Below are positions 1 to 64,000 of a stretch of DNA of 64,000 bases, piece by piece. The notes beneath the pieces were generated by a model, which did no database searches, was not told where the DNA came from, and saw nothing but the letters and a program-made list of their open reading frames with translations. The DNA comes from Candidatus Rifleibacteriota bacterium (GTDB lineage Bacteria > Muiribacteriota > Ozemobacteria > Ozemobacterales > Ozemobacteraceae), in contig JAAYVD010000040.1 of NCBI GenBank assembly GCA_012517355.1, forward strand, positions 1 through 64,000. The letters are read 5' to 3'. Position 1 is the first letter of the stretch. Each line of letters begins with the position of its first letter. The translations under genes and the position numbers were made by a program.

Positions 1-1318
1 CGGCGGGGCGGGGAGGTGGCGGCCGGGGTGGGGCGGCCGGGCTGCGCAGGCCGGGAGCCGGCGGCGGTGGGGCCGCGGGTGGCGTGGATGATGGGGGCGC
101 CGGTGGCGTCGCGGGTGGCTGGGGGGCGGTGGTCGGCCCCGGAGGTGGCGGGGGTGGTGGCGGTGGCGGAGGCGGCCCCGGGGGGCCGGGCGGGGTCGGG
201 GTCGGGGTCGAGGTTGATGGTGGCGGATGGCCAGGGGGGCTGGCGAGGGTGGTCGTGGCGGCGAGGTCGTCGGGCACCTGGAAGGTGGTGGTGGCCAGGT
301 TGCGCAGGCCCAGGTCGACCGTGAAGGCGAACTCGGCGAACCGGAGGCGGTCGTCCTGGCGCAGCTGGACCCGGCCCGTCAGGCGGCGGTCGGCGTGGAA
401 GGTGCCGTTGGCGCTCTTGAGATCCTCGAGGAAGAAGGCGTCGCCCTCGCGGGTGAACCGGGCGTGGTGGCGGCTGACCCGCTGGCTGTCGATGCGGACC
501 TGGCAGTCGACCTGGCGGCCGACCACGGCAGGAAACGTGGTGATGGTGAGACGGCCGCCCCGGTCGTCGGCCAGGATCAGGACCGCGGGGGCCTGGGCGG
601 TGGCGGTGGGGAAGGTGGCGGCCGGGCCGGTTCCCTGCCCGGTGCCCTGCCCGGTTCCCCCGCCGAGGTGGCTCAGCACCTTGCCGGCGAGGGCAGCCCC
701 CGCGGCCGCGGCCACTCCGGCGACGGCCTGTCGCGCGGCCTGGCCGAAGGCCTCCCCCGCTCCCGCTCCGGTCCCGGTTCCGGTTCCGGCCCCGGTCAGC
801 GGGTCGCCGCCCAGGACGGCCGGATTGGGCCGGTAGTTCGGCAGCGAAGCCTCGGGCCGGCGCATCGTCTCGTCGAACTCCCGTTTGGCGGCGGCGAACT
901 TGCCGGCGAGGTCGCGTTCGTCGCTCACCCGGCCGTCGGCGGCGATCAGGATGTCATGGATGGTGCGGCCGGGAACCTGGGTGACGGTGATGTGCAGGCC
1001 TTTGGGGGACCGGCCCAGCCGCCAGGCGATGCCCGCGGCGCCGGTCATGGTGCAGGATTCGAGCATCCCCGTGGCGAGCTGGCATGAGAACTCGTGGGTG
1101 GCCGAGGAGAGCTCGAGCCGGCCCGCCGCGTGGGTGCCGATCCAGCGGACCGGCCCGGCGGCCGGGGCGCCTCCGCCCAGCAGGGCCGAGGCGGCGATCG
1201 CCTGGAACAGGGCGGCGGCGGCGTTGGCGGTGGCTGCCGGGTCGGCGACGGGGTCGTCGATGCGGGCGGCCAACTGGTCGAGCGGCGTCTCGAAGGGGGC
1301 CAGCAGCAGGTCGCTCAT
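1..1318 (-). CDS. FHA-domain protein, partial (runs off window start)
   Basis: Not in the ORF track (no stop inside the window). ATG at 1318 overlaps the upstream stop as ATGA. My translation reads MSDLLLAPFETPLDQLAARIDD...GRQVDCQVRIDSQRVSRHHARFTREGDAFFLEDLKSANGTFHADRRLTGRVQL, a classic FHA core (SRxHA...D..S.NGT), in frame with 1318 and followed by a Pro-rich tail. Confidence 0.88.
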   Translation of the reverse strand, partial: MSDLLLAPFETPLDQLAARIDDPVADPAATANAAAALFQAIAASALLGGGAPAAGPVRWIGTHAAGRLELSSATHEFSCQLATGMLESCTMTGAAGIAWRLGRSPKGLHITVTQVPGRTIHDILIAADGRVSDERDLAGKFAAAKREFDETMRRPEASLPNYRPNPAVLGGDPLTGAGTGTGTGAGAGEAFGQAARQAVAGVAAAAGAALAGKVLSHLGGGTGQGTGQGTGPAATFPTATAQAPAVLILADDRGGRLTITTFPAVVGRQVDCQVRIDSQRVSRHHARFTREGDAFFLEDLKSANGTFHADRRLTGRVQLRQDDRLRFAEFAFTVDLGLRNLATTTFQVPDDLAATTTLASPPGHPPPSTSTPTPTPPGPPGPPPPPPPPPPPPGPTTAPQPPATPPAPPSSTPPAAPPPPAPGLRSPAAPPRPPPPRPA

Positions 1319-4300
1319 GCGGTGGCCCCTTCCCCGCCGCCGCCTCCGGACGACCCGCCGAGCACCAGCTCGGTGACGAGGTGGTCGTAGCGCAGCACGA
1401 GGATGAACATGACGACGATCGCCCCGGCCAGTTGCGGCAGGTCGCTGACCATCGCCTTGAAGACGATGAACGCCTTGTCGATGTTGCCCATCAGGGTGTT
1501 GGCCAGGGGCGCCGAGGCGGCCAGGGCGCCCCCCGAGAAGACGATGCCCAGCAGCGCGACCGCGAGGCCGGCGGTGCTGATGACGATGTTGGCCAGTTCC
1601 AGCACCTCGTTGAGGGTGTTGGTGAACTGGTCATACTCGTGATACTGCATGTTCATCTCGCTGATGGCGTGCGTGAAGCGGCTTCGCTTCTCCTCCCAGT
1701 TGGCGGGCACGGACTGGGCGCAGGCCGATGAATAGACGAACCCGACCACCTTCTGCGGGTGGCGGCCGAGCAGGTCGAGCGTCATGCGGGCGTCCTGCTG
1801 GTTGAGGGAATGGATCTCCTCGGTGACCGGGTGGCTCATGAAGAAGTCGATCAGCGGCCCGGCGACGAGGTTGTCGATGAGCTTGCCGATGCCGATGTCG
1901 TCCCAGGTCGAGTCGTCCTCGGCGGCCTCGGCCGCCAGCCGCTTCCAGTCGTCCTTGAAGAGGTCAGACACCTTCTTGCGCACGTCGCCGGCGAACTCCG
2001 AGAAGCTGTCGAGCATGGGCTTGAACAGGCGCGAGGCCTGCTTGACCATCCAGGAGAAGGCCCCCGAGACGACCGTGTAGATGGCCTGCCCCAGGCCCTT
2101 GCAGAGGTGGCCGACGAACTGCACCAGGCCGTCGATCACGCCCTTCAGGCCGTTCCAGAGGCTGGTGGCCCAGGACGGGGCGTCGGTGACCTCGATCTTC
2201 GTCCCCTTGATCCAGGTGACGAAGTCGTCCCAGTGGTCGGTGACGCCCGACAACGCCGCCAGGAACCCGTCGACGGCCGCCTCGAGCTTCGCGGCAAGGC
2301 CGTGGGCCAGCTTGATGAACGGGGAGATGATCGGTTCGAGGGCGGCGATGGCCTTCTGGCCGAGGCTTCCCAGCTTGCCGAGCAGGTTCTTCAGTCCGCT
2401 CCAGAGGCTGTCGAGGTAGGGAAGGATCACGTTCTTCGCCTGGGTGCCGATGCTGGCGATCTTGCCGCCCAGGAACGAGGCGCCGCCGGCGAGCCACTTG
2501 CCGAGCTTCGACTCGGCGAGCCACTTGAAGGCCGCCACCCCCTTGCCGAGCGCCCATTCCCCCAGGTCCTTCAGCTTGCCCGAGAAATCGATGACCGTGG
2601 TCAGGATGTTGACGAGGGTGCCGATCATGGTCGTGAAAGCGTCCTTCGTCTTGTCCTCGTGCGGCTTGAACCGGTTGAAATACGACTTGCTGCCCTTGAG
2701 GGCCACCAGCAGCAGCCGCAGACCGGCGATGGCGAGGTTGTAGCGGTCCTTCGGCTGCTCGGCGAGCTGCCGGCAGAACTCGAACCGGTACTGCTTGAGC
2801 TTGCGGGCGAACCCCTCGTTGAACAGCTCGAAGTTCACGGCCCCGCTGGTGCACTCGGATTCGTATCCCGAAATGGCCTCGTCGGCTTCGGTGTCGAGCT
2901 TGACCAGGGCCACCTGGTCGCGCGCCGGGTCGGGGTCGAGGACGATTTTCCCGTCGGCCAGCCGGGCCTTCTCGAAGGCCGTCCGCAGCTCGTCGAGGAC
3001 GAGCGAGTATTTCCCCTTCAACGCCGTCTTGAACCGCACGGGCGGGTTGTCGGCCTTCTCGAAGGCGACCTTCATCTCGGCGTCGAACACCCCGAAATAC
3101 TTCTTCTCGGCCTCGGGCACCTCGGCGGGCAGCATGACCAGGCCCTGGAGGGTCCAGCCCTTGACCTGTTCGGGGGGGACCGTGATCTGCAGTTCGTCCG
3201 CCTTGGCGAGGATCCCCTTCTTCTCGCCTTCCAGGAACATCGAGATCTGCGGGGCGACGGGAAGGAAGACGCGGCAGTCGAGCTTCACCTTCGACTCGCC
3301 CTCGCCGATGACCAGATTCACCTCGTCGTACAAGCGCTTTCCCTTCGCGTATTCGAGCGCGTCAGGCGGGGTGTAGGTGAAGGCCAGGGAGCCGTCGGCG
3401 TCGGTGGTGACGTCGGTTCGCGGCAGGGAACCGAGGGGGCCGCGTTCCGAATCCTTGCCCCAGACGACGGTGGCGGGGGTGTTGGCGAGCGGGTCGCCGG
3501 TCGACTCGTTGGTCAGGCGGACGGTGACCGTGACGTCGGTGCGGGGAACGGCGGGCAGGGGCGGCGAGAACTGCACGTCGGCCTTCGTCTTCGGCGAGAC
3601 GAGCTGGACGGAAATCTGGAGCTGTCCGGCCGGCTTCTGCGCCTGGCTCTTGTTGCTCCAGGCATCGACGGCGATCACGCCGGCGCGCGGCTCGGGCAGG
3701 TCGCTCAGGTAGCGGATCGATTTCCAGTGGCTGTCGGGGGGAAGGGTGGCCTCTTTGGCGTCGAGGCAGCGGAACTCGTCCTCGGACAGGTTGCAGGCGA
3801 ACTGGAAGGTGTAGTCGTCGTCGGGGGCGCGGTAGACCTGGCCGCCCTCCTCCTGCTCGACCCAGACGCTCAGTGCCAGCGCACTTTTGCCGTCGGCCGG
3901 CACCTGGACCACGCCCTCCTTCAGGAACTCGGCCGGCTTGACCAGGAACCCCATCTTGACCTGGGGCGGCGCGACGGTGACCGTGCAGGTCGAGGAGAGC
4001 TTGCGGGGCTGGCCGGTGACCGGGTCGGCCTCGGGCGATTCGGCCTCGATGGTGACCGTGATGGGGCGGCCGAACTTGTCGTCGCCGGGCAGGTCGAGGA
4101 AGGAGCGGGACGGTGCGGCGTAGGCGGTGAAGAACTTGTCCTGGGCCCGGACGTCGAAGCTCAGCAGGTCGGGCTGGTCGGTGCGGAAGACCGGGGTTCC
4201 GAACCCGCAGGGGTCGTATGCCCCGCTCGCCGGGTTGCGGCGGAGCAGCCGGACGTTGATCGGCGTCGGGGTCCAGTTCCGGTTCTGGGGGTCGTAGGGA

Positions 4301-4320
4301 ATCTCGTACGTCTTGGCCAT
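1315..4320 (-). CDS. Large protein with N-terminal Ig-like beta domains and long amphipathic-helical C-terminal region with TM segment
   Basis: 1001-aa ORF with GGAGGAG upstream of ATG. Ig-like segments (VTVTVRLTNESTGDPLANTPATVVWG...GSLAFTYTPP), a helical G/K/L-rich central region, and a C-terminal hydrophobic segment. Confidence 0.85.
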   Translation of the reverse strand: MAKTYEIPYDPQNRNWTPTPINVRLLRRNPASGAYDPCGFGTPVFRTDQPDLLSFDVRAQDKFFTAYAAPSRSFLDLPGDDKFGRPITVTIEAESPEADPVTGQPRKLSSTCTVTVAPPQVKMGFLVKPAEFLKEGVVQVPADGKSALALSVWVEQEEGGQVYRAPDDDYTFQFACNLSEDEFRCLDAKEATLPPDSHWKSIRYLSDLPEPRAGVIAVDAWSNKSQAQKPAGQLQISVQLVSPKTKADVQFSPPLPAVPRTDVTVTVRLTNESTGDPLANTPATVVWGKDSERGPLGSLPRTDVTTDADGSLAFTYTPPDALEYAKGKRLYDEVNLVIGEGESKVKLDCRVFLPVAPQISMFLEGEKKGILAKADELQITVPPEQVKGWTLQGLVMLPAEVPEAEKKYFGVFDAEMKVAFEKADNPPVRFKTALKGKYSLVLDELRTAFEKARLADGKIVLDPDPARDQVALVKLDTEADEAISGYESECTSGAVNFELFNEGFARKLKQYRFEFCRQLAEQPKDRYNLAIAGLRLLLVALKGSKSYFNRFKPHEDKTKDAFTTMIGTLVNILTTVIDFSGKLKDLGEWALGKGVAAFKWLAESKLGKWLAGGASFLGGKIASIGTQAKNVILPYLDSLWSGLKNLLGKLGSLGQKAIAALEPIISPFIKLAHGLAAKLEAAVDGFLAALSGVTDHWDDFVTWIKGTKIEVTDAPSWATSLWNGLKGVIDGLVQFVGHLCKGLGQAIYTVVSGAFSWMVKQASRLFKPMLDSFSEFAGDVRKKVSDLFKDDWKRLAAEAAEDDSTWDDIGIGKLIDNLVAGPLIDFFMSHPVTEEIHSLNQQDARMTLDLLGRHPQKVVGFVYSSACAQSVPANWEEKRSRFTHAISEMNMQYHEYDQFTNTLNEVLELANIVISTAGLAVALLGIVFSGGALAASAPLANTLMGNIDKAFIVFKAMVSDLPQLAGAIVVMFILVLRYDHLVTELVLGGSSGGGGGEGATA

Positions 4321-4357
4321 CGTCGCGTCCGTTTCTCCTCCGGGCCCGGGGCGGGCC

Positions 4358-6064
4358 TCAGAACACCTCCAGGATGTAGTCGCCGCCCCCGGAGGGGACG
4401 ACCTGGACCATCGTCGTGCAGGTCTGGCCCCCGCCGCTGCCGGTGACGGTGAGGGTCACCGGCTCGGGAGGCTTGTTGATCTCCTCGACCGGGTACTGGC
4501 CGATGCGGCAGGTCAGCCGGCAGCTGCCCGAGGTGCCGTTGAGGATCAGCCAGGGTGGCGTGGCGCCGGGGGTGACGCTGATGGCGGCGTCGGTGGCGGG
4601 GAAGGGGGCGCCGCCGTTCTCCGACTTCCAGACCGCCACCAGCAGCTCGCCGGGAGCCTCGGGTGAGACCGTGACCTGGTGCGTGTCAACCTGCAGGATG
4701 TAGACGGTGACCTTGGTGGCCGCGTCGGTGACGGCGGCGCCCACCCCGGCCCCGATCGAGGGCGGGATGCCGGCCTGCATGGCCTCCTTCGACCCGGTGC
4801 TGTTGTACCAGGAGACGATCTGCTTGGTGAGGGGGTCGTTCGGGTTGACGCCCTCGGCCCAGCCGCCGTCATGGGCCCAGGCGGTGGTGGCGCGGGTGAG
4901 CCACCAGCCCGCCACGCCGAGGATGCCGAGCACGAGGCTGGCGCGGGGCGAGACGGCGGGACCGCCCCGGCCCTGGGTGAGGATGGCGTAGATGCCGAAG
5001 ACGACCAGGACGGCGGCGAGGGTGGTGCCATACTGCCACGGGGCCTGCGAGAACAGGCCCCCGCTCAGGCCGAGCAGGCCGATCTGGATGCCGCCGGCGT
5101 AGTCGACCGCGCCCGGGCGGTGCACCTTGGCCGCCTGCAGCAGGTGCCGGCCCACCGAGGAGACCGGCCCCGACAGCAGGAAGGGGAGGCCGGAGGCCAG
5201 CAGGGTCAGGCTCCAGAAGCTGACCATCAGCTGGCTCTGCATGGGCAGATACCCGCTGCCCAGCCAGCCGGCGACGAACCCCGCGCCCAGGGCGGCGCCT
5301 GCGATGCCCACCGGCTGCCGGAAGGCGGGCAGCAGGGTGCCGGGGACGGCGAAGAGACCGCTGATGCTTCCCCCGAAGCCGCTCTGCCGGAACCGCGACC
5401 ACAGGTACCAGCCGAGGCCGCCGCCGATCGTCCAGGATGGGATGGCAGGACCTTCGTAGCCCCGGCAGGCGATGAATTTCCCCACCCAGGAGCTGTCGTC
5501 GAACCCCTCGTTGATGTAGGCCAGCAGGAAGGTGTGCAGGAACCAGGCGGCCACTCCCGTGAAGAGGGCGGTGAACAGGCGGCCGGGCAGCCCGAGCAGG
5601 ATCTGGCCGGGAAGGCTCCCCCATGGGATGGTCAGGAACCCGCGCAGACCATTCAGCCCGGCCGGTTGGCCGTCGGCATGACCGGTGGGGCCCTGGGGCC
5701 CGTGCGGTTGGGAGACGGCCCCCGGTGGCTGGCCCGGGCCGGGCTGGCGGGCCTGGGGATCATGCTGGGCGGGCGATTGGGGGTGGCGGCCGCCCCGGCG
5801 GGATTTGCCCGGCCCAGGCTGGGCGGCCTGCGGCTGGGGGAACGGTGCTGCCGCCGGGGCGGGTGGTTCCCGGAAAGCCCAGGTGGAGCCGTCCCAGCAG
5901 AGCCAGTTGCCGGTGCGCGGGTCGATCTGCCACCAGTAGCCCTGCTCGTCCTGGAGGCGCAGCTGGGTGGCCTGGTCGACGAAGGCTTCCTGGTTCATGC
6001 GACCCTGGCGCCACTGGTCGCGGATCTGCTCGAATCTGGCGCGAACGCCGGCAAAATCGGCCAT
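4358..6064 (-). CDS. Multi-TM protein with N-terminal W-rich motif and C-terminal Ig-like domain
   Basis: 568-aa ORF. N-terminus LQDEQGYWWQIDPRTGNWLCWDGSTWAF, Pro/Gln-rich linker, several hydrophobic segments, then ILQVDTHQVTVSPEAPGELLVAVW.... Confidence 0.82.
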   Translation of the reverse strand: MADFAGVRARFEQIRDQWRQGRMNQEAFVDQATQLRLQDEQGYWWQIDPRTGNWLCWDGSTWAFREPPAPAAAPFPQPQAAQPGPGKSRRGGRHPQSPAQHDPQARQPGPGQPPGAVSQPHGPQGPTGHADGQPAGLNGLRGFLTIPWGSLPGQILLGLPGRLFTALFTGVAAWFLHTFLLAYINEGFDDSSWVGKFIACRGYEGPAIPSWTIGGGLGWYLWSRFRQSGFGGSISGLFAVPGTLLPAFRQPVGIAGAALGAGFVAGWLGSGYLPMQSQLMVSFWSLTLLASGLPFLLSGPVSSVGRHLLQAAKVHRPGAVDYAGGIQIGLLGLSGGLFSQAPWQYGTTLAAVLVVFGIYAILTQGRGGPAVSPRASLVLGILGVAGWWLTRATTAWAHDGGWAEGVNPNDPLTKQIVSWYNSTGSKEAMQAGIPPSIGAGVGAAVTDAATKVTVYILQVDTHQVTVSPEAPGELLVAVWKSENGGAPFPATDAAISVTPGATPPWLILNGTSGSCRLTCRIGQYPVEEINKPPEPVTLTVTGSGGGQTCTTMVQVVPSGGGDYILEVF

Positions 6065-6170
6065 CGGTCCTCCTGTTCCCCGCCAGAGTAGTCAAAACCC
6101 CGCCCGGACGCAAGAGGTGGCAGGAAGTCAGGATCAACGATGAGACCAGGCAGACACGGAAGAAGCCCGC

Positions 6171-6210
6171 CGCGGATGAACGCGGATGAACGCGGGTGAA
6201 CGCGGATGGA
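6171..6210. repeat. 10-bp tandem repeat, 4 imperfect copies (CGCGGATGAA)
   Basis: cgcggatgaa / cgcggatgaa / cgcgggtgaa / cgcggatgga in perfect 10-nt register. Confidence 0.9.
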
Positions 6211-6349
6211 CGCGGGGGCTGTTGCAGGGCAGGGTCCTTTGGCAAAGAGGCAGACGGCTGTCGATGGCAGATGACGCCACTCGTGACCGATGGCGAGCGT
6301 GGGCTCGAAGGTGGTGGACCCTGGTCCGTGCGCCCCAAACCTGGGGGTT

Positions 6350-7414
6350 TCAGTATCCCTGGTTGGGGGCGGGGCCCTGCCAGAGGCGGACCACCGGGGA
6401 GGCGAGCCGGGCCAGGCCGTGGTTGGTGCCCAGCCAGAGGTGGCCGTCGGGATCCTGGCGCATGACCATGATCTCGTTCCCGCACAGGCCGTCCGCCTCG
6501 GTGAACCGCCGCCAGTCCTTCCCGTCGAACCGCGCCAGGCCGCTGAATTCCGAGCCGAACCACCAGATCCCGTCGCGGTCCTGGAAGACCGACCGGCATT
6601 TCTCCCCGGCCAGCCCGTCGGCCTTGGAAAAGTGCCTGACCGGGCGCTTCCCCGCCACCGGGGGGCCGAACCGGGTCAGGCCGCCGCGGTCGAAGAACCC
6701 CGTGCCGACCCAGACCGCCCCTTCCCGGTCCTCGGCCATGGCCACGACGTTGTTGTGGGGAAGGCCGTTCTCCACCGAAAACGTCTGCCAGGTCGTGCCG
6801 TCGAACCAGGCGAGACCCCCGTCGGGTGCGGCGTTCGAGCCGAACCACCAGCCGCCGGCCGAGTCGGCCAGGATGGTCCGGACCATCGGGTGGGCGAGCT
6901 TTTCCGGGTGCGCGAAGGGGTGCCAGACCCCCTGCCGGAAGCAGCCGGTACCGTTCCAGGTGCCCACCCAGACCTCGCCGGAAGCCGTCGGGAAGACGGC
7001 CAGGGCCTTCGGATCGGGCAGGAGAGAGGTCAGGTCGCGCCATCCGCCCCCTGGTTCCAGCACGTGCAGGCCGAAATCGTGGGCCACCCAGACCGCGCCC
7101 GAAGCGTCGGTCGCCATGTCCTCGACGTGCGACAGGGCGGGCGTTCCCGTCGGCAGGGGAAGTTCCAGGTTCTGCCGCCAGTCGACCAGCAGGAGCCGGT
7201 CGCGGCCGCCCGCCCAGAGATGGGGTCCGGTGATGGCCAGGCCACGGAACTGGTCCGATGCCTGGAAGCAGGAGATGCCGGCCGGAAACACCCGGGCCGC
7301 CGGCAAGGGCCGCCACCAGATGGCCCCGGCCAGGAGGGCGCCCAACAGGACGGCCACGGCGACGGCCGCCGGCGAACGGCCGCCCCGCCCGATCGGATGG
7401 TGCCTGGGAAGCAT
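6350..7414 (-). CDS. Membrane-anchored beta-propeller protein (two-component-regulator-propeller-like repeats)
   Basis: Track ORF 6350..7435; ATG at 7414 preferred (MLPRHHPIGRGGRSPAAVAVAVLLGALLAGAIWW). Repeats of WVGTxxGLxRFDGxxWxxFxxxxGL type. Confidence 0.85.
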   Translation of the reverse strand: MLPRHHPIGRGGRSPAAVAVAVLLGALLAGAIWWRPLPAARVFPAGISCFQASDQFRGLAITGPHLWAGGRDRLLLVDWRQNLELPLPTGTPALSHVEDMATDASGAVWVAHDFGLHVLEPGGGWRDLTSLLPDPKALAVFPTASGEVWVGTWNGTGCFRQGVWHPFAHPEKLAHPMVRTILADSAGGWWFGSNAAPDGGLAWFDGTTWQTFSVENGLPHNNVVAMAEDREGAVWVGTGFFDRGGLTRFGPPVAGKRPVRHFSKADGLAGEKCRSVFQDRDGIWWFGSEFSGLARFDGKDWRRFTEADGLCGNEIMVMRQDPDGHLWLGTNHGLARLASPVVRLWQGPAPNQGY

Positions 7415-7423
7415 GGTTCCGCG

Positions 7424-7429
7424 AATATA
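7424..7429 (-). promoter_or_regulatory. Candidate -10 element (TATATT), 9 nt from ATG 7414
   Basis: TTTATATTCGCGGAACCATG on the minus strand with no Shine-Dalgarno. Confidence 0.4.
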
Positions 7430-7465
7430 AACCACCGCCCCGGGAAAGGGAAGGCAGGGGTGTGG

Positions 7466-8503
7466 TCAGGGGGACGAGGCGGGTGGCGGGGCCGGGGACG
7501 GCCACGCGGTCGGGGAAGCCGTGCCGGCGATGAAGGCGAGGCGGCGGTCGATCCAGTCGGCTTCGGAGGTGAAGCCGACCTGCTTGTAGAATCCGGCGAG
7601 GGCCACATACCGGGCGCGGATGTCGAAGCCGGCGGCATGCTGGAGTTTGCGCAGGCAGACGGGGCAGAGGAACATCGGCCGCGCGTCGCTCTCGCCGAGA
7701 TGGTTCGAGCCGTTCATCACGCACTCGAAAAACACGCAATGCAGGAGGCCGAACATGTGGCCGGTCTCGTGGGCCAGCACCTTGCAACTGCGCCGCAGGA
7801 GGAGGTCCTGCCACCCTGTCCGGCCGGGGTTGCCGGAGAAGCCCGGGGCATACCGGGCGAAGCTGAAGATGCCGACCCGGTCCGACAGGGTGGCCTCGCC
7901 GAACACGAAGTTCCAGGACGGGTCGGGGTAGAGGTCCTGCATGGTGACGCCGACCAGGGAATGGACATCGGTTCCCACCTGGGGTTTGAGGAAGGCCAGG
8001 AGATCGGTGGTGAGGAACTGGATCTGCCCGGATTGGGGGTTGCGGCGGGGATGGAACTCCCCGGGAGGGGGGGCTTGGGCGGGCAGGAGCCGGACCCCGG
8101 CCTGGAAGAAGGCGGCGGTGAAGGCCTGCAGGGCGGGCAGGGAAGGGCTCCGGCCGGCATCGAATTCCCAGAGGGGCAGCAGGGCGATGACCGTGCGGGG
8201 GGCGGCCAGCCGGTTCGGCCGGGCCGCCCGGTACCGGTCGAAACCCTGCCCCGGCTCCGGGAAGACGGACAGCCAGTCGCCCGGCCTGGGTTTGCCGAGG
8301 GGAACGAACCCCTCCGGCGAAAAGGCCCGCCGGTCCTCGTCCGACAGGCCGTCGAGCGAACCGATGGCCGACCCGATCGCCGTCGCGGTCGGGGGAGTGA
8401 AGCCGGGGAGGCGGAACAGCCAGAATGCCACCCAGACGCCGAGCAGCAGCAGCCCCAGTCGTTTGAGGGCCTTCCAGGCCATGTCCTTCCCCTCCCGCTT
8501 CAT
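7466..8503 (-). CDS. Archaemetzincin-type zinc metalloprotease
   Basis: HETGHMFGLLHCVFFECVMNGSNHLGESDARPMFLCPVCL matches HExxHxxGxxHC-x4-C-x-M-x17-CxxC. ATG at 8503 (or 8482) followed by an N-terminal hydrophobic anchor. Confidence 0.88.
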   Translation of the reverse strand: MKREGKDMAWKALKRLGLLLLGVWVAFWLFRLPGFTPPTATAIGSAIGSLDGLSDEDRRAFSPEGFVPLGKPRPGDWLSVFPEPGQGFDRYRAARPNRLAAPRTVIALLPLWEFDAGRSPSLPALQAFTAAFFQAGVRLLPAQAPPPGEFHPRRNPQSGQIQFLTTDLLAFLKPQVGTDVHSLVGVTMQDLYPDPSWNFVFGEATLSDRVGIFSFARYAPGFSGNPGRTGWQDLLLRRSCKVLAHETGHMFGLLHCVFFECVMNGSNHLGESDARPMFLCPVCLRKLQHAAGFDIRARYVALAGFYKQVGFTSEADWIDRRLAFIAGTASPTAWPSPAPPPASSP

Positions 8504-8884
8504 CAGATTCCCAGACCCTTTCCGAACCCGCCCAGTCTGCCTTGCTTGATGGCGTAGACAGCCTGTTCTGTCCCGCCATCGCGGCCCGGAAAAAAGCCGG
8601 GCCCGCCCCAAATATACCCGAGAAACCGCCCAGGCCGGCGTCCCCACGGGTTGGGGTTTCCTGGATGACCCGGGACCCGAGGGCCGAGGATCCAGGAAGG
8701 TTCATGTCCAAGGCAGGGTGCAGGCAGAAAGCGGGCGAAGGTCCCATGATCGTGGGAGGACCCCTGGTCCATGGCAAAGGGCGCATCAGTGCAGATCCGG
8801 AAAGGGGCCAGGGACCCCTTGGGAAGGGTGGGCAAATCAAGTACAATGGGCATGCAACCTTCCCTTCCCAAAGGAGCACCTTCC

Positions 8885-9352
8885 ATGAAAGCCTGGAATC
8901 TCTGCCTCGCCGTCGGTCTGAGCCTTTTCCTTCTGTCCAGCATTGCCTTCGCAGATATCGATCAGATCTTGGGAAACTGGAAAAACACCGAACCCCTCAC
9001 CAGGGGGTTGCCCCTGGTCGAGATCGCCGCCAAAGGCCATATCCTGACCGTTCACGCTTGGGGCAAAGGCCATCCGGTCGATCTGGACTGGGGCACCGTC
9101 GAGGCCGTCGCCTACGCCGAAAAAGTGGAATCGCCTTTGCCGAAAGAGGCCATCGCGATTTCGGCGGTGTTCAAAACCTCGTATTCCGAAACGATCCTGA
9201 TCATCCGTCCGATCGAGGGAAATCAATTGAAAGTCGAAAACCTGACCCGCTTCACCGATGACAGCGGACGCTCGGCATTCCGGAAAGAATACACATTCAC
9301 CCGGACCGACGCGGAAAAGTCCAAGGCCAACGGAGGGGTGGAATCCAGGTGA
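8885..9352 (+). CDS. Secreted protein of unknown function
   Basis: MKAWNLCLAVGLSLFLLSSIAFA signal peptide, AAAGGAG SD upstream; TACAAT -10-like at 8842-8847. Confidence 0.8.
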   Translation: MKAWNLCLAVGLSLFLLSSIAFADIDQILGNWKNTEPLTRGLPLVEIAAKGHILTVHAWGKGHPVDLDWGTVEAVAYAEKVESPLPKEAIAISAVFKTSYSETILIIRPIEGNQLKVENLTRFTDDSGRSAFRKEYTFTRTDAEKSKANGGVESR

Positions 9353-11496
9353 CGGAAGGCCGGAAAACCTTCCTCCCCAGTTCGCCTGGGGAGAGGTGTG
9401 ATGACGTGAAATCAACCGAAGGTTCCCATCATTCCGACGGCGGGGGCCGAACAGCCAATCCCCACGATGTGGGGGTGGAAGACTTCGCCGAAGTTCTCCT
9501 TGCCGAGTTGTCGGCGGCATCCGCTGACCGGCGAAGGCTCGCCGCCGCCGGATTGAGCCGTTCGCTGGGGTTTTCCGTGGTCCAACAGGAACGGCTGGCC
9601 CTGCTGTTGCACGCCGAGACCGATCCCCAGGTCCGGGTGTTGATTCAGCAGGCCATTGAAAATGGCCGGCCTGCCGATGCGGGTGACGGGACCAACCCGC
9701 TGGATTGGGATCTCACCGTCCGGTTGGCGGTGGTGAAAAGTCTTCCGTGTCCGCTTGACCTCGGTCGGGACCAGGTAACGAAGAAGTGGTTCCTCGGCGA
9801 AACCGATGCGGGAGTGCTCGTCATCTTCCTTGGCAAACTGGTCTCGGTTGCCGATGCGGTCGTTGCCGATCGCCTGCAGGAACTCCTTCGGCGATCCGAT
9901 TGGCCCACCATCCAGGTGCGCGCCCTCCGTCTGCTCGCCGGCCACGATATCGACCGGGTCAGCGAACTCCTTGCCGGCTTCCTCGTTTCGGGGCATCCCT
10001 TGCTGAGGATCGAGACGGTTCGGGTTTTGGAACGGCATTTTCCTGCCGAGGCCGCCCGTTTCCTGCGAGAAGCCCTTCTCTCCTCAGATCCGGAAATGCG
10101 TTTTGCGGGATTGCAGGCAGCCTTTACCGTGGATTTCCGTGAGATCGCCCTCGCGGTCCAACATATTCTCCTGCAGGAAACCGATTCCGGCGTGCTTCGG
10201 CTGGCCGTCATTCTCGCCGTGAACAATCCGGATCCCGAGATCGCCTTGCGCCTCCACGCCAAGGCTCTTCGGGCGACAGGCGGACGATCGGCCGTCCTCC
10301 ACCAGATTTCCACCAAACTCTTTGAGGCGAGCAAACTGATCGGCCTGGTGGCTCGGGAAGTCACCCCTGACCTCTTTTTTCACCAGTCTCTGGCGTCTCC
10401 TGCCCCGACCCCGGTTGTGGCCGGCCCCTCAGCTTCGGGCGAAGACGCACCCAGGGTCGATGCTCCCGCGGAGGAGGTTCCTTTCGCCCCGGTTCCGCCA
10501 TCGGCTGCCGAACTCCTCGCTCAATTGAAGAGCCGGAATCCCCGGGAAGTGGCTGCCGCGGTGGATGCCCTCGGAAAAAGCGCACCGGAAGAGCTTCTGC
10601 CGCATCTCCAGTCGTTGTTGCGCCATGCCGATCCGAGAGTCCGTCTCAAGATGCAGGGAGTCCTCGAACGCATCGATCCGGGGGCTGTACAAAGCGTTCT
10701 GCAAAATCTTCTCCGGCAACCCACCGCCGCGGTCCGACAGCAGGGGGTGCGCCTGGGGTCCTTGATGGATCCGGTATCGGTGATGCCGTTCCTGCTCGAA
10801 GCGTATGACCGGGAAACGGACCCTGGACTGAAGCGTGACCTCGAATTGTTCTTCGTGAACAATCCATCCCCCAGTCTGCTGCGGCATCTCATCCAACGCC
10901 TGGCGGTTCGGGAGGAACGCGTGGTGAGGGCTCCCGAGGTGGTCGCCCAGGTCCATGCCGGCCTGAGCTCCCTGGCCGGAGGCGAAACCCCTCCACTGGC
11001 GGTCTTGCTCGAGGAGCATGCCCCCCATCCTGCACCGGTCCTGCCGACGATGACAAGGCTGGCCAAAGATCTCCGGCAGATCCATTTCGACCCGGATCGA
11101 CCGGGTTCCCGCGGCTGGAAAGGATTCTTCCAGGAATGGTGGGAAGCCCTTCGTCATCAGGAGGGTTTCCCGACGCGTTGGGCCATGGTGGCAGGAGTGG
11201 GACTGGTGACCCTCCTCGGGCTGGGGATCTCCCGGTCATGGACCCTGTCTGCACCCACCGTGGATCGGCAAACCACGGATACGGCAATACGCGAGGAGGT
11301 GATCCTCGATGGCCGGGTCGTCGCCGTGAGCCCGCAACAGGTTATTGTCAAGACATCCACGGGGATCTTCAGGATCGGTGGTGGCGATTTCGGCTCGGTG
11401 CAACCAGGCTGGGTGGGGAAGATCAAAGTCCGCCCGAACGGCTCCCCAACGAAGTCAAATCCGACCGACGGCCAGTTTGTGGCTTGGGAACGGTAG
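9349..11496 (+). CDS. HEAT-repeat protein with C-terminal TM segment
   Basis: Repeated alpha motifs (DPQVRVLIQQA, DPEMRFAGLQAAF, DPRVRLKMQGVLERID), C-terminal WAMVAGVGLVTLLGLGISR. GTG start overlaps the previous stop. Confidence 0.82.
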   Translation: MTEGRKTFLPSSPGERCDDVKSTEGSHHSDGGGRTANPHDVGVEDFAEVLLAELSAASADRRRLAAAGLSRSLGFSVVQQERLALLLHAETDPQVRVLIQQAIENGRPADAGDGTNPLDWDLTVRLAVVKSLPCPLDLGRDQVTKKWFLGETDAGVLVIFLGKLVSVADAVVADRLQELLRRSDWPTIQVRALRLLAGHDIDRVSELLAGFLVSGHPLLRIETVRVLERHFPAEAARFLREALLSSDPEMRFAGLQAAFTVDFREIALAVQHILLQETDSGVLRLAVILAVNNPDPEIALRLHAKALRATGGRSAVLHQISTKLFEASKLIGLVAREVTPDLFFHQSLASPAPTPVVAGPSASGEDAPRVDAPAEEVPFAPVPPSAAELLAQLKSRNPREVAAAVDALGKSAPEELLPHLQSLLRHADPRVRLKMQGVLERIDPGAVQSVLQNLLRQPTAAVRQQGVRLGSLMDPVSVMPFLLEAYDRETDPGLKRDLELFFVNNPSPSLLRHLIQRLAVREERVVRAPEVVAQVHAGLSSLAGGETPPLAVLLEEHAPHPAPVLPTMTRLAKDLRQIHFDPDRPGSRGWKGFFQEWWEALRHQEGFPTRWAMVAGVGLVTLLGLGISRSWTLSAPTVDRQTTDTAIREEVILDGRVVAVSPQQVIVKTSTGIFRIGGGDFGSVQPGWVGKIKVRPNGSPTKSNPTDGQFVAWER

Positions 11497-11513
11497 CAGG
11501 CTCAGGAGCAGGA

Positions 11514-12155
11514 TCAAGGGGGCGGCCGATACCATGAGCTCTGCAGCGCACGGATGAAACGCACCGGGAAAACCCGTGCCGGAAAGTCCTGCCTGATCGG
11601 GGGGGCTCCCTGGGCCCGGCGGTTGATCTCGAAACTCATCGTCACCTCGAACCAGGCGGAAAGCAGACGGGCCTCGCTGGCCAATCCCAAGGCGGGGTCG
11701 GTCGTTGCCTCGAGGCGCCGGATGATCGGGGTCCCGTCCACGGTCCACAGGGTCAGGCACGCGGCGTCGAAGCGGGTGACCAGGCCCCGACACAGGGTAC
11801 TCGTGATTCCATTCCGGGAGCGGATCACCCCCCGGGATTCCGTGGCAAGCCGGTAGGAAACGGGAACCAGGTTGCCGTTTTCCAGCGCGGTGAAGCCAAT
11901 CCCCCCCTGATCGGCGGTCATGGCCGATCGGATCTGCTGGGCGGGGGATCCGGTCCCCGTTCCCATGCAGTCTTCGAGATCATTCCGCAGGGCCGCCAGA
12001 AGGCGGGCGGCTTCGGCCGTGATCTGGCCATGTTCGTCGAGGGCGGTGGATTGTCGGAACGAATGGGTCAGCAGGCGGAAGACCACGAGGAGCAGAAGCG
12101 AAAAGACCAGGATGGTGACGATGGTCTCGACGAGGGTCCAGCCTCTCCGGTTCAC
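11514..12155 (-). CDS. Prepilin-type N-terminal methylation protein (PilW/GspJ-like pseudopilin)
   Basis: GTG at 12155 (GTGA overlap): VNRRGWTLVETIVTILVFSLLLLVVFRLLTHSFRQST. Confidence 0.85.
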   Translation of the reverse strand: MNRRGWTLVETIVTILVFSLLLLVVFRLLTHSFRQSTALDEHGQITAEAARLLAALRNDLEDCMGTGTGSPAQQIRSAMTADQGGIGFTALENGNLVPVSYRLATESRGVIRSRNGITSTLCRGLVTRFDAACLTLWTVDGTPIIRRLEATTDPALGLASEARLLSAWFEVTMSFEINRRAQGAPPIRQDFPARVFPVRFIRALQSSWYRPPP

Positions 12156-12586
12156 AGCCGCCACTCCGTGAAGGCCGTCAGCGTCACGTTGTGGACCGGG
12201 CCACTCCCCCAGAAGACTCTGACCGTCATCCATTTCAGGCTCGGGGATTCGGTGAGGAAGACGTCGAGCCGGGCCTCCATGTCCTTCGGGAGAGGCCTCG
12301 TGATCACGATCGAGTCGGGAAAAGCCGGCCACAAAGGGGTGATCGAGGCTATCCCTCCGAGGTTCAGATCCGTGCAGGGCTGAACCGCCTCGAACGGCAT
12401 GCTCTGCAACTGCTCGATCACTTCCTCCGCCCAACAGGTGGCCGCCAGCTCCTCCTGGGACAACCGCTGGGTCCGGGAGACCGTCGTCAGCACGTTGATG
12501 ACGGGGAGCAGGCCGATCCCGAGAATGGCCACGGCGACGATCACCTCCAGCAAGGTCGTGCCGCGAAAGCCGGGGGATCTCATCAC
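12152..12586 (-). CDS. Prepilin-type protein (PilV/GspI-like)
   Basis: MMRSPGFRGTTLLEVIVAVAILGIGLLPVINVLTTVSRTQRLSQEELAATCWAEEVIE. Confidence 0.87.
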   Translation of the reverse strand: MMRSPGFRGTTLLEVIVAVAILGIGLLPVINVLTTVSRTQRLSQEELAATCWAEEVIEQLQSMPFEAVQPCTDLNLGGIASITPLWPAFPDSIVITRPLPKDMEARLDVFLTESPSLKWMTVRVFWGSGPVHNVTLTAFTEWRL

Positions 12587-14754
12587 ATCTCCCGCTGCAC
12601 GACCAGGGTCCGGGTGATGTCAGAGAGATGCGCCCGGTACAGGTACTTCATACTGTCGGCGGTCGGATCGAAAGCGCTGTCGAACACCACCTGGCCCCCG
12701 GCGGGAAAGGCATTGGGGGCCAATCGCCCGACGGCCATCCCGCCTCTCAGGTCGATCGGGCGGGAAGGGTCCAGGGTCCGGACGGTGCCGTTCAGGGCAA
12801 CGAGATAGACATTCGCCCGGCCTCCCTGGGCCGGATCGAGTTCGACATCGCCATCGAGAACGACCACGGTGAGCATCTGATAAGGGTCCGGCCCCGGTTC
12901 GAGTCGACCGATGCGCACGTTGCCCTGCTCGACGATCAGGATCCCCCCCTTCCGGAGGATCCCGGGAGAGGGGAGAGCCAGTACCCCAGCGGACTCGCCG
13001 GGGACGACCACGGCCCCATCGAGTTCCAGGCTCCCATCGCTGCCCGAGGTGAAGAGCCGAAAGAACTCCTTCTGGTCGCGGACCCGATAGACCGCCTTGC
13101 CCAAGAGGAATTCCTTGGGGAGCTTTTCCAGGTCCCCGTTCTGGAAAAACGGGACGGAGCGCGCCAGCGAAGGATGGAACGACAGATCGCAGGTGCTCAC
13201 CGGCCCTCCGAAGAAGGACTGTTTGGCGCCGAAACCTCCCGGTTGGGAGAAGAAGAGGTTGTCGTAGGCCTGAAGATAGGGTTCGGTCTTCAGATGCGAA
13301 GACCATGTCCGGTATTCGTCCTGCGATGGGAAGATGTTCCCCGGGCGAAACCAATTCTCGTCCATGCGGATCTCGGTTCCAGGACGCAGATCCCCGGAAA
13401 CACAGGCCGTTGCGACGTTAGGGAACAGGGCCGGCACCGCCAGTCCGTCGTTCGACTGCGGAATGCAGCCCAATATGGCATCCCGGGTCGTGTTTCCCGT
13501 GCAGTCGACCACGACCCCGGCGTATTCCGCATAGCGGCGGTATACCTCGCCCAGCACAAGGGCTGGGGAAGGGTTGACCCGTGAGCCGAAGAGGTGGAGA
13601 ACCGAGGAACGCATCCGTGGGTCGCACCTCACCGGTGGTTTGGGGAAGGAAACCGACAGACGGTCCTGGAGGTTCATGTCCCCTCCATTCGCATCCGTGG
13701 TGTGGAATCCGGCCACGATGAAGTTCAGGATGAAGGCGAACGGGTTGGGCAGGTCCGCCCCATTGAGGCTCTGCGGATGCCGGTTGGCGGAAAACCCGGG
13801 TGGTGGGCTGAAGAAATCCGGTGGGTTTTTGGGGAAGTAGGACGGTTGCTTGGGAGGAGTGCCGAGCTGGAAGAAGGTGAAGTTCTCTCCGAACTCGTCA
13901 TGGTTCCCGGCCGTCACGTTCAGGGTGACCCGGCCGCCGCCGAGATAGAAATAGCCGCGTTCCCGGTAGCTCTCCGGCTGGTCTGGGTTCACCTGGCCGC
14001 GATCGAGGCCGCCTCCGGCCGAGAAGACCACCGGGAGCATCCAGGTATCGGGGCTTTCGCGATCATCGGGGAGACCATCCAAGGTGTTGGCAAAGAGATT
14101 GTAGGCATCCGGGTTCGGTTCCACCTGCCGGACGAACAGGGTGAACTTGCCCAGGACTCCCGGCACCAGGCTGAGGACGCGGAGTTCCCGTTCCTCATCG
14201 ATGACGGTGGTGCAACCACCGCAATCGCCTTCTGCCCGAAAGTGGAGCAGGAGGCTTCGCTCCACCTCGTCGGCCCCTCCGGTCGTCACCCCCAGAAGCT
14301 TGGGGGAAAGGGGTTCGAGGCGGGAAATCCAGACCGCCACCCGGGCGGCGGATCGGGGTGAGAGGCTGATCAGATCCTGAAGAGGCGCCTGGTCGATGGG
14401 AAGCGACGTTCCGGTGGCCAGGGAAGGGTTCTGCAGGGTGACGGCGATCCCGCTTTGCGGAAGCCTCATCTGATCGGTGATCTGGGCCACGGCGCAGGCG
14501 ATGGCGGACCGGGCAAGAAGGGATGACTGTCTCCGGTCGATGAGACTCCGCATCTGGCGGAGATTCTGCGCGGCAAACCAGTGGGAGGAGAAGACCATGA
14601 TGGTCACGATGACGAGGGCCGAAATGACCAGGAAAAGGGACATGCCTCGTCGATCCGAAGCACGATGAGGCCACCGCCCTCGAACGGCCCGGTGGCCGGA
14701 GAAGATTGCGAGGCCCATGTGTTCCATCCCTGCCAGTCGGTGAATTGGCCTCAT
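12583..14754 (-). CDS. Large PilX-like protein with N-terminal TM
   Basis: RRGMSLFLVISALVIVTIMVFSSHWFAAQNLRQMRSL...LLARSAIACAVAQITDQM. ATGA overlap with the 12586 gene; C-terminus similar in layout to 43059..45044. Confidence 0.82.
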   Translation of the reverse strand: MRPIHRLAGMEHMGLAIFSGHRAVRGRWPHRASDRRGMSLFLVISALVIVTIMVFSSHWFAAQNLRQMRSLIDRRQSSLLARSAIACAVAQITDQMRLPQSGIAVTLQNPSLATGTSLPIDQAPLQDLISLSPRSAARVAVWISRLEPLSPKLLGVTTGGADEVERSLLLHFRAEGDCGGCTTVIDEERELRVLSLVPGVLGKFTLFVRQVEPNPDAYNLFANTLDGLPDDRESPDTWMLPVVFSAGGGLDRGQVNPDQPESYRERGYFYLGGGRVTLNVTAGNHDEFGENFTFFQLGTPPKQPSYFPKNPPDFFSPPPGFSANRHPQSLNGADLPNPFAFILNFIVAGFHTTDANGGDMNLQDRLSVSFPKPPVRCDPRMRSSVLHLFGSRVNPSPALVLGEVYRRYAEYAGVVVDCTGNTTRDAILGCIPQSNDGLAVPALFPNVATACVSGDLRPGTEIRMDENWFRPGNIFPSQDEYRTWSSHLKTEPYLQAYDNLFFSQPGGFGAKQSFFGGPVSTCDLSFHPSLARSVPFFQNGDLEKLPKEFLLGKAVYRVRDQKEFFRLFTSGSDGSLELDGAVVVPGESAGVLALPSPGILRKGGILIVEQGNVRIGRLEPGPDPYQMLTVVVLDGDVELDPAQGGRANVYLVALNGTVRTLDPSRPIDLRGGMAVGRLAPNAFPAGGQVVFDSAFDPTADSMKYLYRAHLSDITRTLVVQREM

Positions 14755-14800
14755 GGTATCACTTCAGCCTGGGGTGGAAAACGCCTTGCGGCATCCTCGT

Positions 14801-17800
14801 CTACACCGTTGAAGGGCCGGCGCGTTTCACGATCAGCATCGTCACATCATCGCTCCAGGGGCATTCTCCCGTGTACTCCCGGACATCCTCCAGCACCCCA
14901 TGGATCACCTCATCCGGGGGGGCTTCAACACGTCGTTGCAAGGCCGATTCCAGGCGGTCGTACCCGAAGGGGGTGCCGGTCCGGTCGGTTGCTTCCGCGG
15001 AACCGTCAGAATACAGGATCAAGGTTTCGCCGCGCTCCAGGACCGTTTCGACAGTCCGGTAGGTGGGTTTGACCATGGCCCCGACTGGGAGGCTGACCTG
15101 ATTCAGATGTCTCAGAGTACCGCTGGGCCCGAAGATCGGGGGAAATGCCTGTCCCCCGTTGGCAAATCTCAGCACGCCGGTCTCGAGATCGACGTGCCCG
15201 ATGAACAGGGTCATGATGCGCTTGCGGGCCAGCCAACCGAACATCAGACCATTCAGATACGCGAGGAAATCGGCCGGGGTTCGGTCCTGGTGAGGGAACG
15301 CCAGGACGGCCGATCTCACCATCGCCACGACGATGGCGGCGGGCAATCCATGGCCGGAAACATCGCCGAGGGCGATCAACCAACGCCCGGGAGCAATCGA
15401 CAGGAGATCGAAGTAATCGCCGCCGACCAGATTGAGCATCCGCGATTGCCCCAAGGCGGTGAACTCCCTCTCGACGAGCGGCTTGCACGGGAGAAAGGAG
15501 TCCTGCACCACCTTGGCGATGTTCAACGCCCGCAGATGCTCGAGGGTCAACCTGAACAGCCGTTCGAGACGCCGGAACTCCTCGATCCGGGAAGGGAGGG
15601 TCATGGGTCGGAAATCGCCACGCTGCATGGCCTGGACCGTCCTCTGCACGGTCTCGAGGGGCCTCACCAACTGGCTCTGGAACATCAGGAGAATGCCCAA
15701 AAGGAGGGTCACGATCGAAAGGCCGCCCAGAAGGTAGGTCACCTTTCCTGATGAAAAACGACCGATGATCCTGGCCGTCGGTTGGATGGCAACGAAGGTG
15801 ATCTGGGGCAGGATCGAGTTGCGACGGGCTCCGATGAGGTATTCTTGTCGATCGGCGGGATCCTTCATCACCCCCTGGACCATTCTCCCGAGGGGTGATG
15901 AGGTCGGCAGATGAGTGGCGAGGAGCCTCTGAAGGCGGTCGTTCTTCCCGCCGGTTTTCATGAAAGCCGGGGTGAGATACACGAACTGCCCGGTCCGGGC
16001 GCCCCGGCGCCGTTCCCACACCAGTCGGCGGAACTGTTCGAACAGGGTGAGACCGGAAAAGCGCAGACTGACCATGGCGTGGGCAATCCCGCGATCGTCA
16101 CGGATGAGATCGAGAAACTGGAACCCGACGTCATCGGGAAGGAGGATCCGGGTGAAACGCCCTTTGTTGGCAGAGAGGAGGTTGATCACTCCCGTCGGGT
16201 CCTGGGTCCCTCCCCCCGCGATGGCGGCCATGATGACTTCATTCATGTTCCCAACGGCGGTCTCGGGAACATCGAGACCTGCCTTCCTGTTTTCGAAGGC
16301 GCAGACCCGGCGGCCGAAAAACTGCAGGAAATGCTGATGCCGGCCTTCCAGGAGAGTGCGGGCGCCAAGAACCCACTCGCGCCAGTTCCGACCGGCCTCG
16401 AAGGGGTGAAAGGAAGGAGAGGCCAGGATCTCCAGCTCCACGGACGTGTTGATGCCGGCCCCAAACCAGGCATCCATCACCCGACGCCGTCGGGAGGTGG
16501 GGAAGGTCAGCACCCGGGTGAGCGGGAACCGTGTCTTGCTGCAGGCGGGGAGCAAAAGTTGGCCTTGCGAGCCGACGATCTCGAAGGAACCGGGTTCGAG
16601 GCGGAGGAGGATCTGCCGTTTGATCCACTCCAGGTTCGTTGGCGGATACCTGGGGATGGCACGGTGAAGCAGGCGGCGGATGCTCCTTTCCCGGGCGAGG
16701 ATGAAGCGCGAGAACTCCCGCATCATCCGGTCATGGTCCTCGACCATGGCCTGGCAACTGCGCGAGATCCCTGAATACTCGTGGATCGAGGCGAGGGATC
16801 GGCCCAGGGTTCCGAACAACAGAGCCCCACAGCCTCCGCTGGCCAGCAGGACGAGGGCGAGCTTGTCCCGCACCGGCAGGGTGGATCCGCGACAATGGAT
16901 GAACCACCACCCCAGCAGCACCAGGGAGGCGGCGGTGACCAGGCTGATGACAAACACGGTGGTTGCCGCCATGGGAGGGTTCCCTTCGGTCCACCCGAAG
17001 AGGAGTCCCCATTCGCGATCGGCCAGGGCCACCGTCACCGTGTCCTGGCCAACGGAAATGGAATCTGTCCCCCTCCCCGAAATCTGGCGAAGCACCTTTG
17101 ACGGGAAACGATCCGCGGAAGTCAGAACTTTCCCGTTTTGCACGATCCCCACCTGGATCCCCATCCGTCGAGCCGCCGCCAGGGCCTGCCGCGCCAGGGT
17201 CGCACGCTCCACGCCCTGGCGATGCACCCTCACAAAGGCGAAGCACCCGGAGGCGATCGGGCTGGGAAGGGGGGACCACAGCAGCCAGGAATTCATCGGA
17301 AAATCAGAGACATGAACCGGTTGATGGGGTTGCCAGAGACCGGGATGGTCGAGGGGCAGGACCAGCAGGCTGCCGTCGGGAAACCGATACCGGCGGCTAC
17401 GCAGTCGGATCGACCAATTGGAGCCGAAAAGAGGGGGATCCAGGTCATTGGCCCATTGCCGGAAGAAAGCCCTTTGCAGCGGCCATCTCTTTTCGGCCAG
17501 GTGGTGGGCCCAGAGAATCGCGGCCAGTTTCTCCATCGGGGGAATCGAAGCCGCGGTCATGGAGACCGGGATGAAGTCCCGGGGGCGACAGAGGTCGATG
17601 CTCACGGCGTTTGCTCCCAGGATTTCCGTGAGGCCGGCCTTGGTCTCGGCCAACCACCTTGCCGGAGTGGGAGCCGAGGAGGCCTGCTTGCGAACCTTTT
17701 GCCAAGCCCGGGTGAGAATCCACTCCGGTTCCAGCATCCGTTGGAACCGTTGGATATCCAGAGACAACCGCCAGTGATGTCGGGACCCTTCCGCCTCCGA

Positions 17801-17941
17801 GCTGACCAGTTCGGAGAGTTGCAGACTCCGGCTGCCGAGCCACGCCAGAGCCGAGGAAAGAATGACCAGGATGATGACCTGGCCCTGCCAACCGAAACCC
17901 CCTTTTGTCCGGGAATCAGTCATGTCCCGCATCCCTGGCAC
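14801..17941 (-). CDS. Membrane SpoIIE-family PP2C phosphatase with HAMP region (catalytic motifs intact)
   Basis: VGGDYFDLLS...LIALGDVSGHGLPAAI...LYSDGSAEATDRTG...PWSDDVTMLIVKR. Confidence 0.9.
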   Translation of the reverse strand: MPGMRDMTDSRTKGGFGWQGQVIILVILSSALAWLGSRSLQLSELVSSEAEGSRHHWRLSLDIQRFQRMLEPEWILTRAWQKVRKQASSAPTPARWLAETKAGLTEILGANAVSIDLCRPRDFIPVSMTAASIPPMEKLAAILWAHHLAEKRWPLQRAFFRQWANDLDPPLFGSNWSIRLRSRRYRFPDGSLLVLPLDHPGLWQPHQPVHVSDFPMNSWLLWSPLPSPIASGCFAFVRVHRQGVERATLARQALAAARRMGIQVGIVQNGKVLTSADRFPSKVLRQISGRGTDSISVGQDTVTVALADREWGLLFGWTEGNPPMAATTVFVISLVTAASLVLLGWWFIHCRGSTLPVRDKLALVLLASGGCGALLFGTLGRSLASIHEYSGISRSCQAMVEDHDRMMREFSRFILARERSIRRLLHRAIPRYPPTNLEWIKRQILLRLEPGSFEIVGSQGQLLLPACSKTRFPLTRVLTFPTSRRRRVMDAWFGAGINTSVELEILASPSFHPFEAGRNWREWVLGARTLLEGRHQHFLQFFGRRVCAFENRKAGLDVPETAVGNMNEVIMAAIAGGGTQDPTGVINLLSANKGRFTRILLPDDVGFQFLDLIRDDRGIAHAMVSLRFSGLTLFEQFRRLVWERRRGARTGQFVYLTPAFMKTGGKNDRLQRLLATHLPTSSPLGRMVQGVMKDPADRQEYLIGARRNSILPQITFVAIQPTARIIGRFSSGKVTYLLGGLSIVTLLLGILLMFQSQLVRPLETVQRTVQAMQRGDFRPMTLPSRIEEFRRLERLFRLTLEHLRALNIAKVVQDSFLPCKPLVEREFTALGQSRMLNLVGGDYFDLLSIAPGRWLIALGDVSGHGLPAAIVVAMVRSAVLAFPHQDRTPADFLAYLNGLMFGWLARKRIMTLFIGHVDLETGVLRFANGGQAFPPIFGPSGTLRHLNQVSLPVGAMVKPTYRTVETVLERGETLILYSDGSAEATDRTGTPFGYDRLESALQRRVEAPPDEVIHGVLEDVREYTGECPWSDDVTMLIVKRAGPSTV

Positions 17942-20759
17942 GGATCAGGAACGCCTGGATACCACCCTCCGAGCACATCCGCAGGATTCCCCCGTCACCA
18001 GGACCGGCATCGGGATTCTTCCGGCGAAGAGCGGCGGCCCAGGGTTCCGGATGGGGCTCTTCGTCACTCAGGACAAACACGGTTTCTCTCGCCAGAGCGG
18101 CCGTTGTGAGCTCCAACCCATCGGAAGGGGAGGTCTGGCCTCCAATGGCCGGCCGGATCTCCGGGAGGGGGGCCAGGGCATCTTCCGGTCCGGCCAGGGG
18201 CCTCGGATGGGCGAAATTCACGAAACGCAGGCTTCCCGAAAGGGGCTCGAAGAGGCCGATGAACAGGGCTACACGACCTTCGGCGGGGGAGGCCCCGATC
18301 TTGTTGCCCGTGAGACGGCACCAGTGCTGTTCGATCAGGGTCCGGAGCGGGACCGTCGGCGGATCACCTTCGCCATTGAGCTCGAGATGCGACCGGACGG
18401 CCGTTTTCATCGCGGCGGCCAGCAGAACCCCCTGCCAGCCTTGCAGACCAACGGATCCCATGAAAAAGACATAGGTCTTTCCCCGCTGGAATCCATCGAA
18501 GAATCCGCCTTCCCGCTTCAGGCTTTCCGCTCCAAACCAGGAGCCCATCCAATGCTCGTCGGCCAGGGGCCGGTGGGCAAACAAGGCCGTTTTGATCGAA
18601 ATCGCCGACTGCAGATCGTGAAGGTTTTCGGCGGTGAGCTCGAGACCCTTGGCCAGGCGGTGGAACTCGTCCTGCCCCTCCACTTCGAGATGAAACACGA
18701 AATTCCCCGCTTCGATGGCTTGCATGCCCTGTTCCAAAGAGCGAAACCGGAGGATGAACCAGCGGGCGACGCCGCCGGCCCCGAAGACGGCAAGCATCGC
18801 CAGGATCAGGGTCGCCGGGCCAATCCAGCCCAGATGATCCATCACCTCCCTTCGGAGATCGTCGTAGGGGACCAACCCGATGAGGAGGCACCCCGGCAGG
18901 CTTTTCCCCGCGCAGCCGGCGGCCAACCACCACTTGCCGCGGATCTGGAAGAACTGCTGGATCGAGGCTTGCCTGGCCGCCAACCGGTGGATGAACCCCT
19001 TGAGCGAGGGGGTTGGAAGTCGTGGGCCATGCTCGATTCGCAATTCCCCCAGCGATGACTGGCTGACCATCAGCACCATGCCTTCCCCAGGATGCCGTCG
19101 GTTGCGGAACCAGGAAGTCAGGAAGCGGTGGAGAACCGCCTTCCGATTGAAGGCGAGGATGCCCCCATGACTCGACTCCCAGCGCTCCGGATGGACCACG
19201 TCACGGAAGAGGATGGTTCCCGTCTCGCCGAGAACCGAGCGGGAAAACATCTGGCCGAGGAACATGGCCACGTTTTCCACCGTCCGTTGCCGAGGCAGGA
19301 AGTCCGGTTGGGAGTATGGTCCGACCAACCCTTTCGACTCCGGAAAGCGGACTCCGGACGCGCTCGGCTGGGCTTGAGCCAGGGCCTCCATGAAACAGCG
19401 GTGGGCCAGCTCGAGCGCGGCACGTTGGTTTTCCGGCCAGATGTGGTCTGGATCCAGGACCAGCCGGGTCTGACCGAAGCGATCGAACAGCAACATCGCC
19501 TGCCCGCCGACCGCCCGCAACGGCGGGAGAAGAAGGTCGGGGTGCGACAGGGCGGCCGCATCCGGAGGGGTCCCGGCCAGGAGACGACGGGAATGGAACT
19601 CGATCCGGCGCGTGAACTGGAGCCAACCGGCATCCACCGCGGCGAGCCGGTCATGGATCATCGTGGCGGTCCGGAGGACCGCGTGCTGCCAGAAAAAGGG
19701 GCGGATGACCAGGACCGACCCGGCGACCAGGAGGAGGCCGAGCAGGAAAAACCCGTAGACCGACGATCTCAGGAATGACCCCACCGTGATCGACCATCCC
19801 GTGCGCAGAGTGGCCAACACCCCGCCGAGGGGGCGGAGCAGGGCCAGGATGAGGATCGACAGGAAGGCGATCCCGAAGGGGTGGGCGATCAAACCCGGCA
19901 AGGGTTCTTCCGGCTTCGGGGCCCAGGCAACGACCATCGAATCGCCGGGGGCTCCGGCCGCAATTCCGAGATGGGTCGCATCGGCCCACTGCAGGGATTC
20001 GGGGTGAGAGAGGCGGATTGAGGCGAGGGTGGATGGAACGGAAGCCGGGTCGGCCTCACCCGGCTCGGAACCAGGGCCATCCAGGAGGGCGAGACGGCAG
20101 TTCCATCGGGTTTCGAGGATCGCCAGTCCCCTGGTCACGTCGGCTCCCCCCTGCCGAGTCGTCGCCGGCTGCCTGGCGATCAGGACCATCAGGACGTGCG
20201 GGCCGGCGGGAAGGGGGCACATGTCCCACCAGGCGTAGGCAAACCGGGAATCCGGCGGGAGCTCCCGAAGGGTTCCCCGTGCCGTGGCAAGGGTGTCCAT
20301 CGCCCCGGGGCAGGAAAACACCCGGTCGGCGAAGTTCCCGGCGGCGGTGGGAGGTTTCAGGTGCTGTGCCTGGGCAAAAAAGGCCCGATACACCCGTCGT
20401 TGAACCACCGTTCCCGAGCCTCCCTGCCGCTCGGGGAACAAGGAAACCCCCTCGCCCGAGAAACAGTGGATCTCCGCTCGGCCGCGCTCGGCCTTTTCGA
20501 GCTGCAGGAGACTCTGCACGGCTCCGCGACGCCGGATCCGTCGGAACCGGTCGACGATCTGCCCGGCCCGGATTTCCGGGCGGATCAACCGGATGGCTTG
20601 GAACACCGCCGTTTCGAGTTCCGCATACCGGTCCTCGGACCCCACGACCGGACGGGATGGTACTGCGGCGATCCTCGCCAGAACCGAGGCAAGGAAGATC
20701 GTCAGCAGCAGAGCCAGGCACTCCGCGCGATACTCGTCCCAGAATCGGACCTGGGTCAC
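17916..20759 (-). CDS. Membrane protein with HAMP-like region and degenerate SpoIIE-like domain
   Basis: Same layout as 14801..17941, but motifs read EGGFFDGF / MGSVGLQGWQG / LSDEEPHPE / CSEGGIQAFLI. ORFs overlap by 26 nt. Confidence 0.82.
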   Translation of the reverse strand: MTQVRFWDEYRAECLALLLTIFLASVLARIAAVPSRPVVGSEDRYAELETAVFQAIRLIRPEIRAGQIVDRFRRIRRRGAVQSLLQLEKAERGRAEIHCFSGEGVSLFPERQGGSGTVVQRRVYRAFFAQAQHLKPPTAAGNFADRVFSCPGAMDTLATARGTLRELPPDSRFAYAWWDMCPLPAGPHVLMVLIARQPATTRQGGADVTRGLAILETRWNCRLALLDGPGSEPGEADPASVPSTLASIRLSHPESLQWADATHLGIAAGAPGDSMVVAWAPKPEEPLPGLIAHPFGIAFLSILILALLRPLGGVLATLRTGWSITVGSFLRSSVYGFFLLGLLLVAGSVLVIRPFFWQHAVLRTATMIHDRLAAVDAGWLQFTRRIEFHSRRLLAGTPPDAAALSHPDLLLPPLRAVGGQAMLLFDRFGQTRLVLDPDHIWPENQRAALELAHRCFMEALAQAQPSASGVRFPESKGLVGPYSQPDFLPRQRTVENVAMFLGQMFSRSVLGETGTILFRDVVHPERWESSHGGILAFNRKAVLHRFLTSWFRNRRHPGEGMVLMVSQSSLGELRIEHGPRLPTPSLKGFIHRLAARQASIQQFFQIRGKWWLAAGCAGKSLPGCLLIGLVPYDDLRREVMDHLGWIGPATLILAMLAVFGAGGVARWFILRFRSLEQGMQAIEAGNFVFHLEVEGQDEFHRLAKGLELTAENLHDLQSAISIKTALFAHRPLADEHWMGSWFGAESLKREGGFFDGFQRGKTYVFFMGSVGLQGWQGVLLAAAMKTAVRSHLELNGEGDPPTVPLRTLIEQHWCRLTGNKIGASPAEGRVALFIGLFEPLSGSLRFVNFAHPRPLAGPEDALAPLPEIRPAIGGQTSPSDGLELTTAALARETVFVLSDEEPHPEPWAAALRRKNPDAGPGDGGILRMCSEGGIQAFLIRARDAGHD

Positions 20760-21313
20760 AAGGCATCAATCACGGTTGCCGGACTGCTGGCAGGCTCGGG
20801 TCGAAGGGGGCCCGCTCCGCGGCGGGCGCGGATCCGCTCGAAAATCTGGCGAACGGCTTCCCGCAACGTCCCGTCGATCCGGTCGAAGGGGGCCATGAAT
20901 TCGGTTCGCGAGCGACGAATCCGGGCCCGGAGGTCAGACAGACGGCCCTGAAGAAAGGGGGTGGGTCGTCGCCGTTCGAGATCCTCGAGATCACGCTCGA
21001 GTTGTTCGAACTGGCAGTGGGCCGCGGCCAGGTCATCCCGCAGGGACTGGGGAGCAAGGGGTTCGCCCCGCTGTTGTCGGAACTGGGCCCGTCGGGCGGT
21101 TTCGGCCAGGCTGGCTTCGATCAGGTCCAGCCGCTGTTGGATCAGCCGAAGCTGCAGGGCGTTGACGGCCTCGGCCGATTCCTGCGCGGCCCAACCGGTC
21201 GGGGCCAGCAACAACGCCCCCAGGGCAAGAATGACCGCCGTCGGAAAGGGAGGCGACCCCCAGGGGCGGGTGTCACCCCCCTTCCGACGGCTCACATCAG
21301 GCCTGGGCAACAT
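20756..21313 (-). CDS. Secreted/anchored coiled-coil protein
   Basis: TAVILALGALLLAPTGWAAQ signal-like sequence, then helical LQLRLIQQRLDLIEASLAETARR. ATGA overlap with 20759. Confidence 0.75.
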   Translation of the reverse strand: MLPRPDVSRRKGGDTRPWGSPPFPTAVILALGALLLAPTGWAAQESAEAVNALQLRLIQQRLDLIEASLAETARRAQFRQQRGEPLAPQSLRDDLAAAHCQFEQLERDLEDLERRRPTPFLQGRLSDLRARIRRSRTEFMAPFDRIDGTLREAVRQIFERIRARRGAGPLRPEPASSPATVIDAL

Positions 21314-21321
21314 TGACAGGA

Positions 21322-22176
21322 TCAGAGATTCCCGTCGACGGAGGAAGTGGTTCCAGGATTGTCGCTTTCCACGGCATCGGTGGTCGTTTCATCGGAGTCG
21401 AACATGTTCCCGCCGTTCTGGTGGACGACGTTGCCGTCGGCATCGATGGCATAATATCCCCACTCGCCCGTCTTGGGATTGAAATACGCCGCCGCGGTGG
21501 TCTTCTGTCCATCCGCCGTTTTCACTTCATGGTAATCCACATAGGTGCCGTTCGGGTCCTTGCCCTTGAAGGTGTAATTCTGGGTCCCATCGCGGGTCTG
21601 GGTGCAGTTCTGAACCCCCTTGTACCCGTTGATGTCGATCGCGCTCTTGCCGTTGGTGCGGGTCGTCCCGTCGGGAAAGGTGATCTGCTTGTACGTGCCG
21701 TAGCCCTTGCCGCCGTCCTCGCCGGTAAAGGCCCCATGTCCCCGGACGATCTTGGTCGTACTGCCCGTCTGGTTCGTCATGGTCGTCGTATTCCAGGCGG
21801 AGTGCGTATTCGGATCCCGGTTTCCCGAATGGGTGACGGTGGACCCGCTGGCGGTTTTCACCCAACCGGCGTGGGAGGAAGTCCCATCAGGGTTTTTCAC
21901 CACACCACCCTGGCCGGTCGTTCCTTTCGGCCCGGCGAAACCACCCGCGGCGGCTTTGGTGCCGCTGGCGGTGGTTCCGCCCGCCGCCCAACCGGCGCCG
22001 CCGAGGGGGCCGGAACCGGTGGCGAGAACGGCCTTGCCGCCTTTGGGCCCAGTGACCTCCGTTACCGAAACCTCGCCTCCCTTTTTGCCGTGGTGGACCT
22101 TGGTGGTCTGGCCAAAGGACGGGACGAGACCGGACAGGACGAACACCCCGAGCATGGAAACGGTAATGATGCGCAT
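21322..22176 (-). CDS. Secreted Gly/Thr-rich protein of unknown function
   Basis: ATG at 22176: MRIITVSMLGVFVLSGLVPSFGQTTKVHHGKKGGEVSVTEVTGPKGG... Confidence 0.8.
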   Translation of the reverse strand: MRIITVSMLGVFVLSGLVPSFGQTTKVHHGKKGGEVSVTEVTGPKGGKAVLATGSGPLGGAGWAAGGTTASGTKAAAGGFAGPKGTTGQGGVVKNPDGTSSHAGWVKTASGSTVTHSGNRDPNTHSAWNTTTMTNQTGSTTKIVRGHGAFTGEDGGKGYGTYKQITFPDGTTRTNGKSAIDINGYKGVQNCTQTRDGTQNYTFKGKDPNGTYVDYHEVKTADGQKTTAAAYFNPKTGEWGYYAIDADGNVVHQNGGNMFDSDETTTDAVESDNPGTTSSVDGNL

Positions 22177-22309
22177 GACTTCCTCCTGAGTTTCAAATGG
22201 TTCCCTGCGGAAACCACGGCAAGTATACACCGGGGATGTCCGCACCCTGGGTTTTTTTCCTGGCGCGTGGTATCCTTGCCCTCAGCCGCATCAAATGGGG
22301 AGTGGAACG

Positions 22310-22657
22310 ATGGCCGACGTGAGAATCGAGGAGTTTCCCCAGGTCGCTGCGATTTTGCATCCGGCCGGCTATCTGGCCGCCGACCTTGGCGCCCGCCTGG
22401 TGGGAGAAACCAAGCGCCTGCTGGCTGAAGGGTGCCCTCTGGTCATTCTTTCCCTCGAGGAATGCCCCTTGATCAATTCCCTCGGCATGGCGCGACTCAT
22501 CGAGATTCTCGAAGTGGCGGCCGAGGCCGGTCGGATGGTCTGGTTCGCCGATCTTTCCAAACTCCACCAGCAGACCTTGGCGGGCGCCGGAGTGTTGCCG
22601 ATCATTCCCAAGGTGACCACCGTGGCTGAGGCCAAACGGGCCTTGGGCCTTCCCTGA
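22310..22657 (+). CDS. STAS-domain (anti-sigma-factor-antagonist-like) protein
   Basis: MADVRIEEFPQVAAILHPAGYLAADLGARLVGETKRLL...VILSLEECPLINSLGMARLIEIL, a SpoIIAA-like pattern around the Ser. Confidence 0.82.
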   Translation: MADVRIEEFPQVAAILHPAGYLAADLGARLVGETKRLLAEGCPLVILSLEECPLINSLGMARLIEILEVAAEAGRMVWFADLSKLHQQTLAGAGVLPIIPKVTTVAEAKRALGLP

Positions 22658-22956
22658 CCGGGGGGAAGACCTTCCCTCAGATTCACCAGGATCTGCCCAC
22701 CGGTTTTTTTTTCCGCTTCCCATCGACCTCGAACAACCTTGTGCTTGTCATGGGCCGGTTGTGCAGACGGCTTCGACCCCTCCCCCGATTCCGCGGCATT
22801 CCCGAGGTGTCAGCCAAAATGCCAGGGACTCGATCCGCCCGGTGAATGTGGCCAGGCACTTGGGGTTACCCCTGAGGACCAAGGGTTCGACCCTGAAGGG
22901 GTCATGGGGAGGAGTGTGGTAGTATGGTCCCACCGTCGATCTCGTGGAGGTGGGGC

Positions 22957-23967
22957 ATGGGTCGCAGGCTCGGAATGCTGGCCGTGCTGGTCCTGCTGGT
23001 GGCGGGTGGCGCGGGGTTCCCGCCCGCCGGCGTCCTGGCCAAGGATCTGCAACAGGTGGATCTCATCGAGGCCCTGATCAGCTCGGTGGTTCCCAAAGAG
23101 AACGGCCTTCTCACGCGGTATTCGCTGCCCCAGTTCGTCGGCAGCCGGGCGTTCCGCAATGGCCGGCTGTTTCCCTTCCACGCCGATTTCCAGATCGATT
23201 CCCTGGCCACCATCCTGCAGGTGATCTACCGGCTGTACGTCTATTCCGAGATCGACATGTCGGTGTATCCCGGGCAGGCCCCCACCATTTCTTTGACCGA
23301 GCGCCGCGACGACCCCCTCGACCCCAAGGCCCGCCTTTTCCGGACCCGTTGGCAACTGGCCCTGTTCGAGGGGCGTCCCGAACCCGGGTATGAATTCCGG
23401 TCCCTGTGGGAGGAGCCCTTCCAGGTGGAGATGCACGTCTTCGACGAGCGCGAGGTGTTCGCCTTCGTCGAGGAACTTCGAGCCTTCCGGGACGGTGGGG
23501 CGCGGTTCGACCTGTCGGAACGATTTGCCCTGTCGGTGACCCCCGACATCGACCCCGACGGTCGCGAGTACCTGATGATCCGGGTCAACCCCTTCCTCGT
23601 CCCCCCCGGCCATCCGGGGAATGCCCCGCCCCCTTCCGCCTGGGATGCCGGTGGTCGGTTGCGGGCCGCGTTGGAGCACCTGCTGCGGATTCCCCGCTTC
23701 CGCAAAGGGGTGACCCCGCGCGGCCGCGACGAATCGATCGAGCTGTGGTTCCAGGAGCTGCGGGCCACCACCGACCCTGACGGCACCCCCTGCTGGCACA
23801 TCCAGGGAAAGGCCTTTCATCCCAAAGCGGTGATCGATTTCGTCAAGGACCTGCGGGCCAGTGGCTGGTTTGGGAAGGTCGAGATCGACGCTCTCACCAC
23901 GAACTACCTGCCCGGCACCGACCTGTTGCTCTCCCATTTTCGGATGTGCGCCCAACCAAGGCCCTGA
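22957..23967 (+). CDS. Secreted protein of unknown function
   Basis: MGRRLGMLAVLVLLVAGGAGFPPAGVLAKD signal sequence; 336 aa. Confidence 0.75.
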   Translation: MGRRLGMLAVLVLLVAGGAGFPPAGVLAKDLQQVDLIEALISSVVPKENGLLTRYSLPQFVGSRAFRNGRLFPFHADFQIDSLATILQVIYRLYVYSEIDMSVYPGQAPTISLTERRDDPLDPKARLFRTRWQLALFEGRPEPGYEFRSLWEEPFQVEMHVFDEREVFAFVEELRAFRDGGARFDLSERFALSVTPDIDPDGREYLMIRVNPFLVPPGHPGNAPPPSAWDAGGRLRAALEHLLRIPRFRKGVTPRGRDESIELWFQELRATTDPDGTPCWHIQGKAFHPKAVIDFVKDLRASGWFGKVEIDALTTNYLPGTDLLLSHFRMCAQPRP

Positions 23968-24124
23968 GCCTTTCCCGTCGGGAAGGAACCCCTCTGCCCT
24001 GGGGAAGGGCGGTCGCGGTCTGGAGACCGCTCCTGCCGGGGCGTCGGCTGCGGACTTTCTTGACAGGGCCTGTCCATCTGGGCCATTCTGTCCGAAAGCA
24101 AACCCCGAAAGGCAGGAACCATCA

Positions 24125-25969
24125 TTGAGCAAATCATCCACGACGGGCTCCACCTCGGCCGCCGGCATCCGCTGGAACCTCGGCGACTACTACAAGTCCC
24201 CCAAGGACCCGGCCATCGAGCGTGACCTGAAGCAGGCCCTGGAACAGGCCCTGGCGTTCGAGAAGAAATACCGTGGCATCTTCACCAAAAAACCCCCGGT
24301 GTCGGGGAAGATGCTGGCCTCGCTGGCCAAGGACTACGAGGCGGTCTGCGCCCTGCGTGACCGTCCCCACTACTATGCCCACCTGCTCCATGCCGAGGAT
24401 TCCCAGAACCCTGCCTACGGCAGCCTCCTGCAGCAGATGCAGCAGCGGTCCACCGAGATCTCCAAGCATCTCATCTTCGTCAACCTCGAATGGTGCGCGG
24501 TCGACGAGAAGACCGCCAAAAAGCTGCTGGCCGACCCGGCCTGCGCCCGCTACCGCCACTACCTCGAGGCCGCCCGGCGGTACAAGCCGCATCAGATGAC
24601 CGAACCCGAGGAGAAGATCGTCGACGAGATGGCGAACACCGGTTCCCGGGCCTTCTCACGCCTGTTCGACCAGATGCAGGGGGCCGGGAAGTTCACCGTC
24701 AACCTCAAGGGGAAGGACCGCGAGATGTCCAAGGAGGTCGCCCTCAACCTCCTGTACGACCCGGACCGCGAGGTGCGCAAGGCGGCCGCCGATGGCCTGA
24801 CCGCCGGGTTCGAGCAGATGGTCAAGCCCCTCACCTTCATCTTCAACACCCTGGTCACCGAGCACGCGACCATCGACCGGTTGCGCTCCTTCCCCGACCC
24901 GATGGCCAGCCGCAATCTCGGCAACGAGATCGACGGCCGGACGGTCGAGGCCCTGCTCGAGACCTGCGATGCCAACTACCCCCTGGTGGCCCGGTACTAC
25001 CGCCTGAAAGCGAAGCTCCTGGGCCTGAAGACCCTCTACGACTACGATCGCTACGCCCCCCTGGCGGGCGGACTGCCCAAATGCACCTGGAAGGAAGCGC
25101 GGGCCCTGGTGAGCGCTTCCTACCACTCCTTCTCCCCCCTGGTCGGGAAGATCGTCGACGAGTTCTTCCAGAAGGACTGGATCGATGCGGAACTGCGTGA
25201 CGGCAAGCGCAGCGGCGCCTTCAGCTGCAGCGGCCCGGTCGAGGTCCACCCGTACATCCTGATGAACTACACCGACAGCATGCGCGATGTCAGCACCCTG
25301 GCCCACGAGCTGGGCCACGGGGTCCACCAGTATCTCGCCCGCAAACAGGGCTACCTGCAGTGCGACACCCCCCTGACGGTGGCCGAGACGGCCAGCGTGT
25401 TCGGCGAGATGCTGACCTTCCACCGCCTCCTGGACATCCAGAAGGACCCGAAGGTGAAGCTCGCGCTGTTGTGCGCCAAGATCGAAGAGGCATTCGCCAC
25501 GGTGTTCCGGCAGGCCTGCATGACGCGGTTCGAGCAGCAGGTCCATGCCAGCCTGCGCAAGGACGGGGAGCTGCCGACCGAAAAGATCAACGCCCTGTGG
25601 ATGGAAGCGAACAAGGCCATGTTCGGCGACTCGGTGAAACTGACCGACGGGTATGCCTTCTGGTGGTCCTACATCGGCCACTTCATCCATTCCCCCTTCT
25701 ACTGCTACGCCTACTCTTTCGGGGAACTGCTCGTGCTCTCGCTCTATTCCCTCTACCGGAGCGAGGGGAAGGCCTTCGTGCCGAAGTATGTCGAGCTGCT
25801 GACCGCCGGTGGCTCGGAGAGCCCCGAGACTCTCGTGCGGCGGGTGGGACTCGACATCGCCAAAAAGTCATTCTGGAAGAAAGGCATCGACCTGATCGCC
25901 GAGATGGTCCAGGAGGCCGAAGGGCTGGCCGCGAAACTGGCGGCGGGGCCACGCAAGGCAAAAGCGTGA
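24125..25969 (+). CDS. pepF: M3-family oligoendopeptidase F
   Basis: VSTLAHELGHGVHQYLARKQGYLQCDTPLTVAETASVFGEMLTF (HExxH...E). Likely TTG start at 24125; the upstream part of track ORF 23861 looks spurious. Confidence 0.9.
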   Translation: MSKSSTTGSTSAAGIRWNLGDYYKSPKDPAIERDLKQALEQALAFEKKYRGIFTKKPPVSGKMLASLAKDYEAVCALRDRPHYYAHLLHAEDSQNPAYGSLLQQMQQRSTEISKHLIFVNLEWCAVDEKTAKKLLADPACARYRHYLEAARRYKPHQMTEPEEKIVDEMANTGSRAFSRLFDQMQGAGKFTVNLKGKDREMSKEVALNLLYDPDREVRKAAADGLTAGFEQMVKPLTFIFNTLVTEHATIDRLRSFPDPMASRNLGNEIDGRTVEALLETCDANYPLVARYYRLKAKLLGLKTLYDYDRYAPLAGGLPKCTWKEARALVSASYHSFSPLVGKIVDEFFQKDWIDAELRDGKRSGAFSCSGPVEVHPYILMNYTDSMRDVSTLAHELGHGVHQYLARKQGYLQCDTPLTVAETASVFGEMLTFHRLLDIQKDPKVKLALLCAKIEEAFATVFRQACMTRFEQQVHASLRKDGELPTEKINALWMEANKAMFGDSVKLTDGYAFWWSYIGHFIHSPFYCYAYSFGELLVLSLYSLYRSEGKAFVPKYVELLTAGGSESPETLVRRVGLDIAKKSFWKKGIDLIAEMVQEAEGLAAKLAAGPRKAKA

Positions 25970-26039
25970 TGCCGGGAAAAGAAAAACCTTCTCCGGAGAG
26001 AAGGTCGGTTTTCCGAGAAGAACGGTCAGGCCGGGCGGA

Positions 26040-26171
26040 TCACTCCTCGAACAGGGGACCCCGGTAGAAGATGACGAACTTGCAGTGGGTGCAGTTCAGG
26101 GTGAAATAGGGGGACTTCCGGCCGGCATGGGTCCTTTGAACCATCGGGGCGCTGCACTGTGGGCACAACAT
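26040..26171 (-). CDS. 43-aa double-CxxC zinc-ribbon microprotein (absent from ORF track)
   Basis: MLCPQCSAPMVQRTHAGRKSPYFTLNCTHCKFVIFYRGPLFEE*. Strong SD on the minus strand (GGAGGAGG-aaagacgt-ATG). Confidence 0.8.
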   Translation of the reverse strand: MLCPQCSAPMVQRTHAGRKSPYFTLNCTHCKFVIFYRGPLFEE

Positions 26172-26256
26172 ACGTCTTTCCTCCTCCGTGACTCGTGAAC
26201 CTTTGAACCTTCTTAGTCAATTTATCGACATTCTTTTCAGAAACATTTAGGGGTTT

Positions 26257-27660
26257 GTGCAGGATTTTATGAAAAAATCCCCGGAAGCTGTGGCCGGAGC
26301 CCAGCGCCTGGTTCCGCCGGCCCTGGTCGTCCAGGTCGTCACCGGACTGCTGGCCCTGGGCATCATCTGGGCCGGGGTCCGCTTCACCCGGCAGGAACGT
26401 CAGGGCCGGGCGGCGGCGGCGGGGGCGAAACTGGGAGCCCTGGCCTCGGTGGCCACCGATGACATCGCCCGGGCCCTGTTCGGGGCCCGTGACGCCCTCC
26501 GCCTGTTGTCGCGCATGCCGGTTCTGCGGGAGTCGCGGTGCGCGGGATTCCTGGGGGAGCGCGTGGACGGTGCCCGGCGGCAGGCGGCCGAACTGACCGG
26601 GGCGATCGAGCATGTCCTGGGCCTGATGCGGGAGCGGGCGGAGATGTTCCAGCTGGAGACGGTGTTCTGGCTTGACCTGTCCACCGCCCTGGTGCGGTTG
26701 TGGTTCCACGAGCAGGGCACCCTCGATTTCGCCGACCCCTGGGTTTCGGCGGGGGAAGGCTGGATCGCCTCCTTTCTGGGAGTCAGGGGAAGCCTGTATG
26801 CCCCGGCGGTCGATCCCCGCGTGCGGACCCTGCGTGCCGATGCGAACCTGGCCCGGGAACTGGGGGACCTCGCCCTCGCGGGGGCGACCCTGCTGGTCGG
26901 TCCGGCCGGCCTTCTCGACACCGCCTTTTCCCTGGGTCCGGTCGCCCTGGCCGATCCTCTCGAGGCCGAACGTCTCCTGGCGGTCAGCCTGAACGACCGC
27001 GACCTGATCCGGTCGGTCACCGTCCGCGACCTGTCGGGGCGCGGCCTGGTCAGCGCCACCGAGATCGGCGAGGAGATCGACCTGTTCACCGGGTGGTTGG
27101 GGCGGGCGGCGCGTGCCAACCGGTCCTTCCACGTCGGCCCGGTGACCTTCGACGAGGGCCTGGGCCGTCCCTTGTGGCAGATGGCCGTTCCCCTGCGGGA
27201 CAGCGGCCGCCTGGTGTTCGGGCTCCTCACCGCCCGCATCGACCTGGGATTCCTGCGCGAGCTCGCCGGCAAGGCCGGTTTCTCGGAAGGGGCCCACCTG
27301 CTGGTGGTCGACGAGGACGGAGTGGTGATCGGCCATCCGCGGCCGTTCATGATCGTCAACCAGGTGAACGCCGGCAAGGCGAATCCGGCCGTGAAGGCGG
27401 CCCTGCGTGGGGAAGAAGGGGTCGAGGAGCTGCGCGTGGGGGGGGTCCCCCATGTCGTCGCCTACCGGTCGCTGAAGAACGTCGACCAGGCCTCCCTTCC
27501 CGGCTGGGGGGTACTGGTGCTGGCCCCGGTCCGGGAGGCCCTGCCGTCGGGTTTCGCCGTGGGATTTCTCGCGGTGGCAGTTGCGGGCGGTGCCCTTTTC
27601 GTCTTATTGTATGTTTCCACCATGGTCCTGTCCTGGGTGGAAGACGAAACCGGAGGCTGA
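26257..27660 (+). CDS. Membrane sensor with PDC/Cache-like periplasmic domain and no output domain
   Basis: N-terminal TM, ...GLLTARIDLGFLRELAGKAGFSEGAHLLVVDEDGVVIGHPRP..., C-terminal TM, then only a short tail. Confidence 0.75.
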   Translation: MQDFMKKSPEAVAGAQRLVPPALVVQVVTGLLALGIIWAGVRFTRQERQGRAAAAGAKLGALASVATDDIARALFGARDALRLLSRMPVLRESRCAGFLGERVDGARRQAAELTGAIEHVLGLMRERAEMFQLETVFWLDLSTALVRLWFHEQGTLDFADPWVSAGEGWIASFLGVRGSLYAPAVDPRVRTLRADANLARELGDLALAGATLLVGPAGLLDTAFSLGPVALADPLEAERLLAVSLNDRDLIRSVTVRDLSGRGLVSATEIGEEIDLFTGWLGRAARANRSFHVGPVTFDEGLGRPLWQMAVPLRDSGRLVFGLLTARIDLGFLRELAGKAGFSEGAHLLVVDEDGVVIGHPRPFMIVNQVNAGKANPAVKAALRGEEGVEELRVGGVPHVVAYRSLKNVDQASLPGWGVLVLAPVREALPSGFAVGFLAVAVAGGALFVLLYVSTMVLSWVEDETGG

Positions 27661-27670
27661 GACGCCGTCG

Positions 27671-29455
27671 ATGGATCCCGGTCGTGGGATGATGCATGCC
27701 GCCCGCTGGGCGGTCGTTGCCTTGTTTCTGACCCTGCAGGTTGGCGGGGCGGAAGGGGCGGGGAAGTCCGCCACCGACCTGATGGGGGAGGCCCTGAAAC
27801 TGCGGGCTTCCGGCCGCCTGGCGGCGGCCGTGACCGTGCTCGAGGAGGCGGTGGCCGCCACTTCCAGCGCCTCGCAGCGGACTCTCGCCCGCTTCATGCT
27901 CGGCGACTGCCTGCTGGAAGACGGGAAGGCGGCCGCCGCCCGTGACGTCTACAAGACCCTGCTGACCGCCGATCTCACCGATGACGAACAGGCCGAGGCC
28001 CGGTACCGGCTGGCCCAGTGCCACGACCGGCTCGGCGAGACCGAGGAAGTCGGGCGGTTGTGCCGCCAGATCACCCGCCAGCACGCCGGCAGCCCCTTCG
28101 CCCAGTTGGCCAGGCTCCTGCAGAAGGCCGCCGGAGCGAAAGCCCCGCCGGCGGCCACCTACGTTTCCGCCGAAGAGGCGGCCCGGACCCCGCCGGCGAC
28201 CCGCCCCCGGCCGGCAGCCCCCGCCGCCCCGGTCAGGGAACCCGCCCCCGCGGATGCCGGCGGCCCGCTTCCCGACGAACTTCCCGCCGGTGAGGAGCCG
28301 CCCGCCGAACCCGAGGAGCCCGTCGAAGAACCCCTCGCCGAAGAAGGCCCGGCGGTCGTGGCCGCCCCGGCGCCGCCGCCGGCCCCTTCGTCCGCCGCCG
28401 GCCGGCCGGCCGCCAAACCCGCTCCCGCCGCTGTTCCTGCCGCTGTTCCCGCCCCGGCTGCCGCCGGCGTGAGACGGCCGGCGGTCGAACCCGCCGCCCC
28501 GGCCCCGGCTCCGGCTCCGGCCTCCCGGCCGGGGGCTGCCCGGGTCACCCGGCCCGCCCCGACCGTCCCGGCCGGGGCCCAGGCCGACCTGCTCCGGTTC
28601 CCGCCGCCATCCCAGGAGGAGCGCGAAGCCCTGGCCGGAGAGATCCTGTCCGCCCAGGAGTCCCTGCAGCGGTCGCCCGATGCCCCCGACAACGATTCCC
28701 TCCTGTTCCGGATGGCCAGCGCGACCGCCCGGTTCGGCGAGCATCTCGAAGCCTGCAAGGCCTACGACCGGCTGCTCACCCAGTATCCCACCTCCCAGTT
28801 CGCCGAGCAGGCCTACTACGAGGCGATCCGGTTGCGGGCCTTTTTGAAGGTCTACCGGCCGGTGGTGGAATGGGGCGAGGCGTTCCTGGCCACCTTCCCG
28901 CGCTCGGCCCGCGCCGCAGCGGTCCGCCGCCTGGTGGACTTCGCCCGGCGAGCCCTGGCCGCCCCGGCGGCCGCCGCGGCCGGTTCCCCCGCCCCGGCGG
29001 CGAAGCCGTCTCCGGGCTCCCGCAAGAAGGTGGAAGACGATCCGCGCTACCAGGAGGCCAAACGGCGGATGGCCGCCGAGCGGTATGCCATGGCCCTGCG
29101 AGATTTCGAGGCCCTGTCGCGGATCTACCCCGACCAGCCGGTCATCTGGTGGGATCTCGCTCTGGTCCAGGTGCAGCAGGAACGGTACGGCGAGGCCGAG
29201 ACCAGCCTGAACCGCCTGCTGGCCCTCAACCCCGAGAACAAGGACGGGCGGTCGCTGCTCGGGTATGTCCATTACCAGAAAAAGGACTTCCAGAAGGCCG
29301 CCGACGTCTATGAAAAGACCGATGAAAGCGCTTCCGGCGAGGGGTTGAAATTCTTCGACCCCCAGAATGCCGCGAAGCGGATGCAGAAGACCCGACCATC
29401 GTCCGCCGCGCCCGCGGTGAAGAAGACCCACCCCCAGGAAGGAGAACTCCCATGA
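27671..29455 (+). CDS. TPR-repeat secreted protein with Pro/Ala-rich linker
   Basis: ATG at 27671; signal-like ARWAVVALFLTLQVGGAEG; TPR motifs at both ends separated by a PAPAP-type linker. Confidence 0.82.
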   Translation: MDPGRGMMHAARWAVVALFLTLQVGGAEGAGKSATDLMGEALKLRASGRLAAAVTVLEEAVAATSSASQRTLARFMLGDCLLEDGKAAAARDVYKTLLTADLTDDEQAEARYRLAQCHDRLGETEEVGRLCRQITRQHAGSPFAQLARLLQKAAGAKAPPAATYVSAEEAARTPPATRPRPAAPAAPVREPAPADAGGPLPDELPAGEEPPAEPEEPVEEPLAEEGPAVVAAPAPPPAPSSAAGRPAAKPAPAAVPAAVPAPAAAGVRRPAVEPAAPAPAPAPASRPGAARVTRPAPTVPAGAQADLLRFPPPSQEEREALAGEILSAQESLQRSPDAPDNDSLLFRMASATARFGEHLEACKAYDRLLTQYPTSQFAEQAYYEAIRLRAFLKVYRPVVEWGEAFLATFPRSARAAAVRRLVDFARRALAAPAAAAAGSPAPAAKPSPGSRKKVEDDPRYQEAKRRMAAERYAMALRDFEALSRIYPDQPVIWWDLALVQVQQERYGEAETSLNRLLALNPENKDGRSLLGYVHYQKKDFQKAADVYEKTDESASGEGLKFFDPQNAAKRMQKTRPSSAAPAVKKTHPQEGELP

Positions 29456-30540
29456 ACGACGAAACCAAGCAACTCATCGAGGCCTACAAGAGCGAAGGGG
29501 ATGCCAACCAGGAGAACCAGGAATGGGGACCCGCCCGGATCGCGTATGAAAAGGCCCTCGAGGAGTTCGACCGGATCGAGTCGGAGGACGACTACGAACT
29601 GGTCACCGCCGACGACAAGGTGCTCAAACAGCAGATCGAGACCGCCCTGGCCACGGTCAACGGCCGCCTGGCGCAGGCCCACCGGGACTGGGGGGTCAGC
29701 GCCCTGAAGGCGAAGGAATACGAGCGGGCGGTCGAAGAGTTCGAAGAGGCGATCAACCTGTCGGCCGAGGACGACGTGGCCTTCCTGGAAGAGGTCAAGA
29801 AACTGCTCGACCGGGCCAAGCTGAAGAACCGCGACCACGAGCTGCACGAGGAACTGACCCCCTTCGTCGAGCGCGGGGACGACTTCCGCAAGGCGGGCAA
29901 CTTCGCCGAGGCCATCCTCGAATACCAGGAGGCTCTGAAGGGGATCGCCGGCCTGCCCCCCGAGCACCGGTTCGTCAGTTACCTGCACGCCGCCCTGAAA
30001 GAGTGCCGGCGGCACCTCATCAAGCCCTACCTGAACCGCATCCACCGGGCCATCCATGCGGGCAAGGCGGCGCACGCGGGCACGCTCCTGAAGCGGGCGA
30101 TGCTCCTGCTCGACGACAAGGACATGGTATACCGGGCCTTCCTGACCCTGATCAAGGAATCGATCGCCGCCAAGGTGCCTCCCGAAGCCGAGGACGGGGA
30201 GGAGGTCGAAGCCCCCGAGACCTGGGCCAAGGCCATCCGCGACTACGAGGAGGCCCTGGACCTGTACTCCTCGTTCACCATGAACGACCCCCTGTCGCCC
30301 GTCTATTCCGGGGTCAACGTCTTCGAGGACAAGTTCGTCAGCGCGCGCCGCAACCTGGCCAACCTGTACAAGGGGCGGGCCGACCGGTTCCGCGATCAGT
30401 CGCAGATCGAAAAGGCCATCCGCAACTACAAGGAAGCCCTCAAGCTGTATCCCCGGTCGGACAAGCTGTTCCACGACACCTTCCGGGAGATGAAGAAACT
30501 GCGGGCGCAGATCGGCCAGCCTTCCCTCGCGGCCAAGTGA
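29452..30540 (+). CDS. TPR-like helical cytoplasmic protein
   Basis: ATGA overlap with the previous gene; WGPARIAYEKALEEFDRIE, YERAVEEFEEAINLS, FAEAILEYQEALKG. Confidence 0.82.
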   Translation: MNDETKQLIEAYKSEGDANQENQEWGPARIAYEKALEEFDRIESEDDYELVTADDKVLKQQIETALATVNGRLAQAHRDWGVSALKAKEYERAVEEFEEAINLSAEDDVAFLEEVKKLLDRAKLKNRDHELHEELTPFVERGDDFRKAGNFAEAILEYQEALKGIAGLPPEHRFVSYLHAALKECRRHLIKPYLNRIHRAIHAGKAAHAGTLLKRAMLLLDDKDMVYRAFLTLIKESIAAKVPPEAEDGEEVEAPETWAKAIRDYEEALDLYSSFTMNDPLSPVYSGVNVFEDKFVSARRNLANLYKGRADRFRDQSQIEKAIRNYKEALKLYPRSDKLFHDTFREMKKLRAQIGQPSLAAK

Positions 30541-30636
30541 CCGGAAACCGGCGGCCGGGCCCGGGCGCGGGCGCGACTCCCGGGGCGGGCGCGGCCCGGG
30601 AAGCCTGAAGGCTTCCCGCCGCCCGGCCGCGCCGCC
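30541..30636 (+). promoter_or_regulatory. GC-rich structured leader with perfect 8-bp stem/tetraloop before the CHASE2-GGDEF gene
   Basis: GGGAAGCC-TGAA-GGCTTCCC at 30598-30617, plus CCGG-AAA-CCGG at 30541. Confidence 0.45.
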
Positions 30637-32919
30637 ATGTCCGGTTCCCCCCCTGCCGTGACCGGGGCCACTCCGGCCGCGGGCTGGCGTTCCCTCGGCC
30701 GTGCCTGGGAGGTCTGGCTCGGCGTCGGCCTGGCCGCGGCCGTGGCCGCCACGTTCCTGGGCGGCCTCCTGCTCGAACTGGAGAACCGCACCATCGATCT
30801 GCGGTTCAAGTCGCGCGGCGCCCTTCCCCTCGCCCGTGACATCGTCCTGGTGGTGGTCGACGACCCCGACCTGGAAAAGCTGGGCACCTGGCCGTGGCCA
30901 CGGGAACAGCATGCCCGGCTGGCCCGGCGATTGAAGGAAGCGGGGGCGCGGGTCGTCGGGTATGACATCTATTTCAACGAGCCCTCGCGTTACAACGGCC
31001 CGGACGACACCCAGGACGACGACGCCTTCGCCAAGGCCATCGCCGAGACCGGCAACGTGCTGCTGCCGGTGGTCTTCGAGCGCAAGCAGGTCTGGGACAA
31101 CGATCTCATGGACACCGTGGACCGTCCGGTCGCCGAGCGGCCCATCGCCGAACTGCGGCAGGTGGCGGCCGGCGAGGGGTTCATCGACATGGAGTTCCAG
31201 AAGATGAATCCCGACGGGGTGCTGCGCTACGTTCTGCTGCAGAACTCGTCGGAGGGGGAGACCTTCTTCCCCTTCGGTCTCCAGCTGGCGGCGAAGTTCC
31301 TGGGGCAGCCCATCGCCACGGGGCCGGCCGGGGTGCGGCTGGGGGGGCGGGTCCTTCCCACCTACGGCCTGCCGCAGTGGGGGGGCGGGGAGCCGGTGCG
31401 TGGCTTCCAGATCAATTATGCCAACCAGACCGGGTTTTTCGAGGAGGTTCCCTACTTCAACGTCCTGGTCGGGTCGTTCCCGGCGGGGCTCTTCCAGGGC
31501 AAGGCGGTGATGGTCGGCACCCGCTCGAAGGGCACCTCGGAGGACCGCAAATTCTGCCCCTTCGGCGTGCTGGCCGGCATGGAGGTGCACGCCCACCTGT
31601 TCCAGACGATCGTCAGCGGCCGCACCTTCGCGCGGCTCGGGCCCGCGTGGTTCGCGCTGGCCCTTCTGGTGCTGGCCGGGGTCGTGGCGGCGGTGCTGGC
31701 GCTGTGGACCGGCTGGATGGGGAACCTCGCCGTCCTGGCCGTCTTCGTGGCCTGGGTGGTCGGCGCCGATCTCGCCTTCCGGCGCGAAGTGGTCCTCGAG
31801 GTGGTGCCGGTTCTCATCCTGCTGCCGGTGCAATGGGCGCTGACCAGGCTCATCCAGCAGTTCGTCACCCTGCGCCAGCGCAACCGCGACCTGGCCCTGC
31901 TGAACGCCGACCTGCAGCGCAAGAACCGCGAACTGTCGATCCTCAATGAGATCAGCAAGGCGATCGTCTTCATGGACAACCTGGTCAAGACGCTCGATGC
32001 CATCCTGCGGCGTGCCGTCGAAGTGCTGGGGGCCGAGCGTGGCGCCCTGCTGATGCTGGACGAGCGCTACGAGAACCTGGTCGAGGAGGCGGTGGTGGTC
32101 GGCCCCGAGGGGAAGGCCGAGGTGCCGGCCGCCCTCAAGGACATGGCCGCCCGCGTGGTCGAGCAGGGCAGTTCGCTGCTGATCTCCGAGGTTGGGAAGG
32201 ATGAGACCTACGCGGCCATGGCCCGCGCCGCCGAACCGGTGCGGTCGGTGATCTGCCTGCCGCTCATGGTGCACCAGACGCCGATCGGGGTGATGACGAT
32301 CCTGAACAAGCAGGCGGGGACCTTCGACGCCGACGATCTGAAACTCGCCGACATCATGGCCAACCAGGCGGCCATCGTGATCGAACAAGCGCGTTTGTAC
32401 AACCTTGCCACGATCGATGGTCTGACCGGTCTGATCGTCCACCGGCATTTCCAGTCGAAGATCGAGGAGGAGTTCCGGCGGGCGAAGCGGTATGACAAGC
32501 CGTTGTCGATCATCATGACCGACATCGATCACTTCAAGAAGTTCAACGACACCTGGGGCCACCAGACCGGCGACCTGGTCCTGCGCGAGGTGGCCAAGTG
32601 CGTCCGGATGTCGATCCGCGATACCGACGTGGCCGCCCGCTACGGCGGCGAGGAGTTCGCGGTGATCCTGCCCGAGACCGACGTCGAGGGCGCCGCCCAG
32701 TTCGCCGAGCGGTTGCGGCAGAAGGTCGAGTCGGCCGTCTGCCAGGGGCCGAAGGGCCCTCTGAGCGTGACCATCAGTCTCGGGGTCAGTTCGGTGCCGC
32801 ACAACAGCGTCGAGACGACGCAGGAGATGATCAAGGCCGCCGACGAGGCGCTCTATGCGGCCAAGCATTCCGGCCGCAACCGGTTCCAGGTCGCTCCCCC
32901 GGCCGAAAAGAAGGAATAG
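30637..32919 (+). CDS. CHASE2-TM-GAF-GGDEF diguanylate cyclase
   Basis: CHASE2 pattern (DIVLVVVDDPDLEKLGTWPWPR), TM segments, GAF, C-terminal RYGGEEFAVILPETD. Confidence 0.92.
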   Translation: MSGSPPAVTGATPAAGWRSLGRAWEVWLGVGLAAAVAATFLGGLLLELENRTIDLRFKSRGALPLARDIVLVVVDDPDLEKLGTWPWPREQHARLARRLKEAGARVVGYDIYFNEPSRYNGPDDTQDDDAFAKAIAETGNVLLPVVFERKQVWDNDLMDTVDRPVAERPIAELRQVAAGEGFIDMEFQKMNPDGVLRYVLLQNSSEGETFFPFGLQLAAKFLGQPIATGPAGVRLGGRVLPTYGLPQWGGGEPVRGFQINYANQTGFFEEVPYFNVLVGSFPAGLFQGKAVMVGTRSKGTSEDRKFCPFGVLAGMEVHAHLFQTIVSGRTFARLGPAWFALALLVLAGVVAAVLALWTGWMGNLAVLAVFVAWVVGADLAFRREVVLEVVPVLILLPVQWALTRLIQQFVTLRQRNRDLALLNADLQRKNRELSILNEISKAIVFMDNLVKTLDAILRRAVEVLGAERGALLMLDERYENLVEEAVVVGPEGKAEVPAALKDMAARVVEQGSSLLISEVGKDETYAAMARAAEPVRSVICLPLMVHQTPIGVMTILNKQAGTFDADDLKLADIMANQAAIVIEQARLYNLATIDGLTGLIVHRHFQSKIEEEFRRAKRYDKPLSIIMTDIDHFKKFNDTWGHQTGDLVLREVAKCVRMSIRDTDVAARYGGEEFAVILPETDVEGAAQFAERLRQKVESAVCQGPKGPLSVTISLGVSSVPHNSVETTQEMIKAADEALYAAKHSGRNRFQVAPPAEKKE

Positions 32920-32961
32920 GGACAGGAATCACCCCAGAGACACCGTGGCCAAAGAGGGGAA

Positions 32962-34386
<1,425 letters not shown>

Positions 34387-34483
34387 AGGGATGTGTCGCC
34401 TCCGGGGGAGGCAGGGAATTCTACCTCAGACCCCCTGTTCCCGGAAACCCCCAGGGTTCATGCCCAGGAGCAGCGACCGGCAA

Positions 34484-34790
34484 TCTTCCTCTCTTCCCTG
34501 CTCTCGGCCTCTCAATTCTCTTTCTCCGCCCTGAGCGGATAGCCACCTTCGCCCCTTCCCCTCCTTCTCCCTTTCTCCTTTTCCTGCTTTTCTCTTCTCC
34601 GTTCCTGGCCTCCTGATTCTCTCTCTCCGTCATGAGATGGTAGCCACCTTCGCCCCTTCCCCCGCTTCTCCCTTTCTCCTTTTCCTGCTTTTCTCTTCTC
34701 CGTTCCTGGCCTCCAGAAGGCCTTTCTCCGCCAATGGCCCAGGGAGCCACTTTCGCTCCTTCCGCCCTCTTCTCCCTTTCTCCTTGATTC
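34484..34790. repeat. Imperfect ~101-103-bp tandem repeats, pyrimidine-rich on +
   Basis: AGCCACCTTCGCCCCTTCCCC..CTTCTCCCTTTCTCCTTTTCCTGCTTTTCTCTTCTCCGTTCCTGGCCTCC at 34541 and 34642; diverged copy from 34745 and partial copy before 34541. Confidence 0.88.
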
Positions 34791-34799
34791 GCGGGGTTC

Positions 34800-37700
34800 T
34801 CAAAGTCGGGAGCTCTCCTCTCTCTCGAGTATGAGGACGGTGAAGTCGTCGGGCAGTGGCTCTCCGGAGCGGACGAAGGGGTGGTGGTCGAGGATGTCGC
34901 AGCAGGCGGCGGGGGCGGGCAGGGGTGGGCGGGTGCCGAACCAGGCGCCGAGGGTCTGGAACCCGTCATCGCCATCGATGCTGAGCGATTCGGCGAGGCC
35001 GTCGGTGTAGAAGATCAGCCGTTCGCCTGGTTCCAGCCGCAGGGTCAGGGGCGTGACCCGCACGTCCGGCCGGATGCCGAGCAGTCGGCCCCCCGTGGAT
35101 ACCAGCTCGGGAGGGCGGCCGGGCGACTGGCGGAAGGGGAAGGGGTGGCCGCAGTTGAACAGGGTGAGATCGCGGGTGGCGAGGTCCACCTCGACCACGC
35201 AGGCGGTCATGAGCAGGGGGTGGCTGAAGTGGTCGGGGGTGATGGCGCGCAGCACGCGGTTCAGGGCGGTGACCAGCTCGAGGGGCGGGCGCCCGGCGGC
35301 GGCATGTTCGGCGAACAGACCCTTGGCGATCGCCATGCCCAGGGCGGCAGGGACCCCGTGGCCGGTCACATCGCCGATCACGATCAGCAGCCGGTCTTCC
35401 CCGCACGGCTGGAAGTCGAAATAGTCGCCTCCCAGCTGGGATGCGGGAAGAGACCGTCCGGCCACCCGGAATCCACGCGCCGACAAGGGCTCCTTTGGCA
35501 GGAGGCGGGCCTGCACCTCGCGGCCCATCGAGACCTCCTCCAGGTTGGCGGTCATCACGTTGAACAGGGCGGTCAGATCGCCCAGTTCGTCGGGGTCGGG
35601 CAGAGGAACCCGGTGGGTGAGCCGGCCTCCTTGCACGGCGGCGACGCCCGTGGCGAGCGCCTCGACGGGGGCGAGGAACTTGCGCGCCAGCAGGGTCCCG
35701 AAGAACCCGGCGAGGCCGCAGACCAGCGCCCCGAACCCCAACAGGCGCTGTCGCAGGCCGGCGATCTCGGCCTGGATGCCGGTCAGGGGCTTGACCGCCA
35801 CCAGCAGGAACTGGTCCAGCAGCCGGGCCGGGAAGGCGGTGACCACGCAGGGCTGTCCCTTGTAGGTGATCAGATCGTGGGCCAGCCGCTGCTTCATCAA
35901 AAAGACCCGGAAGAAGGCGCGGAAATCGCGCCCCAGGGGGCGTCGCGGCCAGGACGGGTAGACCTGCCGGACGCTGGCCAGCGGCCGCGTCGGGTGCCGG
36001 ACCACCTCCCAGTTGGGATACCGGCGGATCCACATCAGCTCGGTGCCGTCGTCGAGCGGCTGGGCGGGGACCGACCGGCGCAGGTGGCGGCGCACCAGGT
36101 CTCCCCGGTCCCAGAGGGCGGTGAACAGGTAGTCGGCCTCCCCGTCCCGGTTGCGCAGGACGCGGAAATAGAAGGAACCCTTCAGGTTGGCCAGCTCGAG
36201 GGGGATCATGACCGATTCGTTGCCTTCCAGCCCCTCCATGAAGCCGGCCCGTTCCTCGGGGGGAAGGAAGCCCAGCATCAGGTCGGTCTCCAGCAGGAGC
36301 CGGCTGCTGCCCAGGGTTTCGTCGTGGGTGATCGACCGCCACAGCGACAGGCTCAGGGCGGCGAACCCTTTCTGGCCCAGTTCCAGGGGGTTGCGGACGA
36401 TCGGCAGCGGCACCTCGCGCCCGTCGGAGGCCAGCAGGCGGGCCTCCTCGACCTTGGCCCCGTTCAGGAAGGGGACCAGGCGGTCGACCATGGCCAAAAG
36501 ATCGCGGGGCCGGGCCGGGGTGGTGGCGGGGATCTGGCGCTGGAGGTCGACCTCCCAGCGGCGGGTCACCAACGGGAACTTGAGGTCGATCTCGTTCAGC
36601 AGCAGGGCGTTGTGCTGCATGGCGGTCTGCACGAGCAGGTCCTCCCGTTCCCCCAGCCAGGCGTCGATGACGAAGATCAGCAGAGTGAGCGGGCCGGCGG
36701 TCGAGCCCAGGAACAGGGCCAGCAGCTTCCAGCGGATCGACAGCCAGGGCAGGCGGGGGCGGGCCAGGATCCAGCAGAGGCCGAGACAGGCGGCCAGCAG
36801 CCCGGCGGCGGCGGCGGCGCGGAACCGGAACACCAGGAGGGAGGGGTCCTCGGGGTCGGGCGCGCCTGCGGAGGGTCGGAAGGCGAAGGAGCCGGGGGAA
36901 GAGGCATTGGTGGCGGTCCGACCAACATTCCCAGGAGGAGCGGCATCGGGCTTTCCGGCGGCCCAGTGCGTGCCCGATGGGGTGGCGTGGGGGGTGCCCG
37001 GGCCGAAGGGAAGGGAGGCCACCAGGCGGAAGCGCGTGTTGATCATGGCCACCGACCACAGGCGGCCGGCGGCCCGGAATTCCTTGCGGGGCTCGTTCTC
37101 GTAGCGCACCGCCATCTCGGCGACCTGCGGGGGCGCGGCCGTGGCGTCGGGGCCGAGGACCCGCACCCCGACCATGTCGACGACGTCGATCCGGATGCCG
37201 CGGCGGGCGGCGTGGCCGGCCAGGGTGTCGAGGGCCATCAGGGGCGAGAAGCCGGCCTTGTGGACGTTGGCGAAGACGGCGAAGCGTGGGTCGAAATGCT
37301 GGAAGAGCCAGGTCTTGTGCGGGCCCAGGGAGGTTTCGATCCAGCCCGACCCGATCTGTTCGAGGCGCGGGCGGGCGCGGGAAGTCAGGCCGAGGAAGCG
37401 GGCGACGATCGGCAGCCGGTCGTCGAACGGCAGGTAGCCATGGCGGTAGTAGTGTCGCAGCATCTCCCAGAATTCCCGGGCGGCCCGTCGCGATTCGAGG
37501 CCGCCGAACTGGGCGCGCACCACGCCCTGGCCGTCGAGGAGGGTGAAGGTGAACAGGCTGGGGAACCGCCGCCAGAGCTGCCCGAGGCGCGCCTTCAGGT
37601 AGGGCAGCGGGCGCGGCCGGCGGGCGGCGCGGCGGGCCAGGGTGGTCAGGCTGCGCTTGAGCAGGTGCTCGGGGTCGGTGTTGGGCAGGACCAGCGACAG

Positions 37701-37883
37701 TTCACGGTCGAGGCGGGCGAAGGCGCGCCGTTCGGCGGCGGCCTCGCGGATCCCGGCCAGGTACCGGAGGGCGGCGTCCGCCAGCAGGCAGGGGATCACG
37801 CCCAGGAACAGCAGGACGAGCAGGGCGGGACCGGCGACGCGGGTGAAACCCCTTTCCTGCCCCTCTTCGGTCACCGCTCCCAT
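34800..37883 (-). CDS. Membrane SpoIIE-family PP2C phosphatase with HAMP region
   Basis: GGDYFDFQ...LLIVIGDVTGHGVPAALGM...LIFYTDGLAESLS. True start MGAVTEEGQERGF (37883) or 37892; the ORF upstream of this is antisense to the HEAT gene. Confidence 0.9.
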   Translation of the reverse strand: MGAVTEEGQERGFTRVAGPALLVLLFLGVIPCLLADAALRYLAGIREAAAERRAFARLDRELSLVLPNTDPEHLLKRSLTTLARRAARRPRPLPYLKARLGQLWRRFPSLFTFTLLDGQGVVRAQFGGLESRRAAREFWEMLRHYYRHGYLPFDDRLPIVARFLGLTSRARPRLEQIGSGWIETSLGPHKTWLFQHFDPRFAVFANVHKAGFSPLMALDTLAGHAARRGIRIDVVDMVGVRVLGPDATAAPPQVAEMAVRYENEPRKEFRAAGRLWSVAMINTRFRLVASLPFGPGTPHATPSGTHWAAGKPDAAPPGNVGRTATNASSPGSFAFRPSAGAPDPEDPSLLVFRFRAAAAAGLLAACLGLCWILARPRLPWLSIRWKLLALFLGSTAGPLTLLIFVIDAWLGEREDLLVQTAMQHNALLLNEIDLKFPLVTRRWEVDLQRQIPATTPARPRDLLAMVDRLVPFLNGAKVEEARLLASDGREVPLPIVRNPLELGQKGFAALSLSLWRSITHDETLGSSRLLLETDLMLGFLPPEERAGFMEGLEGNESVMIPLELANLKGSFYFRVLRNRDGEADYLFTALWDRGDLVRRHLRRSVPAQPLDDGTELMWIRRYPNWEVVRHPTRPLASVRQVYPSWPRRPLGRDFRAFFRVFLMKQRLAHDLITYKGQPCVVTAFPARLLDQFLLVAVKPLTGIQAEIAGLRQRLLGFGALVCGLAGFFGTLLARKFLAPVEALATGVAAVQGGRLTHRVPLPDPDELGDLTALFNVMTANLEEVSMGREVQARLLPKEPLSARGFRVAGRSLPASQLGGDYFDFQPCGEDRLLIVIGDVTGHGVPAALGMAIAKGLFAEHAAAGRPPLELVTALNRVLRAITPDHFSHPLLMTACVVEVDLATRDLTLFNCGHPFPFRQSPGRPPELVSTGGRLLGIRPDVRVTPLTLRLEPGERLIFYTDGLAESLSIDGDDGFQTLGAWFGTRPPLPAPAACCDILDHHPFVRSGEPLPDDFTVLILEREESSRL

Positions 37884-37890
37884 GCGGGCC

Positions 37891-37896
37891 ATTATA
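37891..37896 (-). promoter_or_regulatory. Consensus -10 TATAAT, 7 nt from ATG 37883
   Basis: GTGTATAATGGCCCGCATGGGAGCGG on the minus strand; no SD. Confidence 0.5.
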
Positions 37897-38208
37897 CACA
37901 ACGGGGCCGGTGCCAACATCAGGATGGCGACCCGCCCGCCGGGCCGCGTCGCCGAAGAAGAGGACGACGCCTGGCCCGGGAAGAGCCGGAGCCACACTCC
38001 CCTCACCTGGTGGCCTGATACGGGAATGTCCCATCGGCCAGGTTTTTCCTGCAGCGGGTGGCCAATCCATCCGCCCGGAACAAATGGGGGTGGACCTCCA
38101 GGCACGAAGCCGGCAAACACGGAACCGGGTGGGGCGGTTTCCCTTGGTGTCGATGAATGGTCACGCGACCAGGGGTTGGTGGTATCATGGGCCGGGGATG
38201 AACCGCAC

Positions 38209-40947
38209 ATGGGTGTGACGCCCGAGTTGAGGGATCTTTCGGCTCCCGTGCTCTCCTTCCGCCTGTTCTTCCTGGAATGGGCGATCCGGGAGGGGTCGGG
38301 GCGGGAGCTGCTGCGGGCCCTGGAGGCCCACCGCAAGGTCGAGACCGACGAGGAGTGCCTGCTGCTGCTCGGCCATGCCATGGCGGCCGTGCGCGCGCGG
38401 CCGGCGGCCCGGCCCGCTCCCGTGGCGCTCGACCAGGCCGCGCTCGACTCCTTCCCCGAGCGGTTCAGCCTGGCCACTCCCGAGCGCAAGCTCGCGATGC
38501 TGGCGGAACTGCCGGCCGCGGCGCGGCCTGCGCTCGTTCCCCGCGCCACCCCCCTGGTGGAGCGGGAAACCGACCCGGCCGTGACCGCCGCCCTCCTGCG
38601 GGCCTTCGCCGGGCACTGGCGGCCGGGAGACGGCGCCGTGCTCGAGGGGAAGCTGGCCTCGTCCTTCCTGTCGGTGCGCCTGGCCGCCCTCGACGTGCTG
38701 CAGCAGGCGGCCCCCGACCGGCTGGGCGACCGCCTGCCCGGCCTGCTCGCCTCCCCCGACCCGCGCACGCGGGCCCTGGCCATCGGCGGACTGGCCCGCC
38801 TCGATGCCGAAGCCGCCCTCGAACACCTCGAGGCGATGCTCGAAGAGGGCGACGAACACGCGCGCCAGAGCGCCCTCGGCTGCCTGCTGCATTTCCCGTT
38901 CGAGCGGGTCAAGCCGCTGCTGATCCGGTTCCTGGCCGCCGAAACGCGGCCCGCGCTGATCGGGATGGCAGGGCTCCATTTCGCCATCAACCCCGACCCG
39001 CTGGCCCCCTTCCAGCTCTGGGAGCTCCTCGAGTCGGCCGGGGTGGCCCGGGCCACCCTCCTGCACGGGATCTTCGACCAGGCCTGCCAGGCCCTCGAAC
39101 GAGCCGGAACCCTCGGCCCGGGGCTGGCCGCCTGGCAGGAGAAGCTGCTGGCCTGGCGGAAACGCCGGGCGGCCGCCCGCCGCGTCATGACGGTGATCTC
39201 CGAGGTCGTCTTTTCGCGGGAACTGGAAGACCTCGACCCCGCTTCGCCCCGCTTCGCCGGTCTCGAACCCTCCCTGGTCGAGGCCACCTTCCGCGACGCC
39301 CTCTCGTGGGACCTGCCCCCCGACCTCAGGCAACGCCTCGCGGCGATCGTGGAACCCCCCCCCACCGCCAGCCCGGCGGTCCCCGACTCCCCCGCCCCGC
39401 CCGCACCAACCGCCGGGGCCTTGCCTGCTCCTCCGCCGGCTTCCATGCCCACGGTCCCCTCCCCAGCCGCGGCCCGGGCGGAAGCCTCGCCGCCCGCCAC
39501 CCCGCCGGCCGCTCTCACCGCTGACTCGCAGCCGTCTTCCCCTTCCGCGGTCACCACCTCCGTCGCCTCTCCAGCAGCCCTTCCCGCTGTTCCCCTTCCC
39601 CCCTCCGCGGTGGCCCGGGTCGATGCTCCGCCTCCGGCCACGACGACAGGGGCTCCCCCAGCGGTTTTTGAGCCTGCCTCGACGACGGCGCCTCCCCTCC
39701 TGCCGATTTCCTCCCCGGCTGCCACAGTGATGTCGGCGCCCTCCTGGCCGGCATCCTCCCCGTCGGCCGCCGCCCCCGCCGCCCCGTTCGACCTGGCCGG
39801 CCTGCCTCCCGACGAGGCCATCCGACGGGTGGGATCCTGGACCGCCGCCGATCGGGAAGCGGCCCGGCCCGCCCTGGCCACGCTGCTCCGTGGCCGGGAC
39901 ACCCCGCCCGACCTGCTGGCCGCCGCCCTGCGCACGGCCGTGCGGCTCGGCCTGGACGGCTTCGCCGACGAGGCCGAACGGGCCCTCAAAGCCCAGGAAG
40001 GGAAGCTGCCGGCGGCCGCCCTCGACTATCTCGGGCGGTTCGATGCCGACCGGGCCTCTTTGCTCCTGGGCCGGTTCCTGGCCTCTCCCGATTTGCGGGT
40101 GAAGACGACCGCCCTGGGCATCCTGCAGCGGTTTGACGCCGGGCGCGCCCTGTCAATCGTCGAGGCCATGCTGGCGGGTTCGGGGGGAACCCAGCCCGCC
40201 GCGGCCATTTCCTGCCTCGTCCGGTTCGATTTCGCCCTGGTGCGGCCCCGGTTGTTTTCCTTCCTTTCGGCCAACGGCCGGCTCGACCTGTTGGTGCAGG
40301 GCCTGGCCCTGTTCCGGGCCAACCCCGACCCGGAAAACCTCTACGACCTGTTCCGTCTCGAACGGCTGGTGCCTTCGGAACAGGCCGCCGAGGTCCGGAA
40401 GACGCGCCAGGACAACGAACGTCTCCTGCTGGAGCTGGGCCTGGCGACCGGCGAGTCGCTCGGCCTTCTGACCGCCGGATTCGAGCGCCGGTACGCCGCC
40501 GAGACCGCCCGGGCCAGGTCTCCCGCCGCCCCCTACACCCTGCGGGCCCTTCGCCGCCAAGGACGGCCCGCTGCCGCCGACGGCCCACCCACCATCTGGG
40601 GGGTGTCCCCGCCTGTCCTGGCGGGGGCCGTGGCCCTGGCGGTGGCCGGGCTCACCCTGTGGTGGGCCACCTCCGGCCTCGCGCCGGCGGCCGCCCCGGG
40701 GGGAACGACCCGGGCCGGTCCCGTGCTGGCCACCGCCACCCGCGTGCAGGGGGTGGTGGAGAGTTGCCAGCCCGACGGCACGGTGGTGCTGCAGTCGGCT
40801 TCGGGGCCGCGGTTCCTGTTGTTGCCCGACGGTTCCCGGCTGGCCGGCGTGAAGGCCGGTGACCGTCTCCTGGTGACCCTGGTCCCCTTCCGGGTCACCC
40901 CCGCCGGACTCGTTCTGGCCCAGGCGCAGAGCCTGGAAAAGCAGTGA
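38209..40947 (+). CDS. HEAT-repeat protein with Pro/Ala linker and C-terminal TM
   Basis: ATG at 38209 in frame; many helical repeats; WGVSPPVLAGAVALAVAGLTLWW near the C-terminus. Architecture resembles 9349..11496. Confidence 0.85.
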   Translation: MGVTPELRDLSAPVLSFRLFFLEWAIREGSGRELLRALEAHRKVETDEECLLLLGHAMAAVRARPAARPAPVALDQAALDSFPERFSLATPERKLAMLAELPAAARPALVPRATPLVERETDPAVTAALLRAFAGHWRPGDGAVLEGKLASSFLSVRLAALDVLQQAAPDRLGDRLPGLLASPDPRTRALAIGGLARLDAEAALEHLEAMLEEGDEHARQSALGCLLHFPFERVKPLLIRFLAAETRPALIGMAGLHFAINPDPLAPFQLWELLESAGVARATLLHGIFDQACQALERAGTLGPGLAAWQEKLLAWRKRRAAARRVMTVISEVVFSRELEDLDPASPRFAGLEPSLVEATFRDALSWDLPPDLRQRLAAIVEPPPTASPAVPDSPAPPAPTAGALPAPPPASMPTVPSPAAARAEASPPATPPAALTADSQPSSPSAVTTSVASPAALPAVPLPPSAVARVDAPPPATTTGAPPAVFEPASTTAPPLLPISSPAATVMSAPSWPASSPSAAAPAAPFDLAGLPPDEAIRRVGSWTAADREAARPALATLLRGRDTPPDLLAAALRTAVRLGLDGFADEAERALKAQEGKLPAAALDYLGRFDADRASLLLGRFLASPDLRVKTTALGILQRFDAGRALSIVEAMLAGSGGTQPAAAISCLVRFDFALVRPRLFSFLSANGRLDLLVQGLALFRANPDPENLYDLFRLERLVPSEQAAEVRKTRQDNERLLLELGLATGESLGLLTAGFERRYAAETARARSPAAPYTLRALRRQGRPAAADGPPTIWGVSPPVLAGAVALAVAGLTLWWATSGLAPAAAPGGTTRAGPVLATATRVQGVVESCQPDGTVVLQSASGPRFLLLPDGSRLAGVKAGDRLLVTLVPFRVTPAGLVLAQAQSLEKQ

Positions 40948-40958
40948 AGGAGGATCCC

Positions 40959-41354
40959 ATGTCGTCCCACCCCAGCACGCCTGACGGCCAGACCCCGCCG
41001 CCGTCGTTCGCCATCACCCCGCGGGAGCAGGACGGGATCCCCGTCTTCGTCTTTTCCGGGTATTGCACGGCCGAAGCCGGCCGCCAGGTGGCCGTCCTGG
41101 TCGAGCAGGTCATGCAGCCTCCCCGGCGCGGCATGGTCTGGGATTTCTCCACCTGCCGCCTGATCAACAGCCCCGGAGTGGTCGCCTTGATGGAAGTGGC
41201 CCTGCGGGTGGTCGATGATTTCCGGTGCCGGCTGGTGATCACCGGTGTCGATGCCACGCAGATCTCGGTGTTCCGCATGGCGGGCGTGTTCCCGGTCGCC
41301 GACCTGGCCCCTTCCCTCGAGGAAGCCTTGGTGCAGGCGGGAAAGGGATCCTGA
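40959..41354 (+). CDS. STAS-domain protein (paralog of 22310..22657)
   Basis: AAGGAGGA SD then ATG at 40959; MVWDFSTCRLINSPGVVALMEVALRVV. Confidence 0.82.
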   Translation: MSSHPSTPDGQTPPPSFAITPREQDGIPVFVFSGYCTAEAGRQVAVLVEQVMQPPRRGMVWDFSTCRLINSPGVVALMEVALRVVDDFRCRLVITGVDATQISVFRMAGVFPVADLAPSLEEALVQAGKGS

Positions 41355-41386
41355 AAGAAAAACCATGATCCGCATTAAGGCTTGCC

Positions 41387-41487
41387 GAAGGGGCTTTGCC
41401 CCTTCACCCCACCAGGGCCGATGGCCCTGGACCCTTTCTGCTGGCGAGGTGAACGCTGACGCGTCCACCTCGCGGAAGCTCCGCTTC
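41387..41487. other. Run of four adjacent inverted repeats
   Basis: GAAGGGGC-TTT-GCCCCTTC (41387-41405); CCAGGGCC-GAT-GGCCCTGG (41412-41430); GCGAGGTG-A-ACGC-TGAC-GCGT-C-CACCTCGC (41444-41473); GAAGC-TCC-GCTTC (41475-41487). Confidence 0.85.
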
Positions 41488-41643
41488 GCGGTTCGTTAGC
41501 CCTGGACCGGACGGAAGGAAAAAAAAGTGTTACGGAGGGGCGGGGGGTTTCCGTAATCGGGGTGAAAGCGGATCGAGGAACCCAAACGACCCCGCCCCAC
41601 GCGACCCGAACGAGTTGACCGAACCGATGAAAGGAGCCCGACC

Positions 41644-41904
41644 ATGAACTTCCGGAAAGCGGCCCGCGGAACCCTCTTCCTGACCCTGATGCTGATCGTC
41701 GCCACCACCCTGACCGGCTGCGACGCGCAAAAATTCTTCTCCACCCTGTCCACCATCATGCAGACCGTCGTGCAGGTCGTGGGCCTGGTCTCGATGTTCG
41801 CCGAGGCGGGCGGGTGCGATTCCGGCTGCTCCCCGTGCGACTCCCCCTGTTCGCCCTGCCCGCCCTGCTCGCCCTGCTCCGTGCCCGCCCCCGACTGCGA
41901 ATGA
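41644..41904 (+). CDS. Small Cys-rich lipoprotein
   Basis: Lipobox LTGC; tail GGCDSGCSPCDSPCSPCPPCSPCSVPAPDCE with 8 Cys. SD-like AAAGGAG upstream. Confidence 0.82.
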   Translation: MNFRKAARGTLFLTLMLIVATTLTGCDAQKFFSTLSTIMQTVVQVVGLVSMFAEAGGCDSGCSPCDSPCSPCPPCSPCSVPAPDCE

Positions 41905-42467
41905 CCAACGCCCCCGGAACCCAGCCGGCGCCAGTTCCCACGGATGCGGACCTGGTCGCCCAGGTCCGGGCCGGCCGGCGCGAAGGGTTCGAACCCCTCG
42001 TGCGCCGCCATGTCCCGAGCCTGCTGGGGTTCCTGCGCTACCTGGGGGTGCCCGCCGACCTGCAGGACGATCTCGTCCAGGAGACCTTCACGCGGGCCTT
42101 CGAGCGGCTGGACCAGTATGACGTGCGGCGCCCCTTCGTCTCCTGGCTGCTGGGCATCGCCCGGAACCAGTTCTACGACCACTGCCGCAAACACAGCCGC
42201 GACCGCCGCGAGCCCCCGCCGCCCGACCCCGAGCGGGTCGAGGCGATCGAGGAGACGGTGCTGGGGAACCTCAGCGTGGAAGCCATTCTCCATTCCCTGC
42301 CCGCCGATGCCCGCCTGCTGGTCGAGCTCCGGATTTTCCGGGAACTGCCGTTCGCCGAGATCGGCGCCACCATGGGTGTTGCGGAAGGCCCCCTGCGGGT
42401 GCGCTTCCAGAGAGTGATGGCCCGCCTGCGCCAGGCGGCCCGGGAGGTGAAGGTCCGTGAATCCTGA
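41901..42467 (+). CDS. ECF-type RNA polymerase sigma factor
   Basis: ATGA overlap. Sigma2 LVAQVRAGRREGFEPLVRRH...DDLVQETFTRAFERLDQYDVRRPFVSWLLGIARNQFYDHCRK; sigma4 LPFAEIGATMGVAEGPLRVRFQRVMARLRQ. Confidence 0.92.
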   Translation: MTNAPGTQPAPVPTDADLVAQVRAGRREGFEPLVRRHVPSLLGFLRYLGVPADLQDDLVQETFTRAFERLDQYDVRRPFVSWLLGIARNQFYDHCRKHSRDRREPPPPDPERVEAIEETVLGNLSVEAILHSLPADARLLVELRIFRELPFAEIGATMGVAEGPLRVRFQRVMARLRQAAREVKVRES

Positions 42468-43062
42468 AACCATGTGCTCCGAGTTTGCCGACGAGCTGGT
42501 CAGCTCCGGGCCCCCGTCACCGGCCCTGGCCGGCCACCTGGCCGCCTGCACGGCCTGCCGTGAGACGCGCGAGGCCACCATCGCCGCCCGGGCGGTCGGT
42601 TCGACCGTGCCGGTCGCCGAGGTCGATCGCCTGACCGCCCGGGTGCTGGCCCATCTCGGGCCACACCCGGCCGCTTCGCCCGTGTCCCCGGCCCCGGCTG
42701 TCACTGCATCGCCAGCGTTGGCCGCGCCGGCCCCGGCCGTCCCGGGGTCACCGATTCCCGCGCGGCCCGCCTTTCCCGGCTCGTCCGGCTCCCCCCTGCC
42801 GCCGGGCTCGTCCCCTGCCGCCGCCGGTTCCCCTTCGGATGGCGCTTCCCCATCGGCCGCCCAGCCGGTCCTGGTCGGCCTGGCCGTAGGCCTGGCCCTG
42901 GCGGGGCTTGTGTGGTGGGGGTTCCAACCGCCGCCCGCCGGCCTTCCCCCCGCCGTACCGGAAGCGGGACGGCCGGTGGCCGCCGTCGCCTCGGCCGGGG
43001 CGCCGGTTTCCCTGACCGCCAGCGGCCCGCGACTCGTCATCCCCTCCCCCGACCAGGAATGA
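42457..43062 (+). CDS. Putative membrane anti-sigma factor (zinc-finger-like HxxxCxxC)
   Basis: GTG start overlaps the sigma gene; MCSEFADELVSSG...LAGHLAACTACRETREATIAA; TM SAAQPVLVGLAVGLALAGLVWWG. Confidence 0.72.
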   Translation: MNPETMCSEFADELVSSGPPSPALAGHLAACTACRETREATIAARAVGSTVPVAEVDRLTARVLAHLGPHPAASPVSPAPAVTASPALAAPAPAVPGSPIPARPAFPGSSGSPLPPGSSPAAAGSPSDGASPSAAQPVLVGLAVGLALAGLVWWGFQPPPAGLPPAVPEAGRPVAAVASAGAPVSLTASGPRLVIPSPDQE

Positions 43063-45044
43063 ACCGGATGACCGTGGCTCCCGGGGGTGGCCGGCGCGGC
43101 AACCTCCTGTTCGTCGCATTGTTCGCCATCCTCGTGTTGGGCATCCTGACCGTCGCCTATCACCGTTCCTCGCGGCACGGACAGGCGATGGCCTTCCGGT
43201 TCGAGCAGAGCGAGGTGGTCCGCCAGATCGCCGAGGCGGCGGCCACCGAGGCCCTCACCTGGCTGCACACGGAGTCGGCCAGCCCCGCGACCGATGTCGG
43301 CCGCTGGTTCCTCGACCCGTCGGCCCCCCCGTTGCCGGTTCCCGTATCGCTTACCGAGCGGGAGACGGCCACCATGGTGCGCGCCGACAGCCGGCCCCGC
43401 GTGTCCGTCACCGCCCGGCACGTCGATTTCCGGGGCCAGGACAGCCAGGGCCGGAAATACCACGGCCGGGAAGGGGTGGGCACCGTCGAGATCACCGTGC
43501 AGGCCATCCTGGAGGACCGGGCGGGCGGGCGTCGGGGAAGCTGCGAGCTGGTCCGGCACCACGACTACAAGGTCACCGCCATCGTCTCGCGGCGCGACAA
43601 TGCCCAACCGCGCACCGGCTACGCCCAGGGGTTCCTGCTCGATCATGCCCTGTTCCTGCGCCAGGGCCTGCGCGAGTTCCAGGCCACCCTGGCCGGCAAC
43701 CTCAACCACGACCGGGTTCGCCTGGCGATCGACCAGGACCGGCTCCCCCCCGCCCGCCGCGGCAAGGTGTTCGTGGGCGGCACCGGCGACCCCTGGCAGG
43801 GGTCCAACTTCGTCTTCGCCAACGTCGACGAGCCCAACCGGCCGCTGCTGCCGCGTTTTCCGCGGCAGAAGATCCGCGAGATCGGCTACGACGAACTGCG
43901 CCTCCTGTTCCCCCAACTGCGGGAGTACGAAAACGTGCCCGGGGCCATGGGCTATCTGCAGCAGGTGAAGGGCTATTTCGAGGCCCAACTGGAGCCCGTC
44001 TCGAAGGCCCAGTTCGACCAGGAGCTGGGGCAGTGCGAGATGCGGACGCGGTCCAACCTCCTGTCGGTCGCCCAGCCCCACGAGAAAAACCTGGCGCCGG
44101 GGTTCGCCCTGCTGTCGCCCGACCCCGCCGTGGCCGCCCGGCCCGCCCAGGCCGAGGGGGTGCTGGAAGGGGGCATCCGGCAGCGGTTCCTGCATTTCGT
44201 CCATTTCCACCTGGATCTGTCGCAACTGCCCGCCGACATCCAGGAGCAGTTCCGCCCCTACACCTTCCCCATGCCCTGCACCCCCATGCCCGACCCGCCG
44301 CCCGACGAGGAGCAGGTGCGGGCCTTCTACGACGGCCTGGCGGAGCTGGCCGGCCGGCAGCCGGCGGGCGGGGTGCCGCTGCTGTCGCGGTTCGACACCG
44401 ACTTCCTGTACCGGGGCGGCCTCGAGATGACCGACCGGCTGAGCCCCGAGACCTTTCCCCGGCCCACCTTCTTCAACGCCGGCAGCGAGCCGGTGCGGGA
44501 GGGCGCCGACGGGCCCAACGGGCTGCAGGCCTTCCAGCACGTCAACCTCTGGACCCGCCGGCTGCGCTCGGCCGAAGAACTGGAGAAGGTCGGCATCCTC
44601 GACCGCCAGAAGGGGGTGTTGGCGCTGCGGGGCATCGTCTGGGTGGCCGGCCCTCTCGAACTCGGCGCGGACGGCCCGCTGACGGTGACCGGCCAGGGGG
44701 CCATCATCGCCGGCGACCTGCGGATCCTGAACGGTCTGAGGAAACGGTCGGAAGCCGACCTGGCCGTCCTCATGACCCGCACGGGCGACATCCGTGTCGA
44801 GACCGACCAGCCGGTCGAGGCTTCCCTGGTGGCCCTGGGAACGCTCGACCGCGGCGGCGAGGTGCGGCCCGCCCGCCCCCTGACCCTGCGCGGGGCGCTG
44901 GCCGCCGAGCGGCTCGACCCGGCCGCCTGGGCGGACGGCACGCACGTCATCGCCTACGACCCGCTCCTGAAGAGCGGGGAGGACCTCCACCAGATCACGA
45001 TCGGCCGGGGCATCACCTTCCAGCGCCTGGCGGAGGTGGAATGA
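43059..45044 (+). CDS. Large PilX-like protein with N-terminal TM
   Basis: ATGA overlap at 43059; MNRMTVAPGGGRRGNLLFVALFAILVLGILTVAYHRSSRHGQAMAFRFEQSEVVRQIAEAAATEAL. Confidence 0.83.
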   Translation: MNRMTVAPGGGRRGNLLFVALFAILVLGILTVAYHRSSRHGQAMAFRFEQSEVVRQIAEAAATEALTWLHTESASPATDVGRWFLDPSAPPLPVPVSLTERETATMVRADSRPRVSVTARHVDFRGQDSQGRKYHGREGVGTVEITVQAILEDRAGGRRGSCELVRHHDYKVTAIVSRRDNAQPRTGYAQGFLLDHALFLRQGLREFQATLAGNLNHDRVRLAIDQDRLPPARRGKVFVGGTGDPWQGSNFVFANVDEPNRPLLPRFPRQKIREIGYDELRLLFPQLREYENVPGAMGYLQQVKGYFEAQLEPVSKAQFDQELGQCEMRTRSNLLSVAQPHEKNLAPGFALLSPDPAVAARPAQAEGVLEGGIRQRFLHFVHFHLDLSQLPADIQEQFRPYTFPMPCTPMPDPPPDEEQVRAFYDGLAELAGRQPAGGVPLLSRFDTDFLYRGGLEMTDRLSPETFPRPTFFNAGSEPVREGADGPNGLQAFQHVNLWTRRLRSAEELEKVGILDRQKGVLALRGIVWVAGPLELGADGPLTVTGQGAIIAGDLRILNGLRKRSEADLAVLMTRTGDIRVETDQPVEASLVALGTLDRGGEVRPARPLTLRGALAAERLDPAAWADGTHVIAYDPLLKSGEDLHQITIGRGITFQRLAEVE

Positions 45045-45048
45045 CGCG

Positions 45049-45504
45049 ATGAACCCCCGCCGCGCCCTGAGCTTCCTCGAACTGCTGCTGACCATGGCCC
45101 TGCTGTCGGTCGTGCTGCTGGCGCTCTTTTCCACCACCACCTCCTCCAACCGCAGCTCGTTCGACGCCTACTACGAATACCTGGCCCTCGCGCTGGCCAA
45201 GGAACCGATCGAGATCTTCCGGGGGTTCGGCTACCACTGGCTGGCCGGGTATGACCGGCATCCCCTGCCGGCCTATCCCCTCGACTGGAGCCCGGTGGCC
45301 GATGCCGACCTCGGGCTGGTGCTGCACCCCGCCGAGGCGGCCGGCTTCCGGCGCCACATCGCCCTGACCCCGGTGACCGACGGCCGCACCCGGGCCATCC
45401 GGGTGCGCGTGACGGTGGCCCCCGCCGCCGCCAACCGGGTCATGACCTGGCTGAGCCGCGACGAGGTGGTCATGGAAGCCCTGATCCCGGAGAAACCGCT
45501 ATGA
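45049..45504 (+). CDS. Prepilin-type protein (PilV/GspI-like)
   Basis: MNPRRALSFLELLLTMALLSVVLLALFSTTTSSNRSSF. Confidence 0.83.
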   Translation: MNPRRALSFLELLLTMALLSVVLLALFSTTTSSNRSSFDAYYEYLALALAKEPIEIFRGFGYHWLAGYDRHPLPAYPLDWSPVADADLGLVLHPAEAAGFRRHIALTPVTDGRTRAIRVRVTVAPAAANRVMTWLSRDEVVMEALIPEKPL

Positions 45505-46304
45505 GAAGTCTCCCCTCCACCGCGTCCGGCGCATCGTCCAGGCCAGGTGGGCGCGGCTTCACCCTGGTCGAGATCATGCTGGTCGTCCTGTGCCTGGCCC
45601 TGCTGTCGGCGCCGATCTGGCGACTGCTGCGCACCGGCACCCGGATGTCCCTGCAGGGCATGCTGCAGGTCGAGACGACGCAGGAGGCGCGGCGCATCAT
45701 CCGGCAGGTCTACACCGACCTGAAGCAGTCCTGCTTCCAATACGAGGGGAAGGAACGCATCGAGCTCGACTTCGCCACCACCCTCGAGAAGGTCGGCGAC
45801 CTGCCCACCCAGCAATACCGGTTCCTGGCCTTCCCCTTCCCGGGAAAGATCGGAGAGGCCATCCCCGCCGGGGAAAAAGGGTATGGCTGGCGGCGGGCCA
45901 GCCGGATCACCTATGCGCTCGAGCCGGTGGGCAAGCCGGGCAAGCCTTTCCTGCGCCTGACCCGCACCGAGCAGTTCCACCCCGACCACCCGCAGTCCGG
46001 CCGGTTTCCCGGCGGCCGCTTCACCCGGGTGATGAGCGAGAGGGTGCATTTCTTCTCGATCACGCCCGCCTCCTGCCAGTCGGGTGACCAGACCCTGTAC
46101 TATTTCTGGATCACCCTGCAGCTGGCCGATTCCCTCGAGCCCCAGGGACTGCCCGCCGCCCTGCCGGACGGTCCCCTGGTCCGCCGGCCGGCCGGGGTGG
46201 TCATCGCCGACTTCGGAGAGGTCGTCTACCCCGAGTATTTCAACGCCTTCCTCACCCGCAACGGGTTCAACGTGAACTGGTATTCGGGGGTCGTCGGCCC
46301 CTGA
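45501..46304 (+). CDS. Prepilin-type protein (PilW/GspJ-like)
   Basis: GGRGFTLVEIMLVVLCLALLSAPIWRLLRTGTRMSLQGMLQVETTQEARRIIRQV; ATGA overlap. Confidence 0.88.
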   Translation: MRSLPSTASGASSRPGGRGFTLVEIMLVVLCLALLSAPIWRLLRTGTRMSLQGMLQVETTQEARRIIRQVYTDLKQSCFQYEGKERIELDFATTLEKVGDLPTQQYRFLAFPFPGKIGEAIPAGEKGYGWRRASRITYALEPVGKPGKPFLRLTRTEQFHPDHPQSGRFPGGRFTRVMSERVHFFSITPASCQSGDQTLYYFWITLQLADSLEPQGLPAALPDGPLVRRPAGVVIADFGEVVYPEYFNAFLTRNGFNVNWYSGVVGP

Positions 46305-46425
46305 CCCGGAAAAAGCCGGGACCCCTTGCCCTTCCCAGACCCGCATCCAGGGCGGGTCGGAAAAATAGTCTGGTGTCACCATCTTCCGGGCGTTCGGGGA
46401 AGGGCGTCATCTGCCGACAAAGGAT

Positions 46426-48144
46426 GTGGGAAACCAGCCCATCATGGCCCACATCATTGGCAACACCTGTCAGCCGGGGTTCACCCGCCGCCATCCGTGG
46501 CGGTGGAGAACCGCGTTGGCCGCCTTCTGGCTGCTGCTCTGCCTGGCGGCCGGAGCCGCTCCCGTCGACCGGAGCGCCACCGATGTCGATCTCGTCTATC
46601 GCCGGCAGGCCACAGGGCAGGAGATGCCGATTCCGGCCGGCCAGGATCCCGGCTGGCCGGTGACCGGCCCGAGCGGGGCCGCCGCGCCCGGCGCCGGGTC
46701 TGGCCTGAAGGGGCCCGATCCCTTCAAGCTCGAGTTCAAGTACGAGTCGCGCAGTACGGCCGACAGCACGCGCAAGGACTACTACGACCTGACCTACGAC
46801 CCGGCCTCCTTCACCCCGATCATCACTCCCAAAGCCTATGACAAGACGTTCGTCAGTTCCGAGAACGACCTGTTCCTCGCCCTGAAGTGGACGTTCGACG
46901 AGACCCAGTTCTTCGACATCAAGGAGACCCTCCACTACCAGCACTACGGCACCGAAGACTACGACGCCTATTCCCTCGATTCGTACAAGTACAAATACCT
47001 TGACCACCTGTTGAACCTCACCTACGGGGTGGGCTTCGGCGAGACCGACACCTTCCAGGTCGATTACTTCAACAACGTCTACCGCATCCCCATCGACCAC
47101 ATCTGGGACTACACCTCGAACCAGGGAAAACTGCGGTTCAACCACCAGGTCAACCAGTACACGGGGCTGGGCATGGAAGGCTCCTACGAGGAGCGCGAGT
47201 ATCCCAACGATCCCACCATGGACTACAAGGAGGGGGCGTTGACCCTCGACCTGTCGAATTTCCTGCCCGAGCGGATCCGCTACGTGCCGGTGAGCAACGC
47301 CATGCGCGGCGACCGCGAAACCTTCGAACGCGCCCCGACGGGGGTCGCCCACCGCCGGGCCATGGACTACTACACCACCTGGACCCGGAAACCCGGCGAG
47401 GACGAGCCCGAGGCCAAGTATCTGTCGAAGGTGACGCGCGGCGACCTCTACCTGTTCCTGCAGGCCGACATCCGCAGCCGCGACCGTTCGAAGATCGACA
47501 ACGGGTATTTCCAGCCGCTGGGCACCTTCAAGCTGGTCTACGACGTGCTCGACAACGTCAAGGTCACCCTCGACGACACCTACTACCAGCGCAAGCACGA
47601 CAAGGAGTCGGACACCTACTACCTGTACGACCACGATTCGAACCGGGCCTCGCTGATGCTCACCTACCAGAGCGATCCGCGGTTCTCCTACTACTACACG
47701 TTCAGCGACGAGTTCTTCCGCCATACGAAGCGGAAGCAGTATGACTACCGGATCGACACCTTCCTGTTCGAGACCTACTACCGCTCGGGGCGGTCGACCG
47801 CCAGCCTGTCGCTGCGCGAGGCCCTGACCCGCTACGGCAGCCCGCGGCAGTACTATGTCGATTCGAACGAATTCCAGGCCATCCTCGGCTACGACTATCC
47901 CATCACCCGCACCTTCCTTCTGCACCTGAAGGACGAGTGGACGGACCACGACTACCAGGACTTCGAGGACGTGATCTACTCCTCCTACGTGCGGCACACC
48001 TGGCGGGTGGCCCTGGAAAAGCAACTCAGCCCGCAGCAAGGGTTGGAGCTCGGCTACCAAAGCAAACGCGAGACGCACACCACGCAGTATTCCAACGACG
48101 TGATCGAGAAGAGTCTCTTCTTCAGCTGGCTTTCGCACTTCTGA
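46426..48144 (+). CDS. Outer-membrane beta-barrel-like protein
   Basis: Signal-like N-terminus, alternating aromatic/polar strands throughout, C-terminal ...KSLFFSWLSHF. Confidence 0.72.
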   Translation: MGNQPIMAHIIGNTCQPGFTRRHPWRWRTALAAFWLLLCLAAGAAPVDRSATDVDLVYRRQATGQEMPIPAGQDPGWPVTGPSGAAAPGAGSGLKGPDPFKLEFKYESRSTADSTRKDYYDLTYDPASFTPIITPKAYDKTFVSSENDLFLALKWTFDETQFFDIKETLHYQHYGTEDYDAYSLDSYKYKYLDHLLNLTYGVGFGETDTFQVDYFNNVYRIPIDHIWDYTSNQGKLRFNHQVNQYTGLGMEGSYEEREYPNDPTMDYKEGALTLDLSNFLPERIRYVPVSNAMRGDRETFERAPTGVAHRRAMDYYTTWTRKPGEDEPEAKYLSKVTRGDLYLFLQADIRSRDRSKIDNGYFQPLGTFKLVYDVLDNVKVTLDDTYYQRKHDKESDTYYLYDHDSNRASLMLTYQSDPRFSYYYTFSDEFFRHTKRKQYDYRIDTFLFETYYRSGRSTASLSLREALTRYGSPRQYYVDSNEFQAILGYDYPITRTFLLHLKDEWTDHDYQDFEDVIYSSYVRHTWRVALEKQLSPQQGLELGYQSKRETHTTQYSNDVIEKSLFFSWLSHF

Positions 48145-48180
48145 ATGGTTCTTTACGTGTGTTGATCAGCCTCCAGTCCG

Positions 48181-48209
48181 TTGTGGAAGGGGCCCCGGTG
48201 TGCTAGAAT
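48181..48209 (+). promoter_or_regulatory. Candidate promoter TTGTGG-17nt-TAGAAT, -10 ends 8 nt before ATG 48218
   Basis: ttgtgg aaggggccccggtgtgc tagaat cctgatcg ATG. Confidence 0.5.
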
Positions 48210-48217
48210 CCTGATCG

Positions 48218-49003
48218 ATGCCGGAAATCCTGTTGCTGGGCCCGTTGCAGCGCGACCTGCCCGCCGAGGTCTGGCGGGGGTGCCTCGCCAGCCTGCGGTC
48301 ACGGTTTCCCGCGGCGGGACCGGTCCTGGTGAACGCCAACGGCCTGTTGCGCGACAGCGGCGCGGTCGACCGGTTCCTGGAAATCCTGTTCGAAAGCGGG
48401 ATCGACGTCGTGACCCTCGGCGACCAGGCGGTGGCGCGCACCGCCGCCCGCCGGGCGCTCGACCGCTGGCCGCGGTTGCTGCGGCCCCTGAACCTGCCCC
48501 CCGGCGCTCCGGGGACGGGCGCGGTGTCCATTCCCACCCCGTCGGGGCCCCTCTGGTTCGTGTCCCTGTTCACCGGTACCGACCGCTTCCCGGTCGACGA
48601 TCCCTTCGCTGCCTTCGAGCGGTTCGTCCGCGATTGTCAACCCCCGGCGGTCGTGGTCGACGTGGCCGGCCCCGACCTGGAGGTGAAGAAAGCGCTCTCC
48701 TGGCGGTGGCAGGGGGGGAACGTGCCCGTCCACGTGGTGGGCACCGGCCTGGGCGTGGCCACCGACGACCTGCGGGTGACGGGGGGAAGGGCCTTCGTTT
48801 CCGACCTGGGCATGATCGGCGACCCCGACCTCATCGACGGCCGATCTCCCGCCGATTGGTGGAGCGACCGGCATCATCTTCCCCGCCCGGCCGCCGATGC
48901 CCCGCCCCCCGGCTACCTGCGGATCGACGGCGCCCGCCTCGTGACCGGCGACGGCTTCCGCGCCCAGGCCTTCGAACCGTTCCGGATGCGCTACCCCGCA
49001 TGA
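48218..49003 (+). CDS. YmdB-family (TIGR00282-like) metallophosphoesterase homolog with apparent loss of metal ligands
   Basis: Collinear with YmdB motifs as I recall them: LLLGPLQRDLP, VNANGLLRDSG, GIDVVTLGDQAVA, LLRPLNLPPGAPGTG, VVVDVAGPDLEVKKALSWRWQG, HVVGTGLGVATDD, FVSDLGMIGDPDLIDG. Confidence 0.65.
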   Translation: MPEILLLGPLQRDLPAEVWRGCLASLRSRFPAAGPVLVNANGLLRDSGAVDRFLEILFESGIDVVTLGDQAVARTAARRALDRWPRLLRPLNLPPGAPGTGAVSIPTPSGPLWFVSLFTGTDRFPVDDPFAAFERFVRDCQPPAVVVDVAGPDLEVKKALSWRWQGGNVPVHVVGTGLGVATDDLRVTGGRAFVSDLGMIGDPDLIDGRSPADWWSDRHHLPRPAADAPPPGYLRIDGARLVTGDGFRAQAFEPFRMRYPA

Positions 49004-49061
49004 TTTCCGCCCGCCTTGCCGCGAGCTCCGGAGTAGCGCCGGCCCCTCCTGGCCGGCCCCC

Positions 49062-49124
49062 GCGGCCCTCGCGGCTCTCGCGCCCCTCACGCCCCTCACG
49101 CCCCTCGCGCCCCTCGCGCCCCTC
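49062..49124. repeat. 9-bp tandem repeat, 7 imperfect copies (GCGCCCCTC)
   Basis: gcggccctc/gcggctctc/gcgcccctc/acgcccctc/acgcccctc/gcgcccctc/gcgcccctc. Confidence 0.9.
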
Positions 49125-49175
49125 GGGCCTTCCCGGCCGCCCGCCCGGTCGGCTTTCTCGCCGGGAGCCCCGGTC

Positions 49176-51162
49176 ATGAGGCGCAAGAGCCTGCTGGCGA
49201 AGATCCTTGTCCTGGTCGTCATCTGGCTGGGTGTCGGCTGGGTGTCGGGGCTGGGCGGCCTGCGATTCCTCGAGGGGCCCCAGGACGAGCTGTTCTGGCG
49301 GATCCGGTGGCGGGTGCGGCCCGGCCCTGCCGAGCCCCCGCGCGTCTTCGTCTTTCCCATCGACCTGAAGTCGGTGGAAACCCTGAAGTCGTTGGAAGAC
49401 CCGCACCACCGGACCGGCTTTCTCTGGCCCCTCCCCCACCGGTATTACGCGCAGGCCATCCGGCGCCTGTCGAGCCTGGGAGTGAAGGCGATCGGGTTCG
49501 ACATCCAGTTCGCTGATTGGGCCTTGAGCAGTGATTCGGCGGATCTGGCGGCGGCCATCGCCTCCTCGTCGGCCCCCGTCGTGGTGGCCGGGCAGATCGA
49601 GAAGGGCGTTGGCATGAGCCTGGACGCGGCCGACCAGAGGCGCGAAGACAATGACGGGGAGGGATACGATTTCGACCAGGCCACCACCCATGTCGAAAGG
49701 GAACCCGCCAGCTGGGCGGGCATCGTGTTCGGGGCGGGAATGGTCAACTTCGACAAGGACGTCAATGCCGGGGAAACGATCCTCGCCCATCCCTTGGTTT
49801 TTTCAGGGGGGGACGGGCTCCAGCCATCCCTGGCCTTGCAGCTCTTCCATGCCTAAAGGGATCCGGGGCACTCCCGCCATCGAAGGGACGAACCTTCGCC
49901 TGGCCGATGGAACCCTCATTCCCATGGAACGCATTTCCCCTACCCCGGAGTTGAAGACCGAGTGGGTCGTTCACCCGACCTGGAGACCTACAGCCGGCGT
50001 GGGCCGGTTCCAGTTGGGGGAATACTTCTGCGCGCCGTTCGACCACCTGACCAAGGAGTATTTGACCGATTCCGATCGCTTGCAGGGCGCCATCGCCCTG
50101 ATCGGGGTCGGTTCCGACCTGCTGGGCGACACCATCGCTGTTCCCGGGAACCCCCGGGCGCCTGGGATCCTGCTGCACGCGACCCTGCTCGACAGCCTGG
50201 TCCGCACTGGCTTCCTGACCCGTCTCGATCAGGGCTCCTGGCGGTGGCTGCCCGAGATCGCCCTCCTGCTGCTGGGCATCCTGGGCCTGCTGGCCGAGGT
50301 CCGGCTGCCCACCCTGGCGGGGGCCCTGGCCAATCTCGGACTGTGGGTGGGGTTCGAGGGCCTGGCCGTCCTGCTCTTCCTCGGCGGCTGGCTGCTCCGC
50401 ACCGGGCCGGTCCTGGTCGGGTTCCCCCTGGCCATGCTCGGCATCTACGTGACCGGGTATTTCTTCGAGGGCCGCGAAAAATCCCTGATCCGGGAGATGT
50501 TCGGCAAGCAGGTCTCCCCCGATGTCGTCCAGACCCTGCTGGATAACCCCCAGGAAGCCCTCACCGCGCGTCGCCAGGAGATCACCGTCTGCTTCATCGA
50601 CGTCTGCGGGTTCACCAGCTTTTCCGAGAAACACACTCCAGAGCGGGTGCTGGTCCAGCTCAACTACTACTTCTCCCAGTTGATGCCCATCATCTACGGC
50701 AACCGTGGCCGGCTCGACAAGTTCATCGGCGACGCCATGATGATCACCACCGATTCCCTCATCACCATGGGGAACCACGCCCTGGCCATGGTACAGATCG
50801 CGGTACAGATCCGCGAAAAAGTGGATCTGATCAACGCCAATCTCCCGTCCGGCATCCATCCGTTCCAGGTCAGCATGGGCATGAACTCGGGCGAGGCCAT
50901 CATGGGAAACATGGGATCGGCCGATCGCATGGAGTACACGGTCATCGGCGACACCGTGAACCTTGCCAGCCGACTCCAGGGCAAGGCCGGTCGGCAGGAA
51001 ATCGTCATCGGCCCCCGGACGTACGAACTGACAAAAGATGCGATTTCTGTTGAGTCTCTGGAGCCATTTCTGGTAAAAGGGAAGGATACGCCTGTCCAGG
51101 CGTATCGTGTCATTGGTTTGACCATGGCACGAAACGACAAGGAGAACCACCTGCGTGGCTGA
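49176..51162 (+). pseudogene. CHASE2-TM-adenylate/guanylate cyclase, split by a frameshift near 49849-49856 (or two coupled ORFs)
   Basis: 49176..49856 encodes CHASE2 N-part ending PSLALQLFHA*. The +1 frame resumes KGIRGTPAIEGTNLRLADGTLIPM... and ends with the class III cyclase domain (VCFIDVCGFTSFSEKHTPERVLVQLN...DKFIGDAMM...YTVIGDTVNLASRLQ). Confidence 0.8.
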
Positions 51163-53050
51163 AACCCTGGGCCGCGAGAAGATGGAGCTGCTTTTCAACG
51201 CGCAGCGCCAGATCCTCTCTTCGTGCGGAAAGGACACCAACTCGATGTTGGAGGTCCTGCAGAAGACGGCGTTTGAGTTGTCGGGCAAACCCGGATTCTC
51301 GGTCATCTTCTACGATGCCACCACCAAGACCTCGCGGGTGCGGTTCAACGGGGGATTCGACCCCGAGACCCTCAAGCCCCACTGCCAGAGCCTGACCTCC
51401 TCCCGGCTGGGCAACCTGCCGATCTCGAACGAGATCGTGACGATGGCCGACGGCAGCCAGCGGCATTTCATCCCGCTCGGTGAGTCAGCCAAGCCATTCG
51501 GCCTGCTGATCCTGCCCTCGGGGGTGAGCGACGAACTCGAGGGGCTCGAATCCTACCGCCAGATCGCCACCGACGCCATCAGCCGGTTCATGGAAGTCGA
51601 GCTGATCCAGCTGCAGATGGCCGAACTGGCCACCCTGCTCGAGGTCGGCAAGGCGATCAGTTCGACCCTCGATTTGAACGAACTGCTCCGCAAGATCATG
51701 CGGATGGCCACGCAGGTCATGCGCTGCGAGACCTCGACCGTCTACCTGGTCGACAAGGTCACGAACGAATTGTATTTCCACATCGTCCAGGGCGACGCCA
51801 AGGTCGGGGCCAAGCTGCAGGAGATCCGCCTGCCCATGGGTACCGGCCTTGCCGGCTGGTGCGCCAAGGAGAACAAGCCGGTCATCGTCCCCGACACGGC
51901 GAAGGACCCGCGGTTCTTCAAGGGCGCGGACAAGAAGTCAGGGTTCGTGACCCGCTCGATGATCTGCGTGCCGATGAGGTTGAAGGACGAGGTGGTCGGC
52001 GTGCTGCAGGTCCTCAACCGCACCGGCGACATCCCGTTCAACGACCACGACATCGAGATCCTCGAAGCGGTCGCCAACCAGGCCGTCTCGGCCATCGACA
52101 ACGCCAGGTTGTACGAGAACATCCAGAAGGTCTACCTGGCCACCATCGAGGTCCTGGCCACCGCCATCGACGCCAAGGACCCCTACACGCAGGGCCATTC
52201 GCGCCGCGTCACCCAGTACTCGGTGGCCGTGGCCGAAGAGATGAACATGGACCGCAAGGAGATCGACGCCGTGCGGTATGCCGGGCTGCTGCACGATGTC
52301 GGCAAGATCGGCATCAAGGACAGCATCATCCGCAAGCCCGGACGGTTGACCGACGAGGAATACGCCATCATCAAGAAGCACCCCGAGATCGGGGCCCGCA
52401 TCCTGAAACCGGTCGACTTCCTGGCCGACAAGATCCCCGGAGTGCTGCACCACCACGAGTATTTCGACGGCCGCGGGTATCCCGCCCACCTCGTCGGGGA
52501 GGACATTCCCCTGATCGGGCGCATCATCTGCGTCGCCGACGCCTTCGACGCCATGACCACCAACCGCCCCTACCGCAAGGGTCTCAGCGTCAACGTCGCC
52601 GTGGGGGAACTGAAGAAGTTCACCGGCAAGCAGTTCGATCCGAAGTGCGTCGAGGCCTTCCTGGCCGCCTTCGACAAGAAGCTGTTCCAGTATTTCGAGA
52701 AGGTGCCCGATTCCGACGACATGGTCCTGCGCGCCGACGAACAGGCGGTCGAGATGAACGAACTGGAGAGCGGCCCCGGCATCCAGGGCGTGCCGCTCGA
52801 GAGCCAGCCCTACCCGCCCATGATGGCGATGGAGGGCAAGCCCAAGCTGGAAAGCCAGCCCTACCCGCCGGTCATCCCCCCCGACAAGGCCGTGGGCCCG
52901 GCCGCCTCCGAAAAGAAGGACCAGCCCGCCGCGACCCCGGCCGCCCCCGCAACTCCGGCGACACCCGCGGCGCCGGCGCCCGAGGGCAAACCCTCATCGC
53001 AACCGTTCCCGCCGGTGGGCACGAAAGACGAGCCTCCCAAGAAGGATTGA
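51155..53050 (+). CDS. GAF-containing HD-GYP domain protein (putative c-di-GMP phosphodiesterase)
   Basis: GAF region; HSRRVTQYSVAVAEEM...GLLHDVGKIGI...HPEIGARIL...HHHEYFDGRGYP; Pro-rich tail. GTG start overlaps the cyclase stop. Confidence 0.92.
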   Translation: MAETLGREKMELLFNAQRQILSSCGKDTNSMLEVLQKTAFELSGKPGFSVIFYDATTKTSRVRFNGGFDPETLKPHCQSLTSSRLGNLPISNEIVTMADGSQRHFIPLGESAKPFGLLILPSGVSDELEGLESYRQIATDAISRFMEVELIQLQMAELATLLEVGKAISSTLDLNELLRKIMRMATQVMRCETSTVYLVDKVTNELYFHIVQGDAKVGAKLQEIRLPMGTGLAGWCAKENKPVIVPDTAKDPRFFKGADKKSGFVTRSMICVPMRLKDEVVGVLQVLNRTGDIPFNDHDIEILEAVANQAVSAIDNARLYENIQKVYLATIEVLATAIDAKDPYTQGHSRRVTQYSVAVAEEMNMDRKEIDAVRYAGLLHDVGKIGIKDSIIRKPGRLTDEEYAIIKKHPEIGARILKPVDFLADKIPGVLHHHEYFDGRGYPAHLVGEDIPLIGRIICVADAFDAMTTNRPYRKGLSVNVAVGELKKFTGKQFDPKCVEAFLAAFDKKLFQYFEKVPDSDDMVLRADEQAVEMNELESGPGIQGVPLESQPYPPMMAMEGKPKLESQPYPPVIPPDKAVGPAASEKKDQPAATPAAPATPATPAAPAPEGKPSSQPFPPVGTKDEPPKKD

Positions 53051-53071
53051 GGCCCCTCTCCGCGCACGCCC

Positions 53072-53512
53072 CTAAGCCTTCCCCTTCCCCTCCTTCTTCT
53101 CTGCGACCTTGATGGTCAGGAAGAGGTCGAGCAGCATGCGCTCGATCTGGACGACCGGCTGGTCGATCTTTTCCTTCTTGAGCACTTCCTGGGCCTTTTC
53201 GCAGTCCTTCAGGCGTTTTCGCAGCTGGTCGGGGGTCATCTTCGACCAGTCGGCCAGGCCGATGGCGTTGACCAGCATCTCGCCGAGCACGGCGAGTTTC
53301 GGCGGGGTGAGGAACAACCGGCCGTTCTTCCAGATGCCGTGCGCCCAGTTCATCTTCTGGAACAGGTCCTCGGGGGTGTGGACCTGCGGCGTCTGGTCGT
53401 AGGGCTCCACCACCAGCTGGAACTCGCAGTGCGGGCAGGGGAACGACTCGCCTTCCTGGAAGGTTTCCGAATAGATCGAATGGTGGCAGACCGGGCATTG
53501 CACCGATTTCAT
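53072..53512 (-). CDS. Zinc-ribbon protein of unknown function
   Basis: MKSVQCPVCHHSIYSETFQEGESFPCPHCEFQLVVE; SD GGAGGA; TACAAT -10-like at 53551-53556 on minus. Confidence 0.82.
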   Translation of the reverse strand: MKSVQCPVCHHSIYSETFQEGESFPCPHCEFQLVVEPYDQTPQVHTPEDLFQKMNWAHGIWKNGRLFLTPPKLAVLGEMLVNAIGLADWSKMTPDQLRKRLKDCEKAQEVLKKEKIDQPVVQIERMLLDLFLTIKVAEKKEGKGKA

Positions 53513-53586
53513 GCGATCCTCCTCGCGGGCCGGCGGCCCGTGCTGGATCCATTGTAGCGGAGATCGGGGCGGTGGGCAAATCGGCC

Positions 53587-53614
53587 GGGGGGGTGGGCGG
53601 GCGGGGAAACGGGG
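53587..53614 (+). other. Putative G-quadruplex motif in divergent intergenic region
   Basis: GGGGGGG-T-GGG-C-GGG-C-GGGG-AAAC-GGGG. Confidence 0.7.
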
Positions 53615-53815
53615 CAGGCCCGGTTGGCGGGTTGGGCGAAATCCGGGATGGCCAGGGGGGCGGGATTGGTCGAGGGCCGGGGGGAAGAACGGCCGGGCGG
53701 ACGAAACGGAACGGGGGACGAACGGCCCGGAGAAGGGTCGGCGGCGAGGGGAACCGCCGGTGCGGTTTCAGGGTTTGGTGGCAACCAGCCGATACTAGGT
53801 AGAAGAGGAAATGGG

Positions 53816-55108
53816 ATGACCATGTCCGACAAGGCGGCATTCGGATCGAACCGGTTCCCCGGCCAGCGGCCGGTGAACGCGGCTCCGCTCTCGTCCTGGC
53901 CCTGCCACCGCTGCGGCCGGATCAACATGGCCCTGGCCCGCTTCTGCGGCAAGTGCGGGGCGACCCGCGAACCGCCCCCCCGCCGGCCCATGGAAGAGTG
54001 GACAACGGGCCCCGGGCCGATCGAGTCTCCGGCCCCTGCCCCTGTCGGCGTGTCCCAGCCGGCGCGGATCTTCCACCCGGTCGCCGCTTCCGCTCCTGCC
54101 GCCGTCTTCTCCGGCCCTGTTCCGGTGTCGCCGGAACCAGGGCGGCCCGCTGAGGACGGCATCACCGATCAGGAGGAGGCCGCTTCGGCCACCCCCGCCC
54201 GGAGCCCGACCGACACGACGTCGGAAGGGCTTCCCCTTTGCCGCCACGGAGGGCGGCGCGAAACCCCCGTTTCGCGCATCGCCAAGGGGCCGTCCCGCCG
54301 TCGCACCCGCGCCCGCCTTCCGCGCTCGGCGCGGGCTCTCTGGCGTCGTCTGGGCTGGAAGGTGTCGCTGATGGCGGTCGGGCTGTTCCTGGTCCTGCCC
54401 CTGTTGGGAATGGTCACCCAGGGAGGGGCGGCCGGCCGGAACGGGGCGGCCCCCGTCTGCTGGGCCGATTTCCAGAGCCACCTCTCCCGTCACCTGGGGA
54501 TCACCCTGGAGGAAGCCGACGTCCTGGCCCGCGCCGCCTGGGGAGCCGTTCCCCAACCCGAGGTCAGCCTGACGGTCGATCAGGCCCGATCCGTCGAGGC
54601 CGTGTTGAACCAGAAGGAAGAGGAGAAGATCCGGTTGGTCCCTCCCACCGTCGTCGGGGGAAACCTGCGCCAGGAGCATCTTGTCGCCGGTCCCACCGCT
54701 TCGGCCGAGGGGAGGTTCCTCGACGTCTCGCTCGACCACCCGGTCTACCTGGCCTGGGCCGCCCTGCTGAAGTTGGAACTGCCGGTGGCCGGCCCCGATG
54801 GTCAGGCCCGCCCCTACGAACCCGTCCGCTGGGACGAGTGGGGCCGGTTGTTGGAAGCCCTCAGCCGGTCGGCGGGGGCCGACGAACGCACCGGGCGCTC
54901 GTTTTGGAGCGGCCGGAACGGCGACCTGTCGGGCGAGGACCTGCGACGGTCGCTGCTGGAAGTGCGGTCGGTGCTCGGCCTGCCGATCGCCGGCACGGAC
55001 GGGAACCCCGGCCCGTTGGCGGAACGCCCAACCCGCCTGGAAGCGCTGGGGGCCCTTTCCCACATCCTGTCGGAGCTGGAAACGCATGCCTCGACCACCC
55101 AGCAGTGA
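53816..55108 (+). CDS. Zinc-ribbon, TM and SLH-like protein
   Basis: ATG at 53816; WPCHRCGRINMALARFCGKCGATRE; TM LMAVGLFLVLPLLGMV; SLH-like FLDVSLDHPVYLAWAALLKLELPVAGPDGQARPYEPVRWDEWGRLLEAL. Confidence 0.75.
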   Translation: MTMSDKAAFGSNRFPGQRPVNAAPLSSWPCHRCGRINMALARFCGKCGATREPPPRRPMEEWTTGPGPIESPAPAPVGVSQPARIFHPVAASAPAAVFSGPVPVSPEPGRPAEDGITDQEEAASATPARSPTDTTSEGLPLCRHGGRRETPVSRIAKGPSRRRTRARLPRSARALWRRLGWKVSLMAVGLFLVLPLLGMVTQGGAAGRNGAAPVCWADFQSHLSRHLGITLEEADVLARAAWGAVPQPEVSLTVDQARSVEAVLNQKEEEKIRLVPPTVVGGNLRQEHLVAGPTASAEGRFLDVSLDHPVYLAWAALLKLELPVAGPDGQARPYEPVRWDEWGRLLEALSRSAGADERTGRSFWSGRNGDLSGEDLRRSLLEVRSVLGLPIAGTDGNPGPLAERPTRLEALGALSHILSELETHASTTQQ

Positions 55109-56159
55109 TCCGGTCCGGGCGGGCGCCGGTGGCCGGCCCGCCGTCGCGGGGGTGATCCTTCCGTCGCCCGCCGCCTCGCTGGCCGTGCCCGCCAAGGGGC
55201 CCTTCCGTCTTCCGGTCGGTTCGGTGGGGATCGGGTTCCCGGCCTTGGCCCTGGCCCTGACCCTGGCCCTGATCCTGGGTTGGCCTGGACAGGCCCCGGG
55301 GGCCATGGTGACCGGGGTGTCCCACCTTCCCACCCGGGAAGGGGACGTGGTGCAGATCGAACTCGATGCCCCCGCCGAGCCACAGATCCGGTTCTCCCCT
55401 CTCGAGGCCTGCTGGCAGGTCGACCTGATCGGCGTGGAACGCAGCCGCCTGGCCACCCTCACCGGGCCCTTCCAGGGGCCGGTGCTCGGCATCCGGCAGG
55501 CGCAGATCCACGATGATCCGCCCATCCAGCGGGTGTCGGTCTACACCGTGACCGGGGCCCGGGTGAAGGTGGCCCGCCGGGGTTCCCTCTGCACCCTGCT
55601 CATCCGGGGGGCGGAAGGAGGGGGCGACCAGCGCCGGCCTGCCGCCCGTGGCCTGCGCCCCCAGCCCCTGATGCATCCCGGCGGGGTGAGCGGGGGCGAG
55701 GTCATCATCGACGTGCGCGGCGCCCCGCCGCTCCCCCTCATCACCCAGCTGGCGGCCGGGGCCGGGATCGATCTGCGTTTCCGGGATCCCCTGCCCGACC
55801 GCGTGACCCTCGACGTGCGCCGGCCCACCTCCCTCGAAGCCCTGCAGGAAGTGGCGGCCGGCCTCGACATGGTCCTGACCAACGAAAGCGACGGCTGGTG
55901 GCTGACCGCCCGCCGCAACCCCCTCCTCGATCTCCCCGCCGCCCGTCTCGCCGCCACCCCGGCCGGCCACTCCGGCCGGTCGGTGGCCGAGGCGATCCGC
56001 CGCCTCGACGGGGGCGACCGCTTCCTGGCCCGGCTCGGGGCCGGCCTGCCGCCCCAGGTGGCCGTCCGGCCTTCGCCGGAACCTGCCCCGGGGCAGAATT
56101 CCCGGACCTACGTCCAGCATCTCCTGGAGTCGCATGGCATCCATCTGGCATCCCGATAG
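55086..56159 (+). CDS. AMIN-like plus secretin/TonB short N-terminal (STN)-like protein without secretin domain
   Basis: ATG at 55086; VSHLPTREGDVVQIELDAPAEPQIRFSPLEACWQVDLIGV; VIIDVRGAPPLPLITQLAAGAGIDLRFRDPLPDRVTLDVRRPTSLEALQEVAAGLDM. Confidence 0.72.
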   Translation: MPRPPSSDPVRAGAGGRPAVAGVILPSPAASLAVPAKGPFRLPVGSVGIGFPALALALTLALILGWPGQAPGAMVTGVSHLPTREGDVVQIELDAPAEPQIRFSPLEACWQVDLIGVERSRLATLTGPFQGPVLGIRQAQIHDDPPIQRVSVYTVTGARVKVARRGSLCTLLIRGAEGGGDQRRPAARGLRPQPLMHPGGVSGGEVIIDVRGAPPLPLITQLAAGAGIDLRFRDPLPDRVTLDVRRPTSLEALQEVAAGLDMVLTNESDGWWLTARRNPLLDLPAARLAATPAGHSGRSVAEAIRRLDGGDRFLARLGAGLPPQVAVRPSPEPAPGQNSRTYVQHLLESHGIHLASR

Positions 56160-57438
56160 CCCGGCCGCCCCGCGGTCGGCAGAGCCCCTCGGCCGCCCCG
56201 GTTGGCGGCGCGAAACCCGGGACTCGCGCACCGCAAAGTGGTGTTCCCTCCTGGCGAGGCTCCGGACCCTCGCCAGCCGGGTCCGGGGTTTGCCGCTCGC
56301 CGTGGTCCTGACCGTGGTCGCGCTGGCCTGGTCCGCTCTCCGGGGGGGGCCGGTCGGCACCGCCAGCCATGGCTTCCTGACGCGGTGGGACCTGGCGGTG
56401 GAGATGAACCGCACCCTCGAGGAACTGGGCATCGACCCGGAAGCCGTCTCCCCCGCCCCCCACCGGCGGGCCGGCATCCCCCTGTCCGACGTCGATCCGC
56501 TGCAACGATCCGTCCTCGACCGCCTCCACCGGGCCTCGCTGTTGCGCGGGTTCTCCGACCGTTCGTTCCGTCCCGAAGCCCCGGTCCGGTGGGGGGAAAC
56601 CCTGTACCACTGGGCCCGCCTGGTCCGCCTCCTCCAGGCCGGCCGGGGGAAAACCCCACCTTCCGCCGGCTCTCCCGCCACACGCCTGCCCATTCCCGAG
56701 ACCTGGTCCTGGCTCCAGACCGACCTCGGGCGTCTGGCCGGGGCCGGCGTGGTCGACGGGGCCTTCCTGTCCGGGCTGGGCCTGGAAAAAGTGGCCGATC
56801 GCGCCCGGCTTCAGGACCTGGTCGGCCGCACGATCCGGGCGTTCCAGGGGGGGGAACCGGCGGCCCGCCGCCCGGCCTCCCCTGTCTCCATCCCAGCCCC
56901 GCCGTCCCGCGTGGGGTCACGCCCCGTCGCGCCCGGCGCCCACATCGCCACCCTGGAGCGGTTGACGGTCACGGTCAGGGACTCCATCCGCCGGGAACCC
57001 ATCCCCGGCGCCCAGATCATGGTCAACGGCCGGGCCCTGTCACCGCGGGAGGATGGGACCTTCCTGCTCGAGGGCTACCCCGCCGGCACCCCGCTCGACC
57101 TGCTGTTCACGGCGGGTGGCTACACCAGCCTGCGCCTGCGGCACATGGCCGGGTCGCGCCCCGAGCTGGCCATCCTGCTGAAGCCGATCCGCGCGTCGCT
57201 TACCCTGCAGCTCCGGTCGGCCGCCGACCGGCGCGTCCTGCCGGGCGCCCGCGCCACGATCGGCCGACAGGAGGCCGTCAGCGACGGCCAGGGCCGGATC
57301 GTGTTCCGGGGCATGAAGCCCGGCTACCATACCGTCGAGGTGGCCGCCGTCGGCTTCCAGCCCACCCGGGAACTGGTCTACCTCGAGGAGGCTGGCAGCA
57401 CCCGCACTTTCGGGCTCAACCCCCGGCTGGTGCCCTGA
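56134..57438 (+). CDS. SLH-like protein with carboxypeptidase-regulatory-like C-terminal domain
   Basis: GIPLSDVDPLQRSVLDRLHRASLLRGFSDRSFRPEAPVRWGETLYHWARLV; C-terminal IPGAQIMVNGRALSPREDGTFLLEGYPAGTPLDLLFTAGGY. Confidence 0.75.
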   Translation: MASIWHPDSPAAPRSAEPLGRPGWRRETRDSRTAKWCSLLARLRTLASRVRGLPLAVVLTVVALAWSALRGGPVGTASHGFLTRWDLAVEMNRTLEELGIDPEAVSPAPHRRAGIPLSDVDPLQRSVLDRLHRASLLRGFSDRSFRPEAPVRWGETLYHWARLVRLLQAGRGKTPPSAGSPATRLPIPETWSWLQTDLGRLAGAGVVDGAFLSGLGLEKVADRARLQDLVGRTIRAFQGGEPAARRPASPVSIPAPPSRVGSRPVAPGAHIATLERLTVTVRDSIRREPIPGAQIMVNGRALSPREDGTFLLEGYPAGTPLDLLFTAGGYTSLRLRHMAGSRPELAILLKPIRASLTLQLRSAADRRVLPGARATIGRQEAVSDGQGRIVFRGMKPGYHTVEVAAVGFQPTRELVYLEEAGSTRTFGLNPRLVP

Positions 57439-57658
57439 ACCCTTCCCCGGCCCTCCGGAACCACGCATTGACCACGGCCGGGGAACCGCCGGCCGCGCCC
57501 AGGCCTTTTCCCGGTTCCTGCGGGGTTCTTCATCCACCCATCGATGCTGATTGCGCAGATCGTGCTGGCGGCTCCCTTCGCCATGCCCCCCCTTTTCTCC
57601 CGTTCCCCTACCGCCTTCGCAGTCTCCGTCGAAAGGCGGAAGTTCCGGAAAAACGCTC

Positions 57659-58588
57659 TCAGGTCAGGCGCCACTGCCCGTCGGGGCAGACGTGGACCTT
57701 TCCTTCGCGTTCCAGGGTTTGCAGGGTCTCGAGGAGAATGCCGCCGGGGAGGTTGAGAACCCGCTCGAGCTGGTCGACGGTGCAAGGGTGGCGCAACAGC
57801 AGGTCGAGAATGCCCTGCCGGGGCGGCGGGGGCTTGCGGTCGACGCGGCGGGGCAGGGGTGTATGCTCGAAGGCGGTGGCGACCGGCAGATCGAGGCCGA
57901 GGGCGTCCCGGAAGGCGAGCAGCTCCTCGGGGGAGGCGGCCACGATGTCGCGCTCCAGCGGCTGGCGTACGGCGGTGTTGAGGTAGATCGAGTCCAGGCG
58001 GGGCAGGCTCCGGATGTACTCCCGCAGTCCGTCGATCTCGGCGGCCCCGTCGTTGATTCCGGGGCAGACGAAGACCTCGAGGTCGATGATGCCTTTGAAC
58101 GCGCCGCTGAGAAGCCGCAGCCCGTCGAGGATGTCGGGGAGGTGGAGGCCGGGGGCGGGCCGGTGGAGGCGCTCGAAGGTGGCCGGCACCACGGTGCAGA
58201 GGGTGGGCAGCAGGCGGTCGGTGAGGCAGAGGTCGGCCCGGACGTCGGACCGGCCGAGCAGGGAACTGTTGGTGATGACGCAGGTGGGTGCCACGCCGAG
58301 CTTTTTGATCTCGGCCAGGATGATGCCCAGGCCGGCATGGAGGGTCGGTTCCCCCGTTCCCGAAAAGGTGATCCAGTCGGGGGCGGCGATCTCGCCCAGC
58401 ACGTGGCGCAGTTCGGCCAGCACCTCGGCCGGGTCGCAGAACAGGCCGCGACTGGCGGTATGGTGGATGGTTCTCGATAGCTGGCAGTAGCGACAGTCGA
58501 GGGTGCAGGTCTTGGTCGGGGTGAGGTCGATGCCCAGCGACTGACCCAGGCGGCGCGACGGGACCGGCCCGAAGACGAACCGGTTCAT
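57659..58588 (-). CDS. Radical SAM protein
   Basis: ATG at 58588: MNRFVFGPVPSRRLGQSLGIDLTPTKTCTLDCRYCQLSRT; C-terminal winged-helix-like region. Confidence 0.9.
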   Translation of the reverse strand: MNRFVFGPVPSRRLGQSLGIDLTPTKTCTLDCRYCQLSRTIHHTASRGLFCDPAEVLAELRHVLGEIAAPDWITFSGTGEPTLHAGLGIILAEIKKLGVAPTCVITNSSLLGRSDVRADLCLTDRLLPTLCTVVPATFERLHRPAPGLHLPDILDGLRLLSGAFKGIIDLEVFVCPGINDGAAEIDGLREYIRSLPRLDSIYLNTAVRQPLERDIVAASPEELLAFRDALGLDLPVATAFEHTPLPRRVDRKPPPPRQGILDLLLRHPCTVDQLERVLNLPGGILLETLQTLEREGKVHVCPDGQWRLT

Positions 58589-58604
58589 GGGCGGCCGGGG
58601 CGGC

Positions 58605-59252
58605 TCATTCGATGCTGAAGGCGACGTCGGCCTTGATCTCGGTGAGCTCCAGTTCGTCACCGGCGCGGCCGAGCGTGCCGCCGAACCGGTAGGGGGGGGA
58701 GAAGAATCCGTCGACCCGCACCACCACGGGATACGTGGTGCGGCCGAAGGTGAACTCGGAGACCTTGTACCCGACGAACACGCGACCCAGGCCGTTGACG
58801 CCGTCCTTCAGGTCGATGTTGCCGTGTTCGGTCCCCCAGTCCTTCAGTTTCTGGTTGAACAGCACGATGTTGCCGCCGACCCCCGCGCCGTAGAACAGCC
58901 GGCGCTTGGGGCCCGAGAAGAAATACCGGTTGTAGAGGCACTGGATCCGGTCGATCCGTTCCCGGTGCGGCATGTCGTAGATCTCCAGGGGCCGCCAGGC
59001 ATACTCGATGACCTCCGAATACCGCTCCATCCGCTTGATGAAGGCCACCCGCGGTTCGAAGAAGTCGCGATAGCCGTCCTTCTGGAACCAGCGGAGCCCG
59101 AAGGAGCGGTCGACCTTGTCGAGTTTGACCGGCTTCTTCTCCTCGGCCGGTGGCGGCAGCAGCAGGCCGGCCCGGGCGGGAAGGAGGGCGGTGCCGAGGA
59201 GCAGGAGGACGGCCAGAGCGGGGCGGGAGAGAGACGGACGGCGGCGGACCAT
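58605..59252 (-). CDS. Secreted protein of unknown function
   Basis: RPALAVLLLLGTALLPARAG signal sequence; 215 aa. Confidence 0.75.
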   Translation of the reverse strand: MVRRRPSLSRPALAVLLLLGTALLPARAGLLLPPPAEEKKPVKLDKVDRSFGLRWFQKDGYRDFFEPRVAFIKRMERYSEVIEYAWRPLEIYDMPHRERIDRIQCLYNRYFFSGPKRRLFYGAGVGGNIVLFNQKLKDWGTEHGNIDLKDGVNGLGRVFVGYKVSEFTFGRTTYPVVVRVDGFFSPPYRFGGTLGRAGDELELTEIKADVAFSIE

Positions 59253-59343
59253 GCGGTTTCCCCTTGTCAGGGTCTGGCCGGCACCGGGCGGTCGGGCGGG
59301 CGGCAGGGCGGGCCCGGGAACGCGTTGGCCGGGGACGACCCGG

Positions 59344-59595
59344 TTAGCGTTCGCGGGTGGCGAGGTGCAGGACGATCAGGGCGAGCACGACAGCGGTGAC
59401 CAGCACGCCCAGGAGGGAATAGGGGTTCCAGCAGGAGGCGGACGGCTTGTTCTCGAGATTCTCACGGACCCCCTGCAGCCGCCGGTACCGGTCCTGGAGC
59501 TGTTTCTTGACGGCCGTGTCGGGCAGGCTCTCGATGGCCCGCTGCAGTTCCGCCAGGGCTTCGTCGAGGCCTTTGATGGTGGTCGTCTGCCACAT
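59344..59595 (-). CDS. Small C-tail-anchored coiled-coil protein
   Basis: 83 aa; helical N-part, C-terminal WNPYSLLGVLVTAVVLALIVLHLATRER. Confidence 0.7.
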   Translation of the reverse strand: MWQTTTIKGLDEALAELQRAIESLPDTAVKKQLQDRYRRLQGVRENLENKPSASCWNPYSLLGVLVTAVVLALIVLHLATRER

Positions 59596-59617
59596 GCCTG
59601 GGTGTCCTCCTGTCGGA

Positions 59618-62191
59618 TCAGGGTGTTGCGGTCCTCGCCCGCAGCTTTTCCAGCTGGGGCTCGGACAGATTCATCCCTTTTAATCGACTGAGAAGCAGGT
59701 TTGCTTCAGTCTTTTTTCCGATCGCCTCGAGGCGGTCGACGATGGAGAAGGCCGTGTCGGGATCGAGGAAGCGGGCCTTCTGCGCCAGCTGATACTGGGC
59801 GAACGCCTGGTCCATCTGTTGCCGGGCCGCGTACAGGTCGCCCAGCTTGAGGAAGGGCTCGGGGTCGGCGGGATCCATGGTGATGGCGTGCTGCAGCGTC
59901 TTCTCCGCCTCCTCGAGCTGGCCCAGGCAGTACCGCACCTCGCCTTCGAGCACCACGAACTTCGGGTTCTCGGGGTTCTCGGCGACCGCCGCCTGGATGA
60001 CGGGCAGGGCCTCCTCCGGCTGCCGGTTCTGCAACAGGGTCCGGACGAAGGGCTCGTAGGCGCGGGGATTGCTGCGTGGCAGGGCCGCCCCGGCCTTGTA
60101 TTCGGGGAACTCGGCGGCCCGTGCCGGGTTGGCCTGGACCAGCCGTCCGGTCAGTTCGGCCGCCTGGCGGTGGAGCCCCAGCTCGCTGTAGGCGTTGAGC
60201 AGGGCCTTGGTGGCGGCCGGGTGGTCGGGAGAGGCCCGCACGGCGAGCAGGAACTGCAGGGCCGCCTCGGCCTGGGAGCCTTGCGCCGCATACACCTTCC
60301 CCAGGTTGATCCGGGCGTTGAGGTTGTTCGGACTCTCCTGCAGCACCGCCTGGAAGCCGGCGATGGCCTCGGCGAACTGCCCGGCCCGGGCGGCGTCGAG
60401 GGCGGCCAGGTAGGTCGGCTCGCCCGTCCCGCCGGGAACCTGCCCGGCCGCGCCGGTGCCGGCCGGAGGGGTGGTGGAAACAGCGGCGGCCGTGGCGGAG
60501 CCGTTGAGGGTGGTCGGGGGCAGGGGCGTGGACCCGCCCGTCGTCAGGGTCGGTGGGGGGGCGGTCAGCGGGGAGACGGGTGGGGCGGCCGGCACCGGTT
60601 CCCCCAGCGCGCGCAGGATGCGGGCGCCGTAGGGATCGCCGGCGTTGAGATAGACCTTGGCGCTCTGCCAGGCGGCCCGGGCCTCGGCTTCCCGGCCCTG
60701 CTGCTTGAGGTTGAGGCCGGCGAAGAACCGGAACTTCAGATTGAACGGTTCCTTCTGGATGGCCTGGTCGAAACGGGTGGCGGCCGTCGCGAAGTCCTTC
60801 TGCTCCATGGCCAGCTGGCCGAAGTTGAACAGGACGCCGGCATACTCGGGGTCGATGGCCAGGGCTTTGTTCCAGGCGGCTTTCGCCTCGTCGAACCGGC
60901 CCTTCTTGGCGTAGACCTGGCCGATCTCGTCGTAGACCTGCAGGTTGGCTTTCTTTTCCTGGACGAGGATGTCGAGGATGGCGAGGGCGCCGTCGAGGTC
61001 GCCGGAGAGTTGCAGGCAGCGGGCCTTGAAGAACTGGGCCCGGGGGTCGTCGGCGTGGGTGGCGAGAAACTCCTCCACGGCCGCCAGGGCGCCGGGAATG
61101 TCACCCGCACGCTCGAGGACCATACCCAGGCGCAGGCGGGCCCAGTCCCCCTCGGGGTGTTCCTTCAGGTAGTCGCGCAGCAGCTGGGCCTGGCCCTGGA
61201 AATTGCTGGTCGATTCGAGGATGGTCAGCTTCTGCACCAGGTCGGGATCCGGCTCGAGGCCGGATTCCGAGCCGAGGCCGAAGTCGGGTGTGGAACCGGG
61301 GCGCGGTCGCGAGGGAGTGCCCGGGCCAATGGGAACCTCCTTCTCGAGTTCGGCCCGCAGGGCGAGGGCGGCGGCCGAGTCGGGCTTGAGGCTGAGGAGC
61401 CGGTCGATCTGGGCCTGGGCCCCCCGGACGTCGCCCATCCGGTGCAGGAGGCGGACGTAGGCGAGGTGTCCGGGCTCGAAGGAGGGATGGGCGTCGACGA
61501 GGTCCTTCAGGACCCGCTCGGCTTCGAGCAGGCGGTCGGAACCCAGCAGGAGGTTGGCGAGGTCGAGCCGGGGGATGGGGTTGGCGGGGATGAGCGCCAT
61601 CGCCTCGCGGAAGGCCTTCTCGGCCTCCGCGTCTTGTTTTCTGCCGCGCAGGGCCTCGCCCTGGGCGCGGTAGGCCTCGGCCAGGTTCTGCTCGGTCTGG
61701 GCGGGCTTGTATTTCAAGCCCAGGCAGCGTTTCCAGTACCCGATCGCCCGCGGCGGGTCGTCGCTGGTGATCGCCTCCTGGGCGGCGAGATCGAGGTTTT
61801 CCGCCAGGGTGCGCCGGTACAGGCTGTTGTCGGGGGCGAGGGCGGCGGCCTTCTCGAAGAAGGTCCGGGCGTCGTCGGTCTTCTTCTGGGCCATCAGGGC
61901 CTTCCCCAGCAGGAAATGCGCCTCGGCGTTGGCCGGCTGTTTGTCGACGATGGCCCGCGCCAGCCGCTCGGCCCGCGGCGCGTCGTTCTGGTCGAGGGCG
62001 CTGCGGACGCGGACGTTCTGTTCCCAGGAGGGTCCGAGGCCGGCCGTGCGCGAGGGGCGCTCGGAACGGGGCGGCTTGTTCGGCTGGTCGGGGTTGGCCG
62101 TCTGGGAGCGGGGTTTCTTGCACCCGCTCAGGGTGAGGGCCAGGACGGCCAGCAGCAGGATGGCGAGGCCGAGGCGGCGCGGATGGTTCAT
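59618..62191 (-). CDS. TPR-repeat lipoprotein
   Basis: ATG at 62191: MNHPRRLGLAILLLAVLALTLSGCKKPRSQ (lipobox LSGC); many TPR units. Confidence 0.9.
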   Translation of the reverse strand: MNHPRRLGLAILLLAVLALTLSGCKKPRSQTANPDQPNKPPRSERPSRTAGLGPSWEQNVRVRSALDQNDAPRAERLARAIVDKQPANAEAHFLLGKALMAQKKTDDARTFFEKAAALAPDNSLYRRTLAENLDLAAQEAITSDDPPRAIGYWKRCLGLKYKPAQTEQNLAEAYRAQGEALRGRKQDAEAEKAFREAMALIPANPIPRLDLANLLLGSDRLLEAERVLKDLVDAHPSFEPGHLAYVRLLHRMGDVRGAQAQIDRLLSLKPDSAAALALRAELEKEVPIGPGTPSRPRPGSTPDFGLGSESGLEPDPDLVQKLTILESTSNFQGQAQLLRDYLKEHPEGDWARLRLGMVLERAGDIPGALAAVEEFLATHADDPRAQFFKARCLQLSGDLDGALAILDILVQEKKANLQVYDEIGQVYAKKGRFDEAKAAWNKALAIDPEYAGVLFNFGQLAMEQKDFATAATRFDQAIQKEPFNLKFRFFAGLNLKQQGREAEARAAWQSAKVYLNAGDPYGARILRALGEPVPAAPPVSPLTAPPPTLTTGGSTPLPPTTLNGSATAAAVSTTPPAGTGAAGQVPGGTGEPTYLAALDAARAGQFAEAIAGFQAVLQESPNNLNARINLGKVYAAQGSQAEAALQFLLAVRASPDHPAATKALLNAYSELGLHRQAAELTGRLVQANPARAAEFPEYKAGAALPRSNPRAYEPFVRTLLQNRQPEEALPVIQAAVAENPENPKFVVLEGEVRYCLGQLEEAEKTLQHAITMDPADPEPFLKLGDLYAARQQMDQAFAQYQLAQKARFLDPDTAFSIVDRLEAIGKKTEANLLLSRLKGMNLSEPQLEKLRARTATP

Positions 62192-62211
62192 GCGGGTTCC
62201 TCCGGCGGGTG

Positions 62212-63159
62212 TCAGGAGAACAGCTCGCTGACGGATTGCTTCTTGTAGATGCGCTCGATGGCCTCCCCGATCAGGGGGGCCAGGGACAGGACCTCCAGGC
62301 GGCAGGCCTGCCGCTTGTGGGGCGGGATGGGCATCGAGTTGGTGGCGATGATCTCGGTGACCGGGGATTTCAGGATGCGGTCGACGGCATTGCCCGACAG
62401 CACCGCGTGGGTGCAACAGGCGGAGATGCGCTTGGCGCCGCGCGAGACCAGCACCTCGGCCACCTTCACCAGGGTGCCGGCGGTGTCGATGATGTCGTCG
62501 AGGATGATGACGTCCTTCCCCGACACCTCGCCGATGACGTTCATGATGACGGCCTGGTTGGGCTCGGGCCGCCGCTTGTCGATGATGGCGAGGGGAAGGT
62601 GGAGCCGGTTGGCGAAGGCCCGCGAGCGGTGGACGCCGCCGGTGTCGGGGGAGACGACGACGGTGTTGGTCAGGTCGCGCTTCTTGAAATGCTCCGACAG
62701 CATGCGCTCGGCCGACAGGTGGTCGACGGGGATGTCGAAGAACCCCTGGATGGCCGGATCGTGCATGTCGACGGTCATCAGGCGGTGGGCGCCGGCGGTG
62801 GCGATCAGGTTGGCGACGAGCTTGGCGGTGATCGGCTCGCGGCCGATGCTCTTCTTCTCCTGGCGCGAGTAGCCGAAGTAGGGGACCACCGCGGTGATGT
62901 TGCCGGCCGAGGCCCGCTTGAGGGCGTCGATGACGATCAGCAGACGCATCAGGTTGTCGTTGACCGGCGAGCAGGTGGGCTGGATGATGAACGTGTCGCG
63001 GCCGCGGACCGACTCCTCGATGCGGCAGTAGAGCTCGCCGTCGGAGAAGGAGTTGTGGAAGATCCGGCCTTCCGTGACGCCAAGGAACGAGGCCACTTCC
63101 GCCACCAGTTCGGGGTGGGCGGTGCCGGTGAAGATCTTCACGTTGCCGTTGCTGACCAT
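62212..63159 (-). CDS. prs: Ribose-phosphate pyrophosphokinase
   Basis: MVSNGNVKIFTGTAHPELVAEVASFLGV...FSDGELYCRIEESVRGRDTFIIQPT...PYFGYSRQEKK...MTVDMHDPAIQGFFDIPVDHL...VVVSPDTGGVHRSRAFA...ILDDIIDTAGTL. Confidence 0.97.
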   Translation of the reverse strand: MVSNGNVKIFTGTAHPELVAEVASFLGVTEGRIFHNSFSDGELYCRIEESVRGRDTFIIQPTCSPVNDNLMRLLIVIDALKRASAGNITAVVPYFGYSRQEKKSIGREPITAKLVANLIATAGAHRLMTVDMHDPAIQGFFDIPVDHLSAERMLSEHFKKRDLTNTVVVSPDTGGVHRSRAFANRLHLPLAIIDKRRPEPNQAVIMNVIGEVSGKDVIILDDIIDTAGTLVKVAEVLVSRGAKRISACCTHAVLSGNAVDRILKSPVTEIIATNSMPIPPHKRQACRLEVLSLAPLIGEAIERIYKKQSVSELFS

Positions 63160-63203
63160 GGGGTGGGGCTCCCTTCGTTCGGGGTGGGGATGGGGGCTTC
63201 GGC

Positions 63204-64000
63204 TCATGGCCGCGGCCCGGTGAGGGTGGTGTGGGAGGGGATGGCGGTGCCGTCGGCCACTTCGACCCCGTCGAGGCGGCAGCAGCCGGCGGTGACCCCG
63301 GTTCCCAGGCGGGCGTCGTGCAGCACGGCGTGGGGACCGATGACGCAGCGGGGGCCGATGCGGGTGCGGCCGGTGAGGACCGAACCGGGCCAGACGATGG
63401 TTTCCGGGCCGATGACGACGTCCGGTTCGACCCAGGTCTGGGCGGGGTCGAGCACCGACACGCCGTTGGCCATGTGTTCCCGCAGCAGGCGGTCTTTCAG
63501 GAGGCCGGCCACCAGGGCCAGGTCGGCCCGGCTGTTGATGCCGAGCGTGGAGGTCTCGTCCCGCTCGGTGACGGTCAGCACCCGAAGGCCGTCGGCGGCC
63601 AGCTTCTCGACGAGGTCGGTCAGGTAGTATTCCTGCTGCCGGTTCTGGTTGGAAAGGGTGAACAGGCGGTCGTAGAGCGGTTTCCCTTCGAACAGGTAGA
63701 CGGCCAGGTTGACCTCTTTCACCGCGCGCTGGGCGTCGGTGCAGTCCTTGGCCTCGCGGATGGCGATGACCTGGCCGTTGCCGTCGCGGAGGATGCGGCC
63801 GTAGCTGCCCGGTTCGGCCATGTGCAGGGTCATCATGGTCAGGGCCGGTTTCTCGCGGTCGTGGAGGTCGACCATGGCCTGCAGGGTGGCGGCCGACAGG
63901 AGCGGGGTGTCGCCGCAGACGATCAGCAGGCGCCCCGGGGGCTGGGGGCAGGCGCGGGCGAAACACTGCACGGCATGGCCGGTGCCCAGTTGCTCGGTCT
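63204..64000 (-). CDS. glmU: GlmU-like uridylyltransferase, partial (5' end off window), truncated hexapeptide domain
   Basis: Reading through to the window edge gives TEQLGTGHAVQCFARA...LLIVCGDTPLLSAATL...YYLTDLVEKL...TSTLGINSRADLA; then only a short left-handed-beta-helix stretch before the stop. Adjacent to prs. Confidence 0.88.
   Translation of the reverse strand, partial: TEQLGTGHAVQCFARACPQPPGRLLIVCGDTPLLSAATLQAMVDLHDREKPALTMMTLHMAEPGSYGRILRDGNGQVIAIREAKDCTDAQRAVKEVNLAVYLFEGKPLYDRLFTLSNQNRQQEYYLTDLVEKLAADGLRVLTVTERDETSTLGINSRADLALVAGLLKDRLLREHMANGVSVLDPAQTWVEPDVVIGPETIVWPGSVLTGRTRIGPRCVIGPHAVLHDARLGTGVTAGCCRLDGVEVADGTAIPSHTTLTGPRP

What the first reader, a model, noticed from the sequence alone, without database searches (positions are those of the whole stretch)
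11514..21313. SpoIIE phosphatase pair and a pseudopilin trio in one coupled operon
Six minus-strand genes are packed head to tail: coiled-coil secreted protein, dead SpoIIE-like, active SpoIIE-like, PilX-like, PilV-like, PilW-like. Several junctions overlap (ATGA/GTGA, 26 nt between the two phosphatases). Seen: ORF overlaps, pilin N-termini, PP2C motifs. Known: SpoIIE phosphatases act on STAS-domain antagonists in partner switching. Inference: assembly or expression of a pseudopilus is gated by phosphatase-controlled partner switching. No pilus ATPase or prepilin peptidase is in the window.
Basis: partly seen in the sequence, partly recalled or inferred. Interest (0 to 1): 0.72.

Follow-up and report, generated by a model that had tools for sequence, protein, structure and literature searches.

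The report
Pseudopilus genes tied to phosphatase switch
An uncultured Riflebacteria bacterium carries a gene block that joins a membrane phosphatase, its catalytically dead twin, a STAS switch protein and a HEAT-repeat protein to three pilus-tip-like proteins; similar blocks recur across related genera, so the link is probably functional, though how it works is unproven.

Summary
In detail: seven minus-strand genes (22176-11514) run head to tail: Gly-rich secreted, coiled-coil secreted, dead SpoIIE, active SpoIIE, and a GspK/PilX-, PilV- and PilW-like trio. The unit is larger. A HEAT-repeat gene (9349-11496) and a STAS gene (22310-22657) flank it on the other strand, and all of it forms one low-GC3 island (about 8.8-22.7 kb).

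By itself the operon proves little: in this genome (about 76 SpoIIE, at least 150 pilin-like proteins) SpoIIE-pilin proximity is at chance level. Relatives decide it. Of 40 HEAT-family loci in four related genomes, 20 have SpoIIE within 7 kb (expected at most 5.8), 21 have PilV/PilW genes (at most 10) and 12 have both (about 1.5). Fully colinear operons exist. A second, canonical copy lies in the window at 34.8-46.3 kb. The genome has 22 tandem SpoIIE pairs; the first member lost catalytic residues in 10, the second in none.

Best reading: a lineage-specific partner-switching variant in which a receptor phosphatase, often with a pseudophosphatase partner, acts on the linked STAS protein to control a pseudopilus tip complex. 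The substrate, the kinase and the output are inferred. New variant of a known kind.

The parts
11514..12155 (-). PilW/GspJ-like minor pseudopilin (213 aa)
   Evidence: TIGR01711 gspJ E=0.0019 over the N-terminus; N_methyl hit in own genome at 21.6 bits
12152..12586 (-). PilV/GspI-like minor pseudopilin (144 aa)
   Evidence: PF07963 over cut-off; TIGR02523 PilV E=7e-8, below its cut-off
12583..14754 (-). Large PilX/GspK-like protein (723 aa; likely start nearer 14643), no Glu at +5
   Evidence: GspK model E=0.0017; 42% orthologs in three Riflebacteria; AF2 shows a long N-terminal helix but overall pLDDT is 51
14801..17941 (-). Active transmembrane SpoIIE phosphatase (4 TM, weak HAMP, PP2C)
   Evidence: PF07228 E=4e-41; intact motifs; TM scan, a fifth weak peak lies inside the PP2C domain
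17916..20759 (-). SpoIIE-like pseudophosphatase (4 TM, HAMP, degenerate PP2C)
   Evidence: HAMP 8.5e-8; all four metal Asp lost; PP2C fold by AF2/Foldseek, RssB 3eq2 E=3e-9
20756..21313 (-). Secreted coiled-coil protein (185 aa)
   Evidence: one N-terminal hydrophobic segment; only weak coiled-coil hits
21322..22176 (-). Gly/Thr-rich secreted protein (284 aa), first gene of the run
   Evidence: N-terminal hydrophobic segment; 8 nt from the next gene; no family
22310..22657 (+). STAS protein, candidate phosphatase substrate; Ser in INSLG at the SpoIIAA Ser58 place
   Evidence: PF01740 E=0.002; alignment of about 60 homologs, Ser kept in nearly all
9349..11496 (+). HEAT-repeat protein (715 aa), convergent with PilW
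   Evidence: PF13646 E=9e-13; profile A2 family
8771..9352 (+). Small secreted protein ORF overlapping the HEAT start; low-GC3 edge of the island
   Evidence: ORF; GC3 0.71 versus 0.90 in the next gene out
34800..37919 (-). Module 2: active SpoIIE
38209..40947 (+). Module 2: HEAT-repeat protein
   Evidence: PF13646 E=2e-8
40959..41354 (+). Module 2: STAS protein (INSPG motif)
   Evidence: PF01740 E=3e-4
41814..42467 (+). Module 2: ECF sigma factor
   Evidence: PF04542 E=7e-16
42457..43062 (+). Module 2: anti-sigma-like protein with HxxxCxxC and a hydrophobic segment
   Evidence: ORF sequence; equivalent gene in L137 hits zf-HC2 below cut-off
43068..46304 (+). Module 2: PilX-, PilV-, PilW-like pseudopilin trio

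Best explanation
The locus is a Riflebacteria receptor-phosphatase module that controls a minor-pseudopilin (tip) complex. A membrane SpoIIE phosphatase, here probably paired with its pseudophosphatase twin through HAMP/PP2C dimer contacts, senses an outside signal through its large extracytoplasmic parts. When active it removes a phosphate from the Ser of the linked STAS protein. The STAS protein, together with the HEAT-repeat protein as scaffold or effector, then passes the signal on. In the canonical version it would act on the co-encoded ECF sigma/anti-sigma pair and so set expression of the PilX-V-W trio; in the window's module 1, which lacks its own sigma pair, it would act through a sigma factor elsewhere or directly on assembly. 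Shown: gene content, intact versus lost active sites, predicted PP2C fold of the dead copy, conserved STAS Ser, conserved co-occurrence and gene order, one compositional island. Inferred: heterodimer, STAS as substrate, role of HEAT, direction of control, the kinase.
For: HEAT-profile loci in four relatives (profile seeded only from this genome): 20/40 with SpoIIE within 7 kb, 21/40 with PilV/W, 12/40 with both, against upper-bound expectations of 5.8, 10.0 and 1.5 (p 1e-7, 2e-4, 1e-8); 27/40 with STAS. Colinear operons L168, L176, L163, and the divergent form in L137, L158, L169 and window module 2. In L163 and L176 the first SpoIIE of the pair is also degenerate. STAS-SpoIIE proximity in this genome 13 vs 3.2 expected (p=1e-5). 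The window STAS groups with the STAS of loci C61 and C84 (support 0.954), both near SpoIIE pairs whose first member is degenerate or lost its GHG His. The nearest paralog of each window SpoIIE is the matching member of the C84 pair, full length, with STAS as next gene. HEAT, operon and STAS share low GC3 (0.69-0.88) between flanks at 0.83-0.92.
Against: No RsbW/SpoIIAB-type kinase (PF13581) lies near the HEAT-STAS loci, so the classic kinase of a partner switch is missing locally. Module 1 has no sigma/anti-sigma pair. HEAT and STAS are on the opposite strand from the operon in the window. Plain SpoIIE-pilin adjacency in this genome is no more than chance. No orthologs of the exact SpoIIE pair were found. 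PilX membership rests on weak scores. No expression or biochemical data. Some of the 40 loci are orthologous to each other, so the p-values overstate independence.
Confidence: 0.55

Rival explanations
1. The SpoIIE/STAS/HEAT genes sense or regulate something else, and the pseudopilin trio is a separate cargo that the same loci tend to host because both families are hugely expanded in these genomes.
For: About 76 SpoIIE and at least 150 pilin-like genes in one genome; SpoIIE-pilin proximity at chance level; the closest PilX orthologs sit with ECF sigma/FecR genes, mostly without SpoIIE.
Against: HEAT-anchored loci in relatives have SpoIIE and pilins together far above upper-bound expectation, and colinear operons with several short junctions recur.
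Confidence: 0.25
2. The output is post-translational: dephosphorylated STAS, or STAS with HEAT, binds the inner-membrane pilus machinery and licenses assembly, with no sigma factor involved, as proposed for STAS-only outputs such as HmpV of Nostoc.
For: Module 1 has no sigma/anti-sigma pair; the Hmp partner-switching system of Nostoc punctiforme, needed for hormogonium development and motility, appears to use its STAS protein HmpV as output on an undefined effector (PMC6495340).
Against: Canonical loci carry an ECF sigma and an anti-sigma-like gene directly before pilX.
Confidence: 0.15
3. The dead SpoIIE is a decaying duplicate with no role (compatible with the rest of the module being functional).
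For: It has lost all four metal Asp and has no ortholog in the family.
Against: Full-length open frame with translational overlap; 10 of 22 pairs degenerate, always the first member (sign test p=0.002); the same asymmetry in L163 and L176; PP2C fold retained in the model.
Confidence: 0.1

Closest known systems
SpoIIE-SpoIIAA-SpoIIAB and RsbU-RsbV-RsbW partner switches
   Same: PP2C/SpoIIE phosphatase plus small STAS protein with the phospho-Ser position kept, linked (in the canonical loci) to sigma/anti-sigma genes
   Different: No HATPase kinase/anti-sigma in the locus; HEAT protein added; ECF sigma with zinc-finger-type anti-sigma; tandem phosphatase pairs with a dead first member; pseudopilins as neighbours
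SiaABCD of Pseudomonas aeruginosa
   Same: Membrane HAMP-PP2C phosphatase; SiaA is the best NCBIfam match of the active copy
   Different: No SiaB, SiaC or SiaD was seen among the neighbours; far below the SiaA cut-off (52 of 700 bits)
HmpUVW partner switch of Nostoc punctiforme
   Same: Partner switch with a STAS protein (HmpV) as output, required for hormogonium development and motility, a stage that depends on type IV pili (PMC6495340)
   Different: Hmp acts on hormogonium development; here the pseudopilins are encoded in the same locus with HEAT and ECF genes
Type II secretion GspI-GspJ-GspK tip complex and type IV minor pilins PilV/W/X
   Same: Three adjacent prepilin-like genes, one large and lacking Glu5 as in GspK
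   Different: Large member is about 690 aa; no major pilin, ATPase or secretin genes beside it
RssB (PP2C-type receiver protein)
   Same: Best structural match of the dead domain (3eq2); E. coli RssB is, from general knowledge, a non-catalytic PP2C-like protein
   Different: RssB is a soluble response regulator; the window protein is a four-TM HAMP receptor in tandem with an active copy
ComZ of Thermus thermophilus
   Same: Very large minor pilin; top but non-significant Foldseek hit of PilX (E=0.11)
   Different: No sequence match; model confidence too low to claim homology

Membership tests
Partner-switching system (SpoIIE/RsbU type) | PP2C phosphatase with intact metal-binding Asp | tested here: met
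   active copy keeps all motifs
Partner-switching system (SpoIIE/RsbU type) | STAS antagonist with phosphorylatable Ser | tested here: met
   Ser in INSLG/INSPG motif; phosphorylation itself not testable
Partner-switching system (SpoIIE/RsbU type) | HATPase_c anti-sigma kinase in the locus | tested here: not met
   PF13581 hits exist in the genome but none near HEAT-STAS loci
Partner-switching system (SpoIIE/RsbU type) | Sigma factor target | tested here: inconclusive
   ECF sigma/anti-sigma in module 2 and canonical loci, absent from module 1
Partner-switching system (SpoIIE/RsbU type) | Phosphatase acts on the linked STAS protein | not testable with these tools
   needs biochemistry
SiaABCD | SiaA above curated cut-off, with SiaB/SiaC/SiaD | tested here: not met
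   52 bits vs cut-off 700; no such neighbours recognised
GspIJK / PilVWX minor pseudopilin trio | Prepilin N-terminal motif in the small members | tested here: met
   PF07963/TIGR02532; PilW is borderline
GspIJK / PilVWX minor pseudopilin trio | GspK-type large member above its family cut-off | tested here: not met
   NF037980 18 vs 130 bits; Foldseek not significant
GspIJK / PilVWX minor pseudopilin trio | Assembly ATPase, platform protein and prepilin peptidase | not tested
   none recognised in the window; genome not searched for them
SpoIIE-type pseudophosphatase | PP2C fold with metal-binding Asp lost | tested here: met

The most novel reading that the evidence does not exclude
Riflebacteria run dozens of heterodimeric receptor phosphatases, many of them an active SpoIIE with a pseudophosphatase partner that carries signal sensing or substrate docking, and one branch uses a STAS-HEAT adaptor in place of the classic kinase/anti-sigma to control a pseudopilus. 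This would be a signalling architecture not described in the papers searched.
Probability: 0.25. Interest if true: 0.78.

Novelty: new variant of a known kind. Interest (0 to 1): 0.62.

Why it matters
Partner switches are known mainly from sporulation, stress response and some biofilm and motility systems. This is a conserved, lineage-wide gene set that joins one to pseudopilins, with a recurring phosphatase/pseudophosphatase tandem and a HEAT-STAS pair, in a barely studied phylum. It gives clear, testable substrates and partners, and suggests how these bacteria keep dozens of near-parallel phosphatase pathways apart.

Tried and rejected
SpoIIE-pilin proximity across the own genome as evidence for the link: not enriched, rejected as support. 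HEAT-anchored enrichment inside the own genome: significant but biased, because the HEAT profile was seeded from loci chosen near SpoIIE/pilins; replaced by the test in other genomes. Homology between the coiled-coil protein and the 179-aa secreted protein upstream of the C84 pair: none detectable, only the same position. PilX against PDB sequences and folds: nothing significant. Paper searches for SpoIIE with pseudophosphatase, partner switching with pseudopilin, and HEAT + STAS + sigma + pilus: nothing relevant. First region requests failed on a length error.

Full report
Observation. The six genes listed are real and in the stated order on the minus strand, and a seventh secreted gene lies 8 nt upstream. 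Exact junctions: 4 nt overlap coiled-coil/dead, 26 nt dead/active, a 46 nt gap active/PilX, 4 nt PilX/PilV and 4 nt PilV/PilW, so co-transcription is plausible but not shown. The promoter/terminator scan gives nothing beyond shuffles. The active phosphatase has every SpoIIE motif. The upstream copy has lost all four metal-binding Asp yet models as a PP2C domain, best matches RssB, SpoIIE and SiaA (mean pLDDT 70). Both have four membrane segments, two large extracytoplasmic parts (inferred from the spacing) and a HAMP-like region, weak in the active copy.

Source. Named relatives holding PilX orthologs are 'Candidatus Riflebacteria' MAGs. The window genome is 7.1 Mb with about 76 SpoIIE matches and at least 150 prepilin-type N-termini. 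For comparison Streptomyces coelicolor has 46 SpoIIE-like phosphatases (PMC2887360). Eight relatives have 25-61 SpoIIE.

First test, own genome. SpoIIE clusters lie within 4 kb of pilins 5 times, expected 5.5. The bare operon is therefore no argument. STAS genes do lie near SpoIIE (13 vs 3.2 expected within 8 kb, p=1e-5).

The larger unit. HEAT (9349-11496) and STAS (22310-22657) flank the operon. GC3 and codon scores step sharply at both ends: genes up to 8503 have GC3 of about 0.90, genes between about 8.8 and 22.66 kb have 0.69-0.88, and genes from 22957 on have 0.83-0.90; the two SpoIIE genes have the lowest GC3 of the 65 long SpoIIE genes examined in the genome. The simplest reading is one horizontally gained unit; the nearest PilX orthologs are in lower-GC relatives. 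The HEAT gene is most like that of locus C61 (34%), and the STAS gene groups with C61 and C84. Both loci carry SpoIIE pairs with an altered first member: C61 has lost all four Asp, C84 has GEG in place of GHG. In C84 the STAS gene directly follows the pair, and that pair is the best full-length paralog of the window pair.

Decisive test, relatives. A HEAT profile built only from the own genome was run on eight relatives; 40 loci from four of them could be read. SpoIIE lies within 7 kb in 20, PilV/W in 21, both in 12, STAS in 27. Upper-bound expectations are 5.8, 10.0 and 1.5. L168 and L176 are colinear, SpoIIE-SpoIIE-HEAT-STAS-ECF sigma-PilX-PilV-PilW; L163 differs only by STAS before HEAT; and L137, L158, L169 and window module 2 have the SpoIIE divergent. 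ECF and anti-sigma identities were checked by Pfam; the anti-sigma call rests on a sub-threshold zf-HC2 match and the HxxxCxxC motif. In L163 and L176 the first SpoIIE is degenerate as well. Some loci are orthologous, so p-values are optimistic.

Tandem pairs. 22 same-strand pairs occur in the genome; 10 first members and no second members lost at least one metal Asp (sign test p=0.002). A pseudophosphatase partner acting in a heterodimer is the natural inference, since SpoIIE has a dimeric structure, RsbU is modelled as a dimer, and both are controlled by a switch helix at the base of the PP2C domain (PMC11418112). It is not shown.

Mechanism. The STAS proteins keep a Ser in [IV]NSPG/NSLG at the SpoIIAA Ser58 place. 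The active SpoIIE is the obvious phosphatase. The kinase is open: no RsbW-type gene is near. In canonical loci the ECF/anti-sigma pair directly before pilX makes expression control the likeliest output. Module 1 lacks it, so there the output may be a distant sigma factor or assembly itself; the STAS protein HmpV of Nostoc is a precedent for a STAS output with an undefined target (PMC6495340).

Verdict. Real, conserved beyond chance as a gene set, and not found described in the papers searched. A new variant of partner switching.

Noticed in passing
window 34800-46304: Canonical second copy: SpoIIE divergent from HEAT-STAS-ECF sigma-anti-sigma-PilX-PilV-PilW.
   Followed up: yes
own genome, 22 tandem pairs (L005-L048, window): SpoIIE genes occur as head-to-tail pairs, mostly with 4 nt overlap; only the first member is ever degenerate.
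   Followed up: partly
window about 8771-22657: Sharp low-GC3, low-coding-score island that includes HEAT, the operon and STAS; looks horizontally gained as a unit.
   Followed up: partly
G000:C22:91678-95308 (L014): SpoIIE fused to a HATPase_c_2 kinase domain with a STAS gene directly after it, a one-protein kinase/phosphatase switch.
   Followed up: no
G012:C10:77-102 kb and G017:C7:10-48 kb: Arrays of five or more SpoIIE genes within 25-40 kb in relatives.
   Followed up: no
L081, L082, L083, L084, L088: Closest PilX-V-W orthologs are adjacent to ECF sigma and (checked in L081, L082) FecR-domain genes.
   Followed up: partly
L006:8284-15393: C84 operon: 179-aa secreted protein, SpoIIE with GEG for GHG, active SpoIIE, STAS; same layout as the window without pilins.
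   Followed up: partly
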